Shown here in pieces: positions 1 to 64,000 of a stretch of DNA of 64,000 nucleotides (position 1 is its first letter; each line of letters starts with the position of its first letter). Position numbers and translations under genes: made by a program. The stretch covers positions 62,001-126,000 of the forward strand of contig NZ_PCPB01000002.1 in the NCBI RefSeq assembly GCF_002979535.1, read 5' to 3'. The notes beneath the pieces were generated by a model, which worked only from the letters and a program-made list of their open reading frames with translations, was not told the DNA's origin and did not search any database. Origin of the DNA: Brevundimonas sp. MYb52. Lineage in GTDB: Bacteria; Pseudomonadota; Alphaproteobacteria; Caulobacterales; Caulobacteraceae.

Positions 1-2
1 AA

Positions 3-848
<846 letters not shown>

Positions 849-865
849 TCTTTCAGGAGGGCCGC

Positions 866-1555
866 ATGGCTGAACCGACCCGGACCCAGGCGCGCACGGC
901 TGAAATCCGACTGCGCTGGCTGACGCTGGCGGCGTGTCTGGCGCCCCTGCTGGTGCTGGTCGCCGTCTTCGGGACGCGTTTCGGCCTGTGGTCCGCCGGG
1001 TTCGGTCTGGAGGTCCTGACGCTGAAGATAGGTCGCATCCTGGCCTTTGCAGGCCTGGCGGCGGCCCTGGTCGCGGTGGTGGCGGCCTTCAAGGACATGC
1101 GCCGTCGCGGGCTCTATGCGGTCGTGTCCCTGATCGTGGCGGGCGCGACCGTGGCGCTCTTTCTGGTCCAGGAAGGCCGCTTTGCGGTTCCGGCCGACAA
1201 TGATGTGACAAGCGACGCCGCCGAGGCGCCCGCCTTCTCACGCGCGGTCCTGGCCATGCGCGGGGGGCAGGGGGGCGCATCGGTCGCCTGCCCTGATCTG
1301 GTGTCGGTTTCGCGTCAGGTCGCGCCCGAGACGGCGGCGGCGGCCTTGTCGGCGGCGGGTTTCACCGTGCGCGGCGCCGCGCCCTTCCGCGCCGATGGGG
1401 CGAAGGAAGGCTTCTGGTTCGGCCTCACCTATGACGCCGCCATCCGCATCCGTCCGGGCCGCACCGACGTCCGCGTGGCCCAGCGCGAAGGCGTCACGGT
1501 CGGCGACGAGGCCTGCCGCCTGGCGCGCGCCGTCATGGACGGGTTGCAGCCCTAG
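866..1555 (+). CDS. DUF1499-like membrane protein
   Basis: A 229-residue protein of unknown function. The ATG at 866 is preceded by a good Shine-Dalgarno (AGGAGG at 855-860), which decides against the longer open frame from 728. Two or three hydrophobic segments lie in the first 110 residues (around LTLAACLAPLLVLVAVFG, ILAFAGLAAALVAVVAAF and AVVSLIVAGATVALFLV), followed by a soluble domain with the pattern of DUF1499 (FWFGLTYDAAIRIRP, then DVRVAQREG, ending in DEACRLARAVM). The fold assignment is by resemblance. It follows the acyl-CoA ligase gene by 17 bp and converges with the MBL-fold gene, overlapping its stop by a few bases. Confidence 0.75.
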   Translation: MAEPTRTQARTAEIRLRWLTLAACLAPLLVLVAVFGTRFGLWSAGFGLEVLTLKIGRILAFAGLAAALVAVVAAFKDMRRRGLYAVVSLIVAGATVALFLVQEGRFAVPADNDVTSDAAEAPAFSRAVLAMRGGQGGASVACPDLVSVSRQVAPETAAAALSAAGFTVRGAAPFRADGAKEGFWFGLTYDAAIRIRPGRTDVRVAQREGVTVGDEACRLARAVMDGLQP

Positions 1556-2460
1556 CCGATCAACCGATAGCGCGCGGCCATCGTCGGTTCTGGATCAGCG
1601 GAGACGCGCTCTTCCTTCACCAGTTTGACCAGGTGCGACAGGACCGACAGGCTGGCCGCCGGCCACAAACGCTGGTCCACGGCGGCGTAGAGGGCCGGGA
1701 CCATGTCCGCGATGGTCGCATCGCCCGCCGCCAGCCGCGCGCAGATCTGCGCCTCGCGTTCCAGCCGGTGGTCGCGATAGGCCTTGAGGAAGGGCGCGAC
1801 CTGGGTGATGGCGGGGCCGTGTGTCGGCCAGATGGTCGAGAAGCCGCGCGCCAATACCCGGTCCAGACTGTTCATATAGGCCGCCATGTCGCCGTCGGGC
1901 GGGGCGACGACCGTCGTCGACCAGCCCATGACGTGATCGCCGCTGAACAGGGCGTTCTCATCGCGCAGAATGAAGGCCATGTGGTTCGAGGCGTGGCCGG
2001 GCGTGGCCAGGGCCTCGATCATCCAGCCGTCGCCCTCGATCATTTCGCCGTCGGTCAGCACGACGTCGGGCGCAAAATCGTCATCGTCGTCTTCGTCCAG
2101 GGCGGCCGAGGCGTGGGTGGTCCGCGCCGGAGGCTGCGCCGCCAGGATCGGGGCGCCGCCGACCGCCTCGGCGAAGGGGCGGGCGAGGGGGGCGTGGTCG
2201 CGGTGAGTGTGGGTCACCAGGATATGGCTGACGGTCCGACCCTTTACCGCGCGCAGCAGGGCATGCAGGTGGGCTTCGTCCTCGGGGCCGGGGTCGATCA
2301 CCGCCACCTCGGCCCCCGGCATGTCACGCCCGATGATGTAGGTGCCGGTGCCGGTGAAGGTGAACGGTCCGGGGTTGTCGGCGATTACGCGCTGGATCAG
2401 GGGCGAGACCTGATCTCGATGGCCGTAGGTGAAGTCGAACTGGCGGACATAGGGGATCAC
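1552..2460 (-). CDS. MBL-fold metallo-hydrolase
   Basis: A 302-residue metallo-beta-lactamase-fold hydrolase. The zinc motif THTHRDH is plain, with downstream ligands in GHASNHM and GDHVMGW, giving the usual dinuclear metal site. The C-terminal region (DQRLWPAASLSVLSHLVKL) resembles the winged-helix tail of LACTB2-like proteins, which include hydrolases and RNA nucleases. I chose the GTG at 2460 because AAGGA sits about 11 bases upstream and the extra 43 residues of the longer frame are low-complexity Arg/Pro. The substrate is not predictable. An acidic DEDDDDD stretch in the middle is unusual. Confidence 0.85.
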   Translation of the reverse strand: MIPYVRQFDFTYGHRDQVSPLIQRVIADNPGPFTFTGTGTYIIGRDMPGAEVAVIDPGPEDEAHLHALLRAVKGRTVSHILVTHTHRDHAPLARPFAEAVGGAPILAAQPPARTTHASAALDEDDDDDFAPDVVLTDGEMIEGDGWMIEALATPGHASNHMAFILRDENALFSGDHVMGWSTTVVAPPDGDMAAYMNSLDRVLARGFSTIWPTHGPAITQVAPFLKAYRDHRLEREAQICARLAAGDATIADMVPALYAAVDQRLWPAASLSVLSHLVKLVKEERVSADPEPTMAARYRLIG

Positions 2461-2558
2461 GGGCGGGCGTCCTTGGAGAGGCGGATCGGTCGGGCGGCGA
2501 CGGTCGGGCGGCGCCGACCTTGCGTTCAACGCCTGTAACCTATTCGGGAGCCGTCGCC

Positions 2559-2708
2559 GTGATCCGAACCGCTGTTTTTCCTGTGCCAAATCGGCCCTGG
2601 GTCGTCGTGGCTGTTTTGGTCTGTCTCACGGCGGCGCAGTGGGCTGTCGCCTCTTGCACGCCGGAGCCGGCCCCGCCCTACGCCGCCCGCGTCTCCATCG
2701 CCCGCTAG
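2559..2708 (+). CDS. Possible small hydrophobic protein
   Basis: A short frame opening with GTG at 2559 would give about 49 residues with a hydrophobic stretch (VVVAVLVCLTAAQWAVASC) and a Pro/Ala-rich tail, resembling a small secreted or membrane-anchored peptide. It fills the gap between the divergent start of the MBL-fold gene and the convergent end of the DUF442 gene and ends 4 bases into the latter. No homology is recognised and the ribosome-binding site is weak, so it may be a chance frame in GC-rich DNA. Confidence 0.25.
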   Translation: MIRTAVFPVPNRPWVVVAVLVCLTAAQWAVASCTPEPAPPYAARVSIAR

Positions 2709-3109
2709 AGCGGCAGGCGGCTGAGATCGTAGCCGGCTGCCGCGGCCTGGACGCGCAGGGCGTCGGCGTCGGCGCCCCGCGCGCGCTCGGCCATGGCCCA
2801 GATCGCCGCTGAGCGCATGCCAGAGCGGCAGAAGAGCAGCGTCGGGGCTTGATCCGCCAGGCATTCGCCGACCCGCGCCACCGTGACGGGATCAGGCATG
2901 CCGCTCACCGGAGCCTCGACATAGTCCAGGCCCGCCGCCTCGGCCGCGGCCCGCATTTCGGCGCTGGTCGGCTGGCCCGGCTCTTCATGATCGGGGCGGT
3001 TGTTGATCACCCGGCGCAACCCCAGTTGCGTGGCCAAAGCCGCCACGGCTTGAGGGGCGATCTGGCCTGACAGCCAGGTGTTTTCATTCAATGCGACCGG
3101 GTCGGCCAT
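2705..3109 (-). CDS. DUF442 / TIGR01244 sulfurtransferase-phosphatase family protein
   Basis: A 134-residue protein with the dual-specificity-phosphatase-like fold of DUF442 (the BLH family). The loop LLFCRSGMRSA is a C-x5-R signature with the catalytic cysteine and arginine, and INNRPDHEEPGQP near residue 35 is the characteristic N-terminal block of the family. Members are linked to sulfide/persulfide metabolism or to unknown phosphatase activity; which applies here cannot be told. It starts 3 bp after the stop of the upstream secreted-protein gene on the same strand, so the two are probably cotranscribed. Confidence 0.85.
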   Translation of the reverse strand: MADPVALNENTWLSGQIAPQAVAALATQLGLRRVINNRPDHEEPGQPTSAEMRAAAEAAGLDYVEAPVSGMPDPVTVARVGECLADQAPTLLFCRSGMRSAAIWAMAERARGADADALRVQAAAAGYDLSRLPL

Positions 3110-3112
3110 GAT

Positions 3113-3643
3113 CTACTGTCTCCTTACACGCACCGCCCGGCTGCGGCCTGCGGTGAGTTGATAGCTGCCCAGGGCGGCGCGGCGCACCCGAACGTCCATG
3201 CCAGCGCGATTCTGGAACCGGACAGGCTCGGAATCGATCTGGCGCCATTGCGATCCATCCGCCAGTCGGAACAGCCATTTTCCATCCGCGCCCTGGCCGG
3301 CGCTTATGAGAGTGGTCTCGACCGAATCGATCTTCACCTCGGCTTCGTCTCGACCGAATAGAGCTGGAAGGCCCGGCATTTCAAAGCCGAACAGCTGTCG
3401 GCGAGCTTCGCGAATCTGTCCGCGATCGACCACCACCACGTCACCTTGTCGTTCTGCGGTGTCCAGGGCGCTTGCCGCATTGTCGAAACAAGTCAGGCGC
3501 TCGGCGTCGGCAGCAATGGCCCGGCACCGAGAAATCTCGCTCATGAGCGTCGAGCGTTCAGGGGCGGAAATTTGCGCATAACACTGTTCATTTAGAAGAA
3601 AAGTTGCGGCAATTGTGCATACGGCAACGGAGATGGTGCGCAT
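3113..3643 (-). CDS. Secreted hypothetical protein
   Basis: A 176-residue protein with a signal peptide (MRTISVAVCTIAATFLLNEQ followed by CYAQ). The mature N-terminus carries SRCRAIAADAERLTCFDNAA, a paired-cysteine helix common in small periplasmic proteins of alphaproteobacteria. The C-terminal half looks like a beta-rich domain (GKWLFRLADGSQWRQID, then GMDVRVRRAALGSYQL). No enzymatic motif is seen. It lies 3 bp upstream of the DUF442 gene on the same strand. Confidence 0.75.
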   Translation of the reverse strand: MRTISVAVCTIAATFLLNEQCYAQISAPERSTLMSEISRCRAIAADAERLTCFDNAASALDTAERQGDVVVVDRGQIREARRQLFGFEMPGLPALFGRDEAEVKIDSVETTLISAGQGADGKWLFRLADGSQWRQIDSEPVRFQNRAGMDVRVRRAALGSYQLTAGRSRAVRVRRQ

Positions 3644-3922
3644 TTTTCGAGGTCTCTGGCAGGAGGTCGTTAGAGAATTCGTCTTGAATTTCTAGCGTTG
3701 CGTCAAGCGACAGCATAGGTCGAGCGTGGCGATTTTGCGACAGGGTGGGGGCGACTTTGTTACGGTTCTGCAATTTCCCTGTCCGATACAGAAATCACGT
3801 GGCTATTTTCCCATCAGCTATCGGTCGAACGCTTTGCCAGTGACGATTGATGAAGCCGTGGCTGACAGGCTCGGGGGCATTAAGCTCTGCCGTTGTCGGT
3901 CACAACATCAGGAGGGTGACAC
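3644..3922 (+). promoter_or_regulatory. Intergenic leader upstream of the TonB receptor gene
   Basis: A 279-bp gene-free stretch between divergent genes. It is more AT-rich than its neighbours and must contain the promoter of the downstream receptor gene and that of the secreted protein on the minus strand. A clear Shine-Dalgarno (GGAGG at 3911-3915) precedes the TTG start of the receptor. No operator or riboswitch is recognised. Confidence 0.45.
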
Positions 3923-6900
3923 TTGAATTTCCAGATCAAACGCGAGCGGTTGCTGGCGTCGACAATGATCGCGGGCCTTGCGCTTGCGGGCATGGCGGCT
4001 CCTGCCATGGCTCAAACGACTCCGGCGCCGGCTGAAGCCGATCAGGCCAGCCAGGTCAGCGACGTCGTCGTGACCGGGTCGCGCATTCGCCAATCGAACC
4101 TCACCACCACCAGCCCTGTGACCCAAGTCACCGGCGAAGACATCGACATCGCAGGCGTGACCCGCGTTGAAGATCTGGTCAACCAACTGCCGCAGGCCTT
4201 CGCCGCGCAGAACTCGACCGTGTCCAATGGTGCATCGGGTACGGCGACCGTGTCGCTGCGCAACCTGGGCGCTGACCGCACCCTGGTGCTGGTCGATGGT
4301 CGCCGTATGGGCTACGGCTCGCCGAACGACGCGGCCGCCGACCTGAACCAGATTCCGGGTCAACTGGTTGAGCGCGTTGAAGTTCTGACCGGCGGCGCCT
4401 CGGCCGTCTACGGTTCGGACGCTGTCGCCGGCGTTGTCAACTTCATCACGAAGAAGGACTTCGAGGGCATCCAGATCGATGCTCAATACGGTTTCTACCA
4501 GCACAACAACGACTACGACGGTCCGGGCAACCTGCGCGCGGTCATCGAGCGTCGCGGTCAAACCAACCCGTCCAACTTCAAGCTTCCCGATGACAATGTC
4601 GTCGATGGCGAGAGCCGCGAAATCAACCTGATGATGGGTGTTTCGGCTCCGGACGGTAAGGGCAACCTGCTGGCCTATGCCGGCTATCGTTCGAACAACC
4701 CGATCCTGGGCGCCAACCGCGACTATTCGTCCTGCTCGCTGGGCGGTGAAGCTGCCGGTGAGTTCACCTGCGGCGGTTCGGGCACGTCGTTCCCGGGTCA
4801 ATTTGTTGCGCTTCTGCCGACCGGCAACAAGGCCCTCACCGTTGGTGGGCCGAGCACGCCTGGCGCAGGCACCTTCGTGCCCTACAGCGCGGCGACCGGC
4901 GCCTACAACTTCGGCCCGCTGAACTACTTCCAGCGTCCCGATGAGCGCTACACTCTGGGAGCGATGGGCCGCTACCAGATCAACGACAAGGTTGAGGCTT
5001 TCGCCCAACTGATGTTCTCGGACTACAAGTCGAACGCCCAGATCGCGCCGTCGGGCGCCTTCCTCGGCCCGATCCTGGAAATCAACTGTTCGAACCCGCT
5101 GTTGTCCGCTCAGCAACGCGGCGAAATCGGCTGCGCCGCGCCGGGTGACTCCGTCAACATGCTGATCGGTCGTCGTAACGTCGAAGGCGGCGGACGTCAG
5201 GACACGATCAACTACGAATCCTACCGCGCCGTCGTCGGCATCCGCGGCGAAATCGCTGCCGGTTGGAACTATGACGTCGCGGCCCAGTTCTCGCGCGTCA
5301 ACATGAGCCGCGTCTATCTGAACGACTTCTCGAACACGCGTCTGGCTCGCGCCTTTGACGTGGTCGATGTTGGCGGCGTCGCGACCTGCCGTTCCGTCGT
5401 CGATGGTACGGACCCGGCTTGCGTGCCCTACAACATCTTCTCGCTGGGCGGCGTGACGCAGGAAGCCCTGGACTACCTGCAAATCCCGCTGGTGCAGACC
5501 GGTGAAACCACGCAGCAGGTCCTGACGGCCGCTCTGACGGGCGATCTGGGTCAGTACGGCTGGCAACTGCCGACCGCTTCTTCGGGCGTCAAGGTGGCCA
5601 TCGGTGCGGAATATCGCCGTGACGCCCTGGGTTCGACCACGGATGTCTCCTTCGCCACCGGCGACGGTGCTGGCCAAGGCGGCCCGACGATCGGCTTCAC
5701 CGGTTCGGCAGACGTCATCGACGCCTTCGGCGAAATCCAGATCCCGTTGGCGGACGAGCAACCCTGGGCCTATTCGGCCTCGGTTGACGCTGCCTATCGT
5801 CACTCCGAGTACGCGCGTCTGTCGACCGACACCTACAAGTTCGGCATCGACTATGCGCCGATTGAAGACGTGCGTTTCCGCGCCAGCTATGCTCGCGCCG
5901 TTCGCGCTCCGAACGTGATCGAACTGTTCCAGGCTCAGGGCTTCAACCTGTTCGACATGGATGACGATCCCTGCGACTTCACCGACCCGAACGGCGACGG
6001 CACGGCTTCCGCCGCGGCTTGTATCGGTACGAACCCCTGGCAGGTTACGGCCGCTCAATCGACGGGCGGTCTGGTGACCAACCCGTCGGGTCAGTACAAC
6101 TTCCTGCAAGGCGGCAACCCCGACCTGGAGCCGGAAGAGTCTGATACGGTCACGTTCGGCGTGGTCTTCACGCCGAGCTTCCTGCCGCGCTTCAACCTGA
6201 CCCTCGACTACTTCAACATCGAGGTCAGCAACCTGATCGGCGCCATCGGCCAGCTGAACACGATCTCGGCCTGCTATGACAACAACGTCGCAGCGGCCTG
6301 TCAGCTGATCCGTCGTGATCCGGGCACCGGCGGTCTGTGGCTGGCGGACGGCAACGTCATCGACACCAACGTCAACATCGGCGGCCTGAAGACCTCGGGC
6401 ATGGACGTCAACGCCAACTACAGCATCGATCTGGCCGACCTGGGCGCAGATCAATGGGGCCGTCTGGGCTTCGGTTTCGTCGGCACCTGGCTGAAGGAAC
6501 TGGAAACCGACACGGGTCTGGGCTTCAGCAACAGCGTCTATGACTGCGCTGGCTTCTTCGCCAACCAGTGCGGCGTGCCGAACCCGGAATGGCGTCACCG
6601 CGCCCGCATGACCTGGGAAACTCCTTGGGATGTCCAGTTCGCCGGTACGTGGCGCTACTACAGTGAAGTCGAAATCGGCGTCCTGGGCACCGACGGCAGC
6701 CTGAACAACAGCATCGATCGTCTGGACAAGACTCTGGAAGCCCAGAACTACTTCGACATCGCTGCTGACTGGCAAGTGCGTGATAACCTCAGCCTGCGCG
6801 CTGGCGTTAACAACGTGTTCGACAGAGATCCGCCGCTGTCGTACAGCGTCGGCACGACGGGTAACAACAATACCTACCCGCAGCTGTATGATGCGATGGG

Positions 6901-6937
6901 CCGTTACTTCTTCTTCGGTCTGACGGCGAACTTCTGA
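3923..6937 (+). CDS. TonB-dependent outer-membrane receptor
   Basis: A 1004-residue outer-membrane active transporter. It has a signal peptide (ending GMAAPAMAQ), a short TonB-box region (SDVVVTGSRI), a plug domain over about residues 50-165 with VLVDGRRMGYGS and GGASAVYGSDAVAGVVNFI, then a long beta-barrel with aromatic girdle segments ending in the typical terminal phenylalanine (FFGLTANF). The start codon is TTG at 3923, supported by GGAGG 8 bases upstream and the signal peptide. The type resembles the large Caulobacterales receptors for oligosaccharides, peptides or siderophores; the substrate cannot be inferred and no transporter genes are adjacent. A strong terminator follows. Codon use is highly biased, suggesting strong expression. 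Confidence 0.95.
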   Translation: MNFQIKRERLLASTMIAGLALAGMAAPAMAQTTPAPAEADQASQVSDVVVTGSRIRQSNLTTTSPVTQVTGEDIDIAGVTRVEDLVNQLPQAFAAQNSTVSNGASGTATVSLRNLGADRTLVLVDGRRMGYGSPNDAAADLNQIPGQLVERVEVLTGGASAVYGSDAVAGVVNFITKKDFEGIQIDAQYGFYQHNNDYDGPGNLRAVIERRGQTNPSNFKLPDDNVVDGESREINLMMGVSAPDGKGNLLAYAGYRSNNPILGANRDYSSCSLGGEAAGEFTCGGSGTSFPGQFVALLPTGNKALTVGGPSTPGAGTFVPYSAATGAYNFGPLNYFQRPDERYTLGAMGRYQINDKVEAFAQLMFSDYKSNAQIAPSGAFLGPILEINCSNPLLSAQQRGEIGCAAPGDSVNMLIGRRNVEGGGRQDTINYESYRAVVGIRGEIAAGWNYDVAAQFSRVNMSRVYLNDFSNTRLARAFDVVDVGGVATCRSVVDGTDPACVPYNIFSLGGVTQEALDYLQIPLVQTGETTQQVLTAALTGDLGQYGWQLPTASSGVKVAIGAEYRRDALGSTTDVSFATGDGAGQGGPTIGFTGSADVIDAFGEIQIPLADEQPWAYSASVDAAYRHSEYARLSTDTYKFGIDYAPIEDVRFRASYARAVRAPNVIELFQAQGFNLFDMDDDPCDFTDPNGDGTASAAACIGTNPWQVTAAQSTGGLVTNPSGQYNFLQGGNPDLEPEESDTVTFGVVFTPSFLPRFNLTLDYFNIEVSNLIGAIGQLNTISACYDNNVAAACQLIRRDPGTGGLWLADGNVIDTNVNIGGLKTSGMDVNANYSIDLADLGADQWGRLGFGFVGTWLKELETDTGLGFSNSVYDCAGFFANQCGVPNPEWRHRARMTWETPWDVQFAGTWRYYSEVEIGVLGTDGSLNNSIDRLDKTLEAQNYFDIAADWQVRDNLSLRAGVNNVFDRDPPLSYSVGTTGNNNTYPQLYDAMGRYFFFGLTANF

Positions 6938-6957
6938 TTTAGGTCAGAATGAAAGCG

Positions 6958-6992
6958 GGGCGGCGGACCTTCGGGTCCGCCGCCCTTTTTTT
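6958..6992 (+). terminator. Rho-independent terminator of the TonB receptor gene
   Basis: A perfect 12-bp GC-rich stem (6958-6969 with 6974-6985) closes a TTCG tetraloop and is followed by seven T residues. It lies 20 bases after the receptor stop codon. Confidence 0.95.
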
Positions 6993-7221
6993 GTTGGATA
7001 CGTCGTAAAGGGCAGGCGCTGCGACCTTGCCGTTGCGGCGCGCGGACGGCTCCGCAAGACATGGGCGGGGCGCCAATGGCGGCTACGTGACGTAGCCTCT
7101 TCATGAAGGGCGAAAAGCCAATAGGGCCTGCGCGCAAGCGTCAGGCCTATGACGCCGTCAGCGGCGCGGAATCATGTCGGAGAGTGGCGGCAGCCGCCTG
7201 ATGTCCAGACGGCTGCTGATT
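6993..7221. other. Intergenic region without recognised gene
   Basis: About 230 bp between the receptor terminator and the convergent end of the methionine operon. No convincing coding frame, promoter or repeat is seen. Confidence 0.5.
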
Positions 7222-9887
<2,666 letters not shown>

Positions 9888-9888
<1 letters not shown>

Positions 9889-10982
9889 CAGGCCACCAGC
9901 TCGAAAGGTTCCAGACCCGCCAGCCGCATGGCCACGGGGCGTTCCGGGATTTCGCGGGGTTTCAGCGGCGCGACTTCTTCGGCCACGTGTTTGATGTGGT
10001 CAGGGGTCGTGCCGCAGCAGCCGCCGACGATGTTGACCAGGCCCGAGGCGGCCCATTCCTCGATGAAGTGGGCGGTTTCGTGCGGCTGTTCGTCATACTG
10101 ACCCATGGCGTTGGGCAGGCCGGCGTTGGGGTAGGCGGCGACCAGGGTGTCGGCCACGCGGCTCAGCTCGGCGATGAAGGGCCGCATCAGGTCGGCGCCG
10201 AGGGCGCAGTTGAAACCGACGGCAAACGGCTTGGCGTGGCGCACCGAGTTCCAGAAGGCCTCGGCGGTCTGGCCCGACAGGGTCCGGCCCGATCGGTCGG
10301 TGATGGTGCCGGAAATCCAGATGGGCAGGGCGGGCAGCCCCTCGTCCTCGAGGTCCTTGATGGCCTTGATGCAGGCCTTGCAGTTCAGCGTGTCGGTGAT
10401 GGTTTCGATCAGATAGAGGTCGACGCCGCCCTCGTTCAGGGCCTTCACCTGATGACGATAGGCCTCATAGACCTCGTCGAACGTCACCAGCCGCGCGCCG
10501 GGATCGTTCACGTCGGACGACATAGACAGCATCTTGTTCAGCGGACCGATGGAGCCGGCGGCGAAGCGCGGCTTGTGCGGTTCCTTGGCCGTCCAGCGAT
10601 CGGCGGCGGCGCGGGCCAGCCGGGCGCCTTCCAGATTAATGTCCCAGACGGCCTTGGCGTCCAGTTTGTAGTCGTCCTGGGCGATGACGGTGGCCGAGAA
10701 GGTGTTGGTCTCGCTGATGTCGGCGCCCGCGCCGTAATACTGGTCGTGCAGGTCAGCGATGATGTCGGGGCGGGTGATGCAGAGGATGTCGTTGTTCCCC
10801 TTCATCTGGTCCTTCTCGTCATAGCCGTTGGCGGCGACGAAGCGGTCGCCGCGGAAGTCACCTTCCTCCAGCCCGCGTCGCTGGATCATGACGCCCCAGG
10901 AGCCGTCGAGGACCAGGATGCGGTCTTGGGCCGCCGCGTGCAGGGCGGCGATGCGTTCAGGACGGGAGAGAGGGGAAGTCAT
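9888..10982 (-). CDS. metH: Methionine synthase, homocysteine-binding half
   Basis: A 364-residue homocysteine S-methyltransferase-type barrel, equivalent to the N-terminal module of full-length MetH. The zinc ligands are seen in GFNCALGAD and in the late pair [24 protein letters not shown]-type sequence (here [11 protein letters not shown]) opens the barrel. Single-chain MetH of enterobacteria has about 1,230 residues; here 364 plus 888 residues on two chains cover the same modules. It lies between metF and the second metH half, overlapping each by one base. Confidence 0.94.
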
Positions 10983-11932
10983 TACGCAACAGCCTTGGTT
11001 TCACGCACGCCCAGCACTCGGCAGATGGCATAGACCAGCTCGGCGCGGTTCAGGGTGTAGAAGTGGAAGTCCGAGAAGCCTTCTTCCTGCAGTCGCGCGC
11101 AGGTCTCGGCGGCGATGGAGGCGGCCAGCAGCTTGCGGGTCTCGGGGTCGTCGTCCAGCCCGTCGAAATGGGCCGCCAGCCAGTCGGGGATGGAGGCGCC
11201 GCAGGCCGCGCTCATCCGGCTCAGGCCCTTGAAATTGGACACCGGCATGATGCCGGGGATCAGCGGGATGGTCACGCCCGCCGCCCGCACCCGGTCGCGG
11301 AAGCGCAGGAAGGCCTCGATGTCGAAGAAGAACTGGGTCACGGCGCGGGTGGCGCCGGCGTCCACCTTGGCCTTCAGTACCTCGATGTCGTGGTCGATCG
11401 ACGGGCTTTCCGGGTGGCGCTCGGGATAGGCGCCGACGGTGATGTCGAAGCCGCCGACGCGGTTGATGGCCTGGGACAGTTCGGTGGCGTTGGCGTAGCC
11501 GTCGGTGCGCGGGACGTAGGCGCCGCCGATGCCGTCTCCGCCGGGCGGATCGCCGCGCAGGGCCACGATGTGATCGACGCCGATGGCCTTGTAGCCCTCG
11601 ATGACCTCATCGACGTCGGCGCGGCTGGCCTCGACGCAGGTCAGGTGGGCGGCGGGGCGCAGGGTGGTCTCGCTGATGATCCGCTGAACCGTGCGGTGGG
11701 TGCGCTCGCGCGTCGAGCCGCCGGCGCCATAGGTGACCGAGACGAAGGCCGGGTTCAGCGGCTCCAACCGACGGATGGCGGACCACAGATTGGCCTCAGC
11801 CTCGTCCGACTTGGGCGGGAAGAACTCGAAGGAGACGTTGACGGCGTTGCGGTTGGAGCCGGCGCGGGCGACGGGGCCCAATGGCGACAGCAGCAGGGCG
11901 CGGGCTTCAGCGAGAGAGGCGGGGGAGGCCAT
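10982..11932 (-). CDS. metF: 5,10-methylenetetrahydrofolate reductase
   Basis: A 316-residue MetF that reduces methylene-THF to methyl-THF with FAD and NAD(P)H, supplying the methyl donor for the methionine synthase encoded downstream. Family motifs include FEFFPPKSDEAE with the catalytic Glu near the N-terminus, SVTYGAGGSTRE, VALRGDPPGG and ITVGAYPERHPES. The start overlaps the stop of the ArsR-methyltransferase gene by one base. Confidence 0.95.
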   Translation of the reverse strand: MASPASLAEARALLLSPLGPVARAGSNRNAVNVSFEFFPPKSDEAEANLWSAIRRLEPLNPAFVSVTYGAGGSTRERTHRTVQRIISETTLRPAAHLTCVEASRADVDEVIEGYKAIGVDHIVALRGDPPGGDGIGGAYVPRTDGYANATELSQAINRVGGFDITVGAYPERHPESPSIDHDIEVLKAKVDAGATRAVTQFFFDIEAFLRFRDRVRAAGVTIPLIPGIMPVSNFKGLSRMSAACGASIPDWLAAHFDGLDDDPETRKLLAASIAAETCARLQEEGFSDFHFYTLNRAELVYAICRVLGVRETKAVA

Positions 11933-12894
11933 CAGGCGGTCTTTCGAGCGGGGACGGCGGCGCGTTCGCCGGTCCAGATGTGGACGGTCAGGCCCTCGGT
12001 GTCGGGCGGCAGGGCGACGGGAGCGTCGGCGGTCAGGCCTGCGTCGGCCAGCCAGCCCTGGATTTCGTCGTCAGCAAAGCCCAGGCGGCGATGCTGGTGG
12101 GCGTCGCGCAGTTGTTCCAGCTTATGGGGGGCGAAATCGACGATCAGCAGCTTGCCGCCGGGCATGACCAGACGCGCGGCCTCGGCCACGGCGGCGGCGG
12201 GGTCGGCCAGATAGTGCAGGACCTGGTGCACGATGACCAGATCAGCGCTGGCGTGGGGCAGACGGGTCGAGAAGATGTCGCCATGGCGCAGCTCGACCTT
12301 GTCCAGCCCAGCCTTGGCGACGTTGGCGCGGGCGATGTTGAGCATGTTCTGCGACAGGTCGAGGCCGACCGACATCTTCGCCTTCTTGCCGAACAGGGTC
12401 AGCATCCGGCCCGAGCCGGTGCCGAGGTCCACGACGCGCTCGAACGGGCCGGGGCCGGCCGCCTGTTCGACGGCGGTTTCGACCGCGCTCTCGCAGACAT
12501 AGAGGCTGCGCATCTGGTCCCACTGGGGCGCGACCTGTTCGAAATAGCGGGCGGCGTCGATGGCGCGCTCCTTGCGCACCTCGTCCAGACGGCGATGGTC
12601 GGCCTCGCCCTCGGCGTCGTCCAGCAGGTCCAGCACGGTGTCGATCAGACGACGCGACAGGGCGTCGTGCGACAGGCGGTAGAAGACTCGCGCCCCGTCG
12701 GGGAATCGCTCGATCAGGCCAGCATCGGCCATCAGTTTCAGATGGCGCGACACGCGCGGCTGACTCTGGTCCAGAACCCTCGACAACTCCATGACCGACA
12801 GCTCCTCCGCGGCGAGCAGCGACAGCACCCGCAAACGGGTGGGTTCGCCCGCGGCGCGCAGGGCCTCGACGGTCTGGTCAGCAGTCAGGGTCAT
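11932..12894 (-). CDS. ArsR-family regulator fused to a SAM-dependent methyltransferase (SahR-like)
   Basis: A 320-residue protein. Residues 1-95 form an ArsR-type winged helix (EALRAAGEPTRLRVLSLLAA, LDQSQPRVSRHLKLMADAGL) and residues about 140-310 a class I methyltransferase with VVDLGTGSGRML as the SAM loop. It lacks the metal-binding cysteines of arsenic-sensing ArsR proteins. Fusions of this type next to metF/metH are known or predicted to sense S-adenosylhomocysteine or SAM and control methionine synthesis; that role is inferred from position. I chose the ATG at 12894 because it begins the conserved domain; it lies 3 bp from the palindrome at 12898-12923, so the transcript is probably leaderless and autoregulated. 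A TTG 36 bases upstream would read through the palindrome. Confidence 0.88.
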   Translation of the reverse strand: MTLTADQTVEALRAAGEPTRLRVLSLLAAEELSVMELSRVLDQSQPRVSRHLKLMADAGLIERFPDGARVFYRLSHDALSRRLIDTVLDLLDDAEGEADHRRLDEVRKERAIDAARYFEQVAPQWDQMRSLYVCESAVETAVEQAAGPGPFERVVDLGTGSGRMLTLFGKKAKMSVGLDLSQNMLNIARANVAKAGLDKVELRHGDIFSTRLPHASADLVIVHQVLHYLADPAAAVAEAARLVMPGGKLLIVDFAPHKLEQLRDAHQHRRLGFADDEIQGWLADAGLTADAPVALPPDTEGLTVHIWTGERAAVPARKTA

Positions 12895-12897
12895 GAG

Positions 12898-12923
12898 ATC
12901 GTATAAAGATATCCTTATACGAT
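12898..12923 (-). promoter_or_regulatory. Palindromic operator overlapping the methionine operon promoter
   Basis: A 26-bp palindrome in which 12 of 13 base pairs match, centred on GATATC, with outer arms ATCGTATAA / TTATACGAT. It ends 3 bp from the start codon of the ArsR fusion gene. On the minus strand TTGCAT followed at about 18 bp by TTATAC gives a plausible sigma-70 promoter, with the palindrome filling the spacer and the -10 box. Repression by the downstream ArsR-type protein is inferred from this position; the sequence class fits AT-rich ArsR/SahR-type operators. Confidence 0.75.
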
Positions 12924-13009
12924 TATGCAAGCAAAAACTGACCGCGTGCGGGTGCGATGCGACGGTTAAGCCGCATGGATCATTCGGCGACCCGTGGAAT
13001 CAGGCCGAC

Positions 13010-13939
13010 TCAGGTCGTGACGGGTGTTTTCAGCGGCTCGCCCGCGAAATGGGCCGACAGGTTCTGGAGCAGCAGCATCAGCATCCCCTGAACCGCCTCG
13101 GTCGTGGCCCCGGCGGTGTGGGGCGTCAGGACGGTGTTGGGCACGCTGGCCCAGCGCGCGGCGTCGGTCGGTTCGGTCTCGAACACGTCCAGCGCCGCGC
13201 CGCCCAGCCGTCCATCGCGCAGGGCGGCGATGACGGCGTCCTCGTCCACCAACTGGCCGCGCGCGACATTGACCAGCAGGCCCGACGGACCCAGCGCCTC
13301 GATGACCTCGGCGGAGATAAGCCCGCGATTGGTCTCGTCCGCGCGGCAGGCGACGACCAGAACGTCGGAGGCGCGGGCCAGGTCAAGCAGGCTGTCGGCG
13401 CGGGGCCAGGCGGCGTCCTTGGCGCGCGGCGCCCACCACTGGACGCTCATGCGCATGACCTCGGCGCGACGGGCCACGGCCTCGCCGATGGCCCCCAGGC
13501 CGACGACGCCGAGCGTCTGCCCGCCCAGCGACGGCGTGATGGTCTTGGACGCCGGGGTCCAGCCGCCGGCGCGCAGTTGGCGGTCGCCCTCGGTGATCTG
13601 ACGGCGCGCGGCCAGGATCAGGCCGATGGCGTGGTCGGCGACGTCCTCGTGGTTGATGGCGGGGGCGTGGGTGACGGGCAGGCCGCGCGCGCGGCACCAT
13701 TCGACGTCGATGCCGTCATAGCCCGAGGTGAAACAGGCGATCAGCGACAGGTTGGGCAGGCGCTCGATGAGGTCCTTGTCCAGCTCGAACTCGCCAGCGA
13801 CCACCAGGACGCGCACGTCGTGCGCCGCCTCGATCGGCGGCCCTTCCCAGAAGCGATAGACGTCGTAGGCGCCTTCGAGAAAGACGCTGAGCGGCGCGAG
13901 GTGCCGCTGCATGATCAGGATGGCGGGGCGCTGGGTCAT
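13010..13939 (-). CDS. D-isomer-specific 2-hydroxyacid dehydrogenase
   Basis: A 309-residue NAD(P)-dependent dehydrogenase of the D-2-hydroxyacid family, cytoplasmic. The Rossmann motif GVVGLGAIGEAVA occupies about residues 142-154. The catalytic Arg lies in NVARGQLVDEDA, the Glu in DVFETEPT and the His in LTPHTAG, as expected for glyoxylate/hydroxypyruvate reductase-like enzymes; GYDGIDVEWCRARG matches the substrate-domain block. The substrate is not certain. It is a single gene, not linked by overlap to its neighbours. Confidence 0.9.
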   Translation of the reverse strand: MTQRPAILIMQRHLAPLSVFLEGAYDVYRFWEGPPIEAAHDVRVLVVAGEFELDKDLIERLPNLSLIACFTSGYDGIDVEWCRARGLPVTHAPAINHEDVADHAIGLILAARRQITEGDRQLRAGGWTPASKTITPSLGGQTLGVVGLGAIGEAVARRAEVMRMSVQWWAPRAKDAAWPRADSLLDLARASDVLVVACRADETNRGLISAEVIEALGPSGLLVNVARGQLVDEDAVIAALRDGRLGGAALDVFETEPTDAARWASVPNTVLTPHTAGATTEAVQGMLMLLLQNLSAHFAGEPLKTPVTT

Positions 13940-14021
13940 GGACGCCAGACTAACCCGGTTCCGCCAGAGCGCCAGCGTACAAAGAAAGGCCGGAGCCTTG
14001 GCTCATTCGGGCGCCGCTTTT

Positions 14022-14143
14022 CGCCGTCACCCCCGGACGGCCCGCAGGGGCGATCCGGGGCCCAGGCGGCGGCTACGGTGGCGCGGGCGGAGAAACGTCA
14101 GGCGCCTGGGTTCCGGGTTCGCTTCGCGCCCCGGAATGACGGC
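14022..14143. repeat. Palindromic intergenic repeat (REP/BIME-like)
   Basis: Two long imperfectly complementary arms (14022-14068 and 14103-14143) flank a 34-bp centre. Arms begin and end with GCCGTCA / TGACGGC and contain CCGGGG / CCCCGG and CCCAGGCG / CGCCTGGG blocks. This type of hairpin element, with GAATGACGGC at one end, is dispersed between genes in many alphaproteobacteria. It lies between the divergent/convergent ends of the dehydrogenase and ettA genes and holds no gene. Confidence 0.7.
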
Positions 14144-14179
14144 AGGGTGAGGTCGATGCTCGTCGTGGGAGGACGCAAG

Positions 14180-14210
14180 AAAAACGGCCCCCCGATTGCT
14201 CGGAGGGCCG
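14180..14210 (-). terminator. Rho-independent terminator of ettA
   Basis: On the minus strand an 11-bp stem (14200-14210 with 14185-14195, one G-T pair) with a four-base loop is followed by a run of five T residues. It is positioned 21 bases after the ettA stop codon. Confidence 0.9.
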
Positions 14211-14231
14211 CTTGTCATTCTGCAAGCCGGG

Positions 14232-15899
14232 TCAGCGACCGAACTTCTGGTGCTGGATGCGCTTGGGAATGATGCTGTCCGCGCCCAGGCGGCGCATCTT
14301 GTCCTGTTCGTAGGCTTCGAAGTTGCCCTCGAACCATTCCACGTGGCCGTCGCCTTCGAAGGCGAGGATGTGGGTGGCCAGACGGTCCAGGAACCAGCGG
14401 TCGTGGGAGATGACCACGGCGCAGCCGGCGAACTCTTCCAGAGCCTCTTCGAGGTTCTGCAGGGTCTCGATGTCCAGGTCGTTGGTCGGCTCATCGAGCA
14501 GGATCAGGTTGCCGCCCGAGGCCAGGGTCTTGGCCAGGTGGACGCGGTTGCGTTCACCGCCGGACAGCTGGCCGACCTTCTTCTGCTGGTCGCCGCCCTT
14601 GAAGTTGAAGCTGCCGACATAGGCGCGGGTGTTGATCTCGCGCTTGCCGACCATCATCACGTCGGTGCCGCCCGAGATGGCCTGCCAGATGGTTTCGTCC
14701 GGCTTCAGGTCGTCGCGCGACTGGTCGACATAGGCCAGCTTGACGGTCTCGCCGACCTTGATGGTGCCGCCGTCGGGCGTTTCCTGGCCGGTGATCAGCT
14801 TGAACATGGTCGACTTGCCGGCGCCGTTGGGGCCGATGACGCCGACGATGCCGTTGGGCGGCAGCTTGAAGGTCAGGTTGTCGAACAGGGTCTTGTCGCC
14901 ATAGGACTTCTTCAGGCCCTCGACTTCCAGCACGACGTTGCCCAAGCGCGGGCCAGGCGGGATCTGGATGTGGGCGTGCGTCTGGGCGCCGCGCATCGAT
15001 TCCTGCTCATCGACCATGCGCTCATAGGCGGCCAGACGGGCCTTGGACTTGGCCTGACGGGCCTTGGCGCCCGAGCGGACCCATTCCAGTTCGCGGGTGA
15101 GGGCGCGCTGGCGGGCTTCGGATTCAGACTGTTCCTGGACGACGCGCTTCTGCTTGGCTTCCAGCCACGAGGAGTAGTTGCCCTCGTGCGGGTGGCCCTT
15201 GCCGCGGTCCAGTTCCAGCGTCCACTTGGTGACCTGATCCAGGAAGTAGCGGTCGTGGGTGACCAGGATGACGCAGCCCGGGAAGTTCTCCAGGTGGTGC
15301 TGCAGCCAGGCGACGGATTCGGCGTCCAGGTGGTTGGTCGGTTCGTCCATCAGCAGCATGTCGGGCTTGCTGAGCAGCAGGCGGGCCAGGGCCACGCGGC
15401 GCTTTTCACCGCCCGACAGGTTGGTGACTTCCCAATCGTCCGGCGGGCAGCGCAGGGCGCCCATGGCCTGATCGATGCGGCTGTCGATGTCCCAGACGTC
15501 GCCGGCGTCGATCTTCTCCTGGAGGGTGGTCATCTCCTCCATCAGTTCGTCGGTGTAGTTTTCGCCCAACTCGTTGGCGACTTCGTTGAAGCGGTTGACC
15601 CACTGCTTCTCGACGCACCAGGCCTCGACGTTCTGGCGAACATTCAGGCTGTCATCCAGCTTGGGTTCCTGTTCCAGATAGCCGCGCTTGATGCCATCGG
15701 CGGCCTTGGCCTCGCCGGTGAACTCGGTGTCCAGACCAGCCATGATTTTCAGCAGGGTGGACTTACCCGAGCCGTTGACGCCGACAACGCCGATCTTGGC
15801 GTCGTTGTAGAAGCTCAGCCAGATGTTCTCGAAGATCTTCTTGCCGCCGGGGAAGGTCTTGGTCAGACCCTGCATCTGGAAAATATATTGCTGCGCCAT
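14232..15899 (-). CDS. ettA: Energy-dependent translational throttle protein EttA (ABC-F ATPase)
   Basis: A 555-residue cytoplasmic ABC-F protein, the same length as E. coli EttA. Two ATPase modules are visible: Walker A GVNGSGKST and GPNGAGKST, signature motifs LSGGEKRRVALA and LSGGERNRVHLA, and Walker B LLMDEPTNHLD and ILLDEPTNDLD. The arginine-rich linker (about residues 270-315) and the C-terminal DKMRRLGADSIIPKRIQHQKF are typical of EttA. It binds the ribosomal E site and gates the first peptide bond according to ATP/ADP level. The start at 15899 (MAQQYIFQMQGLTKTF) matches family alignments; the upstream 40 residues of the open frame do not. Confidence 0.95.
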   Translation of the reverse strand: MAQQYIFQMQGLTKTFPGGKKIFENIWLSFYNDAKIGVVGVNGSGKSTLLKIMAGLDTEFTGEAKAADGIKRGYLEQEPKLDDSLNVRQNVEAWCVEKQWVNRFNEVANELGENYTDELMEEMTTLQEKIDAGDVWDIDSRIDQAMGALRCPPDDWEVTNLSGGEKRRVALARLLLSKPDMLLMDEPTNHLDAESVAWLQHHLENFPGCVILVTHDRYFLDQVTKWTLELDRGKGHPHEGNYSSWLEAKQKRVVQEQSESEARQRALTRELEWVRSGAKARQAKSKARLAAYERMVDEQESMRGAQTHAHIQIPPGPRLGNVVLEVEGLKKSYGDKTLFDNLTFKLPPNGIVGVIGPNGAGKSTMFKLITGQETPDGGTIKVGETVKLAYVDQSRDDLKPDETIWQAISGGTDVMMVGKREINTRAYVGSFNFKGGDQQKKVGQLSGGERNRVHLAKTLASGGNLILLDEPTNDLDIETLQNLEEALEEFAGCAVVISHDRWFLDRLATHILAFEGDGHVEWFEGNFEAYEQDKMRRLGADSIIPKRIQHQKFGR

Positions 15900-16084
15900 G
15901 AGGTGCGGTTTCGCCCTGTCGTCTGATCTGATGGGGAGGTTGGCGCGGGATGTAGCCGTCGCGGACCCTTTGGGCAAATCCCTAGACGTAGCGCGGGGCG
16001 GTTTGAAGGCGAGTTGCATCCGTTCCAGCCCTTGGCGGCCTCTACCCGTCAGCCCACAGGGGCGGGCAGGGGAGAGCGGCGTTC

Positions 16085-17593
16085 ATGACGTCACGGTTAA
16101 TGGGAGCGCTGCTGGCGGCCGGGCTGGTCTGCGCAGCGGGCGAGGCGGGTGCGCAGGACCGTGCGGTCTTCGGCGCGGCGATGGACGCCTTTGCACGCCG
16201 AGCGATGCAGCGGGTCGAGGCGGCGCCCGGCCTGGTGCTGGCGGTGGTCGATGAGCGCGGGTTGATTCACGCGGCGGGCTTTGGCGTGGCGGATGTGGCG
16301 ACGGGCGCAGCCGTGACGCCGGACACGCGGTTCTACATCGCCTCGGCCACCAAGAGCTTCACCGCCCTGTCGTTCGCCGTCATGGCGCGGCGGGACGAGG
16401 TGGATCTGGACGCGCCCCTGGCCGACTGGGCGCCGCCGTCCGGCGTGCCGGGCGACATCGCCGCGCGGATCACCCTGACCGACCTGCTGAGCCACCGCTC
16501 GGGCGTGGACAATGCGCCCATCGCCTTCCGGGTCGCCTATTCGGGCGACTGGACGCCCGAGGTCCTGTGGCGGCTGACGGCGGAGACGCGGCCGCGCGAC
16601 ACGCCCTATGGCCAGTTCGTCTATGCCAACTCGGGTTACAACCTCCCGACCGTGCTGGCTGAGCGCCGCTGGGGCCGCGACTGGCGCGAAATGGTCGAGG
16701 ACGAGGTGCTGACGCCCCTGGGCATGACAGCCACGACCGCGCGCATCGACGAGGCCCGGGCGTCGGGGGCGGTGGTCGCCGCCGGTCATTTCGGACGCAT
16801 CCCCGGCCAGCCCGAGCGGTCGCCCTTGCAGAAGACCGACGCCACCATGCAGTCGGCGGGCGGCCTGATCTCGACCGCGCACGACATGGGCCTCTGGCTG
16901 GAGGCGCAGATCAATGATGGCCGGGTCGGCGGGCGGCAGGTGTTTCCGTCGGGGCTGATCGCCTCGACCCATGCTTCGCGGGTGGCGCAGGACGCGACCT
17001 TCGGCCCCTATGTGCGCACCAGCTATGGTCTGGGCTGGCAGGTGGGGCGCTATGGCGACGATGTGCTGATCCACCATTTCGGCAACTTCTCGGGTTCGCG
17101 CGCCCATGTCTCCTTCATGCCGCAGCGTCGTCTGGGCGTGGCGGTGATGGTCAACGAGGACGCCTTCGCCGGGGATCTGGCCGATGTGGTCGCCAACTAC
17201 GCCTATGACTGGTTCGCGGGCCTGCCGGATATCGAGGCGGTTTATGACGCCCGGCTCGACGCCCTGATCGCCGAGCGCGACCGCCGCCGGACGGGCGTCG
17301 CAGGCGCTGTGGAGGCGCGGGGCAAGCGAGCGCGCACCCTGTCTTTGGCCAACGCCGCCTATGTCGGCGACTTCGTCAACGACGCCTACGGAACCCTGAG
17401 GATCCGCGAGGCGGGCGAGCGGCTGTCGGTCGCCATCGGCGTGCAGCAGGCCTTGGCCGAGTACCTGACCGAGCCAGAGGGGCTGCGCGTCGAACTGACC
17501 CCGTTCCGGGGCGAGGGCGTGGTGTTCAAGCTGGACGCGGCCGGTCGCCCGACCGCGCTGGTCTATCAGGACGCGGTCTTCGTGCGGCGCTAG
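16085..17593 (+). CDS. Serine hydrolase of the beta-lactamase / PBP4* family
   Basis: A 502-residue secreted or periplasmic serine hydrolase. A signal peptide (ALLAAGLVCAAGEAGAQ) is followed by the beta-lactamase-like domain with SATKS as the S-x-x-K nucleophile motif near residue 94 and YANSGYN as the Y-x-N motif near residue 180; HHFGNFSGSRAHVSF in the C-terminal half likely supplies the third catalytic loop. A C-terminal beta-domain (YVGDFVNDAYGTLRI) resembles the DUF3471 extension. Substrate unknown; relatives include esterases and D-amino-acid peptidases. GGGGAGAG-like purine sequence precedes the ATG. Confidence 0.88.
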   Translation: MTSRLMGALLAAGLVCAAGEAGAQDRAVFGAAMDAFARRAMQRVEAAPGLVLAVVDERGLIHAAGFGVADVATGAAVTPDTRFYIASATKSFTALSFAVMARRDEVDLDAPLADWAPPSGVPGDIAARITLTDLLSHRSGVDNAPIAFRVAYSGDWTPEVLWRLTAETRPRDTPYGQFVYANSGYNLPTVLAERRWGRDWREMVEDEVLTPLGMTATTARIDEARASGAVVAAGHFGRIPGQPERSPLQKTDATMQSAGGLISTAHDMGLWLEAQINDGRVGGRQVFPSGLIASTHASRVAQDATFGPYVRTSYGLGWQVGRYGDDVLIHHFGNFSGSRAHVSFMPQRRLGVAVMVNEDAFAGDLADVVANYAYDWFAGLPDIEAVYDARLDALIAERDRRRTGVAGAVEARGKRARTLSLANAAYVGDFVNDAYGTLRIREAGERLSVAIGVQQALAEYLTEPEGLRVELTPFRGEGVVFKLDAAGRPTALVYQDAVFVRR

Positions 17594-18501
17594 GGCTTGG
17601 CCGGCAGGACCGCCATCAGGGCGCGGGTGAAGCCGACGGGGGCGACCGTCAGGTGGTCCTCGTTTTCCAGAACCGTCGATTGGACGCTGAGACCGGGATA
17701 GGCGCGCGATTTCAGCAGCCGCTCCATCGTGTGCATGTCGCCGACCATGTCGGTCTCGTTGGCGTGTCGGGCGGTGGGGCCGGGGCCTTCGAAGCCGCCG
17801 ACATACATGAAGACCTCGGCGGGCAGGTCGCGATGGGTGCGGGCGTAGTCCGCCTCCATCTTCATCATGTGACGCTTGTCGAACCAGAAGGACGGGCTGC
17901 CCAGAACATAGCCGCTGAACATCGCCGGGTCGGTGAACATGATCTGCGACCCCAGCAGGGCCCCGTAGGAGTGGCCGAGAAGCACGCGGCGCGCCGGATC
18001 GGTTCGGAACTTCTGCTCCACGAAGGGCAGGGCCTGGGTCTTCAGATAGGTCTGGTAGGCCGCGCCTCCGCCATGCACCGCATCGCCCGAACTGCGCGGG
18101 CCGTTGGGCGTGGGCGTATAGTCGCGACGGCGGCTGTCGGCGCCGCCGTCGCCCTTGGCGTAGGACAGGCCGACCAGGATGAACTCCTCGATCACCGGCC
18201 CATCCAGATTCACGCGCCGGGCAATTTGGCGGATGATGGGGAAGGCGTAGTCGGCGTCGGTGACGTAGAGGACCGGATAGCGACGGTTCGGCTGGGCCTC
18301 ATAGCTGGCGGGCAGACTGACGAAGACCTCGTAGTCTCGGCCCGAGACCGGATCGGGCACGCTCCAGACCTGGGTGCCGGTCAGCACATAGGGTGCGCCT
18401 TCCGCAGGCGAGACGGTGGTGGTTTTCGCATCCGCCCGTTCGCCGCAGCCTGCCGCGAGGCTCGCCGTCAGCAGTATCGTCGCCAGTCCCAATGCCCGCA
18501 T
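17590..18501 (-). CDS. Lipoprotein alpha/beta-hydrolase (esterase D / IroE-like)
   Basis: A 303-residue lipoprotein. The start at 18501 gives a lipoprotein signal peptide ending in the lipobox LAAGC, with GAGG about 9 bases upstream. The catalytic domain is of the putative esterase family (PF00756): GLSYAKGDGGADSRRRDYTP, the nucleophile elbow LLGHSYGALLGS and a late ENEDHLTVAP with the probable catalytic His. Relatives hydrolyse siderophore or other esters (Fes/IroE/BesA). It converges with the serine hydrolase gene and overlaps its stop by four bases. Confidence 0.85.
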   Translation of the reverse strand: MRALGLATILLTASLAAGCGERADAKTTTVSPAEGAPYVLTGTQVWSVPDPVSGRDYEVFVSLPASYEAQPNRRYPVLYVTDADYAFPIIRQIARRVNLDGPVIEEFILVGLSYAKGDGGADSRRRDYTPTPNGPRSSGDAVHGGGAAYQTYLKTQALPFVEQKFRTDPARRVLLGHSYGALLGSQIMFTDPAMFSGYVLGSPSFWFDKRHMMKMEADYARTHRDLPAEVFMYVGGFEGPGPTARHANETDMVGDMHTMERLLKSRAYPGLSVQSTVLENEDHLTVAPVGFTRALMAVLPAKP

Positions 18502-18565
18502 GGAGGCCCCCTCAAGCTTCACCAGAAGGGCAGACTTCAGGGCAATTGCGGCGCTGAAAGGGCGA

Positions 18566-19177
18566 TCAGGCGTAGTTGAAGCTGATCGAGATGCGCTGTT
18601 CCTCGGCGCGGCTGGCGGGGACCTCGTGGCGCAGCCAGCTTTCCCACATCAGGATCGTGCCTGACGCGGGCTTCAGATAGACGAAGGGCTTCTCGGCCTC
18701 AGACGCTTCAGCCGTCAGGCCGGGACGGGCCATCATCATGGTCAGGCGCGGGTCCTCGATCTTCAGCGACGAGGCGCCGTCGGGGATGTGGATGTAGATG
18801 GTGCCGGAAATGATGGCGTGCGGGTGGATGTGGCCGGTGTGGCCGCCGCCGGGCATCAGGACGTTGACCCACAGATTGTCCAGCTTGGGCTTTCTCGCCA
18901 GGTCGAAGTGCAGCGCCTTGGCGTAGGCGGCCGCATGCTTGTCCAGCAGCTTCTTCAGCTCGGCGAACTCGGGGAAGCGGCTCGGCAGATCGTTGATCGA
19001 GCCATAGGAGGTGTAGCCCGGATAGTGGTTGGCCTTGCACCATTCGATCCCCGCCTCGTCCTCCTCGGCCATGACCAGGCAGAGGTCGAGGATCTCCTCG
19101 TGCAGTTCGGGCCAGGCGGGCGTGGCGGCCAGCGAGGCTTCGTAGACCTGGGTCGGGAAGAGGGGGCGCAGGGACAT
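18566..19177 (-). CDS. 2OG-Fe(II) oxygenase, TIGR02466 family
   Basis: A 203-residue putative non-haem iron dioxygenase. The iron-binding H-x-H region is in GGHTGHIHPHAIISGTIY, the distal His in WLRHEVPAS and the 2OG-binding Arg in RISISFNYA. The N-terminus (LRPLFPTQVYEASLA) and YTSYGSIND match the TIGR02466 family, whose substrate is unknown. The ATG at 19177 is the start that fits the family. Only 14 bp separate this start from the left direct repeat of the mobile island, so the island has replaced whatever was upstream of this gene. Confidence 0.85.
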   Translation of the reverse strand: MSLRPLFPTQVYEASLAATPAWPELHEEILDLCLVMAEEDEAGIEWCKANHYPGYTSYGSINDLPSRFPEFAELKKLLDKHAAAYAKALHFDLARKPKLDNLWVNVLMPGGGHTGHIHPHAIISGTIYIHIPDGASSLKIEDPRLTMMMARPGLTAEASEAEKPFVYLKPASGTILMWESWLRHEVPASRAEEQRISISFNYA

Positions 19178-19191
19178 GGGCGCTGCAATAG

Positions 19192-19219
19192 CCCTTCTCC
19201 CCTTGCGGGAGAAGGTGGC
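19192..19219. repeat. attL candidate: 28-bp direct repeat, left end of island
   Basis: An exact 28-bp match to 36376-36403. The sequence itself is a hairpin (CCTTCTCCC, loop CTTGC, GGGAGAAGG, then TGGC). Identity stops abruptly at both ends. Here the arm stands alone, without the second half of the palindromic element that follows the right copy. Confidence 0.75.
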
Positions 19220-19538
19220 TTTCCAACCTACCAAAATACAGCGGCTTTTTCGACACTGAAAGGGTTGTGCAGTTGCTGTGCAGAGCGCCCTTAGCGGAAG
19301 TGCAGAGAGCACTTCGCCATGAAATCCTCCAGGAGAGTCCAGCGCTGTGAAGCGTCAATGGGTAGGGGCTGAGCGTGCCACCCCAGAGTTAAGGGGGAAG
19401 TGCGATTTCGACCCATGCGTTAATTTGAGCCGTCTTTCAAAAAGACAATCAACGGCTCCTCGTTAGCCGCCCTTCGCAATGCATCAACGATTAGGTGAGA
19501 TCCTGGGCTTTTGACGGGCCGGGCGGTCTTGGGAATGC
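19220..19538. other. Island left-end leader, no gene, two hairpins
   Basis: A 319-bp gene-free stretch. It contains a simple hairpin (AAGTGC, loop AGAGA, GCACTT at 19298-19314) and a nested hairpin at 19427-19458 (outer GAGCC/GGCTC, inner TCTTT/AAAGA). It presumably holds the promoter of the reverse transcriptase gene. A small RNA is possible but cannot be shown. Confidence 0.5.
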
Positions 19539-19547
19539 GTGTCTAAT

Positions 19548-22500
19548 ATGAATTCGTGGAGCGAACTTACTCTTTCGCAATTGCTATTAGCCTATCGCAA
19601 GGCAAAGTCGGACTGCTTTTACGAAAGATCTCTTTATGCTGCCGAGAGATTCACCGAGTACGAGTCCAATTTATGTGAAAATCTTGAATCTCTTCTTGTT
19701 GAACTTCGATCAGGATTCGTCGCTTCCGTATTCGAAAGAAGTCTAGGTGAGCCTAGGATTTTTGCTAAGTCTCTTTCCAAGCATCAACGATCACAATCGG
19801 ATCAGAACCATAGCTTTTTCTCTGATACGGAACGAGCTTTCGAGCGCCTCATCCAGCAAAATCATTTAGTTCCAGAATTTCGGCTTGTCGGCGACTTTTT
19901 AGTCGAAATGCACATTCTCTCGGCGTTGTGGCTAAACCAAGTGGGTCACAGATACGATCAGCGCTTGGCTAACAGCGCGTATGGATCGCGTGTCCGCCGC
20001 TACGGAGCGAGAGGTCGAAATACCGACCTCCCTGAGGGCGAGTATCAATACGATGCGATTGGCTCTTTCGAGCCATACTTCTCTCCGTATAAATCATGGA
20101 GGGACTCTGGCGTATCGTCGATAAGAAACGCACTATCCGATGGGCAGGCCGTTGTAGCGATTACTCTTGATTTTTCCTCATACTACCACAACATAGATCC
20201 ATCATTCATGGTGCATCCGGACTTTTTGAGTAGAATTGGGCTCAATCTATCTGAATGGGACTTGTCGTTCACGCGGGATCTAGTTTCCGCTCTACACCAA
20301 TGGGGAGGCCTAGCTAGGGATATCATGCAGCAAGGCGGGCTGCCGGTTACGCAGCATGGCGGGCTCCCCATTGGTCTCTCCGCCGTCAGAATTATTACCA
20401 ACGTCCTGCTTTGCGAGTTTGATCGGCAAATTCAAAACGGAATGGCGCCCCTATATTACGGAAGATATGTGGATGATATATTCCTCGTTATACCGGATCC
20501 AGGGAACGTTCTAACAACGCAGCAGCTGTGGGCGTATGTTCAAAGTCGAGTTTCATACCTTACAATTGGAAGCGCCGACGAATACGGTGAATCAGGCGTG
20601 GAAGTTCGCCTGGGAGATTATCAAGGCCTGACGCGACTACGGTTTCAACCGTCAAAGCAAAAAGTATTCTTCTTAAGCGGCCAGTCTGGATTAGACCTTC
20701 TAAACAACATTGCACACCAAATTCGATCACTCTCAAGTGAGAGGCGTTTGATGCCGCTTCTTGACGAGCTGGACACTACAGCGTCGGCACGAGCGCTTTC
20801 TGCTGCCGACAGCGCCAACGAAGAGCCAGATTCTCTTCGGAGGGCCGACGGCCTGACGCTTCGTCGCTTAGGGTGGGCGCTTCAGCTCCGCTCGGTTGAA
20901 ATACTAGCTCGCGACCTAGAAAGAAGCAGTTGGCGTCGCGAGCGTCGCTCGTTCTACGAATTTGCGCGGGCCCACATACTGCGTCCAGATAAAATACTCG
21001 AGCAGTTAGATTATCTTGCTCGTTTGATATCTTTGGCAGTCTCTCTAGGAGATTGGTCAGAAGCTCGTCAGCTTCTTAGCTCCGCGCTATCTGCGATTGA
21101 TCAGATCGAACGAGCAAATGCCGGCGGCGGCTGCAAGATTAACGGCGTCGAGCTGCCAAGCACGCCGCCAGGCGCATGGCGTTCACTTCGAGAATGGGTC
21201 CTGCATTCGTGCCGGGAAGCCGTGCTTCGATCACTGCCCTGGAATCCACGCCAAGGATCGCCTCACCCTCTCTCGCGCGACGCTCGCCGCATGCTGACTG
21301 ATGTTTTGATCTATGGAGACGAAAATTTCGTCTTCCAGCTGGCGCTGGCGGTAAGGGAGGCGGATTGGGCGAAGGTGCCCTATAAGGAACATCTCCGCCT
21401 CGAAGCTGGGCGGCAGAAACCTCGGGCCCTGAACGAGGAGCGGCTGTACGCGGCATTCCCTCACTTGGACGCACTGCAGAGATTCTTGGTCGATGCTGGC
21501 GACCAAACCGCGCCTCGGCCCACAGAGCAGAGAATCAGCCAGCGATGCAGGCATGATGGAGGCGCGGCCTCCCTGCTTCCCTTTATCGTGCCGACAAGGC
21601 CTTACAGCGCGCAGGAGGTTGCGCTGTATCATCCTGAAGATTGCGTCTTTGGGGAACCGGCAGATGCTGCGCGAAACTGGGGGGAGTACGTACGTGCCGT
21701 GCGAGGCGTCTGGCCCCGCTTCACTTCTGACTCGGGGCACTTACCTCTCAATGCAAATGTCAGGGCTGACGGCGAGGTGGACCCGCGCGTAGCCGTGATC
21801 GGGGGAGTGCGTGACGAGCATTTGAGGCTGGGCATTACGAGCCTTGAAACTTCTGATGAATCTTGGTCTCGCGGAGCTTCCGGATCGGTCGATCTTTCCT
21901 CGGGTCGCTACAATCGACTTGTCAGAATAGTAAATCTTGCGATTCAGTCGGTTCCTCGTCCTACGCACTTACTGCTACCTGAGCTTAGCCTTCCGGATCG
22001 CTGGCTATATACTGTGAGTTCTGTACTTCAGCAGGCTGGAATAAGCCTTATTGCGGGTCTGGATTATACCCATTTTGACGATGGAACGGTTAGCAGTTCT
22101 GCAGTTTTAGTGCTTTCGGATGATCGACTTGGTTATCCATCATCCGTACAGATACGACAGCAGAAACTTCAGCCTGCGCCTGGAGAAGAGGAGAGCTTGT
22201 ATAGCTCTCATGGTAAAACGTGGCGATCATGGACGGAAACGCAGCACCCAATCTACATGCACAACGGCTACTATTTTGGATTGCTAATATGTTCAGAACT
22301 TCAAAACGTTGAACACAGAAGTCGTTTTCAAGGCCACGTCGATTGGATTGGAGTTCTTTCGTGGAACAGAGATATTGAAACGTTCTCGTCCTTAGTTGAG
22401 TCTGCAAGCCTAGACGTTCACGCGTACATCGCTTTAGTCAATAATAGGCGATATGGGGACAGCCGTGTGCGTTCCCCTAGAAAGGCTTCGTTTGCAAGAG

Positions 22501-22676
22501 ATGTGTGCCGAATCAGGGGTGGGATGAACGAACATCTGGTGGTGGTCCAGATCGATCCGACTGACCTTAGAGCCCAGCAGAGTAGAGCCCATAGGTGGGC
22601 CCGACCTAGCGATAGATATAAGCCAGCACCTGAAGGGTTTAGGATTTCTCCGAGCCGCAGGACAACGCCGAGCTAG
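19548..22676 (+). CDS. Defence-associated reverse transcriptase DRT1 (RT-nitrilase fusion)
   Basis: A protein of about 1,042 residues with two recognisable parts. The N-terminal half is a reverse transcriptase: AITLDFSSYYHNID (motif A, around residue 205), GGLPIGLSAVRI, and YVDD in GRYVDDIFLVI (around 307). The C-terminal 270 residues resemble a C-N hydrolase (nitrilase): LLPELSLPD (Glu near 811), QQKLQP (Lys near 873) and LLICSEL (Cys near 914), a spacing that fits the Glu-Lys-Cys triad. This RT-nitrilase fusion is the hallmark of the UG1 / DRT type 1 antiphage class, which acts as a single gene. The gene is much more AT-rich than the host, with ATA and AGA codons. I prefer ATG at 19548; an in-frame GTG at 19539 is possible. 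No maturase or retron msr/msd features are seen. Confidence 0.88.
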   Translation: MNSWSELTLSQLLLAYRKAKSDCFYERSLYAAERFTEYESNLCENLESLLVELRSGFVASVFERSLGEPRIFAKSLSKHQRSQSDQNHSFFSDTERAFERLIQQNHLVPEFRLVGDFLVEMHILSALWLNQVGHRYDQRLANSAYGSRVRRYGARGRNTDLPEGEYQYDAIGSFEPYFSPYKSWRDSGVSSIRNALSDGQAVVAITLDFSSYYHNIDPSFMVHPDFLSRIGLNLSEWDLSFTRDLVSALHQWGGLARDIMQQGGLPVTQHGGLPIGLSAVRIITNVLLCEFDRQIQNGMAPLYYGRYVDDIFLVIPDPGNVLTTQQLWAYVQSRVSYLTIGSADEYGESGVEVRLGDYQGLTRLRFQPSKQKVFFLSGQSGLDLLNNIAHQIRSLSSERRLMPLLDELDTTASARALSAADSANEEPDSLRRADGLTLRRLGWALQLRSVEILARDLERSSWRRERRSFYEFARAHILRPDKILEQLDYLARLISLAVSLGDWSEARQLLSSALSAIDQIERANAGGGCKINGVELPSTPPGAWRSLREWVLHSCREAVLRSLPWNPRQGSPHPLSRDARRMLTDVLIYGDENFVFQLALAVREADWAKVPYKEHLRLEAGRQKPRALNEERLYAAFPHLDALQRFLVDAGDQTAPRPTEQRISQRCRHDGGAASLLPFIVPTRPYSAQEVALYHPEDCVFGEPADAARNWGEYVRAVRGVWPRFTSDSGHLPLNANVRADGEVDPRVAVIGGVRDEHLRLGITSLETSDESWSRGASGSVDLSSGRYNRLVRIVNLAIQSVPRPTHLLLPELSLPDRWLYTVSSVLQQAGISLIAGLDYTHFDDGTVSSSAVLVLSDDRLGYPSSVQIRQQKLQPAPGEEESLYSSHGKTWRSWTETQHPIYMHNGYYFGLLICSELQNVEHRSRFQGHVDWIGVLSWNRDIETFSSLVESASLDVHAYIALVNNRRYGDSRVRSPRKASFARDVCRIRGGMNEHLVVVQIDPTDLRAQQSRAHRWARPSDRYKPAPEGFRISPSRRTTPS

Positions 22677-22787
22677 CTGGCAGATCCAATCTGCGAACTC
22701 CGTCTGCGAGACCGAACCAGCCTAGAGCATTTGTTCGCTCACCCCACTGCTACAGGTCGAGAACGAGAGTAGTGGGAGCCTGTCTTT

Positions 22788-22827
22788 GGGTAGGCAGCAG
22801 TGAAGTAAAGTTCATTGCTGTCTACCC
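22788..22827. terminator. Long hairpin between convergent DRT1 and traA
   Basis: A 17-bp stem (22788-22804 with 22811-22827) that pairs completely if two G-U wobbles are allowed, with the six-base loop GTAAAG. On the plus strand it is followed by TTTGATT. Its position between two converging genes suggests a terminator, although the T-run is short; a structured RNA end is an alternative. Confidence 0.6.
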
Positions 22828-22832
22828 TTTGA

Positions 22833-25034
22833 TTAGCGTCCGCGCTCCCTGGGCGACCAATCAAACCACCGATCCGGCGACCATCTTGACAATGACCTAG
22901 TAAGCTCGGCCGTTGTTGCATAGTCGCTGCGCCCGTACCGCAGCATTGTTGCGTCCCGATGCCGGGTCATCGCCACATAGGCTGCATGCCGATTGATATG
23001 GCGACTAGCCAAGACATAGGTCCTATCTACAGTCGCGCCCTGCACCTTGTGGATCGTGGCGGCGTAACCGTGCGTCAGGTCCGCATATTCCTTGCGGTCG
23101 AACCGCAGGTTTCGCCCGTCATCCAGCCGCGCCTCTATGGCTGATCGACCAAGTGCAACCAGCGTAGCGAGCGTCCCATTCTTCACTCCGAGCGACCGCT
23201 CGTTCCGCAGAAACATCACCCGGTCCCCGACCGCGAAGGGCCGCTCGCCGTACGTGGTCTCCACCGCCTGGTCCGGCCCCAGTTTCTTGGCCGCCCGCAG
23301 CGTCTCCCGCGCCAGCCGGTTCAGCTCCGCCACGTCCGCCCGCGTGTAGGCCAGCAGCATCTGCGACGCGGTTGGATCGCGCACCCTGTCGGCCATCCAG
23401 TCCGCTACCAGCGCCCATCGCGCCTCGTCGCGCGTGTCGTGCCCGTGGACGGCGCCTGCGGCGTCGTATCGCTGGATGGCGGCCTCTGTTCGCCCTCTTG
23501 CCAGTTCGATAGTCGCCGCCCGCTGCCAGCCCTCCCGCTGGCGTCGCACTTCGGTGATTTCCATGGCACCGTGCCGCTCAACCAGTCGTCGGAACGGCGC
23601 CCCCGCCTCAATGGCCTGAAGCTGCTCCGGATCGCCAACCATCACGACCTTGGCGCCGCCGCGTTCTGCCGCTTCGAGGATACGCCGCATCTGCCGCGTC
23701 CCGACCATGCCCGCCTCGTCGTTCACCAGCACGTCGTCACGCGTCAGGTGGTCCCGGTCCCGCGCCCAAGCGTACTCAAGGCTGGCCAGCGTCCGCGAGG
23801 GAATGCCGGAACCTTTCTCCAGATTCTCGGCCGCGATGCCGCTGAGCGCCGCGCCAACGACCCGGTAGCCCTCCGCCTCCCAGGCCGCACGCGCCACCCC
23901 CAACGCTGTGCTCTTCCCGGTTCCGGCATAACCGACGACCGCCGCCAGACATCCGGCCGACAGCACGTGCGCCACGGCCAGCACCTGCTCGTCGCCGAGC
24001 TGCCCCACCGTCGCCATCTCGGCTCTGGCCGCGCGGCCAGAGCGTTCGGTGATGGCGCGATGAGGCTGGCTCTCCAGCCGGTCAGACGCCCGGAGCATGG
24101 CCTCCTGTGCGCGGATCAGATCGCGGCTGGTGAACCGTTCGCGACCGCGTTCGTCCATCCCCAGATGAACCAGCTCCGGGGACACCAGGACTTTGGCGTG
24201 GAGCCGGTCGAACTGGTCCTTGCCGTCGGTGTGGCGAAAGACGAAGCGAGCCAGATCATGGCGGGTGAAGGTCTCCTGCGTGTGGGTCAGGGCTTCGAGG
24301 GCGGCGGCCGGATTGCGCAGCAGACGTTCGCCGTTGCGCCGGGCGATGTCGCGGTGCTGGTCGGCCCGTTCCGAGGTCTGGCCGCGCGCTTCAGATCGGG
24401 CGGCGGCCGGGCCGATCTTGAACTGGGGCTCAAGGTCGATGCCCTGATCCTTGAGGCTGCGGTGATCGATGCGGATGTCATGGTCGAGTTCGGCCAGGCG
24501 AACGTTCACATGCTTGGCCCAGGCTTCGCGCCAGTGCTCCAGAAGAGCGGTGCTGTTCCAGTCCCGCGCCTTGGCGCCGAAGCCGTCGGCGCCGACTTCC
24601 CGCAGCGCCAGCATGACATGCGCATGGGGCCTAGGCAGGCCGTCGTCGCCGATGTCGCAGTGGACGTTCAGGTCGGCGACCATGCCGCGCCGCACCAACT
24701 CTCGCTCGACGAAGGCGCGGGCCAGTTCGATGGCGTCAGCGGGCTGCATCTCTCTGGGCAGGGCGAACTCGATCTCGCGGGAAAGCTGGGCGTCTTTGCG
24801 CTTCTCGCCCCACTCGACCTCATTCCACAGCGCCTGCCGGTCGGACCAGCGCTCCGGCGCGCCGTCAGGCAGCAAGATCTCCGAATGCAGCACGCCGGAC
24901 TTACGGCTGTAGTCGAACGGCTGCTCGGTGCGCTCGTCGAACAGGCGCGAGGCCGAGCGATAGGCCGCCGCCGCCACTGCGCTACGGCCGGTCGAGCGTG
25001 AGATGACCTTGGCGGAGAAGTGGTAGATGGCCAC
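22833..25034 (-). CDS. traA: Ti-type (MOBQ) relaxase-helicase TraA, C-terminally short
   Basis: A 733-residue conjugative relaxase fused to a RecD-like helicase. The N-terminal MobA/MobL domain begins AIYHFSAKVISRSTGRSAV and contains the metal-binding HAH in RPHAHVMLALREV; the helicase part has Walker A GYAGTGKSTALG near residue 368, the DEAG motif in LVNDEAGMVG and GDPEQLQAIEAG, and late motifs ATIHKVQGATVDRTYV and AAYVAMTRHR. It nicks oriT and unwinds the transferred strand. Ti-type TraA proteins usually run to about 950-1,100 residues; this one stops shortly after the last helicase motif. I chose the GTG at 25034 (GGAG about 10 bases upstream) because homologues begin with this sequence. 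The oriT-like site lies 26 bp upstream of this start. Confidence 0.9.
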   Translation of the reverse strand: MAIYHFSAKVISRSTGRSAVAAAAYRSASRLFDERTEQPFDYSRKSGVLHSEILLPDGAPERWSDRQALWNEVEWGEKRKDAQLSREIEFALPREMQPADAIELARAFVERELVRRGMVADLNVHCDIGDDGLPRPHAHVMLALREVGADGFGAKARDWNSTALLEHWREAWAKHVNVRLAELDHDIRIDHRSLKDQGIDLEPQFKIGPAAARSEARGQTSERADQHRDIARRNGERLLRNPAAALEALTHTQETFTRHDLARFVFRHTDGKDQFDRLHAKVLVSPELVHLGMDERGRERFTSRDLIRAQEAMLRASDRLESQPHRAITERSGRAARAEMATVGQLGDEQVLAVAHVLSAGCLAAVVGYAGTGKSTALGVARAAWEAEGYRVVGAALSGIAAENLEKGSGIPSRTLASLEYAWARDRDHLTRDDVLVNDEAGMVGTRQMRRILEAAERGGAKVVMVGDPEQLQAIEAGAPFRRLVERHGAMEITEVRRQREGWQRAATIELARGRTEAAIQRYDAAGAVHGHDTRDEARWALVADWMADRVRDPTASQMLLAYTRADVAELNRLARETLRAAKKLGPDQAVETTYGERPFAVGDRVMFLRNERSLGVKNGTLATLVALGRSAIEARLDDGRNLRFDRKEYADLTHGYAATIHKVQGATVDRTYVLASRHINRHAAYVAMTRHRDATMLRYGRSDYATTAELTRSLSRWSPDRWFDWSPRERGR

Positions 25035-25059
25035 AACCGCAGCGCTCCGAGCAAAGCGC

Positions 25060-25092
25060 ACGTCGGAACGACGTATAAGCGCGCACTCCGGA
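25060..25092. other. oriT-like site (MOBQ nic region)
   Basis: A perfect 6-bp inverted repeat ACGTCG-GAA-CGACGT (25060-25074) is followed directly by ATAAGCGCGCACTCCGG. Recalled oriT nick regions of Ti plasmids and RSF1010 have the same layout: an inverted repeat, then TATAATTGCGCCCT or TAAGTGCGCCCT. Its place in the divergent gap between the relaxase gene and the MucR/traC/traD genes is where Ti-type oriT sites lie. Assignment is by resemblance. Confidence 0.7.
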
Positions 25093-25237
25093 CAGCATGT
25101 CCGTCGTGACGGGGACTGGCGTCCCGCAAGTCTACGGAGGTGGAAAGCCGCGATCCTTCATCGCGTCCGGTTTCCAGGCATGAGGGGACGTGCAAGGCTG
25201 AGACGGACTATTCCCCCCACCGCCAGGACCTGAATGC

Positions 25238-25678
25238 ATGGATGAGCTGACCGCCGAGACCGACCTGATCGGCATGACCGCCGACATCGTTTCGGCCTTC
25301 GTGTCGAACAACGCGATCGCCGCCGACGCCCTGCCCCGCCTGATCGCGGGCGTGCATGGCGCGCTGGCGGGAACGACGCAGGTTGCGGCGCCCGAGCCCG
25401 AGCCGCAGGCGCCTGCGGTGTCGATCCGCAAGAGCATCACGCCGGACCACATCATCTGCCTGGAAGACGGCAAGCCGTTCAAGTCGATGAAGCGCCACCT
25501 GGCCAACAAGTACGGCCTCACCCCGGAGGACTATCGCGCCAAGTGGGGCCTGCCGAAGGACTATCCGATGGTGGCGCCGAACTATGCGGCTGCGCGGTCG
25601 GAACTGGCCAAGTCGATGGGCCTCGGCCAGGGCGGTCGCAAGCCCGCCAAACGCGGACGCAAACCGGCGGCCAAGTAA
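25238..25678 (+). CDS. MucR/Ros-family transcriptional regulator
   Basis: A 146-residue DNA-binding protein. The conserved MucR core is plain: SITPDHIICLEDGKPFKSMK followed by RHLANKYGLTPEDYRAKWGL, holding the Cys and His residues of the atypical zinc finger. The N-terminal 50 residues (LTAETDLIGMTADIVSAFVS) match the oligomerisation region and the tail is Lys/Arg-rich. MucR homologues silence or regulate AT-rich and horizontally acquired genes. Its place beside oriT suggests control of relaxase or transfer genes; that is inference. Confidence 0.9.
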   Translation: MDELTAETDLIGMTADIVSAFVSNNAIAADALPRLIAGVHGALAGTTQVAAPEPEPQAPAVSIRKSITPDHIICLEDGKPFKSMKRHLANKYGLTPEDYRAKWGLPKDYPMVAPNYAAARSELAKSMGLGQGGRKPAKRGRKPAAK

Positions 25679-25777
25679 GCCGCTCACGCCCGCGCACGAC
25701 CGCAGACTTACGGGGGCGCGCGGAAGGCAGGACCAAAGCATGATGGCGGCTCTTCGAAGGAAGAGAGAGCCGTCATC

Positions 25778-26086
25778 ATGCGAAAGCCCAGGGACATCGA
25801 CGCCGAACTCGCGGCGCTTGCCGAACGCGCCTCCGCCCTGAAGGCGCGCCGGGTCACACAACTTGGCGAACTCGTCATCGCCAGCGGCGCCGACGCCCTG
25901 GGCGCCGACATTCTCATGGGCGCGCTGAACGCCGTAGCGGCCGAGACGAACGAGCAGACCCGAAGCCAGTGGCGCCAGCGGGGCGAGGCCTTCTTTCGCG
26001 GCGAACGGACGCGCACCGCTGCGGCGAGCGCTTCGCGCCACGACCCTAAGGCTGGCCCGGCTTCCAGCCCTGATGCGCCGGACTGA
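25778..26086 (+). CDS. TraC-like conjugal transfer accessory protein
   Basis: A 102-residue small basic protein beginning MRKPRDIDAELAALAERAS with KARRVTQLGELVIASGADAL, a block typical of the TraC/TraD-type proteins encoded divergently from traA in Ti-like transfer regions. It probably helps assemble the relaxosome at oriT. A purine-rich stretch (GGAAGAGAG) precedes the ATG. The C-terminus overlaps the start region of the next gene. Confidence 0.75.
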   Translation: MRKPRDIDAELAALAERASALKARRVTQLGELVIASGADALGADILMGALNAVAAETNEQTRSQWRQRGEAFFRGERTRTAAASASRHDPKAGPASSPDAPD

Positions 26087-26090
26087 AGCC

Positions 26091-26363
26091 ATGCAGCGGC
26101 GGGCCGATCACCAGGAACGTCAGGACGCGCGGCGCGCTCGCACCCGCCACCTGATCGAACTGGGCGGCTTGGTGCAGAAGGCGGGTCTCATCGAACTGAC
26201 CGGCGACGACCGTAGCGCCATCTTCGGCGGCCTGCTTGTCGTCGCCGCCATGCTGAGTTCGGATCGGCGCGACGAGGCCATGGCGGTTCTGGCGCACCGG
26301 GGACGGCGCGCCTTCAGGGGTGACAAGGAGTCCCTCAGCGGCGATGCTCCCGCCCCATGGTGA
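26091..26363 (+). CDS. TraD-like conjugal transfer protein
   Basis: A 90-residue protein (from the ATG at 26091; an in-frame ATG at 26073 is also possible). The sequence RTRHLIELGGLVQKAGLIEL followed by TGDDRSAIFGGLL is the conserved block of small Ti-type TraD proteins, which act with TraA/TraC at oriT and are unrelated to the TraD coupling ATPase. The start overlaps or abuts the end of the traC-like gene, and its end overlaps the longer reading frame of the next gene. Confidence 0.8.
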   Translation: MQRRADHQERQDARRARTRHLIELGGLVQKAGLIELTGDDRSAIFGGLLVVAAMLSSDRRDEAMAVLAHRGRRAFRGDKESLSGDAPAPW

Positions 26364-26440
26364 TCCGTCGCGAATACCACAGAGCCGGCCGCGAGGAGCT
26401 TCGCCTTGCGAAGCGCGGCGGTAACGGCAAGACTCGCCGG

Positions 26441-27358
26441 ATGAAGACGAGTCTCGACCATCTGCCGCTCGGCAAGCGCCGCGAGCTTGAGCACGTGCTC
26501 GGGGTCATCAAGGACGAGTTCGGCAAAGCTATCGCCAACCGGCGCGCCGAGGGCGTGAAGGACGGCCAGATCCTCAAGGTCATCCTCTACGGATCATACG
26601 CCCGGGGCGACTGGGTCGAGGATCCGGTCGGGCGCTATTTCTCAGACTTCGACCTGCTCGTCGTCGTCAGCGACGAGAAGCTGACGGACGTGCTGGAGTT
26701 CTGGGAGGGTGCCGAGAAGCGCCTGCGGCGGGACCTCGCCTCCGGCGCCAATCTTCGCACCCCTGCCGACCTGATCATTCATTCGCTCGACGACGTAAAC
26801 GACCAACTGGCGCAGGGCCGGTACTTCTTCGCGGACATCGTGCGTGACGGCGTGGTGCTGTTCGAGGAACCGGATCATCCGTTCGTCGATCCACAGCCGT
26901 TGCCAAGCGAGGCGGCGCTGAACGAAGCGGAAAAATACTACAGAGACCGTATGGAAACGGCGGGCGAGTTCTTCGATGATGCCCAGTCAAACTATGAGCG
27001 TGGACGTTTCAAGAAGGGAGCGTTTGAAGCTCACCAAGCGGCCGAGCATCTGTACAATGCGATCCTGCTCGTCGCGACGCTGTACACGCCAAAGTCCCAC
27101 AACCTAGTCCGGTTGCGGAATGCAGCCGAACCCATCGACGCGCGATTGTCAGAGGTCTGGCCGACGGAGACGAAGTTCCAGAAGCGGTGCTTTGAGCTTC
27201 TACGCGCCGCTTATGTGAAGGCCCGATATTCAGAGCACTACCGGGTAACAGCCGAGGAACTTACCTGGATGCTGGAGCGACTCAGCGTGCTCCAGAACGT
27301 CGTGGAGACGATCTGCCGTGAACGTTTGAATGAGTTGATCGCCGCCAGCAAGGGCTGA
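26441..27358 (+). CDS. MNT-HEPN fusion: nucleotidyltransferase plus HEPN domain
   Basis: A 305-residue protein. Residues about 40-110 form a minimal nucleotidyltransferase with ILYGSYARGDW and SDFDLLVVV (the GS motif and D-x-D metal site). Residues about 165-295 form an all-alpha HEPN domain (DDAQSNYERGRFKKGAFEAH, then KARYSEHYRVT). Elsewhere MNT and HEPN occur as two-gene toxin-antitoxin pairs in which the transferase AMPylates and neutralises the HEPN RNase; here they are one chain. ATG 26441 begins the conserved part; the longer frame overlaps the upstream gene. Neighbouring position after traD is shared with transfer modules of other alphaproteobacteria as far as I recall. Confidence 0.85.
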   Translation: MKTSLDHLPLGKRRELEHVLGVIKDEFGKAIANRRAEGVKDGQILKVILYGSYARGDWVEDPVGRYFSDFDLLVVVSDEKLTDVLEFWEGAEKRLRRDLASGANLRTPADLIIHSLDDVNDQLAQGRYFFADIVRDGVVLFEEPDHPFVDPQPLPSEAALNEAEKYYRDRMETAGEFFDDAQSNYERGRFKKGAFEAHQAAEHLYNAILLVATLYTPKSHNLVRLRNAAEPIDARLSEVWPTETKFQKRCFELLRAAYVKARYSEHYRVTAEELTWMLERLSVLQNVVETICRERLNELIAASKG

Positions 27359-27413
27359 AATGCGTCAACAACGGAAGCTAATCGCCCCCCCCCTAAGAAG
27401 CGGACCCTCGAAG

Positions 27414-27911
27414 TCATGGCCGCTCTGCGATCTCGCGTTCGAGCGCCATTAAGTTGTATCGCCACCAGTAAACCGCTTCACGAAACAGCTGAAAGGCGTC
27501 GACCCCGTCTTCGAACTCGACGAAGGCATACCCGCCGTCGTTCCGCGCTAGTCTTGCGCCAAAGGAGTAAGTCTTGAGGAGGCTGTTCCTCTCCCTCTCG
27601 ATGAAATTCCAAAAGATCGCCGACCGTGCGCGGTCGGCATGAAAGTCTGTCCAGAGCGCGCCAACGGCGTCCGTATGTTTCGGGGACGTTTTGGCATCGA
27701 CCTTCGCCAGCACGTGGCCAACGGTCCTCAGCAGGGCTAGCCCCGCAACCCAGTAGATTCTCCACTCTGGCAGCTCTTCGTCCCCATCCGCCACATCGGA
27801 ATTCTGGAACTGGAATAGAATGGAGACGCAATCCCAAAAAGGAGCCCAGGCCTTTAAGGTCTGCTGCGGGGGCGACAGTACAAAGATGTCTCCCGTCACA
27901 TAACTCGTCAT
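27414..27911 (-). CDS. Hypothetical protein, last gene of three-gene operon
   Basis: A 165-residue protein of no recognised family. It is rich in tryptophan and aromatic residues (AWAPFWDC, VYWWRYNL) and looks mainly helical (YWVAGLALLRTVGHVLAKVD). The R/H-containing stretch FWNFIERERNSLLKTY recalls the R-x4-6 type active-site helix of HEPN proteins but without the His, so this is not claimed. It lies 18 bp downstream of a 64-residue gene and would be cotranscribed with it. Confidence 0.65.
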   Translation of the reverse strand: MTSYVTGDIFVLSPPQQTLKAWAPFWDCVSILFQFQNSDVADGDEELPEWRIYWVAGLALLRTVGHVLAKVDAKTSPKHTDAVGALWTDFHADRARSAIFWNFIERERNSLLKTYSFGARLARNDGGYAFVEFEDGVDAFQLFREAVYWWRYNLMALEREIAERP

Positions 27912-27929
27912 CCGCGCCTCACATCGATT

Positions 27930-28124
27930 TCAATCCTCGACGTCTCCGTCCCCGTCATCCGCTCTCTGCCCATCTAATAGGTCGAAGATTCCCATATTCA
28001 TGGCCAAGAAGCTGCTATCAGACAGGCGGTCAAGCTCGAGCAAGCCGGCCCGCTCAAAGATCGCCCATATGTTCCGCTGCCCACGCGACAACCAAGTCTG
28101 GATGGCGAAGAGCCGACGTGCCAT
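27930..28124 (-). CDS. Small hypothetical protein, middle gene of operon
   Basis: A 64-residue protein with a basic, aromatic N-terminal half (MARRLFAIQTWLSRGQRNIW) and a strongly acidic tail (ADDGDGDVED). No family is recognised. It is 33 bp downstream of the R-x4-H protein gene and 18 bp upstream of the 165-residue gene on the same strand, which supports it being real. Confidence 0.5.
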   Translation of the reverse strand: MARRLFAIQTWLSRGQRNIWAIFERAGLLELDRLSDSSFLAMNMGIFDLLDGQRADDGDGDVED

Positions 28125-28157
28125 CAGACGGCAGCCTTCGGCATCCAGTTCTCTTGG

Positions 28158-28529
28158 TCAAGCGCCTTCATGAAATAAACGATGGACGAAGTAGTCGCGC
28201 TTGTCTTTGATCCACTTGAGATACCGAATATCGGCCTCGGCGATCGCGTGTCCCTCTAGAATTTTGATCAAAGATCCAAGCGTAGAACCCTGAAGTTGGG
28301 TCTTCTTTGCGGGCGATTGGGTCCAACGATCGATGTCGTCGCCGAGTATTTGCTTGAGCTTGACTCTGTCGCACATGTGCATAGCCGAGATAAGCACGTC
28401 CTCGAAAAGGCCCACCGCTATATAGGAGCCGGCCATCTCCTGGCAGTAGACGCGGCGTGCGAAATCCAGGTCGGACATCTCGTCGACGATATTGCGAAGC
28501 TGATCGTTCGTGAGATTCGGGCCGAACAT
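28158..28529 (-). CDS. Hypothetical protein with R-x4-H (HEPN-like) motif
   Basis: About 123 residues from the ATG at 28529; longer in-frame starts at 28595 or 28688 exist but the first would overlap the start of the divergent DUF3644 gene. The sequence is helical (NDQLRNIVDEMSDLDFARRV, FEDVLISAMHMCDRVKL) and ends with KDKRDYFVHRLFH, an R-x4-H arrangement as in the active site of HEPN ribonucleases. It heads the three-gene minus-strand operon and is transcribed divergently from the DUF3644 gene. A toxin role is a guess. Confidence 0.55.
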   Translation of the reverse strand: MFGPNLTNDQLRNIVDEMSDLDFARRVYCQEMAGSYIAVGLFEDVLISAMHMCDRVKLKQILGDDIDRWTQSPAKKTQLQGSTLGSLIKILEGHAIAEADIRYLKWIKDKRDYFVHRLFHEGA

Positions 28530-28593
28530 ATCTTGGGGCCGCCATTTTTGATGGGTAGATAAGCTTGGCTTTATGCTCCTATGATGGGCATTC

Positions 28594-29769
28594 ATGGCCA
28601 GAAATCCCAACAACAAGCTGGAGCGGTGGGAAGTCGCGATCATCAAGGCGATGATGGCGGAGACGCCACGCAAGACTGACCAAGACATCCTCGCCTATTT
28701 CACGCGGCCGACGCGATCCATCAATCACGGCCGGATTAAGGATATCCGCGACACCAAGACCCATACGGCGGTCCCGGCGGCGTCGGCCCAGGAACTGGCC
28801 GAATTCCTAGATGCATGGCCGGACGTAGACGGCAGCGGCCTCCACCTTATTGGCGACGAGCTTCTCATCAAAGCGCGTGAGGCGATGCTTCACGCGGTTC
28901 AGGGCTTCAACAACCCTAGGGCCTACTTCAAGTCCGAGGTTTTCATCGTCACGGCCGTGATCGCGTGGACCTATCTGATGCACGCCCATTTCAAGCGGCA
29001 GGGGGTCGACTACAGGCACCGCGACCGCCGTACCAGCGAGGTTCTCAAGACCCGTCACGGCGCTGACAAGCATTGGGAACTAGAGCGTTGCATAGGCGAT
29101 GCCGCTTGTCCCCTAGACGAGGCGAGCAAGGCGAACCTGAAGTTCCTGATCGAAATCCGGCACGAGATCGAACATCAGATGACCCGCCGCATTGACGATC
29201 TCATCAGCGCCAAGCTGCAGGCGTGCTGTCTGAACTTTAACGTCGCGCTGAAGACGATGTTCGGCGCCGAGCATGGGCTCGACCGCGAACTGGGTGTGGC
29301 CCTGCAGTTCTCCGGCATCGCCAAGTCTCAGCGCGACCTCTTGTTGAAGGACACAGACCTGCCCGCCCATCTGGTAGCGGCGCATCTTGCCTATGAGGAC
29401 GCCCTGCCTGACGCGGTGATCCGCGATCCGAAATATGCCTATCGCGTGGCCTACGTGGAGCGCTCTGTGAACGCCAAGGGTAAGGCCGACCAAGTGGTGG
29501 AGTTCATCCGCCCGGAGTCCGCCGAAGGCCAGGAGATCGCCAGCGTCCTGGTTAAGGAATCCGAGCGCAAGAAGTACAAACCCAAGGACATTGTCGAGCT
29601 GATGCAGGCCGAAGGCTACAAAGACTTCAAGCTCTACGACCATCAGCTGCTGTGGCAGGGGGCGGACGCCAAGAACCCCGTCCACAAGTTTGGTGTAGAG
29701 CTAAGGCCCGGCGACTGGTGGTGGTACGACAAATGGGTCGATCATGTGCGAGCCGCCTTAGCACGATGA
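28594..29769 (+). CDS. DUF3644-family protein with R-x4-H motif
   Basis: A 391-residue protein. The N-terminal 60 residues look like a helix-turn-helix region (VAIIKAMMAETPRKTDQDIL, SINHGRIKDIRD). The central part matches DUF3644 as I recall it (AREAMLHAVQGFNNPRAYFK, TAVIAWTYLMHAHFK), with EIRHEIEHQM giving an R-x4-H motif as in HEPN ribonucleases. The C-terminal 110 residues (KYKPKDIVELMQAEGYKDFK) resemble a winged-helix segment. Members are found in defence islands; biochemical function is not established to my knowledge. It is divergent from the small R-x4-H gene. Confidence 0.7.
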   Translation: MARNPNNKLERWEVAIIKAMMAETPRKTDQDILAYFTRPTRSINHGRIKDIRDTKTHTAVPAASAQELAEFLDAWPDVDGSGLHLIGDELLIKAREAMLHAVQGFNNPRAYFKSEVFIVTAVIAWTYLMHAHFKRQGVDYRHRDRRTSEVLKTRHGADKHWELERCIGDAACPLDEASKANLKFLIEIRHEIEHQMTRRIDDLISAKLQACCLNFNVALKTMFGAEHGLDRELGVALQFSGIAKSQRDLLLKDTDLPAHLVAAHLAYEDALPDAVIRDPKYAYRVAYVERSVNAKGKADQVVEFIRPESAEGQEIASVLVKESERKKYKPKDIVELMQAEGYKDFKLYDHQLLWQGADAKNPVHKFGVELRPGDWWWYDKWVDHVRAALAR

Positions 29770-29876
29770 GCACGAGCTAGTTCCAAATCGATGCATTGCC
29801 CCTCCAAGCCTCGCGCCTGCAAGCCCGCTCAAAACATGGGCCAATGGCTCATGATGACTCTTAGCCGAGCCGCTTA

Positions 29877-32800
29877 GTGCCCCGCACGCCCCTTGGAACG
29901 ATCTATATCGGCGCACCGATCGAGCTTGCTTCCGAGCGGGCGGTCGTCGCCGCTGTGGCGGAGCGTCTGGAGCAGAACCAGGCGCCCTATGTTGTCATCG
30001 CCAATGCCCAGATCGGCGGTCGGCAGATCGACTGCATCATCGCCACGGCAGCCTTCGTGACGGTCATCGAGGTGAAGCTGTCCCGAACGCCCGTCCGCGG
30101 CGACCTGAACGGCGCCTGGTCCAGAATGGACGCCAGCGGGGAGTGGAGGCCCTACGGCAACGCCTATCAGCAAGCTGTTGGCGCCAAGAACGCCCTAAGG
30201 GACGCCGTGTCGGCTCTGGCCCCGGCCGGCGACTACTATCCCGACGCCTGTGTGGTCTTCGCTGCGCCCACACCGGTCGGCTCCCACGTCACTGCGGGGG
30301 ACTTCAAGGCCCGGGTGGCGACGCTCACTGCGTTTCTCGCAGATTTCCCCGCCAGCGGCGCCAAGCGACCGCCTTGGGCCGTTGACCAATGGCACGCCTT
30401 CGCAACGGCCATGTCCTTGACGGCGATCAGTCTCGACGAAGCCGTAGGCGGTGACCAAACCCGGCGCGACGTCGAACGCCTCCGGCTCTATAACGCCGCC
30501 GTCGCGGAAGAATATGGCCGTGCTGGCGGGCGATGGCTCCATGAAGACGGTGCTCCTGACGCCTTGGAGCTCGCGGCTTCAGAGGGCGGTGGATGCGTGA
30601 TCGTCGGGCCGTCAGGCTGCGGCAAGACCCTCATGGCGAAGAGTCTGGCGAGCCGGTTGGCGACTGCCGGGTCGCCGGTCCTGTACTTCGCAGCCAAGGA
30701 CTTCGCCGGTGAATGGGCCAGGGCCGTCCGCCGTGAGATCGGCCTTCTTACCGATGCGCCTCCGGCGGAGCTTTTGCGGGCCGCTGCTAATGGCGACCAG
30801 TCGGTGTTCCTAATCGTCGACGGCGTGAACGAGCTGGCCGGATCGGAGGCCCTCGCCCTTCGCGGACTGCGCGCGCTTGCCCGGCGGCTCGACGCTAAGA
30901 TCGTCCTGACCGCCCAAGGGCCGCCCGCCGGCTTTGAGGGGCTTTCCAGCTTCGAGGTTCCCAGGCCAAGCGCCCCATTGAAACGGCGAATCGCTGAGCG
31001 CGATGGGCGGCGTTTAGCGCCCAGCGTTACCGACCTCCTCAAGGCCGTCGGCAGCGGTTTTGAGGCCGAGATGGTTGGCGATGTGGGCGCAACCCTCGCC
31101 GGGGAAGCGACGCGCCTCGCCCTGATCGATCAGTACATACGGACCCGGCTTGGCACCCATGCCCGCGCCGGGGCCTTCGGCCTCCGGCAACTCGCCGTCA
31201 CCCTGCACACCGACGTTGCGTTCTCGATCGCCGAGCCCCGTTTCGATGAGCTCATGCGGCGAGAGGCGGTCAGCTTTGACACCTGCGACGGAATGTTCGC
31301 CGCCGGGCTGCTTGTCCGGCGCATCGGTCGTGTCTCCTTCTCCCATGAGATGATCCTCAACGGCTGCGCGGCTTTCGGCTTGGCGGACACTGGGGCGCAG
31401 GATCCTGAGGCCCTGGGTGAGCGACTTTCAACGCCCTTGCTGGCCCCCCTCGCCGGCGAGATCGTCACCGCGATCGAGAATCCCGATGCGTCGATGCGGG
31501 TGCTGCAGGCGGCGACCAGCTCTGACCTCATCGCCGCCGCGGCGGCCGGCAGCCTCGGAAGCATCGCGGCATCCAACGCTCGCAAGCTGATCCAGGCGGC
31601 CAAGCAAGCCTGCATCGACGAGATCGGCGCCGTCTCCCTCGAGTTCGACCAGGACAACAAGGCCTACGTCACCCGCTGGGGCGAAGCTGGCCGTCGTGAA
31701 TGGACGCCGCCTAAACAAGCACGTCTCGGCGCCATCGGCCAATTGGCGACGTCGTTGGTGGGCTTTCAGGACTACCAGGACTTGTGCGCTGTCATGGACG
31801 CCCGGCTCCTCGAGGAACGCCGGCGGCTGGACCCGGTAGTGAAAGCCGCCGGTATCGGCATCAGAAGCCCCAGTTTCGCGCTCGCCTACTACAGTATGGG
31901 CGACGAAATCGGCTTTAGCCGTATCGCCCATTATGGCTCGCGACGCAGTCTCGGTGACGTGCCCGAGGTGCTGCCGTCGCTCGACGTCGCGGCCCTCACT
32001 TCGGGGCAGCTGCATTTCTATCTGGAGAACCGGCACGCCTTCTTCGGCGCCGAAGAGAGCGGCAAGTTCGCAGACGAGCTGATCTTCGTCCTGCGTGAGC
32101 GCTTCTCCTACGAGCCCTACCACGTCCAGCTGGCGGCCCTGTCGGCCGTCGGGTTCGCCCGCGAAGCGCCGGACGAGGTGTTGGCCGAGCTAGTGGAGAC
32201 GATCAACGCCCTCGACGTTCCGCAGCACAACTGGGCGATCAACTCCAGCATCATCGACGCCCTGGGGTTCCTTGGAGCACTCGACGACGACGCCGAGAAC
32301 GCGCGCGACGGCATCCGCATCGAGGTTGCCGCGGCTCTCGCCGATGGCGCCGACGGGAACGACGCGCTTACCCTCTACGTCGCCATGTTCGATCACCCGT
32401 TCAGCGCCATCTACTACGAGGAGATCCAAGCGCTTTCGGAGGATCAGCGCCGCATGCTCTATCGGCGTGCGCTGGCGTCCGTGGAGATCAAGCGTAGCCT
32501 GAGCCTTAGCTGGATCACGGCAGAGGTCGCACGGCTCGAGGACCCCGCCGATGCGCCGCTCTTCACCCGCTTTGTGGCCTTGCCGGACCGCAGTAACCCC
32601 TTTCCACAGGAGGAGTGGGGAGCCTTTACCCTCAGCCTCCGATTCATCGGCCGGCACGGGGTGCCGCTGCCCGCAAGTGACGCCGAAACCGAAGAGGAGG
32701 GCTGTCTCAACGACATCCGGATCTTGGTCCACGCAGCGGAATCGCGGCGGCCCGAGCATCTGGCCGCTGCGCATGACGCTTGGGTCCGCCTTGACGCTCG

Positions 32801-33146
32801 GCCTCCCGGACTGGTCGTGGGCTGTCTATCAGAGATTCACGCGGCGCTGACCGAGCGGCATTGGGCGGATGACAACCGCCCCTATCCGCCGATCGACCTG
32901 CGCGACACCTATCCGACCGAGAGTCTTCGGCTCGCGCGCCGCTTCGTCGATGCGGCCGTCGACCCCCAATATTTCCACGCCGTCCCGTTGCGGGAGCGGG
33001 GGCCGGCGCTGGCCTTCAGCACGCTCGGGCGCTTCGGAGACAGGAGCGACGTCGACGTCCTTCGTCGCCTTGGTCGCGCGCATCGCTACTCGTCGTATGC
33101 GCTCGCCGCCTTGAGGACACTCGACTCAGCGCCGGCCGGGCCGTGA
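29877..33146 (+). CDS. NERD nuclease-STAND NTPase with helical repeats (Avs-like)
   Basis: A 1,089-residue multidomain protein. Residues 1-130 resemble the NERD nuclease-related domain: RQIDCII followed by VTVIEVKLSRTPVRGD, giving the D...E-x-K pattern of PD-(D/E)xK enzymes. Residues about 230-500 form a STAND-type NTPase: Walker A VGPSGCGKTLMA near 241, Walker B FLIVDGVNELAG near 310, and a winged-helix block VSFSHEMILNGCAAFG. The remaining 580 residues are alpha-helical, likely HEAT/TPR-like repeats that would sense a ligand. Effector-STAND-repeat layout is that of antiviral Avs/NLR-like proteins. Start is GTG at 29877 with a poor Shine-Dalgarno. A HEPN-like gene follows after 50 bp. Confidence 0.82.
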   Translation: MPRTPLGTIYIGAPIELASERAVVAAVAERLEQNQAPYVVIANAQIGGRQIDCIIATAAFVTVIEVKLSRTPVRGDLNGAWSRMDASGEWRPYGNAYQQAVGAKNALRDAVSALAPAGDYYPDACVVFAAPTPVGSHVTAGDFKARVATLTAFLADFPASGAKRPPWAVDQWHAFATAMSLTAISLDEAVGGDQTRRDVERLRLYNAAVAEEYGRAGGRWLHEDGAPDALELAASEGGGCVIVGPSGCGKTLMAKSLASRLATAGSPVLYFAAKDFAGEWARAVRREIGLLTDAPPAELLRAAANGDQSVFLIVDGVNELAGSEALALRGLRALARRLDAKIVLTAQGPPAGFEGLSSFEVPRPSAPLKRRIAERDGRRLAPSVTDLLKAVGSGFEAEMVGDVGATLAGEATRLALIDQYIRTRLGTHARAGAFGLRQLAVTLHTDVAFSIAEPRFDELMRREAVSFDTCDGMFAAGLLVRRIGRVSFSHEMILNGCAAFGLADTGAQDPEALGERLSTPLLAPLAGEIVTAIENPDASMRVLQAATSSDLIAAAAAGSLGSIAASNARKLIQAAKQACIDEIGAVSLEFDQDNKAYVTRWGEAGRREWTPPKQARLGAIGQLATSLVGFQDYQDLCAVMDARLLEERRRLDPVVKAAGIGIRSPSFALAYYSMGDEIGFSRIAHYGSRRSLGDVPEVLPSLDVAALTSGQLHFYLENRHAFFGAEESGKFADELIFVLRERFSYEPYHVQLAALSAVGFAREAPDEVLAELVETINALDVPQHNWAINSSIIDALGFLGALDDDAENARDGIRIEVAAALADGADGNDALTLYVAMFDHPFSAIYYEEIQALSEDQRRMLYRRALASVEIKRSLSLSWITAEVARLEDPADAPLFTRFVALPDRSNPFPQEEWGAFTLSLRFIGRHGVPLPASDAETEEEGCLNDIRILVHAAESRRPEHLAAAHDAWVRLDARPPGLVVGCLSEIHAALTERHWADDNRPYPPIDLRDTYPTESLRLARRFVDAAVDPQYFHAVPLRERGPALAFSTLGRFGDRSDVDVLRRLGRAHRYSSYALAALRTLDSAPAGP

Positions 33147-33196
33147 CCCCCGCCAAGCCCAGCACGCCGCGCCCTTGGCTACGAGGTCGATAGCGC

Positions 33197-33757
33197 ATGT
33201 CCCTTGAGCGCCGCGACCGCTTGGTCGAGCAGATCGTCGACACCCAACCGCGCCTGACGACCTTTGTACGGCCGTTGCCCAGCGATATGATCGCCGGGTC
33301 GTGGGACCTGCTTTCGTATAGCTTTCAGCGGGGCTTCGAGCTGATGTGGGATCAGGCGTGCGCCGAGTCCTCCGGCCTGCTCACCCGACCCCTGTTGTCT
33401 CTTTGGCGACAGAGCGTCGAACTGGCTCTGAAAGCCTCTATCCTCGAAATCGCCGGGAGCATCCCTCCCAAGCTAAGCCACAATCTGCGCGGCCTGTTCG
33501 AGCGCCTGCTCGCAGAGCGCGCCGCGCTCGGCCATGACGACGATGACGACCTGGCGCGCGACGTGGCGCGCATGATCGACTTCGTCCAGACCTTAGATCC
33601 GTTCGCCGACCGCTTCCGCTACCCCACGTCCAAAAACGGGACGCCCTTCGCAGGGATCCAAGTCGACCTGGACGAGCTCTTCCAGGCCCACTGGATCATC
33701 GTGACCTGGTGCGAGGGCGCCGCGATCGAGGTTCGAGAAGGCTGGGGACACGCGTAG
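33197..33757 (+). CDS. HEPN-like partner of the NERD-STAND protein
   Basis: A 186-residue, mainly helical protein. LLSLWRQSVELALKASILEI, followed by KLSHNLRGLFERLLAE and later DRFRYPTSKNG, resembles small HEPN-domain proteins. No R-x4-H motif is obvious, so it may be non-catalytic. It lies 50 bp after the STAND gene on the same strand and ends before the convergent hypothetical gene. Function as partner, inhibitor or second effector is inferred from position. Confidence 0.6.
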   Translation: MSLERRDRLVEQIVDTQPRLTTFVRPLPSDMIAGSWDLLSYSFQRGFELMWDQACAESSGLLTRPLLSLWRQSVELALKASILEIAGSIPPKLSHNLRGLFERLLAERAALGHDDDDDLARDVARMIDFVQTLDPFADRFRYPTSKNGTPFAGIQVDLDELFQAHWIIVTWCEGAAIEVREGWGHA

Positions 33758-33789
33758 CTGATCAGCCGACGCTCAGCCTTCCTCCAGCG

Positions 33790-34725
33790 CTAGAGAAACT
33801 TCTCGGCCAACTGGCGCTTGCCCCGCGGATCGACGTTCGTGATCTCGTCCTTCGCCGGGTAGTAGAAGCCCGAGACGTAGAGGTCGTGCTTGCCTATCTC
33901 GACACGGACCGAGAGTTCCTCGTTGTCTTCCCATGTGTCATGCAGCGAGGCCTTGCAGGTCTCCCCCCGCAACTCGAATGTGAAGGAGGGCGCTTCGCGA
34001 TCCCAGTTCGTCACCGCCGTGCGGATGAGCGTCTCCCCGATCGCCTTGCGCTTCTTCGGCGAAAGCATGTCTAGGGACGACTCCTTGATCGGCCCGAAAA
34101 TGCCGCTGTCGTTCATTACATCAAGGATCTTACGCATGTGCGCGCCCGTGTGCTGGTTCACGAACAACGACGAGCGGGAGCCATGCGGGCGCCCCAGGAT
34201 GTAGGACCGGATGTTCCACCAAGTCTCCGCCACCTGCGCGTTGGCCGCCTCGCTCGCCAATAGTGAGACAAAGCAGCGCAGGGCGTCCCGACTGCGGATC
34301 GTGCCGTCAGCTTCGAGTTCGACGCCCCATGCGGTGACGACGACGGGACACGCCTTGTCCGAATAGAGGGGCTTGGAGAGACGACGCGCCGAGAGGTTTG
34401 GCACCGAACTTACGGCGCTAACAAGCTGGTCCGCTGCCTCATCGGAGTATGGGCAGGTCACAAATCCGCGGACGAACTCAATCGTGTGATCAAGCCCGCT
34501 GTAGGTTTCAACGTCCTGCAGACTAGCGACATGCCGGCTCGAGTCGCGGGGCGGAGATGTCAGGATTGGATGCCAGTCAGGATAGCTGTCGGTGGCGTTG
34601 CCCAGTTCTGCGATCAGTTGCTCGACGACGGCCCGGCCAGCGGCCGGATCCTTGAGCGACTTTGTCAGATAGGTGACGGCGGCGGCGTTTTGCTGCGCCG
34701 CCACCGTGGGGGATCGAAATTCCAT
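33790..34725 (-). CDS. Hypothetical protein of the island
   Basis: A 311-residue protein of no recognised family. The N-terminal half is helical (GRAVVEQLIAELGNATDSYP) and the C-terminal 90 residues look beta-rich (APSFTFELRGETCKASLHDT, LSVRVEIGKHDLYVSGFYYP). No membrane segment or catalytic motif is seen. I chose the ATG at 34725, where GGAG lies just upstream; the longer start at 34770 would place the palindrome 34756-34777 inside the gene. It is a single gene, convergent with the HEPN-like gene and downstream of the integrase in the same direction. Confidence 0.65.
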   Translation of the reverse strand: MEFRSPTVAAQQNAAAVTYLTKSLKDPAAGRAVVEQLIAELGNATDSYPDWHPILTSPPRDSSRHVASLQDVETYSGLDHTIEFVRGFVTCPYSDEAADQLVSAVSSVPNLSARRLSKPLYSDKACPVVVTAWGVELEADGTIRSRDALRCFVSLLASEAANAQVAETWWNIRSYILGRPHGSRSSLFVNQHTGAHMRKILDVMNDSGIFGPIKESSLDMLSPKKRKAIGETLIRTAVTNWDREAPSFTFELRGETCKASLHDTWEDNEELSVRVEIGKHDLYVSGFYYPAKDEITNVDPRGKRQLAEKFL

Positions 34726-34755
34726 ATCTCCGAACTCACGTGCAATAGAAGAATC

Positions 34756-34777
34756 ACGTAAAGATATCATTTTACGT
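34756..34777 (-). promoter_or_regulatory. Palindromic site upstream of the island hypothetical gene
   Basis: Arms ACGTAAA (34756-34762) and TTTACGT (34771-34777) surround GATATCAT. The centre shares AAAGATATC with the methionine operator at 12898-12923. It sits about 30 bp upstream of the ATG at 34725 in locally AT-rich DNA, where an operator or promoter would be expected. Confidence 0.5.
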
Positions 34778-35050
34778 AATCATAGCAAGATGCGTTTGGC
34801 CCTATCGCCCAAACTCAAGGCTGGGGCAATTGTCAAACGCCTCGCTGGCGATCCGGAAGGCCTTCGACCGGACCGCCGATAATCGAACCTGCCTCGGAAG
34901 GCGGCATTGGCGACATGTGCTGATCACGTCCAAGGAGTATCTCCTCGTTAAAACGGCAACCAGCCGCCCCTGTCCGTGGGAAGGGCGCGATTGCGGTCTT
35001 CGGTCGATGAGGTCCCGCTTTCCGGCCCGCATTAACTTCCGCTAGTGGCG
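34778..35050. other. Intergenic region without recognised gene
   Basis: About 270 bp between the hypothetical gene and the integrase stop. A short plus-strand frame from 34830 lacks a ribosome-binding site and family resemblance. Nothing else is recognised. Confidence 0.4.
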
Positions 35051-36247
35051 CTAGGCGGCCTCCCAACCCGGCAATCCCTGCAGTATACGCGCGGCGTTCT
35101 TCACCGGGTTGATGTGGCCATAATGGTCCTCGATCATCTTCACCGACGTGCCCATCTGCTTGGACAGAAAATAGACATCCACGCCCTCGGTCAGCCTGAA
35201 GGTCGCGTAGGTGTGACGGAAACAGTAGGTGGACCGCGTCGAGCCTGAAGCGCTGAGAAGCAGACCTGCTTCTCTAAAAAGCGCTTCGATCTGGTCGGCA
35301 TAGAGGGTGGCTGCGGGATCACCCTTGCCATTGACGAAGACGGCGCCCTCGGGCGCCGTCTCATTGGTTGTCAGGGAGCGAACTCGCTCCAGGTAGTCAG
35401 CGACGTTTCCAGCCGCGACCAGTTGCCGAGATTTGTCCTTCCCCCGCACGTGCAGAACGACCATGCGTCGGCCGTCAGCGTCGGTTCGGATCGCCACGTC
35501 CCTCCATCGGAGGTTCTTGGCCTCGGCCGGGCGCATGCCCGTGTTGCACATTATCAAAATGAAGTTGTAGGCGAGTTGGCGGTGCCATTCGAACTTCTTG
35601 GTTCTGGCGCGCTTGATCCAGCCGCGCGCGAAGGTGTGGAGCTTGCGGTATTCTTCCGGGGTGAACTCCTCCCGGCGCACTTTCGCCAAAGGCAACTTGC
35701 CCTTGTAGACATGGCTCTCCGGCACGAAGCGCTTGCCCACCGCGAAGGCGATGACGGAGCGGAAAATGGACATCTCATATCGGATGGTGGCGTCCGACAC
35801 CGGTCGTCCTCCGCGCCCTAGTCCGCTCTGGCGGCGCCAGAGGGGATAGCCCAGGAAGTCATCGTGCGAGACGTGGGCGATCTGCTTGGCGCCTACGTAG
35901 CGATTGATCTGGGCGCGAATGATGGATTCCACCACCTCCCAGCGATGGTGAGTGATCTCACCGGCTTCTGAGCGGGCCCGCTGATGGTCGGCGTACATCC
36001 TCGCGATCTGGGCGAAGGTCCGGTCGAACACCGGCACATCATGCTTCACGCGAAAGCGCAGATCCGCGTGGGCGTCGAAGGCGGCCTCCTTAGCCGCCGT
36101 CACGTCGGCAGTGCGGAGCGAGACCGTCTTGTACCGGTCGGAGCCCGGCACCTTGATGCGGCAGTACCAGTTGCGGTGCTGAACGTCCGCGCGGCGGAAG
36201 AGGATGAGGCCAGGCTTCAGCTCCTGGGGGTCGATCAAAAAGGCCAT
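35051..36247 (-). CDS. Tyrosine-type site-specific recombinase (integrase)
   Basis: A 398-residue phage-type integrase. The catalytic residues are visible: Arg in NTGMRPAEAKNLRW, Lys in RGKDKSRQLV, the H-x-x-R box (Y)CFRHTYATFRL and the nucleophilic Tyr in MIEDHYGHINP. A SAM-like core-binding domain covers about residues 75-175 (FAQIARMYADHQRARSEAGE). It would join attP and attB, and its start codon lies about 130 bp inside the right direct repeat, as usual for island integrases. AGGGAG precedes the ATG. No excisionase gene is evident. Confidence 0.92.
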   Translation of the reverse strand: MAFLIDPQELKPGLILFRRADVQHRNWYCRIKVPGSDRYKTVSLRTADVTAAKEAAFDAHADLRFRVKHDVPVFDRTFAQIARMYADHQRARSEAGEITHHRWEVVESIIRAQINRYVGAKQIAHVSHDDFLGYPLWRRQSGLGRGGRPVSDATIRYEMSIFRSVIAFAVGKRFVPESHVYKGKLPLAKVRREEFTPEEYRKLHTFARGWIKRARTKKFEWHRQLAYNFILIMCNTGMRPAEAKNLRWRDVAIRTDADGRRMVVLHVRGKDKSRQLVAAGNVADYLERVRSLTTNETAPEGAVFVNGKGDPAATLYADQIEALFREAGLLLSASGSTRSTYCFRHTYATFRLTEGVDVYFLSKQMGTSVKMIEDHYGHINPVKNAARILQGLPGWEAA

Positions 36248-36278
36248 CGGGCGGCTCCCTGTGCAGGGTCTGTGTCGC

Positions 36279-36325
36279 CTCAGGGCCTAAGTCCTTGACT
36301 CTCCATAAGCTGGATAGGCCCTGAG
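36279..36325. repeat. Inverted repeat between integrase start and right att site
   Basis: Perfect 9-bp arms CTCAGGGCC (36279-36287) and GGCCCTGAG (36317-36325) separated by 29 bp. Position between int and attR fits an integrase arm-type or regulatory protein site; this is inference. Confidence 0.5.
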
Positions 36326-36375
36326 CAGACCTTGAGCGTGGACAAATCTGAAGAGAAACAAACCCGTAACATCAC

Positions 36376-36403
36376 CCCTTCTCCCCTTGCGGGAGAAGGT
36401 GGC
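36376..36403. repeat. attR candidate: 28-bp direct repeat, right end of island
   Basis: Exact copy of 19192-19219. It forms the first arm of the palindromic element that continues to 36500, so it marks the junction between island and host repeat. Confidence 0.75.
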
Positions 36404-36500
36404 CGAGCCAAGCGAGGTCGGATGAGGGGTCTCTCGACGGCGGCAAAACCCCTCATCCGTCGGCTTTCAGCCACCACCTTCTCCCACAAGGGGAGAAGGA
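36376..36500. repeat. Palindromic dispersed intergenic repeat, island target
   Basis: Outer arms (36377-36403 and about 36473-36499) are complementary at nearly every position and each is itself a hairpin around CTTGC or CACAA. Inner arms GGATGAGGGGT (36420-36430) and ACCCCTCATCC (36448-36458) pair as well. Elements of this kind are scattered between genes in many alphaproteobacterial genomes. It follows the TrmN6-like gene on the minus strand. Confidence 0.75.
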
Positions 36501-36505
36501 AAGAG

Positions 36506-37276
36506 TTAGAAGCCCAGCCCTGTTTCGCCGCGCAGGATGGCCTCGGCCTCGGGGCTGTGTTTGGCGTCGGTGCGGTCGTGCAGGATCAGCGGGGGCAGCA
36601 GGCGTAAGGGCGCCTTGCCCGTCTTGATGGCCTGAACCAGCACCCGCTTGGCGGGCTGATCGGCGTAGGGGTGGATGGGGCGGATGGCGAAGGAGCCGGC
36701 TTTCTCACCTAGCAGAGCCAGCAGGTCAGCTAGGCGGTCGGCGCGGTGGATGACGATAATCTTGCCGCCCTCGCGCACGGCCTTGAGCAGGAAGCCGGTC
36801 CAGGCCTTTAAGCCGTCGTCGGCCATCCAGGCGCCTATCTTGCCCTCGGCGGGGGCACGCAACGCGCCGGGGTCGTCGAAGAAGGGCGGATTGCTGACGG
36901 CCCAGTCGAAGGTCGGCAGGTCCAGCGCGCGAAACCCCCGCGCCACATCGCCGCTGAGGATGGTGGTGCGATGCTCGACGCCGTTCAGCATGGCGTTTTC
37001 CCGCGCCAGCCCCGCCGCGGTCAGGTCGCGTTCCAGCCCGGTCAGGGCCACGCCGGGGCGACGCGCGCCGACCTGCATCAGCACCGCGCCCGCGCCGCAG
37101 CCAGCCTCGATCAGCCGCTCGCCCGGTTTGGCGTCCACGGCGGCGGCCAGAAGGGCGGCGTCCATGCCGGCGCGATAGCCCTTTACCGGTTGGCGCAGCC
37201 GGACGCGTCCGCCCAGCAGGGCGGATTCCGCAACTTCTGCGGCGACAGTAAGGGTTGACCCGGCTTGACCCGTCAT
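36506..37276 (-). CDS. tRNA1(Val) adenine-N6-methyltransferase-like protein (TrmN6)
   Basis: A 256-residue class I methyltransferase. The SAM loop is EAGCGAGAVLMQVG, the acidic strand end LTGLERD, and the catalytic N-P-P-F motif SNPPFFDDPG shows it is an amino-methyltransferase acting on an exocyclic amine. GGRVRLRQPVKGYRAGMDAA at the N-terminus is typical of the TrmN6/YfiC group, which modifies A37 of tRNA-Val. The start at 37276 is the first residue of the conserved region; a much longer frame upstream runs antisense to the prenyl synthase gene and is rejected. It is divergent from that gene. Confidence 0.85.
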   Translation of the reverse strand: MTGQAGSTLTVAAEVAESALLGGRVRLRQPVKGYRAGMDAALLAAAVDAKPGERLIEAGCGAGAVLMQVGARRPGVALTGLERDLTAAGLARENAMLNGVEHRTTILSGDVARGFRALDLPTFDWAVSNPPFFDDPGALRAPAEGKIGAWMADDGLKAWTGFLLKAVREGGKIIVIHRADRLADLLALLGEKAGSFAIRPIHPYADQPAKRVLVQAIKTGKAPLRLLPPLILHDRTDAKHSPEAEAILRGETGLGF

Positions 37277-37376
37277 GACGCCGCCACCATTGTGCGCCGC
37301 ATCGCGTTCGGGCAAGCGGATGCGTGTGATTTTCGGGCGAATCTCCCTGTTCGCCCCTGTGCTGAAAGAGAATTTC

Positions 37377-38393
37377 GTGGACGCAGCATTCGTCGCCGCT
37401 CCCCGCCCCAAGGGCGATGTGGATGCTCTTGTTCGTCTGGCGAAGGACGACATGGCGGCGGTTGACGCCCTGATCATCGCCCGGATGCAGTCCGACGTGC
37501 CGGTGATCCCGCTTCTGGCCGAGCATCTGGTGTCGGCGGGCGGCAAGCGTCTGCGCCCGCTGCTGACCGTCGCCGCCGCCCGCGCCATCGGCGCGACCGG
37601 AGAGATCGAGGGCGCCAAGAAGCTGGCCGCGTCGGTCGAATTCATCCACACCGCCACCTTGCTGCACGACGACATCGTCGATGGCTCGGAAATGCGGCGC
37701 GGCAAGGTTGCGGCGCATCTGATCTGGGGCGCGGCCTCGTCGGTGCTGGTTGGCGACTTCCTGTTCGCGCGCGCCTTTGAACTGATGGTCGAGACGGATT
37801 CCCTGCGCGCCCTGGGCATCCTGGCCACCGCGTCTAGCGTGATCGCCGAGGGCGAGGTGCTGCAACTGACGCGCGCCCACGATCTGAACCTGGATCAGGA
37901 CACCTATCTGCAGATCATCCGCGCCAAGACCGCCGAACTGTTCGCCGCCGCCGCCGAGTCTGGCGCGGTGGGCGCGGGCGCGACCGAGGAACAGGTCAAG
38001 GCCCTGCGCGACTACGGCATGGCGCTCGGCATCGCCTTCCAACTGGCCGACGACGCTCTGGACTACGGCAGCGACACGGCGACCCTGGGCAAGAACGCCG
38101 GCGACGACTTCAACGAGGGCAAGGCCACCCTGCCGCTGCTGCTGGCCGTCCAGCGCACCAAGGGCAAGGAAGACCTGTTCTGGGACCGCGTCATCACCAA
38201 GGGCGACCGCACGCCCGAGGACTTCAACCGGGCGCGTGAGCTGATCCTCGGCACGGGCGCAGTCGAGGCGACGCTGGATGCCGCCGGCGACTACGCCGAC
38301 CGGGCCAAGGCGGCGTTGTCGGTCCTGCCGGCCAGCGATTGGCGCTCGGCGCTGGAAGACCTGGCCGACTTCGCGGTCAGCCGCGCGGCCTGA
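37377..38393 (+). CDS. Polyprenyl diphosphate synthase (trans, long-chain)
   Basis: A 338-residue trans-isoprenyl diphosphate synthase making the ubiquinone side chain (octaprenyl or decaprenyl). The first Asp-rich motif is LLHDDIVDGSEMRRG and the second QLADDALDYG; GGKRLRPLL is the N-terminal substrate-binding block. I chose GTG 37377, with AAAGAGAA about 8 bases upstream; starts at 37320 or 37275 would add a non-conserved leader. The following small gene overlaps its stop by one base (TGATG). Confidence 0.93.
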   Translation: MDAAFVAAPRPKGDVDALVRLAKDDMAAVDALIIARMQSDVPVIPLLAEHLVSAGGKRLRPLLTVAAARAIGATGEIEGAKKLAASVEFIHTATLLHDDIVDGSEMRRGKVAAHLIWGAASSVLVGDFLFARAFELMVETDSLRALGILATASSVIAEGEVLQLTRAHDLNLDQDTYLQIIRAKTAELFAAAAESGAVGAGATEEQVKALRDYGMALGIAFQLADDALDYGSDTATLGKNAGDDFNEGKATLPLLLAVQRTKGKEDLFWDRVITKGDRTPEDFNRARELILGTGAVEATLDAAGDYADRAKAALSVLPASDWRSALEDLADFAVSRAA

Positions 38394-38800
38394 TGCTGCT
38401 GGCGCTGGTCATGGCGGGGATGCTGGCAGGCGTCCCCCAGGATGCGCCGCGATTCACCATGACGTCCGAGCCCGGCGACGCCCTGAAGGCCGAGCTGTTC
38501 CGCCTGGCGCCCGGCGACGCCGATGCCCAGGTCCGCAACCTGCTGGGCGGAGGCGAGGCGGACGCCTTCAACCTCAAGAAATCCGGCGCCCTGAAGATGG
38601 CCTATCGTCGAGAGACGGGGCCGGGCGCCGGCCTGGTGCTTTACGCAGGACCCGACAGCGAGCATCGCGTTGATGCGGCCTGTCTGTTGACGCGCACCGC
38701 CAATGGCGACCACGACAACTCGCAGCGGGCGACGGAATGGTGCCTGTCCTTCATCCTGAAGACGGCGCCGACGTTGAACATTCCGCCGGCGCCGCTCTAG
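38393..38800 (+). CDS. Small secreted hypothetical protein
   Basis: A 135-residue protein with a short signal peptide (MLLALVMAGMLAGVP). The ATG overlaps the stop of the prenyl synthase gene, so the two are translationally coupled. The mature part contains two cysteines (DAACLLTR, TEWCLSF) that could form a disulfide. No family is recognised. It converges with the aminotransferase gene, 4 bp away. Confidence 0.75.
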   Translation: MLLALVMAGMLAGVPQDAPRFTMTSEPGDALKAELFRLAPGDADAQVRNLLGGGEADAFNLKKSGALKMAYRRETGPGAGLVLYAGPDSEHRVDAACLLTRTANGDHDNSQRATEWCLSFILKTAPTLNIPPAPL

Positions 38801-38804
38801 GCAG

Positions 38805-40854
<2,050 letters not shown>

Positions 40855-40867
40855 ACGGGAGACGACG

Positions 40868-41479
40868 ATGCTGAAACTCTATTATTCGCCCGGCGCCTGC
40901 GCCATGGCCTCGCACATCGCCCTGGAGGAGGCGGGCGCCGACTACGAACTCCAGAAGGTCGACCTGAAAAAGGGCGAGCAGCGCACCCCGGAATATCTGG
41001 CCGTCAATCCGGCAGGTTCGACGCCTGCGATGGCGACGGAACAGGGCGTCATCACCCAGAACGTGGCCATTCTGGCCTATGTGGCCCAGACTCACCCGCA
41101 GGCGAAGCTCGCGCCGCTGGGCGATGCCTACGCCTTTGCGCGAATGCAGGCTTTTAACGCCTGGCTGGCCTCCTCGCTGCACCCGGCGATCGGCAAGGTT
41201 CTCTTCTCTCGCCTGGAAGGCGCGGCGCGGGATGAGGCGCTGGAGCTGGCCCTGGCCAAGTACGACCTGGCTGAGCAGCATCTGCTGGTCGGTCCCTGGG
41301 CGCTGGGCGCCGATCATTCGGTCACGGACGGATACCTGATGGTCTTCACCCGCTGGGCGCGTCAGGCCGACCTGTTGGACAAGGCCCGCTTCCCCGGTCT
41401 GAACGCGCATCTGGACCGGGTGCAATCGCGTCCCGCCGTTCAACGAGCGCTTGCGGCGGAGGGCCTGTCGGCGCTCTGA
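40868..41479 (+). CDS. Glutathione S-transferase family protein
   Basis: A 203-residue cytoplasmic GST. The thioredoxin-like domain begins MLKLYYSPGACAMASHIALE, with Ser/Cys in the beta-class active-site position, and NPAGSTPAMATEQGVITQNV is the cis-Pro glutathione-binding block. The all-helical C-terminal domain ends with GLNAHLDRVQSRPAVQRAL. A good Shine-Dalgarno (GGGAG) precedes the ATG. It is probably cotranscribed with the VTT gene. Confidence 0.93.
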   Translation: MLKLYYSPGACAMASHIALEEAGADYELQKVDLKKGEQRTPEYLAVNPAGSTPAMATEQGVITQNVAILAYVAQTHPQAKLAPLGDAYAFARMQAFNAWLASSLHPAIGKVLFSRLEGAARDEALELALAKYDLAEQHLLVGPWALGADHSVTDGYLMVFTRWARQADLLDKARFPGLNAHLDRVQSRPAVQRALAAEGLSAL

Positions 41480-42770
<1,291 letters not shown>

Positions 42771-42834
42771 GGCTGAACAGCCTGTCGTAGGGCCGCGTTC
42801 TTCGGGAATCGGTTTTTGCGATAGGCTCTCACCG

Positions 42835-42855
42835 CCGGCGAGCGAGGCTCGCCGG
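42835..42855 (+). other. Hairpin between mreB and mreC
   Basis: A perfect 9-bp stem CCGGCGAGC / GCTCGCCGG with a GAG loop and no following T-run. It may stabilise or process the transcript or partially attenuate it after mreB. Confidence 0.5.
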
Positions 42856-42884
42856 TCCCGGATCTCTAGGTAGGAAGGCTGGCC

Positions 42885-44081
42885 GTGGCGTTTCGCGACG
42901 GACCGTTCGAGAACATCAAGGTGCCGCTGGCCTGGACGGCCGCGGTCGTGGTCATCGTCGGCATCATCGGCGCGGTCATGCTTCTGCTTGGCGACAGCCG
43001 CCAGTCTCGCAACGTCGGCGGCTATGCACCGGTCCGGGCTGGCTTCGAGACGGGCGCCGCACCGGTGGGCGGAGTCCTGTCCGCGCCCGTCCGCTGGACA
43101 GGGAACGCCGTCGACTACGTCAAGGGCTACTTCTTCGCCGTGTCGGAGAACCGTCGCTTGCGCGCCGAGATCGTCGAGCTCAACGCCTGGCGCGACGAGG
43201 CTCTGGCGCTGAAAAACCTCAACGGTCGCTACGAGCAGATGCTGGGCGTCAAGACCGAGCCGCCGGTGCCGATGGTGACGGGTTTGGCCATCACCGACGC
43301 GCGCGGTCCATTTGCGCGATCGCGCCTGCTGAACATCGGCGCCGCCAAGGGCATTCACGTCGGCAACCCTGTGCTGAGCGAACACGGCCTGGTCGGTCGC
43401 ATCATGGGCGCTGCGGCAGGCAACAGCCGGATGCTGCTGCTGACGGACGTGGCTTCGCGCACCCCGGTCCTGGTCGAGCGCACCGACGCTCGCGCCATGC
43501 TGACCGGCGACGGCAGCGGCAGCCCCCGTCTGGACTATATCCGCGGCGCTGGCTCGGTGCAGGAAGGCGATCGCATCATGACTTCGGGCGACGGCGGCGG
43601 TTTCCCGCGCGGCCTGCCCATCGGCGTGGCCGCCAAGGGCGTCGACGGGACATGGCGCGTCAAGCTGTTCAGCGACCGCAGCGCCATCGACTATGTTCGA
43701 GTTCTGCTGTTCCAGGACTTCAGCCAACTGGCCGATCAGAACGCCTTGAACGCGGCGCCGCTGGCCAGCCTGGCCGCTGCGCCGCCGCCGACCCCAGCTC
43801 AGGCCGCGGCCATTCAAGACGTGGCGACCCGCCGCGCCGCCGCCGCTGCTGCGACGGCCGAACGGGTGCGCGCCGCCAACGCCGCGCCGCCGCCCGCGCC
43901 GGTCGCCGCTCCGGCCCCCGTCCCGGCCAGAACGCCGACAGCCGCCGCGGCGCGTCCTGCCGCCGTCCGTCCGGCGACGCCTCAACCGCGTCCCGTCGCC
44001 CCTCGACCCGCCGCCCCGGCGCCGCAGCCTGTCGCCCCCGCGCCCGACGCCGAGCCCACGCCTGCGGGAGCCGCAGAGTGA
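42885..44081 (+). CDS. mreC: Rod shape-determining protein MreC
   Basis: A 398-residue bitopic inner-membrane protein linking MreB to the periplasmic synthases. One membrane segment lies near the N-terminus (LAWTAAVVVIVGIIGAVMLL), then a coiled coil (NRRLRAEIVELNAWRDEALA) and the beta-barrel MreC domain (SRLLNIGAAKGIHVGNPVLS). The last 110 residues are a long Ala/Pro-rich tail, as in Caulobacter relatives. The GTG at 42885 has AGGAAGG upstream. Its stop overlaps the mreD start (GTGA). Confidence 0.95.
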   Translation: MAFRDGPFENIKVPLAWTAAVVVIVGIIGAVMLLLGDSRQSRNVGGYAPVRAGFETGAAPVGGVLSAPVRWTGNAVDYVKGYFFAVSENRRLRAEIVELNAWRDEALALKNLNGRYEQMLGVKTEPPVPMVTGLAITDARGPFARSRLLNIGAAKGIHVGNPVLSEHGLVGRIMGAAAGNSRMLLLTDVASRTPVLVERTDARAMLTGDGSGSPRLDYIRGAGSVQEGDRIMTSGDGGGFPRGLPIGVAAKGVDGTWRVKLFSDRSAIDYVRVLLFQDFSQLADQNALNAAPLASLAAAPPPTPAQAAAIQDVATRRAAAAAATAERVRAANAAPPPAPVAAPAPVPARTPTAAAARPAAVRPATPQPRPVAPRPAAPAPQPVAPAPDAEPTPAGAAE

Positions 44082-44596
44082 GACGGGCGATCACGGTCCG
44101 CGTCGTCGGCCCGCTGCAATGGATCGTCTATCCGGCCCTGATCGCGATTGCGGTGACGGTGCTGCTGGCTATTCCCTTTCGGCTGTTCGGCCTGAATCTG
44201 CCCGAGCCGGTCCTGCCGATCGTTCTGGCCTTTGCCTGGCCGCTGATCCGGCCGTCCATGCTGGCGCCCCTGGTGCTGTTCGGGTTGGGTCTGTTCCTCG
44301 ACCTGTTCTGGGGCGGGACCCTGGGGCTGTGGCCGCTCAGCCTGCTGGCGGTCTATGGCGCCATTCTTCTGGCCTCGAACTTCCTGGCGGGCCAGGCGAC
44401 CATCGTCCTGTTCGCTCTCTATGTCGCCTCGACGGGCTTCGCCTTCTTCCTGGCCTACATGATCACTACCCTGAGCCTGGGGAATGCGCCGAGCATCCTC
44501 GCTGTTCTGGGTCAGGTCGTGCCGACGCTGCTGCTTTTCCCCCTGGCCGACTGGCTGATCCAGCGGTTTGACGACGCCGACGTGCGCTTCCGATGA
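44078..44596 (+). CDS. mreD: Rod shape-determining protein MreD
   Basis: A 172-residue integral membrane protein with five or so hydrophobic segments (WIVYPALIAIAVTVLLAI, MLAPLVLFGLGLFLDLFWGG, LWPLSLLAVYGAILLASNFL). The GTG at 44078 overlaps the mreC stop by four bases and its own stop overlaps the start of the PBP2 gene. It completes the MreCD complex. Confidence 0.93.
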   Translation: MRRAITVRVVGPLQWIVYPALIAIAVTVLLAIPFRLFGLNLPEPVLPIVLAFAWPLIRPSMLAPLVLFGLGLFLDLFWGGTLGLWPLSLLAVYGAILLASNFLAGQATIVLFALYVASTGFAFFLAYMITTLSLGNAPSILAVLGQVVPTLLLFPLADWLIQRFDDADVRFR

Positions 44597-46599
44597 GCAG
44601 CGAACCCCATATCTTTTTCTCGGACGTCAATGAGCGGCAGGGGTCCTTCCTGCGGCGGACCTTCCTGCTGGGCGGGGGGATGGCCTTGGGCACGGTGGCC
44701 TTGGTCGGGCGGCTTGCGCAGTTGCAGATCGTCAAGGCCGAGGAATACGCCACCCTTGCCACCAACAACCAGTTCAACTTCCGTCTGGTCCCGCCGCCGC
44801 GCGGCCTGATCAAGGACCGTAACGGCGTCACCATCGCCGGCAACCGGCCCAGTTTCCGCGTCCTGGTCGTGCGTGACGAGACCAAGGATCTGGATCAGAC
44901 CCTGGATCTGCTGGGCCAACTTCTGCCGGATACGCTGGAGCGTCGGCGCACCATCATCCGCGAGGTCAACGCCGCGCCGCGGTTTTCGCCGGTGCCGGTC
45001 AAGAGCGACCTGACCTGGGAGGAGTTCTCCAAGGTCAATCTGCACGCGGCTGAATTGCCGGGCGTCATGGCCGACATGAACGAGGCCCGTTACTATCCCT
45101 TCGCTGGCGCCTACGCCCACGTGATCGGCTATGTGGCCAAGGTGTCGGATCGCGACGTCAAGGCGATCCGCGACAAGGGCGAGCAGCCGCCCTCCATCCT
45201 GTTCAACCCCGGCTTCCGCATCGGCCGTCAGGGCATCGAAAAGGCGCTGGACACTGATCTGCGCGGCGAGGCCGGCGGCAAACGCGTCGAGGTCGACGTG
45301 CGGGGCCGCGTCGTGGCCGAGGATGCGGCCGGGTCCAAGGCGCCGATCCAAGGCTCCGAGGTCATGCTGACCCTGGACAACGATGTCCAGAACCGGGCGC
45401 TGGAGGTCTTTGGCGAGGAGTCCGGCAGTTGCGTCGTCATGGATGTGCGCAACGGCGACATCCTGGCCATGGTCTCGTCGCCGTCGTTTGATCCCAACCT
45501 GTTCGTCTCGGGCGTGCCGTCCAAGGTCTATCGCGCCCTGGCCGACTATGAGCGGCGACCGCTGCTGGACAAGGCGCTGGGCGGCACCTTCGCTCCAGGC
45601 TCGACGTTCAAGCCGGTCGTCGGTCTCGCGGCCATGAAGCGGGGCTGGGACCCCAATCGTCGCGTGGTCTGCAATGGCAGCTTCTTCTTGGGCCGGCGTT
45701 TCGCCTGTCTGGGACGGCATGGGGCGCTGGACCTGCGCGGGGCCATCAAGGCTTCGTGCAACGTCTATTTCATGACCATCGCGACCGAGTTCGGACCGGA
45801 CGCGATCGCCGAGACGGCGCGCGAAATGGGCTTTGGTCAGACCTTCGACATCGGCCTGACCGGTCAGAAGGCCGGCCTGGTCCCGGACCGTGAGTGGCGG
45901 CGCCGGAACCCGGTGCGCGGCGACGGAAAATGGTATCCGGGCGAGACGCCCAGCTATGGGATCGGGCAGGGCGCGCTGAACGTCAACGCCCTGCAACTGG
46001 CGGTCTATACCTCTCGCATCGCCAACGGGCAGAAGGCGGTGACGCCGCGTCTGATCAAGTCGGTCGGCGGGGTTGAACAGACGGCGGGCACGGCCTTCGC
46101 CGACCTGCCGTTTGATCCCGCCCTGTTGAAGGTGCTGCGCGACGGCATGGAGGCCGTGACCGACGTGGGGGGCACCGGTTTCCGCAACAGTCAGTTGGGC
46201 CTCGGCGCCGTGCGCATGGCCGGCAAGACCGGCACGGCCCAGGCCCAGAACTATGGCGCTGGGTCGCGCAAGGGCGCGGGGCGACCGTGGGCCCAGAAGG
46301 ACCACAACCTGTTCATCGCCTATGCCCCGACCGACAACCCGCGCTACGCGGTGTCGGTGATCGTTCAGCACGGTGGTCTGGGCGGCGGCACGGCTGGCGC
46401 CCCGCGCGCCCGCGAAGTCATGAAGGTCGCCCTGCTGAAGGACCCGGAAATCCGCGCCCGCATCGAGCAGGCCGGTTTTGAGGCACCCGAGGACGCTGGC
46501 GCCCGCGAGGCCGAAGCCCGCGGCGAGCCCGTGGATGCGCTGCCCTTGGATACGCCCGCCGTCGACGTCGCCGCGCCCCCGCCGGAGCCTGCCCAGTGA
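44593..46599 (+). CDS. mrdA: Penicillin-binding protein 2 (elongasome transpeptidase)
   Basis: A 668-residue class B PBP that cross-links peptidoglycan during elongation. It has one N-terminal membrane segment (LLGGGMALGTVALVGRLAQL), the dimerisation/pedestal region, and the transpeptidase domain with S-x-x-K in PGSTFKPVVG near residue 337, S-x-N in KASCNVYFMT and K-T-G in GKTGTAQAQN near 544. The C-terminal 50 residues are an Ala/Glu/Pro-rich tail. ATG overlaps the mreD stop by four bases. Confidence 0.96.
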   Translation: MSSEPHIFFSDVNERQGSFLRRTFLLGGGMALGTVALVGRLAQLQIVKAEEYATLATNNQFNFRLVPPPRGLIKDRNGVTIAGNRPSFRVLVVRDETKDLDQTLDLLGQLLPDTLERRRTIIREVNAAPRFSPVPVKSDLTWEEFSKVNLHAAELPGVMADMNEARYYPFAGAYAHVIGYVAKVSDRDVKAIRDKGEQPPSILFNPGFRIGRQGIEKALDTDLRGEAGGKRVEVDVRGRVVAEDAAGSKAPIQGSEVMLTLDNDVQNRALEVFGEESGSCVVMDVRNGDILAMVSSPSFDPNLFVSGVPSKVYRALADYERRPLLDKALGGTFAPGSTFKPVVGLAAMKRGWDPNRRVVCNGSFFLGRRFACLGRHGALDLRGAIKASCNVYFMTIATEFGPDAIAETAREMGFGQTFDIGLTGQKAGLVPDREWRRRNPVRGDGKWYPGETPSYGIGQGALNVNALQLAVYTSRIANGQKAVTPRLIKSVGGVEQTAGTAFADLPFDPALLKVLRDGMEAVTDVGGTGFRNSQLGLGAVRMAGKTGTAQAQNYGAGSRKGAGRPWAQKDHNLFIAYAPTDNPRYAVSVIVQHGGLGGGTAGAPRAREVMKVALLKDPEIRARIEQAGFEAPEDAGAREAEARGEPVDALPLDTPAVDVAAPPPEPAQ

Positions 46600-47753
46600 C
46601 TGCTTCCGCCCTGACCCGTCCCGGCGAACGCGACCGGATCTCCAGCAAGCTGGCTGAGCTGGACTGGCGCGTCATCGGCCTGTTGTGCGTCCTGGCGGGC
46701 ATTGGCACGGCCATGCTGTATTCGATCGCGGGCGGCAGTTGGTCGCCCTGGGCGTGGAAGCACCTGCTGCGCTTCGGCGTCCTGCTGGTGGCGATGATCG
46801 GCCTGGCCATGGTCCACCCGAAATGGTGGTTCCACGCAGCCTATCCGGTTTACGGCCTGCTGCTCTTCATGGTGCTGCTGATCGAATTCACGCCGATGGG
46901 CTATGTGGCCGGGGGCGCGAAGAACTGGCTGAATCTGGGCTTCATCCGCATCCAGCCCGCCGAGTTCATGAAGATCGGCCTCGTTCTGGCGTTGGCCCGT
47001 TGGTACCACGGCCACTCAGCTCAGGACGCTCGCTGGTCGTGGAAGCTGTTGTTCCCGCTCGGGATGATCGGCGTGCCCTTCCTGCTGGTGGCCAAGCAGC
47101 CGGACCTGGGCTCGGCCATGATCATCGGCCTGACCGGGGCCGCCGTCATGTTCATGGCCGGGCTGAGCTGGCGCGTCATCGCCGCCGCCGCCGCCGCCGC
47201 CGTGGCGATCATCCCGCCCTTCGTCATGTTCGTCATGCACGACTATCAGCGCAACCGCGTCCTGACCTTCCTGAACCCCGAGGCCGACCCTTCCGGCACC
47301 GGCTACAACATTATCCAGTCCAAGATCGCCCTGGGATCGGGCGGCCTGCTGGGCAAGGGCTATGGCCTGGGCAGCCAGAGCCAACTGGAGTTCCTGCCGG
47401 AACGCCACACCGACTTCATCTTCTCGACCGTGTCCGAGGAGTTCGGCTTCCTCGGCTCCTTCACCGTCCTGGCCTGTTATCTGGCGCTGATCCTGATCTC
47501 GCTGCGGATCGCGGCCTTGTCGCACAGCCATTTCGGCCGCATCAGCGCGGCGGGCATGACGGCCTTCCTGGCCCTGTTCGTGCTGATCAACGGGGCCATG
47601 GTGATGGGGCTGGCGCCGGTCGTGGGCGTGCCCATGCCGCTGCTGTCCTATGGCGGCTCGACCATGATGACGGTGATGATCGGCTTTGGCCTGATCCTGT
47701 CCACCCACGTGCACCGCTATGTCGAACTGCCGAAGGGGCAGGGGCTGTTCTGA
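46596..47753 (+). CDS. mrdB: Rod shape-determining SEDS glycosyltransferase RodA
   Basis: A 385-residue polytopic SEDS protein that polymerises lipid II with PBP2. Conserved blocks are VAGGAKNWLNLGFIRIQPAE, KQPDLGSAMI, GSGGLLGKGYGLGSQSQLEF, LPERHTDFIFSTVSEEFGFLG and GVPMPLLSYGGSTMM. The GTG start overlaps the PBP2 stop. A run of seven GCC codons (47181-47201) encodes alanines in one membrane segment. Confidence 0.96.
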   Translation: MTASALTRPGERDRISSKLAELDWRVIGLLCVLAGIGTAMLYSIAGGSWSPWAWKHLLRFGVLLVAMIGLAMVHPKWWFHAAYPVYGLLLFMVLLIEFTPMGYVAGGAKNWLNLGFIRIQPAEFMKIGLVLALARWYHGHSAQDARWSWKLLFPLGMIGVPFLLVAKQPDLGSAMIIGLTGAAVMFMAGLSWRVIAAAAAAAVAIIPPFVMFVMHDYQRNRVLTFLNPEADPSGTGYNIIQSKIALGSGGLLGKGYGLGSQSQLEFLPERHTDFIFSTVSEEFGFLGSFTVLACYLALILISLRIAALSHSHFGRISAAGMTAFLALFVLINGAMVMGLAPVVGVPMPLLSYGGSTMMTVMIGFGLILSTHVHRYVELPKGQGLF

Positions 47754-47781
47754 TCGCGGTTTCAGGCGTTAGGCTGTGGCC

Positions 47782-48297
47782 ATGACCGACAAAGCGCCCG
47801 AACCCGCCGCCATCCCCAAGGCTGATCCTTCGATGTTCTCGGACTGCGGCGACACGCCCTGTCCGCAGCCGGTCATGGCCGACCCGAAAAACGAGGCGGC
47901 GGTCCTGGCTGAGGGCGTGCGGATGCGCAACAACCCCGCCGAATGGGCCTTCGTGCGCCTGTCCAAGTTGATCGAGGAGTTCGAGGCCAAGCTGGACAAG
48001 GACGAGGAGATTGGCGCCCGCGTCGTCGGCCTGCCGGGCGAAGGCACCATGCAGATCGTCGACGTCGGCTTCTGGGGGCCGGACCTGATCATCTTCTTCG
48101 GCCGCAACGCCGACGGCAAGCCGGTCCGTCTGATCCAGCACTATACCCAGATCAATGTGGTGCTGGCCGCGATCAAGAAGCCGGAGGAGCGCGAGGCGCG
48201 CCGCATCGGCTTCCAGCTCAATGAAATGGTGATGAAGACCAATCCCGCGCCGACCGCCGCTGCGACTGCGACGGGCGGCGCGGGCGGTGCGATTTAG
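47782..48297 (+). CDS. DUF6173-like hypothetical protein
   Basis: A protein of 171 residues from ATG 47782 (a GTG six bases upstream is also in frame). The core VVGLPGEGTMQIVDVGFWGP and LIIFFGRNADGKPVRLIQHY resembles the DUF6173 family of alphaproteobacteria as I recall it. The N-terminus is Pro/Ala/Asp-rich with two cysteines (FSDCGDTPCPQP) and the C-terminus is Ala/Thr/Gly-rich. No catalytic motif is seen. It lies 28 bp after rodA and may share its transcript. Confidence 0.75.
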   Translation: MTDKAPEPAAIPKADPSMFSDCGDTPCPQPVMADPKNEAAVLAEGVRMRNNPAEWAFVRLSKLIEEFEAKLDKDEEIGARVVGLPGEGTMQIVDVGFWGPDLIIFFGRNADGKPVRLIQHYTQINVVLAAIKKPEEREARRIGFQLNEMVMKTNPAPTAAATATGGAGGAI

Positions 48298-49268
48298 AGG
48301 CTTGCCGCCCAGTCCGTTCCCTTGATCAGGCTGTCGATGATGCCGGGTTCGCTGGAGGCGTGGCCGGCGTCGCCGACGATGTCCAGCTTGGCCTCGGGCC
48401 AGGCGCGATGCAGGGCCCAGGCGCCGGAGATCGGCGTGACCACGTCAAAGCGGCCCTGGGCGATCCAGCAGGGGATGTGGCGGATGGTGTCGATGTTCTC
48501 GAGAATCCAGTTCTCGCTGTCGAAGAAGCCGCCGTTGGTGAAATACCAGTTCTCGATCCGGGCGAAGGCCACGGCGAACTCGGGATCGGCGAACTTGTCG
48601 GGCTTGCCCGAGGGGCCTTGCACGCTGACCGTCTCGCCCTCCCAGGTGGACCAGGCCACGGCGCAGCGGTTGCGCTCGGCGATGTCGTCGCCCAGCAGGC
48701 GCTTATTGTAGGCGGCCATCAGGTCGCCGCGCTCGGCCTCGGGGATGGGGGCCAGGAAACGCTCCCAGGCGTCGGGGAAGATCATCGAGGCGCCGTCCTG
48801 ATAGAACCAGTGCAGCTCTTTCTTGGTCAGCAGGAAGATGCCGCGCAGGATCAGGGCCAGGCAGCGATCCGGGTGCTTGATGGCGTAGGTCATCGACAGG
48901 GTCGAACCCCAGGACCCGCCGAACACCACCCACTTGTCGATGCCCAGTTGCTCGCGCAGGCGCTCGATGTCGGCGACCAGATCCCAGGTAGTGTTGTTTT
49001 CTAGCGAGGCGTTGGGGCGCGACAGGCCGCAGCCGCGCTGGTCGAACATGACGATGCGGTATTTGGCGGGATCGAAGTAGCGGCGCATCCCCGGATTGAC
49101 CGCGCCGCCGGGGCCGCCGTGCAGGACGATGACCGGCACGCCGTGAGGATTGCCGCTTTCCTCGTAATAGATCTCGTGGATGCTGTCGGTCTGCATCCAG
49201 CCCGAGGCATAGGCTTCCAACTCGGGATAGAGGTCGCGGCGCAGGGTGTCGGTCACAGGAAATGCCAT
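48294..49268 (-). CDS. pip: Proline iminopeptidase
   Basis: A 324-residue alpha/beta-hydrolase of family S33 that removes N-terminal proline from peptides. The oxyanion region is VLHGGPGGAVNPGMRRYFDP, the nucleophile elbow FGGSWGSTLSMTYAI, the acid in IAQGRFDVVTPI and the His in GDAGHASSEP. The DQRGCGLSRPNASLENNTTW block is diagnostic for the Pip group. It converges with the DUF6173-like gene, overlapping its stop by four bases. Confidence 0.95.
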   Translation of the reverse strand: MAFPVTDTLRRDLYPELEAYASGWMQTDSIHEIYYEESGNPHGVPVIVLHGGPGGAVNPGMRRYFDPAKYRIVMFDQRGCGLSRPNASLENNTTWDLVADIERLREQLGIDKWVVFGGSWGSTLSMTYAIKHPDRCLALILRGIFLLTKKELHWFYQDGASMIFPDAWERFLAPIPEAERGDLMAAYNKRLLGDDIAERNRCAVAWSTWEGETVSVQGPSGKPDKFADPEFAVAFARIENWYFTNGGFFDSENWILENIDTIRHIPCWIAQGRFDVVTPISGAWALHRAWPEAKLDIVGDAGHASSEPGIIDSLIKGTDWAASL

Positions 49269-49299
49269 GTCAGAAATGAGGGGTTTTGAGTTTGGTCAG

Positions 49300-49671
49300 T
49301 CAGGCGTTGAAGTTGTGTGAGCGGAACGCGGCGACGGCCAGCACGATCCAGCCGGCGATCATCAGGGTCCCGCCGATCGGAGCGACAGCGCCCATGACGG
49401 GCAGGCTGAGAAGGCCGATCATGGCCAGGGCCAGGCTGAAGATCAGTCCGCCGCCGACCGCCAGCCAACCGGCGATCCGGGCTGTCTTGCCGCCGCTTGC
49501 CCAGGTGGCGCAGACCACGGCCAGGACGGCGTGGACCATTTGATACTGGGCGCCCGTGGTCAGCAGGCTCTTGATCGCCGGCCCGGCGCCGTGGGCGGCG
49601 AAGGCGCCGAGCGCGACGGCCATGGCGCCATTGAAGGCGGCGAAGACGAGCAGGTTGCGATCGAGTCTCAT
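49300..49671 (-). CDS. DUF423 small membrane protein
   Basis: A 123-residue inner-membrane protein with four hydrophobic segments. The family block FGAFAAHG appears as ALGAFAAHGAG, followed by YQMVHAVLAVVCATWA and a C-terminal GGTLMIAGWIVLAVAA. The function of DUF423 (YgdD-like) proteins is unknown. It is divergent from the MFS gene with 50 bp between starts. Confidence 0.9.
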   Translation of the reverse strand: MRLDRNLLVFAAFNGAMAVALGAFAAHGAGPAIKSLLTTGAQYQMVHAVLAVVCATWASGGKTARIAGWLAVGGGLIFSLALAMIGLLSLPVMGAVAPIGGTLMIAGWIVLAVAAFRSHNFNA

Positions 49672-49721
49672 GGCCTAATGTCTAGACTACAACTTCGCGG
49701 GAGTCTGCTATCGCAGCGGCG

Positions 49722-50888
49722 ATGAAATCCGCCCCCCGCATGGCCCTGCAATACGTCCTGCTGTTCGGCGCTAGTGGGGTGACGCTGCCGTTCGCGGGGC
49801 TGTGGTTTCGCTCCCAGGGATTGAGCGGAGCCGAGATCGGCGCCCTGCTGGCCATCCCCATGCTCGGGAGGGTGGTGACCGGGCCGCTGCTGGCGGTCTG
49901 GGCCGACGGGTTCAAATACAGGCGCACGCCCATCGCCTTGCTCGGGCTGGCGATGGCCCTGGGCTATGGCGGGGCGGGCCTGGTTCATGGATTCGTCGCC
50001 TGGGCCGTCTGCTGGTTCGTCGGGGCCACGGCGGCGGCGGCGCTGATCCCGCTCAGCGACGTGATGACCCTACGGGTGGCCAAGCGCGACGGCTTTCCCT
50101 TCTCCCTGCCGCGCGGTTGCGGTTCGGCGGCTTTTGTTGTGGCCAATGTCGCCATGGGGGCGCTGCTGACGCGGGTCTCGCCTGACGCTGTCGTCGTCTG
50201 GATCGGCACGGCGGCGCTGCTGATCGCGGTGACGGCCTGGCGCGTTCTGCCCGCCGAGCCAGTCACTGAGGGTCCGCGCGTGCCGGGGCTGGAACGCTTC
50301 AAGGGACTGGGGCGGCTGGTGGTCGATCCTGTCTTCATGACCGCCATCTTCGCCGTCGGCGCGGTGCAGGCGGCGCACGCCTTCTACTACGGCTTCTCGG
50401 CCATCGCCTGGAAGGCGCAGGGCATTCCCGAGAGCATGACCGGCCTGCTGTGGGCCTTTTCCGTCGTGGTCGAGATCGGCTTCATGTGGGTGGTCGAGCC
50501 GTGGCGGCGACGCGCCGGCATCGGGCCGTGGCTTATGCTGTTGGTTGGCGCTGGCGCGGCGGTCCTGCGCTGGACCCTGATGGCGTTCGCGCCTCCGCTC
50601 TGGGCGCTTTGGCCTCTTCAGACCCTGCATGCGCTGAGCTTCGCCGCCACCTATCTGGCCGGGGTGCAGATCGTCGAACGCCTGTCTCCGCCGGACAATC
50701 ACACGGCGGCCCAGACGCTGAGTTCCGTGGTGTCGGCCGGGGTGCTGATCGGACTGGCGACCGCGGCCTCGGGGCCGCTGTATGACGCCTTCGGCCTCAA
50801 AGGCTATCTGGCGATGGCCGGGTTGGCGTTCACAGGCGGGCTGGTCGGTCTGGTTCTCCAGTCGCGGCTGTCGAAAGCCCAGGCCTAG
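49722..50888 (+). CDS. MFS transporter, phenylpropionate-permease-like
   Basis: A 388-residue major facilitator with about 12 membrane segments. The opening ALQYVLLFGASGVTLPFAGL and IGALLAIPMLGRVVTGPL, then FKYRRTPIALLGLA in the loop after TM2-3, resemble the MFS_1-like / HcaT subgroup. FYYGFSAIAWKAQGIPESMT marks the start of the second half. Substrate unknown. ATG 49722 is used; no strong Shine-Dalgarno is seen. Confidence 0.88.
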   Translation: MKSAPRMALQYVLLFGASGVTLPFAGLWFRSQGLSGAEIGALLAIPMLGRVVTGPLLAVWADGFKYRRTPIALLGLAMALGYGGAGLVHGFVAWAVCWFVGATAAAALIPLSDVMTLRVAKRDGFPFSLPRGCGSAAFVVANVAMGALLTRVSPDAVVVWIGTAALLIAVTAWRVLPAEPVTEGPRVPGLERFKGLGRLVVDPVFMTAIFAVGAVQAAHAFYYGFSAIAWKAQGIPESMTGLLWAFSVVVEIGFMWVVEPWRRRAGIGPWLMLLVGAGAAVLRWTLMAFAPPLWALWPLQTLHALSFAATYLAGVQIVERLSPPDNHTAAQTLSSVVSAGVLIGLATAASGPLYDAFGLKGYLAMAGLAFTGGLVGLVLQSRLSKAQA

Positions 50889-50906
50889 AGGGCCACGTCT
50901 TGAGGG

Positions 50907-51530
50907 TCAGGCGGCGCTGGAGCGGGGCAGGGGCGCCAGGTGGCGCGCAATGACCGAGGCCGCCGTCTTGACTGCCGCCTGCACCTTGGCGCTGGGCGCA
51001 TCGGAGGGCGCGCGGATCAGGCCGATGGCGGGGGAAGCCGCGCCGTCCGGCAGGTCGTTCAGGATGCGATACAGGATATAGCTGCCGGCGTCCTCTTCGG
51101 CGTCCGAAGCGGCCAGGGCGCTCAGGCCCGCCGCGGCGAGGTCGCGAACGATCTCGGCGGTGGGGGCGGTGGCGCGCACGACTCCGGGCCCAGTGTGGTC
51201 CAGACGGTCGCTGCGGTCGAGGCAGCGGTTCTCCGCCCGCATCTGAAGACGGAAGGCACCGGGGTGGGCGGTGCGGCCGACCAGCAGCAGAGCCCCGCAT
51301 TCGCCGCTGGCGATCATGGCGCTGAGTTGCGCGGCCAGGGCTTCGGTCGAACTCGAGCCGGGCACAGGCAGGGTGCGGGCGCCGACCGGGTTCCACGGAT
51401 CGCCAGACAGGTCTTCGACCGGGTCCCAGGCGGTGAAGTTCGGGTCCCAGGCGCAGATGGCGATGGCGGGACGTCGATCGGGGCGAAGCCCGGTTTCCAT
51501 ATCCTGCAAGGAATCCACCCTGTGTGACAC
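50907..51530 (-). CDS. Degenerate pyroglutamyl-peptidase-like protein
   Basis: A protein of up to 207 residues; starts at 51530 (GTG) or 51500 (ATG, with AGGA upstream) are both possible. Its layout resembles a C15 pyrrolidone-carboxylate peptidase: an N-terminal block with DPWNPVGARTLP, ALLLVGRTAHPGAFRLQMRA in the position of the glutamyl-binding strand, then DAGSYILYRILND and IGLIRAPSD. In active enzymes the last two blocks read AGTFVCNH and GFIHVP, so the catalytic Cys and His appear to be replaced by Leu and Arg. If the alignment is right the protein is catalytically dead. It lies just downstream of tipN on the same strand. Confidence 0.55.
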   Translation of the reverse strand: MSHRVDSLQDMETGLRPDRRPAIAICAWDPNFTAWDPVEDLSGDPWNPVGARTLPVPGSSSTEALAAQLSAMIASGECGALLLVGRTAHPGAFRLQMRAENRCLDRSDRLDHTGPGVVRATAPTAEIVRDLAAAGLSALAASDAEEDAGSYILYRILNDLPDGAASPAIGLIRAPSDAPSAKVQAAVKTAASVIARHLAPLPRSSAA

Positions 51531-51617
51531 TAACGCGACGGCGGCCGGAACGGTGCGGTCAAACCCGGCGGAAGGTCAAGCCCGCTGGGGTGAAATACGA
51601 CAGCTTTGCGGCAGGCC

Positions 51618-54188
51618 CTAGCCCAGATCGCCGATGGCGGCGTCCAGCAGCATGAAGGCGCGGCCTTCGTCCGTGGCCAGACGAGCTTGGACGTCATGGG
51701 CGTCGCCCCGACGCGCATGGTCCTGCATTTCCAGCCCGAAGGCGCGGACATAGGCGTCCGCGTCGGCGCGCAATTCGGCGTCGGCCAGAATGCGGCGTGA
51801 GACGCTGCGCACGGCGGCAGGCGCAACCCGGCGCACGATCTGGCGGGCGCGATCCGGTTCCTGCAGGGCCAGGGCGCGGGCGGCTTCCTCGATGCGGGCG
51901 CGCGGCAGAAGGGCGTTGGGATCGACCCCCATGCGGCGGATGGCGGCCGTGACACGGTTGGCCAGGGCGGCGGCGTCCACGGGCGCGGCCACAGCGGCGG
52001 GCACGGGAGCATCCAGTTCCAGCGGCGCTTCGTGGCCCGCGACTGTCTCGCCCAGATCGTTCCAGTCCAGCGGCTCGTCCTTGGCGGGCGGGGGCGGCGC
52101 ATCCTCGGTTGGCTCCAGCCGCAGGCGTCCGCGCAGGCCGAATCCGCGGTCGTCCGCGGCCTTGGGTTCAGGCTTGGGTTCAACGGCGCGCGGCTTGTAT
52201 CGGGGCGTTTCTGGGGCGGCGGCGCTCAACAGGGGCTCGCGGCGACGGCTGGCGGGGGTGTCGCCCGACACCACGCCCATGACGCGGACGGCCTCGGTCA
52301 GCATTTCGTAGTTGCGGCGCACGCGATCTTGGAAGCCGGTTTCCAGAGCCTCGGTGTCCTCGGCGGCCTTTTTCGAGGCGGCGGACAGGGCGGCCAGGCC
52401 GTGCTCGACCGAGGCGCGCACGGCGTCCACACGGGCGGCGGCCTCCTGGGGCAGGCGATCGGCGCGCGCGTCCATTTCGGCGACGGCATGTTCGACCTGG
52501 GTCAGGGCTGCGGTCATGCGTTCCAGGGTGCCTTCCAGCCGCTCGACGACCTTCTCGCCGGTCAGATCCACCATGTCGGCGGTCTGATTGACGATCTTGC
52601 GGGCGCCGTCGATGCGGGCCTCGGCGGCTTCGTCGGCCTTCTGGGCGGCGTCGAAGAGGGATTCGCCCAGGCGGTCGGCGCGGATCTGGGCCTGTTCGAT
52701 GGCGGCGGCGGCGGCGGCGCGCTGGTCCTCGGCGGTGGCCTGCAGGGCGGACAAGGCGCGGCGGGTCTCCTCGACCAGAAGGTCGCGGGCCTCGGCGGCC
52801 AGGGCCTCGAAGCGGTCCAACGCCAGCTTTGTGGCGTGGTCGAAGCCGTCGGCCTCGCGCTGCGACAGGTCCACCAGGGCGCGGAACTGATCGGTCACGG
52901 CCTCGACCTGAGCCTTCAGGGCGTCGCTGACGTCGCCGGTTGTCTGGTTCAGTTCGCCGGCGGCGGTGCGGGTCAGGGATAACTGCTCGGTGAACTGGGC
53001 GCGCTGGCTCTCGATCTGAGCCGAGAAGTCTTCCTGATCGGTGCGCAGGGCGTAGGCGGCGGTGACCAAAGAGGCGCGTTGCTGGCTCAGGCCTTCCTCG
53101 ACGGACTGGATCTGTTCGGCCACACCGGTTCCGGCGGTTTCCAGGCGCAGGGTCTGGCGGGCCAGGTCGTCGGCGGCGGCGCGGGCGGCGTCCTGAGCCT
53201 CGTTGGCGGCGGCGGCGAGGTCGGCGGCGCGGGCGGCCAACGCGGCCTCGGCTTCGCGCAGTTGGGTCTGGGCCAGGTCGGAGGCGTCCACCACCATGCG
53301 CGACTGGCGCTCGACGGCGTCGACGACGCCGGTGGCCTGGCTGTCAAGTTGCACGCCGAGGGCGCCCATCTGCTCACGTTCGCGGCCAAGTTGATCGGTC
53401 AGGCGACGGGCGGTGCGGCCCGCACTTTCGGCGGCCTCGTTCAGGCGGACGGTTTCCTGGGCAAGGGCCTCGCGCAGCAGGGCCATGTCGTTGCGGGCGC
53501 GTTCGGCGGCCAGGGCCGCCTGATCGATGTCGCCACGCAGGCTGGTCAGCACCTGTCCGGTCTGGTGGGCGGCCAGGGCGGTCGGCCCGACCAGGGCCTC
53601 GGCCATGTCGCGGGCGCGGCGGGTTTCCAGCGCCAGGCTGGCGCCTTGACGCACGGCGTGCGCCAGCATGATCGCCAGACCGGCCGGGGCCAGGGCGATC
53701 AGGGCGTAGACGGCCAGACGCAGGGGCTCCAACGCTACGGCGCCCGACCCGAACTCATAGGCGAACCAGGAGGCGACGCCGCCGATCCACAGGGCTGAGG
53801 CCAGACCGGCGATCAGATAGGCGTTGCCGCCGGACTTCAGCGCGGGGGCGCGGCGAGACGCAACGGAGGCTGGAGGCGCAGCGTCCTCGACGACGGCGGG
53901 CGGCGCATCGGCGGACACGGCCAGAGGCGGCAGGTCCGGGGCGTTTTCGGCCTGAAGCAGGGCGGCGGCGCGTTCATCGGCCAGGCGTTGTTCTTCCAGC
54001 AGGCGGCGGCGGCGACGTTCGGACATGGGCTTGTCAGGCGCGGGCGGCAGCGAAAGCTCTGCGTCGAATTCGACGGGCGTCTCGTTCAAGCGTTCGTCGT
54101 CTGCGCCCATGATGGGGGCGGATTCTTCGAGACCTTCGCCGGGTTCCGGGTCGGTCAGGTTGAGCGGCGGCCGATGGCTGGACTTCAT
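51618..54188 (-). CDS. tipN: Polar localization protein TipN
   Basis: An 856-residue protein resembling Caulobacter TipN, the birth-scar landmark that marks the new pole and orients flagellum placement and chromosome segregation. A disordered acidic and proline-rich N-terminus (1-125) is followed by two membrane segments (AYLIAGLASALWIGGVASWF, LAVYALIALAPAGLAIMLA), a very long Ala/Glu/Arg-rich coiled coil (about 185-650), a Pro-rich linker and a conserved globular C-terminal domain (IRRMGVDPNALLPRARIEEA to FMLLDAAIGDLG). Length and layout agree with TipN (about 880 residues). Confidence 0.8.
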   Translation of the reverse strand: MKSSHRPPLNLTDPEPGEGLEESAPIMGADDERLNETPVEFDAELSLPPAPDKPMSERRRRRLLEEQRLADERAAALLQAENAPDLPPLAVSADAPPAVVEDAAPPASVASRRAPALKSGGNAYLIAGLASALWIGGVASWFAYEFGSGAVALEPLRLAVYALIALAPAGLAIMLAHAVRQGASLALETRRARDMAEALVGPTALAAHQTGQVLTSLRGDIDQAALAAERARNDMALLREALAQETVRLNEAAESAGRTARRLTDQLGREREQMGALGVQLDSQATGVVDAVERQSRMVVDASDLAQTQLREAEAALAARAADLAAAANEAQDAARAAADDLARQTLRLETAGTGVAEQIQSVEEGLSQQRASLVTAAYALRTDQEDFSAQIESQRAQFTEQLSLTRTAAGELNQTTGDVSDALKAQVEAVTDQFRALVDLSQREADGFDHATKLALDRFEALAAEARDLLVEETRRALSALQATAEDQRAAAAAAIEQAQIRADRLGESLFDAAQKADEAAEARIDGARKIVNQTADMVDLTGEKVVERLEGTLERMTAALTQVEHAVAEMDARADRLPQEAAARVDAVRASVEHGLAALSAASKKAAEDTEALETGFQDRVRRNYEMLTEAVRVMGVVSGDTPASRRREPLLSAAAPETPRYKPRAVEPKPEPKAADDRGFGLRGRLRLEPTEDAPPPPAKDEPLDWNDLGETVAGHEAPLELDAPVPAAVAAPVDAAALANRVTAAIRRMGVDPNALLPRARIEEAARALALQEPDRARQIVRRVAPAAVRSVSRRILADAELRADADAYVRAFGLEMQDHARRGDAHDVQARLATDEGRAFMLLDAAIGDLG

Positions 54189-54333
54189 GGGGCGTCGATC
54201 TCGTTCACTATTCGCCGGATACGCGGCGAGGGCGCGCGGAGATTGGACCCTAACGGCTTGATCCGGTCGCGCAAAGGCTGGCGGCAGGGGATTTCATGGG
54301 AAGAGCGGGGATGATCGCCTGGCGATCGTCCGT

Positions 54334-54513
54334 TCAGCAGTCGCTGGGGGGCGCGACCGCGATGGTCGAGGCAGGCGCTTCCTTGCAGTCCTGCACGCGC
54401 TGAATTTCGCGTTCGGAATGGCGCGGAGCATGCAAATCGACGCCGAATTGCGACAACGCCGCCGCAGCGAGCATCGCAATCAGGCCAGCCAGCATATCCA
54501 GCAGCATTTGCAT
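54334..54513 (-). CDS. Possible small membrane protein
   Basis: From the ATG at 54513 a 59-residue protein is predicted with one hydrophobic helix (MLLDMLAGLIAMLAAAALSQ) and a polar tail containing two cysteines. The longer frame from 54627 adds an unlikely leader. It is divergent from the phospholipase D gene. No family recognised. Confidence 0.4.
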   Translation of the reverse strand: MQMLLDMLAGLIAMLAAAALSQFGVDLHAPRHSEREIQRVQDCKEAPASTIAVAPPSDC

Positions 54514-54650
54514 ACGCCCATCATGACAGAATGGGGCCTCATTGTGAAGCGTCACCATTGAGTAGGATTCGTGGAACGAAAACTGCTGGAGCGTCACTGT
54601 ATCAACGGGCGTGTAGCGGATCGTCACGCGAATCAGACAGCTATGGCGGA

Positions 54651-56123
54651 ATGCATCAACCGGGCGACACCTATGACGGCAGCCTGCTCGAACCGGGGCG
54701 CGACTGCTGGCGCGTGGCCACGGCGGACCGCTTTACGCCCTTGATGGAGAACAACGCCTATTTCGACGCGCTCGCGTCGTCGTTACGCAAGGCGAAGAAG
54801 TCGATCGTCGTTCTGGGCTGGCAGTTCGATCCGCGGACACGGCTGGACCCCGAGTCTCCATTGACCGACCATCGTGGCGAGATCGGCCATCAACTGCGAA
54901 TGCTGGTGCGCGAAAAGCCGGATCTGGATGTGCGGCTGCTGATCTGGAAGTCGCCGCTGCTGATCGCCGCCTCTCAGGGCTTCTATCCGCATCGGGCGCA
55001 GCGGTGGTTCAGGAAGCGCACGGTCGAGTTCCGCCTCGATAAGCCTGGCATACTGGGCGCCTGTCACCATCAGAAGGTGATCATCATCGACGACAAGGTG
55101 GCCTTCTGCGGCGGCGGCGACATCGCAACGGATCGTTGGGACACGGCAGAGCATCTGGACAACGATCCTCGCCGTTGCCAGCCCTCGGGCGTGTTCAGCG
55201 CCCCTCGGCATGAGGTGATGAGCGTCATGGACGGGGCGGCGGCCCGTGCCCTGGGCGATCTGGCGCGCGAGCGCTGGTTCCGGGCCACCTGGGAGCGCAC
55301 CGCGCCGGATGAAACCGATGACGACCCTTGGCCCGATGGCGTCGAGCCGGCCCTGACCGACGTGCCGGTGGGGATCGCCCGCACGGAGCCGCGCGTGCGT
55401 GGACGACCCGAGGTGCGTGAGAACGAGGCCCTGCATCTGGCGGCCATCCGCCGGGCGAAGCGTCTGATCTATCTTGAGAACCAGTATTTCACCTCTCCCG
55501 TCATCGCCGCCGCCCTGGCCGAACGGCTGGCCGAGCCAGATGGGCCGGAGATTGTCCTGGTCTCGACCGGACGCAGCCCCAGTTGGTTCGACGGCCTGAC
55601 GATGGACACGGCCCGCGCCGAGGTCCTGTATCGGCTGGAGCAGGCCGATCGCTACAACCGCTTCTTCGCTTTCAGCCCCCGCACGATCGAGGGCGAGCGC
55701 ATCATCGTCCATGCCAAGATGTCGATTATCGACGACCGGCTGCTGCGCATCGGCTCGACCAATCTGAACAACAGATCCCAGGGCCTAGACACCGAGTGCG
55801 ACGTGGCCGCCGAGCCGACGACCGAGGCTGGGCGTGAAGTGGTTCGCCGTTTTCGCCAGCGTTCCATCGGTCACTTCATCGGCGTCTCGGGCGAGGACTT
55901 CGCGCAGGCCGAGGCCATCATGGGCTCGGTCGGGCAGGCGGTTCTGACCTTCGGCTCGGACCGGATGACCCTGCTAGGCTCGACGCCGCCGTCGGCGGTC
56001 GAGCGGATGATCGCCGAGTGGCAACTGGGCGATCCGGCTTCCTCAATGGATGCCTGGCGGCCGTGGAAGCGGTTGAACCGCTCGCATCGGCCCAAGCTGA
56101 CAGGGCCTCAGGCGGGAGTCTGA
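54651..56123 (+). CDS. Phospholipase D / cardiolipin synthase family protein
   Basis: A 490-residue PLD-superfamily enzyme. The two HKD motifs are CHHQKVIIIDDKVAFCGGGD and VHAKMSIIDDRLLRIGSTNL with the following NNRS. It has no evident N-terminal membrane anchors, so it may be a soluble phosphodiesterase or transphosphatidylase rather than a classical cardiolipin synthase. The start at 54651 has GGCGGA upstream and begins the conserved part; the earlier frame from 54531 is unlikely. It converges with an EEP-family gene, with a 16-bp overlap; PLD/EEP pairs are recurrent neighbours. Confidence 0.88.
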   Translation: MHQPGDTYDGSLLEPGRDCWRVATADRFTPLMENNAYFDALASSLRKAKKSIVVLGWQFDPRTRLDPESPLTDHRGEIGHQLRMLVREKPDLDVRLLIWKSPLLIAASQGFYPHRAQRWFRKRTVEFRLDKPGILGACHHQKVIIIDDKVAFCGGGDIATDRWDTAEHLDNDPRRCQPSGVFSAPRHEVMSVMDGAAARALGDLARERWFRATWERTAPDETDDDPWPDGVEPALTDVPVGIARTEPRVRGRPEVRENEALHLAAIRRAKRLIYLENQYFTSPVIAAALAERLAEPDGPEIVLVSTGRSPSWFDGLTMDTARAEVLYRLEQADRYNRFFAFSPRTIEGERIIVHAKMSIIDDRLLRIGSTNLNNRSQGLDTECDVAAEPTTEAGREVVRRFRQRSIGHFIGVSGEDFAQAEAIMGSVGQAVLTFGSDRMTLLGSTPPSAVERMIAEWQLGDPASSMDAWRPWKRLNRSHRPKLTGPQAGV

Positions 56124-56848
56124 AACTCGAAGTCGATGGCCAGGGGCAGGTGGTCCGAAGCCGTGCGCGCCAGCGGGTGCAGGGGGGTCATGGCGCCCGT
56201 CACCCGGATTTCGGGGCTGACGAAGCAGTGGTCGATACGGATGGCGGGGAAGCTGGACGGGAAGGTCTTCACCGAAGGCTTCAGCCCCAGTTCGCGCTGG
56301 GCGTCGGTCAGCCGCCGGGTCAGGGCGTGATAGGGGCGGGTGATCGAGGTGGCGTTGAAGTCGCCGGTCAGGATGGTCGGCCCGATGCAGGCCGGATCAC
56401 CCAGCCAGTCCTGTCCGACCAGAGCCGCCGCCTGTAGTCTCTGTTCACGCGGCACCAGGCCCAGATGGGTGTTGAAAACATTGAGGATCACCCCGTCGAA
56501 GTCGATAGCCGACCACAGGGCGCCGCGCGGCTCCAGCCCCCGCAGATTCGGCAGGGTCGGTAGGGCGGCGGCGCGAATCAGGCGCTCGGGCCGCGCCGTC
56601 AGGATGGCGTCGCCATAAAGCTCGGCCTCGATGGTCATGGCCGGATGGAAGCGGAAGCCCATCGACAGGCGCTCGGCTATGGCGTGGGCCTGATCGACGC
56701 CGTTGGTGCGGGCGCGGCCGACGTCCAGTTCCTGCAGGCAGACGATATCCGGTTCCAGCTCGGCGATGACGGCGGCGATGCGGGCCACGTCCAGCTTGCG
56801 GTCGACGCCGACGCAGCGGTGCACATTGTAGGTGACGAGTCTGGGCAT
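56108..56848 (-). CDS. Endonuclease/exonuclease/phosphatase (EEP) family protein
   Basis: A 246-residue Mg-dependent phosphodiesterase. The conserved residues are seen in LVTYNVHRCVGVDRK, VCLQELDVGR (metal Glu), NVFNTHLGL, ILTGDFNATSI (Asp and Asn) and the terminal ASDHLPLAIDFE (Asp-His). Substrates in this family include DNA, lipids such as sphingomyelin, and nucleotides; none can be chosen. The pairing with a PLD-type gene hints at lipid phosphodiester metabolism. Confidence 0.9.
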   Translation of the reverse strand: MPRLVTYNVHRCVGVDRKLDVARIAAVIAELEPDIVCLQELDVGRARTNGVDQAHAIAERLSMGFRFHPAMTIEAELYGDAILTARPERLIRAAALPTLPNLRGLEPRGALWSAIDFDGVILNVFNTHLGLVPREQRLQAAALVGQDWLGDPACIGPTILTGDFNATSITRPYHALTRRLTDAQRELGLKPSVKTFPSSFPAIRIDHCFVSPEIRVTGAMTPLHPLARTASDHLPLAIDFEFQTPA

Positions 56849-56892
56849 GGGTCCTTGTCGGCGCGGTCGATCCCGCCGCCTGTCTAGCCGGT

Positions 56893-57597
56893 CTAGATGA
56901 CAACCAGACGGTCGGGGACCTCGTTGGTATCAGCGGGCCGGGGCGGAAACCGTTCCGCCAGAACCTGACCGCACAGGGCGATGGCCTGCTGCATGCCTTC
57001 GACCGGTTGGTCGCGGCGCAGGGCGGAAGTCAGGGCGGCGACGGCGTCGGCCCAGACCTCGGGGCTGACGCAGGCGTGGATGCCCTCGTCGGCGATGACC
57101 TCGACCTGATGATCGGCCAAGGCGGCGAAGATCAGCACCCCGGTCCGCGCCTGGGTCACGTGCAGGCCGTGGGCCAGGAACTGCTGCATAGCCGCACGTC
57201 GGACGCGGGTGCGGCGCAGGGGAGCGGGCGTCAGCCACCGCCGCACGACCGGGATCAGGGTCAGCAGAAAGACGCCGAGGAAGACGGCCGCTTGCACCAG
57301 GGCGTAGGCGGCCAGGGCCTGTCCGATCTCGACCTCGCGCGCGGCGGCGTGGGCCGCCTGCCAGTCGGCGCTGCCCAGGTTGCTCAGATTGGGCAGCCAG
57401 TGCGCGCCGAAGCCCAGAGGGATCAGGGCCAGGGGCAGCAACAGGGCCGCCGCCGCCGCCCAGGCCAGGCTGACGTCGCGATAGGAGGACACCTGCCGCG
57501 CCACGACGCAGAAGATCTCGCCCGAGGTGTTTTCCTCGGCGCGGGCGATGGCCTCGGCGACGCGGGCGTGATCTTGCTGAGTGAACTGCATCACCAT
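56893..57597 (-). CDS. TPM-domain membrane protein
   Basis: A 234-residue protein with a partial TPM (DUF477) domain at the N-terminus ([20 protein letters not shown]), two membrane segments ([40 protein letters not shown]), and a C-terminal half resuming the domain ([20 protein letters not shown]). It overlaps the 3' end of the preceding TPM gene by seven bases. TPM proteins have been linked to phosphatase activity and photosystem repair; in bacteria the role is unclear. Confidence 0.85.
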
Positions 57598-58307
57598 CCC
57601 CCCGAGGCGCCGCCGCCGCCGAAGCCGCCGCCGCGACGCCGTTTGCCGCCCGCAGCAGCACCCACCAGGCTGATGAACAGGAAGAAGAAGATCAGGAAGA
57701 TGATCAGGGCGGGCAGGATCGGCTTTTCGCGCTCGGTGGCCGCGCTTTTCGCTTCGGCGGCGCGGGCCTGGGCCTCGGCCGGATCGGCGGTCAGTTGCAC
57801 GATGATGGCGTCGGTCCCGGCGATGATGCCCGCCGCATAGTCGCCGGTACGGAAGGCCGGCAGGATGTCGTTGCGAATGATCATGGAGGAATAGGCGTCG
57901 GTCAGCACGCCCTCCAGGCCATAGCCGACCTCGATGCGCACCTTGCGTTCGTTCGGCGCGACGATCAGCAGCGCGCCGCCGTCGTTTTCCTTCTGTCCGA
58001 TGCCCCAGTGACGACCCAGTTGATAGCCGAAGTCCTCGATTTCCTGATCCTGTAGCGAGGGCAGGGTGACGACCACCAACTGATCGCCGGTCTGCTGTTC
58101 CAGCGTGGCCAGCTTGCCGGTCAGGGCCTGTTCCTGTTCCGGGCTCAGAAGTTGGGCGTCATCGACCACCCGCCCCGTTAGCGCGGGGAACTGGATCTCG
58201 GCGGCCAGGGCGGGCAGGGCCGTTACCCACAGGGCGAGGCCGAGCAGCAGCGCCGGGATCACTCCCGGCGCGCGCCTGTCCCTCATGATGAGGGCGGAAG
58301 GGGTCAT
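57591..58307 (-). CDS. Secreted TPM-domain protein with C-terminal membrane anchor (YgcG-like)
   Basis: A 238-residue protein. A signal peptide (ending ALPALAAE) leads to a TPM domain ([51 protein letters not shown]), then a membrane segment ([20 protein letters not shown]) and a Gly-rich end ([13 protein letters not shown]), the usual YgcG plan. The gene order lemA-TPM-TPM recurs in many bacteria, suggesting a membrane-associated complex. Confidence 0.9.
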
Positions 58308-58317
58308 GCCGATCTGA

Positions 58318-59022
58318 TCAGGCCGCCGGAGCCGGAGCAGCGGCGGGGGGCGTCGAACCGGGCGCGGCGCCCGGAGCCGTCGCGGGCGCGCCGCCGCCGG
58401 GTTGAGCGCCTGGAACGCCGAGGTTGAAGTTCACCGTCGGGGCGCTCTGAGCCTCGGCGGTGGCGGTGAACAACTGCATGGGCTTCGATCCGCCATGCAG
58501 GGTCTTGGCCCAGATCACGCTCGGGAAGGTGCGCAGGGTGGTGTTGTAGTCGCGCACGGCCTCGTTGTAGTCGCGGCGCGCCACGGCGATGCGGTTTTCC
58601 GTGCCTTCCAACTGCGACTGCAGGGTCAGGAAGTTCTGATTGGCCTGAAGCTGGGGATAGGCCTCGACCGTCACCAGCAGCCGCGACAGGGCCGACGACA
58701 GCTCGCCCTGGGCCTGTTGATATTGCTGGAAGGCGGCGGCGTTATCGAGGTTGGAGGCGTCGATGTTGACGCTGGTGGCCTTGGCGCGGGCCTCGATCAC
58801 CTGGGTCAGGGTGGTGCGTTCCTGAATGGCCGCGCCCTGAACAGTGGCGACCAGGTTCGGCACCAGGTCCGAGCGGCGCTGATACTGGCTCTGGACGTCG
58901 GCCCAAGCCGCCTCGGCCCGTTCCTGCTTGGTCGGAATGGTGTTGTAGCCGCAGGCTCCCACGGCGGGGGTCAGGACGACGACGGCGGCGACAGCCGCGA
59001 GACGGGGCGAGAATCCAGCCAT
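58318..59022 (-). CDS. LemA family protein
   Basis: A 234-residue membrane-anchored coiled-coil protein. The N-terminal segment LAAVAAVVVLTPAVGACGYN could be a lipoprotein signal or anchor. The LemA core is unmistakable: QYQRRSDLVPNLVATVQGAA, then AYPQLQANQNFLTLQSQLEG and ENRIAVARRDYNEAVRDYN. The C-terminus is Pro/Ala/Gly-rich. It lies 10 bp upstream of the first TPM gene on the same strand. Function unknown. Confidence 0.94.
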   Translation of the reverse strand: MAGFSPRLAAVAAVVVLTPAVGACGYNTIPTKQERAEAAWADVQSQYQRRSDLVPNLVATVQGAAIQERTTLTQVIEARAKATSVNIDASNLDNAAAFQQYQQAQGELSSALSRLLVTVEAYPQLQANQNFLTLQSQLEGTENRIAVARRDYNEAVRDYNTTLRTFPSVIWAKTLHGGSKPMQLFTATAEAQSAPTVNFNLGVPGAQPGGGAPATAPGAAPGSTPPAAAPAPAA

Positions 59023-59127
59023 GAAGCTCCTCCGGCGATCACAATGACCGCTGATCCGGTAAAGACTATCGGAGCGGAAAGGCTCCGCTTCAAGGCTGGA
59101 TTTTTAGCTTGATCTCAGGGGGGCGCC

Positions 59128-60051
59128 TCAGCTGTTCAGATCTTCCGGCTCCACGCCCGCCGCGCGACAGGCGGCGGTGTAGGTGTTGGCCAGCAGGCAG
59201 GCGATGGTCATGGGGCCGACGCCGCCCGGAACGGGGGTGATGCGGCCCGCAACCTCGACCGCTTCGGCAAAGTCCACGTCGCCGACGACGCGGGTCTTGC
59301 CCTCGGCGGCCTTGACCGGGTCCTTGGAGGGGACGCGGTTGATGCCCACGTCGATGACGGTGGCGCCGGGCTTGATCCAGTCGCCCTTGATCATCTCGGG
59401 ACGACCGACAGCAGCCACCAGGATGTCGGCGGTGCGGCACAGGGCGGGCAGGTCGCGGGTGCGCGAGTGGGCCACGGTGACGGTGCAGCTTTCGCCCAGC
59501 AGCAGTTGCGCCATCGGCTTGCCCACGATGTTCGAGCGGCCGACGATGACGGCGTTCAGGCCCGACAGGTCGCCCAACTGGTCTTTCAGCATCATCAGGC
59601 TGCCCAGGGGGGTGCAGGGGATCATGCCCGGCAGGCCGACCGCCAGGCGCCCGACGTTGACGACGTGGAAGCCGTCCACGTCCTTGTCCGGGTCGATGGC
59701 GCCGAGGACGGCGGCCGAATCGATATGCTTGGGCAGGGGCAGTTGCACCAGGATGCCGTGGATGCCCGCGTCGGCGTTCAGCGCCGCGATCAGGGCCAGC
59801 AGCTCCTCCTGGGTCGTCGTGTCGGGCAGGCGGTGGGTGTCGGAGCGCATCCCGGCCTTCTGCGTCGTCTCGCCCTTGTTGCGGACGTAGATCTGGCTGG
59901 CGGGGTCCTCGCCGACGATGACCACGGCCAGGCCCGGCTTGACCCCGTGGGTCGTTTCCAGCCGCGCGGCGGCGGCGGCGACGCGCTCGACCAGGGTCAG
60001 CGAGAAGGCCTTGCCGTCGATCAGCGAGGCGCGTGCGGGTTCGTCAGCCAT
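59128..60051 (-). CDS. folD: Methylenetetrahydrofolate dehydrogenase / cyclohydrolase FolD
   Basis: A 307-residue bifunctional enzyme interconverting methylene-, methenyl- and formyl-THF in the cytoplasm. Conserved blocks are [14 protein letters not shown] (catalytic Lys), [42 protein letters not shown] (NADP site) and [17 protein letters not shown] 60051 is preceded by GGAG six bases away and is preferred over 60063. It feeds one-carbon units used by metF in the operon upstream in the window, although not linked to it. Confidence 0.96.
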
Positions 60052-60144
60052 AATCGGCTCCATTCGTCGGGAACTGGAAAGCGTGGCCGCGATTTACAGC
60101 CGCTACGGTTCGGCGTCTATGATAGCGCCAGCAAAGAGGTTTTC

Positions 60145-61992
60145 ATGCGTCATTCTCAGTTCGGGGCCCTGTTCGGGGCCGTCAGCGCTATCGCCCTGCT
60201 GTCGTCCGGCTCCGTTTCCGCCCAATCCTCGGCATCGGCGGCGACCGACATCCGCATAGGCGCCGAGGTTCGCGGACGGCTTGAGGAAGGCGACGCCCGC
60301 ACGCGCGGAAACGAGGCCTATCGCTACGACGACTATCGCGTTCAACTCCGCGCCGGCCAGCGGCTGCAGGCTGAACTGCGCAGCAGTGACTTCGACGCCT
60401 ATCTGGCGGTCTATGCCGAGGGTCGCACCACGGGCGAGCCGCTCGCTTCCGATGATGACGGCGCCGGCAGCGGCATGAACGCCCGCCTTCGCTTCACGCC
60501 GGAAAGCGACGGCGTCTATATCGTGCGCGCGCGGCCCTTCTCCGGGCTGGAGACCGGGGCCTACACCCTGGCGCTCAGCGAGCGCGTGGCGCCGCGCCAG
60601 CCGCGGCCCGGCCGCATCTCTGTCGGCGACTATGCGAACGGCCGTCTGACCAGCGGTGACGCCGAGGACGAAGACGGCAAGACGTTCGACGCCTATGCCT
60701 TCCGGGCGAACGCCGGCGATCGGGTGGCGATCTTGCTGGAATCCGACGACTTCGATCCGGTGGTCCGGGTCGGGCGGATCGTCGGCGGCTCCTTCGTACA
60801 GGCGGCTCAAAATGACGACGGCGACGGCAAGGGGCTGAACTCCTACCTTGTCTTCACCGCGCCCCAGGCTGGCGAATACGTCATCCAGACGACTTCGGTC
60901 AGCGGCGACAGCGAGGGCGACTACCGTCTGACGCTGGAGCAGGGCCCCCCGGCCCCCGAGGCGCGCAGCATCGCGATCGGCGAGGAAGTCAGCGGCCGGT
61001 TGAGCGAAGACACTCCCAAGAGCGATTCCGGCTCTTCCGCCGATCTCTACCGTTTCACCGGCCGCGCGGGTCAGCGCGTAGCCATCAGCTTGAAGGCCGA
61101 CGATTTCGATAGTTATCTCGAGCTATTCGACGTCAATCACAACAGCCTGGCCACCGATGACGACAGCGGCGGCGAGTTGAACGCCCGCCTGACCTTCGTC
61201 CTGCCCGAAGACGGCGACTATCTGATTGAGGCGCGCGGCTTCTCGGACGCCACGGGTAGCTATGACCTGAAGATCGAGGAGGTGGCCCCGCCGCCGCCGC
61301 CGACCGCACTCAGCTTTGGCGAGACGGTGCAGGGCGACCTGAAGGAAGGCGGCGCGACCGACGATCAGGGGCGGCTCTATGACGGCTACGCCTTCACGGG
61401 CACCGAAGGCCAGCGCGTCCAGGCCATCATGCGCTCGGGCGATTTCGACGCCCTGCTGCAGGTCGCCAAAGCCGGCGAGGAGTTCGAGGAACTGGCCTCC
61501 GACGACGACGGCCTGCGTCAGGGCACGGACGCCCGCCTGACCTTCACCCTGCCGGAAGACGGCGACTATGTGCTTCGCGCTCTGCCCTATTCCAGCAGCG
61601 GCAAGGGGCTGTATTCGCTGGAGTTCGCTGACCGTGGGCCGGAACCGGGGCCGGGCAGCCTGCTGGTCGGCTCGACCGCGCGCGGGAGCCTGTCCGAGGC
61701 CGACGCCATGAATGACGACGGGGTTTCCTTCGACGCCTACACCTTCAAGGCCAAGGCGGACGAGAAGCTACGCTTCACCATGATCTCCGCCGCATTCGAT
61801 GCCGTGGTCGAGGTGGGCGAGGACAAGGACGGCGACTTCCGCAGCCTGGAAGAGGACGACGACAGCCTGTCGGATACCCATGCCCGCCTGGACTGGACCG
61901 CGCCGCGCGACGGAACCTATGTCGTGCGCGCCCGCAGTTTCGCCGCCGCTTCGACCGGCGACTATGTGCTGACGGTCGAGCGCCAGCCCTGA
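60145..61992 (+). CDS. Secreted protein with five PPC-like repeats
   Basis: A 615-residue exported protein. A signal peptide (GAVSAIALLSSGSVSAQ) is followed by five consecutive beta-sandwich repeats of about 115-120 residues that resemble pre-peptidase C-terminal (PPC) domains. Each contains a YAF/YRF strand, a SGDFDA/SDDFD motif, an acidic DDD loop likely to bind calcium, NARLTF-type strand and a DGDYVLRA/GEYVIQ strand. There is no catalytic domain. ATG 60145 has AGAGG upstream; the much longer open frame runs antisense to folD. A two-repeat relative is encoded at 63108. Confidence 0.88.
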   Translation: MRHSQFGALFGAVSAIALLSSGSVSAQSSASAATDIRIGAEVRGRLEEGDARTRGNEAYRYDDYRVQLRAGQRLQAELRSSDFDAYLAVYAEGRTTGEPLASDDDGAGSGMNARLRFTPESDGVYIVRARPFSGLETGAYTLALSERVAPRQPRPGRISVGDYANGRLTSGDAEDEDGKTFDAYAFRANAGDRVAILLESDDFDPVVRVGRIVGGSFVQAAQNDDGDGKGLNSYLVFTAPQAGEYVIQTTSVSGDSEGDYRLTLEQGPPAPEARSIAIGEEVSGRLSEDTPKSDSGSSADLYRFTGRAGQRVAISLKADDFDSYLELFDVNHNSLATDDDSGGELNARLTFVLPEDGDYLIEARGFSDATGSYDLKIEEVAPPPPPTALSFGETVQGDLKEGGATDDQGRLYDGYAFTGTEGQRVQAIMRSGDFDALLQVAKAGEEFEELASDDDGLRQGTDARLTFTLPEDGDYVLRALPYSSSGKGLYSLEFADRGPEPGPGSLLVGSTARGSLSEADAMNDDGVSFDAYTFKAKADEKLRFTMISAAFDAVVEVGEDKDGDFRSLEEDDDSLSDTHARLDWTAPRDGTYVVRARSFAAASTGDYVLTVERQP

Positions 61993-62012
61993 CGGCCGAT
62001 GGGGAGGGCGCG

Positions 62013-63044
62013 ATGAGCGACGACCTGATCCTGGGCCGCAAGGATCAGCACCTGGACGTGGTGCTGTCCGGCGGCGGGCGTCACGCCCAGTCGTCGGGCT
62101 TCGACGACTGGCGTTTCGTCCATGAAGCCTTGCCGGATCTGGACCACGCCAAGATCGACCTGGGCGCCGACTTCCTGGGGCGGCGTCTGCAGGCGCCCCT
62201 CCTGATCAGCGCCATGACTGGCGGTCCCGCAAGGGCCGAGGCCATCAATGCCCGTCTGGCCGAGGCGGCTCAGCATCTGGGCATCGCCCTGGCGGTCGGC
62301 TCGCAGCGCGCCGCCATCGAAGGCGGGGCCAGCGGCGGGCTGGACCGCGCCCTGCGTGACCGGGCGCCGGACACGCCCATTTTGGCCAATATCGGCGCGG
62401 CCCAACTGACACGCGGGTTCGGGCTGGACGAGGCCAAGCGGGCGCTGGACATGATCGGGGCGGACGCCCTGGTGGTGCATCTGAATCCCCTGCAGGAAGC
62501 CTGTCAGCCCGAGGGCGACCGCGACTGGTGGGGCGTGGGCGCGGCGCTTCAGGCCTTGATCCGTGATCTGGACGCGCCAGTCATCGTCAAGGAGACGGGG
62601 GCGGGCATATCGGCCGTCACCGCCCAGCGCCTGATCGCCATGGGGGCGGCGGGCGTGGACGTGGCCGGGGCTGGGGGCGCCAACTGGGGCCTGATCGAGG
62701 GCGAGCGCGCGACCGATCCGGCGGACAAGGCCCACGCCGCCGCCTTCGCCGCCTGGGGCATCCCCAGCGCCCGCGCCATCGCCGAGGCCCGCAACGCCTT
62801 GCCCGACGCCCTGATCATCGGCTCGGGCGGGGTCCGCGACGGCGTCGATGTGGCCAAGGCTGTTCGCCTGGGCGCCGATGTGGTCGGCATGGCTTCGGGC
62901 GTCATTCAGGCCGCGACGGAATCCACCGAGGCGGTGATCGCCCATTTCCAGACGGTGATCCGGCAACTGCGGACCGTCTGTTTTTGCACCAACGCCGCCA
63001 GCGTGGCGGCCCTGAAACGCGTTCCCTTGCTAAGTGTAAAATAA
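62013..63044 (+). CDS. fni: Type 2 isopentenyl-diphosphate delta-isomerase
   Basis: A 343-residue FMN-dependent TIM-barrel enzyme converting isopentenyl to dimethylallyl diphosphate. Family motifs are RKDQHLDVVL at the N-terminus, PLLISAMTGGPARA (FMN loop), AVGSQRAAIEG, HLNPLQEACQPEGDRDW (with the conserved Gln and Glu), IVKETGAGIS, and DVAGAGGANWGLIE. It supplies precursors for prenyl chain synthesis, for example by the polyprenyl synthase at 37377. A GGGGAGGG Shine-Dalgarno precedes the ATG. Confidence 0.95.
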   Translation: MSDDLILGRKDQHLDVVLSGGGRHAQSSGFDDWRFVHEALPDLDHAKIDLGADFLGRRLQAPLLISAMTGGPARAEAINARLAEAAQHLGIALAVGSQRAAIEGGASGGLDRALRDRAPDTPILANIGAAQLTRGFGLDEAKRALDMIGADALVVHLNPLQEACQPEGDRDWWGVGAALQALIRDLDAPVIVKETGAGISAVTAQRLIAMGAAGVDVAGAGGANWGLIEGERATDPADKAHAAAFAAWGIPSARAIAEARNALPDALIIGSGGVRDGVDVAKAVRLGADVVGMASGVIQAATESTEAVIAHFQTVIRQLRTVCFCTNAASVAALKRVPLLSVK

Positions 63045-63107
63045 ATCAACTGTTTAGGCGCTCGCTTTAGGGCGCTGGTTCGGAACATCCACGGAGACTC
63101 CCCCTCT

Positions 63108-63869
63108 ATGCGCACTCTTTTGATGACAACGGTCCTGGCCTCGGCCCTGGCGGTCGCCGGCGCCGCTTCGGCCCAGAGCACCATCCGCCCCGGCCAGACC
63201 ATTCAGGGCAATTTCAGCGCCAAAGACGCCCGCATGGGCGACGGCTCGCACTACCGTTGCTACGTCATTCAGACCAACCCGGACGAGGCCTATACGGTCA
63301 CGCTTAGTTCGTCTGACTTCGACACCTTCCTGTCGGCAGGGGCTGGCGCGGATTGCGACGACACCTCGGTGTCCAACGATGACGGCCCCGACATGGGCAC
63401 CAACTCCCAGGTGCGTTTCGCCTCCAGCGGCGGTCTGTGGATCATCAAGGCCAACACCCTGAGCGAGGGTGAGACCGGCCGTTACGAGCTGCGCGTCTCG
63501 GCGGGCGAGCGCATCCGTCCGACCACCCAGGTCCTGCCGATCGCGGTCGGCGAAAGCCGTTCGGGCCGTCTGGAGTTCAGCGACCGCCGCGCCGACGACG
63601 GTTCTTTTTACGACTGCTACGCTCTGACGATCGCGCGGGCGGGCAGCGTGGCGGTCCGTCTCGATTCCGGGGACTTCGACGCCTATCTGGGCCTCTATGA
63701 GGGCCCTCAGTGCGACGGCGACTCTCTCGCGACCGACGACGACAGCGGCGGCGGCACCAGCGCCCAGATCGTCCAGACCCTGCGTCCGGGGACCTATTCG
63801 ATCCGCGCCAACACGCTCGGCTCGGCGGAAGAGGGCGACTACACCCTCAGCGTCACCTCGCGCCGTTGA
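63108..63869 (+). CDS. Secreted protein with two PPC-like repeats
   Basis: A 253-residue exported protein with a signal peptide (MTTVLASALAVAGAASAQ) and two PPC-like beta-sandwich repeats. Each repeat shows a YRCYVIQ / YDCYALT strand, an SSDFDTF / SGDFDAY motif, an acidic DDDSGGG-type loop and a WIIKANTL / YSIRANTL strand. It is related in design to the five-repeat protein at 60145 but has paired cysteines in each repeat (YRCYVIQ with ADCDD, YDCYALT with PQCDG). Purine-rich GGAGA precedes the ATG. Confidence 0.85.
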   Translation: MRTLLMTTVLASALAVAGAASAQSTIRPGQTIQGNFSAKDARMGDGSHYRCYVIQTNPDEAYTVTLSSSDFDTFLSAGAGADCDDTSVSNDDGPDMGTNSQVRFASSGGLWIIKANTLSEGETGRYELRVSAGERIRPTTQVLPIAVGESRSGRLEFSDRRADDGSFYDCYALTIARAGSVAVRLDSGDFDAYLGLYEGPQCDGDSLATDDDSGGGTSAQIVQTLRPGTYSIRANTLGSAEEGDYTLSVTSRR

Positions 63870-63999
63870 TGTCGGCGGCGGCCCCGGTCGGAGCGATCGG
63901 GGCCGTCTCCGCGACGGCTTCCGGCAAGGGGCGGTCGAAGCCGAAGCTGTAGTCGTCGGGGTCCAGTCGCACGACCCGCGGCGCGGGTGCGGGCGCCGG
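63853..63999 (-). CDS. 3' end of unidentified minus-strand gene
   Basis: The minus strand is open from the window edge to a TGA at 63853-63855, giving 48 residues: a Pro/Ala run (PAPAPAP), RVVRLDPDDYSFGFDRPLPE and a Thr/Ala-rich end. The composition (acidic-aromatic core after an Ala/Pro linker) looks like a real protein C-terminus. It would overlap the end of the PPC gene by 17 bp. Family unknown. Confidence 0.4.
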   Translation of the reverse strand, partial: PAPAPAPRVVRLDPDDYSFGFDRPLPEAVAETAPIAPTGAAADINGAR

Positions 64000-64000
64000 C

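Follow-up and report, generated by a model that had tools for sequence, protein, structure and literature searches.

A predicted UG5 reverse transcriptase-nitrilase as exchangeable AT-rich cargo of a mobile element in Brevundimonas

Background

In the literature that we searched, the mechanism of fused reverse transcriptase (RT)-nitrilases has been worked out for DRT1 (UG1) only. DRT1 carries an RT, a helical repeat and a nitrilase in one chain, an architecture that is also a feature of UG5. It performs template-free, protein-primed DNA synthesis, is controlled through its oligomers and requires its nitrilase, which is in turn controlled by the DNA product (PMC13275509). It defends alone in E. 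coli, and the K1219A mutation abolishes this defence or drops it to the level of a C-terminal deletion (PMC13275509). DNA synthesis, template-free and protein-linked, has also been reported for the class 3 enzymes DRT5S and DRT5L, and class 3 enzymes made DNA in the presence of RNase (PMC13275509). Judging from naming and class, DRT5S/L are probably UG5 small and large. A published survey lists a C-terminal nitrilase for both unknown classes 1 and 5 (PMC8934634), and the fusion is therefore not sufficient to identify a protein as DRT1. We read UG5 and UG1 as related class 3 RT-nitrilases, the class assignment of UG5 being our own reading. In the literature covered, a search for UG5 together with defence-associated RT found no publication.

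A UG5 gene in Brevundimonas

The window, which is the whole stretch of 64,000 nucleotides analysed here from Brevundimonas sp. MYb52 (contig NZ_PCPB01000002.1, positions 62,001 to 126,000), contains an uninterrupted reading frame at 19548-22676 on the forward strand, running from ATG to TAG and encoding 1042 aa, with an in-frame GTG 9 bases 5' of the ATG. The PADLOC model RT_UG5-nitrilase (PDLC03780) matched residues 2-1041 of the protein to profile positions 16-900 of 907 with 919 bits, and the same model matched all 45 homologues scanned in parallel. An open reading frame (ORF) of 1042 aa matched end to end by a family profile excludes chance. Conservation was assessed over 74 full-length UG5 proteins, the window protein included, and counts out of 74 below refer to this set. 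The features of the gene are:

19548..22676, + strand: RT_UG5-nitrilase coding sequence, 1042 aa (PADLOC PDLC03780, E about 1e-276)
19548..20582, + strand: N-terminal region and RT fingers/palm, residues 1-345 (Pfam RVT_1, 8e-5, on residues 177-332)
20169-20171, + strand: catalytic D208, invariant in 74/74
20466-20477, + strand: YVDD, residues 307-310 (Y-x-D-D invariant in 74/74, V308 in 73/74)
20583..20987, + strand: RT thumb and conserved extension, residues 346-480 (AF2 model)
20736..20738, + strand: Ser397, candidate priming residue (inferred), invariant in 74/74
20988..21809, + strand: connector, residues 481-754, fast-evolving and alpha-helical (two AF2 models)
21810..22643, + strand: nitrilase (carbon-nitrogen hydrolase) domain, residues 755-1032 (VIA Z 23.6)
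21981-21983, + strand: nitrilase E812, invariant in 74/74
22164-22166, + strand: nitrilase K873, invariant in 74/74
22185-22187, + strand: nitrilase helper E880, invariant in 74/74
22290-22292, + strand: nitrilase C915, invariant in 74/74
22620..22640, + strand: C-terminal lid motif K1025-x-x-P1028-x-G1030-F1031 (motif count; 9yfd alignment)

The initial annotation had described this gene as a DRT1-type RT-nitrilase in a mobile element, probably acquired separately, and had taken YVDD RT motifs fused to a nitrilase-like domain with a plausible Glu-Lys-Cys triad as the signature of UG1/DRT type 1. The fusion, the mobile element and the separate acquisition were all borne out, the triad being E812, K873 and C915 (with E880 beside it). 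The DRT1/UG1 identity was not, as UG1 and UG5 both have the fusion (PMC8934634) and the protein is UG5 by profile (919 vs 79 bits) and by RT tree. The Drt1a profile reached 78.8 bits, with its best stretch at residues 147-397, whereas true DRT1 controls (1288-1296 aa) scored 1342-1380 bits on it. In an RT-domain tree compared against DRT1, Drt3a, UG36 and other RTs, the window protein and 15 other UG5 proteins formed one branch with support of 86/90, which lies below the starred threshold, and DRT1 formed a branch of its own (98/97) with the window protein outside it. The window RT fell far below the cut-offs of the NCBIfam retron, Drt2 and Drt3a models (retron_St85, 30.4 bits vs a cut-off of 235), Rfam gave no group II intron match in the window at the gathering threshold, and Pfam found no maturase or endonuclease domain. 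The RT stands apart from the remaining RTs of the sample, and the nitrilase fold is clearly present; neither a retron or intron grouping nor a missing nitrilase fold, named in advance as refuting outcomes, was seen.

The UG5 and DRT1 profiles match each other in the RT (E 2e-16) and the nitrilase (2e-16), with no sequence similarity detected in the middle region by the same comparison, and the closest solved structure by sequence is the DRT1 filament 9yfd, again matched in RT and nitrilase. DRT1 proteins differ in being longer (1229-1296 aa) and in a middle helical repeat that is not alignable to the window protein. The DRT1 label is therefore wrong, yet among characterised systems DRT1 is the closest relative. 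The window protein is a further UG5 member, its family name is corrected from DRT1, and two testable residue predictions are added to it below.

Conservation, structure and composition

A single-sequence scan of genome contigs gave no confirmed relative, and an alignment-based scan gave 420. The 80 with the highest scores were retained, and they are thus a best-scoring set, not a random sample. Within these 80 of 420, the nearest relative found is 51% identical to the window protein. Full-length relatives were also found in E. coli, with the accession WP_000222103.1, and on an S. meliloti plasmid, and four long matches derive from viral contigs. Of 5426 complete E. coli genomes, 252 carry the E. 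coli gene in near-identical form; a DNA search of E. coli using the window gene gave no match, nor did tblastn against phage records. Twelve residues are invariant in 74/74 proteins, namely D208, Y307, D309, D310, S397, E812, K873, E880, C915, N965, K1025 and P1028. The window protein resembles its RT_UG5-nitrilase relatives in full-length profile match, domain order, catalytic residues and a colinear middle, and differs from them in its distance to the nearest one found and in an internal GC mosaic of its own.

Two other loci were noted. In G316 (L034, 8091-11129) a UG5-nitrilase gene is split into two ORFs by in-frame stops and is possibly a pseudogene. In G078 (L037, 8761-9642) a lone 293-aa DRT1-type nitrilase domain without RT (424 bits to Drt1a positions 897-1176) sits inside an apparent surface-polysaccharide gene cluster.

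Pfam found RVT_1 as the sole domain of the window protein. An AF2 model from 46 sequences (pLDDT 87.5, pTM 0.91) aligned over residues 755-1032 to amidases and nitrilases, with VIA Z up to 23.6 (4gyl amidase, 2.7 A over 240 residues). The middle of about 350 residues, in which no domain had been recognised, divides into a well-conserved extension of the thumb and, after it, a helical connector that evolves fast. Conservation at residues 398-500 is among the highest in the protein (0.55-0.65 identity within its clade), with a low-confidence AF2 segment at residues 417-433 inside the thumb extension; the fastest-evolving stretch, about residues 500-757, has the lowest identity of the protein. 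Folded alone, the middle gave generic helical-repeat matches only, at Z of at most 10.1 and inside the noise range for helical models. These matches would fit the alpha-helical repeat domain described for DRT1. The DRT1 structure 9yfd is not among the fold matches listed, perhaps because the structure library used runs only to April 2026. The earlier statement about the middle therefore holds as far as named domains go, but the region is predicted to be helical and is colinear in all relatives.

The gene is more AT-rich than its surroundings, as had been noted, with a GC of 0.523 (GC3 0.508), whereas the remainder of the element has 0.633 and the window as a whole 0.656. The higher GC of the middle was also confirmed, GC3 being 0.594 there, 0.474 in the preceding part and 0.446 in the following part. 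The difference between middle and ends (20739-21818 as the middle) is +0.135 in the window gene and averages -0.011 in 45 homologues (sd 0.028, maximum 0.071), placing the window copy about 5 sd outside them. The raised GC3 is a property of this copy that its homologues do not have. A foreign insert was considered for the GC-rich middle and rejected at the protein level, since all homologues are colinear there and the window copy shows, along the gene, the same identity pattern as control pair comparisons.

C-terminal lid and candidate priming serine

All 74 UG5 proteins have the motif K-x-x-P-x-[GNDA]-[FY] within their last 45 residues, and the remaining 72,509 residues of these proteins contain it once. 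Of the DRT1 proteins, those whose C terminus is complete have it too (4/4). The alignment of the UG5 profile to 9yfd reaches the C-terminal tail and pairs the motif with K1219-F1225 of 9yfd, so that K1025 of the window protein corresponds to K1219 of DRT1. A lid common to UG5 and DRT1, as these alignments suggest, is the best supported new mechanistic point.

From YVDD to residue 480, Ser397 is the sole invariant Ser/Thr among the 74 UG5 proteins, and it stands at the end of an AF2 thumb helix (378-396). The priming S402 of DRT1 follows the first thumb helix as T401-S402-S403, a position confirmed by count on the 9yfd sequence. The best hhalign path places a serine in the same register, pairing I392-RSLS-S397 with I416-QSAL-S421 (the S402 equivalent) of a DRT1 protein; at E 0.49 this register alone has no statistical weight and is a lead, not proof. 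Ser397 is on these grounds a candidate primer. The authors of the DRT1 study describe S402 as not conserved in other class 3 enzymes (PMC13275509). Together, the lid kept in 74/74 proteins and the one invariant serine carry the DRT1 mechanism over into residue-level predictions for a second family, and since UG5 is common in E. coli, these predictions are testable in laboratory strains.

An integrative mobilizable element carries the gene

The location in a mobile element, claimed earlier, was confirmed by the following features:

19192..36403, no strand: integrative mobilizable element, 17.2 kb (28-bp repeats; empty site in four congeners)
19192..19219, + strand: left end repeat, att-like, REP-type palindrome (CCCTTCTCCCCTTGCGGGAGAAGGTGGC, identical to 36376-36403)
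36376..36403, + strand: right end repeat, 28-bp perfect direct repeat of the left end
35051..36247, - strand: tyrosine integrase (PF00589, 2.4e-12; PHROG integrase, 1e-33)
22833..25061, - strand: TraA/MobQ-type relaxase-helicase (PF03389, 6e-69; TraA NCBIfam models above cut-off)

The hallmarks of an integrative mobilizable element are all present, namely an integrase, a relaxase, direct repeats on both sides and an empty site, and in four congeners the flanks adjoin directly without the element. A sister element in congener G403 shares the integrase (96%) and the relaxase region (about 88% at the DNA level) and has no UG5 gene. A 612-aa ORF of 50% GC occupies its RT slot (L254, 17274-19112), and the sequence of this ORF is suggestive of an ATP-binding, OLD/RecF-like ATPase. 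The presence there of another AT-rich gene marks the left slot as a cargo site and supports separate acquisition of the RT gene. Sequence comparison thus presents the window gene as an intact, single-gene UG5 RT-nitrilase that forms exchangeable AT-rich cargo of the element.

A REP-type palindrome, CCTTCTCCC-N5-GGGAGAAGG or a sequence close to it, borders the integrase end in three congeners whose flanks differ (window, 19192-19219 and 36376-36403; G403:C265, about 4465 and 19318; G409:C125, about 50889). The palindrome has 51 sites in the window's genome, often as inverted pairs about 100-140 bp apart. Given this position at the integrase end and the many genomic sites, REP repeats appear to serve the integrase as targets.

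Relatives in BREX and restriction-modification operons

Searching the neighbourhoods of the best-scoring set with PADLOC labels, we found BREX genes near 15/74 UG5 members and type I restriction-modification (RM) near 12/74, with neither system in the DNA searched around 47/74. The E. coli UG5 copy adjoins AbiE genes, not RM, and the window copy, instead of lying in an RM or BREX operon, stands alone in a mobilizable element. In 11 BREX loci (L065, L068, L070, L075, L081, L102, L107, L108, L112, L113 and L117), the UG5 gene lies between two pglX halves, often with start/stop overlap. On a reference of 1176 aa, the N half spans about residues 1-600 and the C half about 600-1176; the halves correspond to methyltransferase and motif recognition (PMC11341690). 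This repeated position suggests a functional link to BREX. One further locus, L243, has a split pglX without RT and with three other genes between the halves, by which the pglX gap looks like a cargo site for defence genes, and one that looks to have arisen more than once. A single ancient event was also considered for the split and is unsupported, as the label 'split' changes at least four times on the pglX tree. A PglX search of the window's genome gave no match.

A proposed mechanism and its alternatives

We hold with moderate confidence that the gene encodes an intact class 3 UG/Abi (DRT) UG5-nitrilase, most likely a lone abortive-infection antiphage system with a DRT1-like mechanism. The RT domain would attach nucleotides to its own protein in a template-free reaction, with Ser397 as the candidate primer, and the DNA adducts would drive nitrilase-mediated oligomerisation. 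The C-terminal lid (K1025-F1031) would then cover the active site of the neighbouring subunit and hold the nitrilase closed until phage infection releases this state, whereupon the freed E812-K873-C915 nitrilase would hydrolyse an essential metabolite and the infected cell would stop. Family, intact catalytic residues, conserved lid motif and mobile cargo context are directly established. We infer a DRT1-like working, including priming at Ser397 and infection as the trigger, from the UG5/DRT1 profile matches in RT and nitrilase, the shared lid and the register of Ser397. Filament contacts need not be the same as in DRT1, given the lack of detectable similarity in the middle, and some relatives may need partners, since many lie in multi-gene defence operons.

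These operons lend themselves to another account, in which the protein serves BREX or type I RM, both methylation-based defences, only as an auxiliary effector that is triggered once this first line has been blocked. The window copy would then be a mobile orphan relying on such systems elsewhere in the host. BREX and type I RM near 15/74 and 12/74 members, and the gene between pglX halves at 11 BREX loci, speak for it, but with 47/74 members having neither system in the searched DNA, an E. coli copy beside AbiE, a window genome without a PglX match and DRT1 defending alone in E. coli (PMC13275509), we consider it unlikely. A further reading, which we regard as doubtful, would have UG5 proteins as fail-safe suicide effectors repeatedly recruited to methylation-defence operons at the pglX junction and released when a phage inhibitor neutralises the first line; mobilizable elements would spread the stand-alone form, and one lid-and-primer mechanism, via Ser397 and K1025, would be common to UG5 and DRT1.

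In another alternative, the RT would copy a dedicated noncoding RNA, as in the class 2 enzymes DRT2, DRT9 and DRT10. In its favour, 29 of the 63 loci with a same-strand upstream gene have a gap above 100 nt, and in the window, 19360-19538 lies outside any long ORF. At 24 of the same 63 loci, however, the upstream gene reaches up to or into the RT start (gap of at most 20 nt), which leaves no room for an upstream noncoding RNA there, Rfam gave no match in the window (an undescribed RNA would escape it), and class 3 enzymes synthesise DNA despite RNase (PMC13275509), all of which makes this reading improbable for UG5. It is quite improbable, too, that the gene is present but non-functional, as decaying or silent cargo: its odd internal GC mosaic and the stops inside the G316 relative would fit decay, but the window copy has an open frame with all 74/74-invariant residues intact. 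The identity first proposed, a DRT1/UG1 protein, would account for the same RT and nitrilase architecture and for the weak Drt1a match; set against the UG5 score, the far higher Drt1a scores of true DRT1 proteins, the separate RT branches and the dissimilar middle, it is almost certainly incorrect. The lone UG5-nitrilase system with a DRT1-like mechanism is thus the reading that we prefer.

Other genes of the element

Three further ORFs of the element, all on the forward strand, were noted:

26357-27358, + strand: nucleotidyltransferase (MNT-like) and HEPN domains in one 333-aa ORF
28594-29769, + strand: DUF3644 protein matching PADLOC candidate PDC-S19 (E 2e-120), candidate defence cargo
29877-33146, + strand: 1089-aa NERD-AAA protein, candidate defence cargo

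MNT-like and HEPN proteins are usually encoded by the two separate genes of a toxin-antitoxin pair. The MNT-HEPN region also occurs in the elements of G403 and G409.
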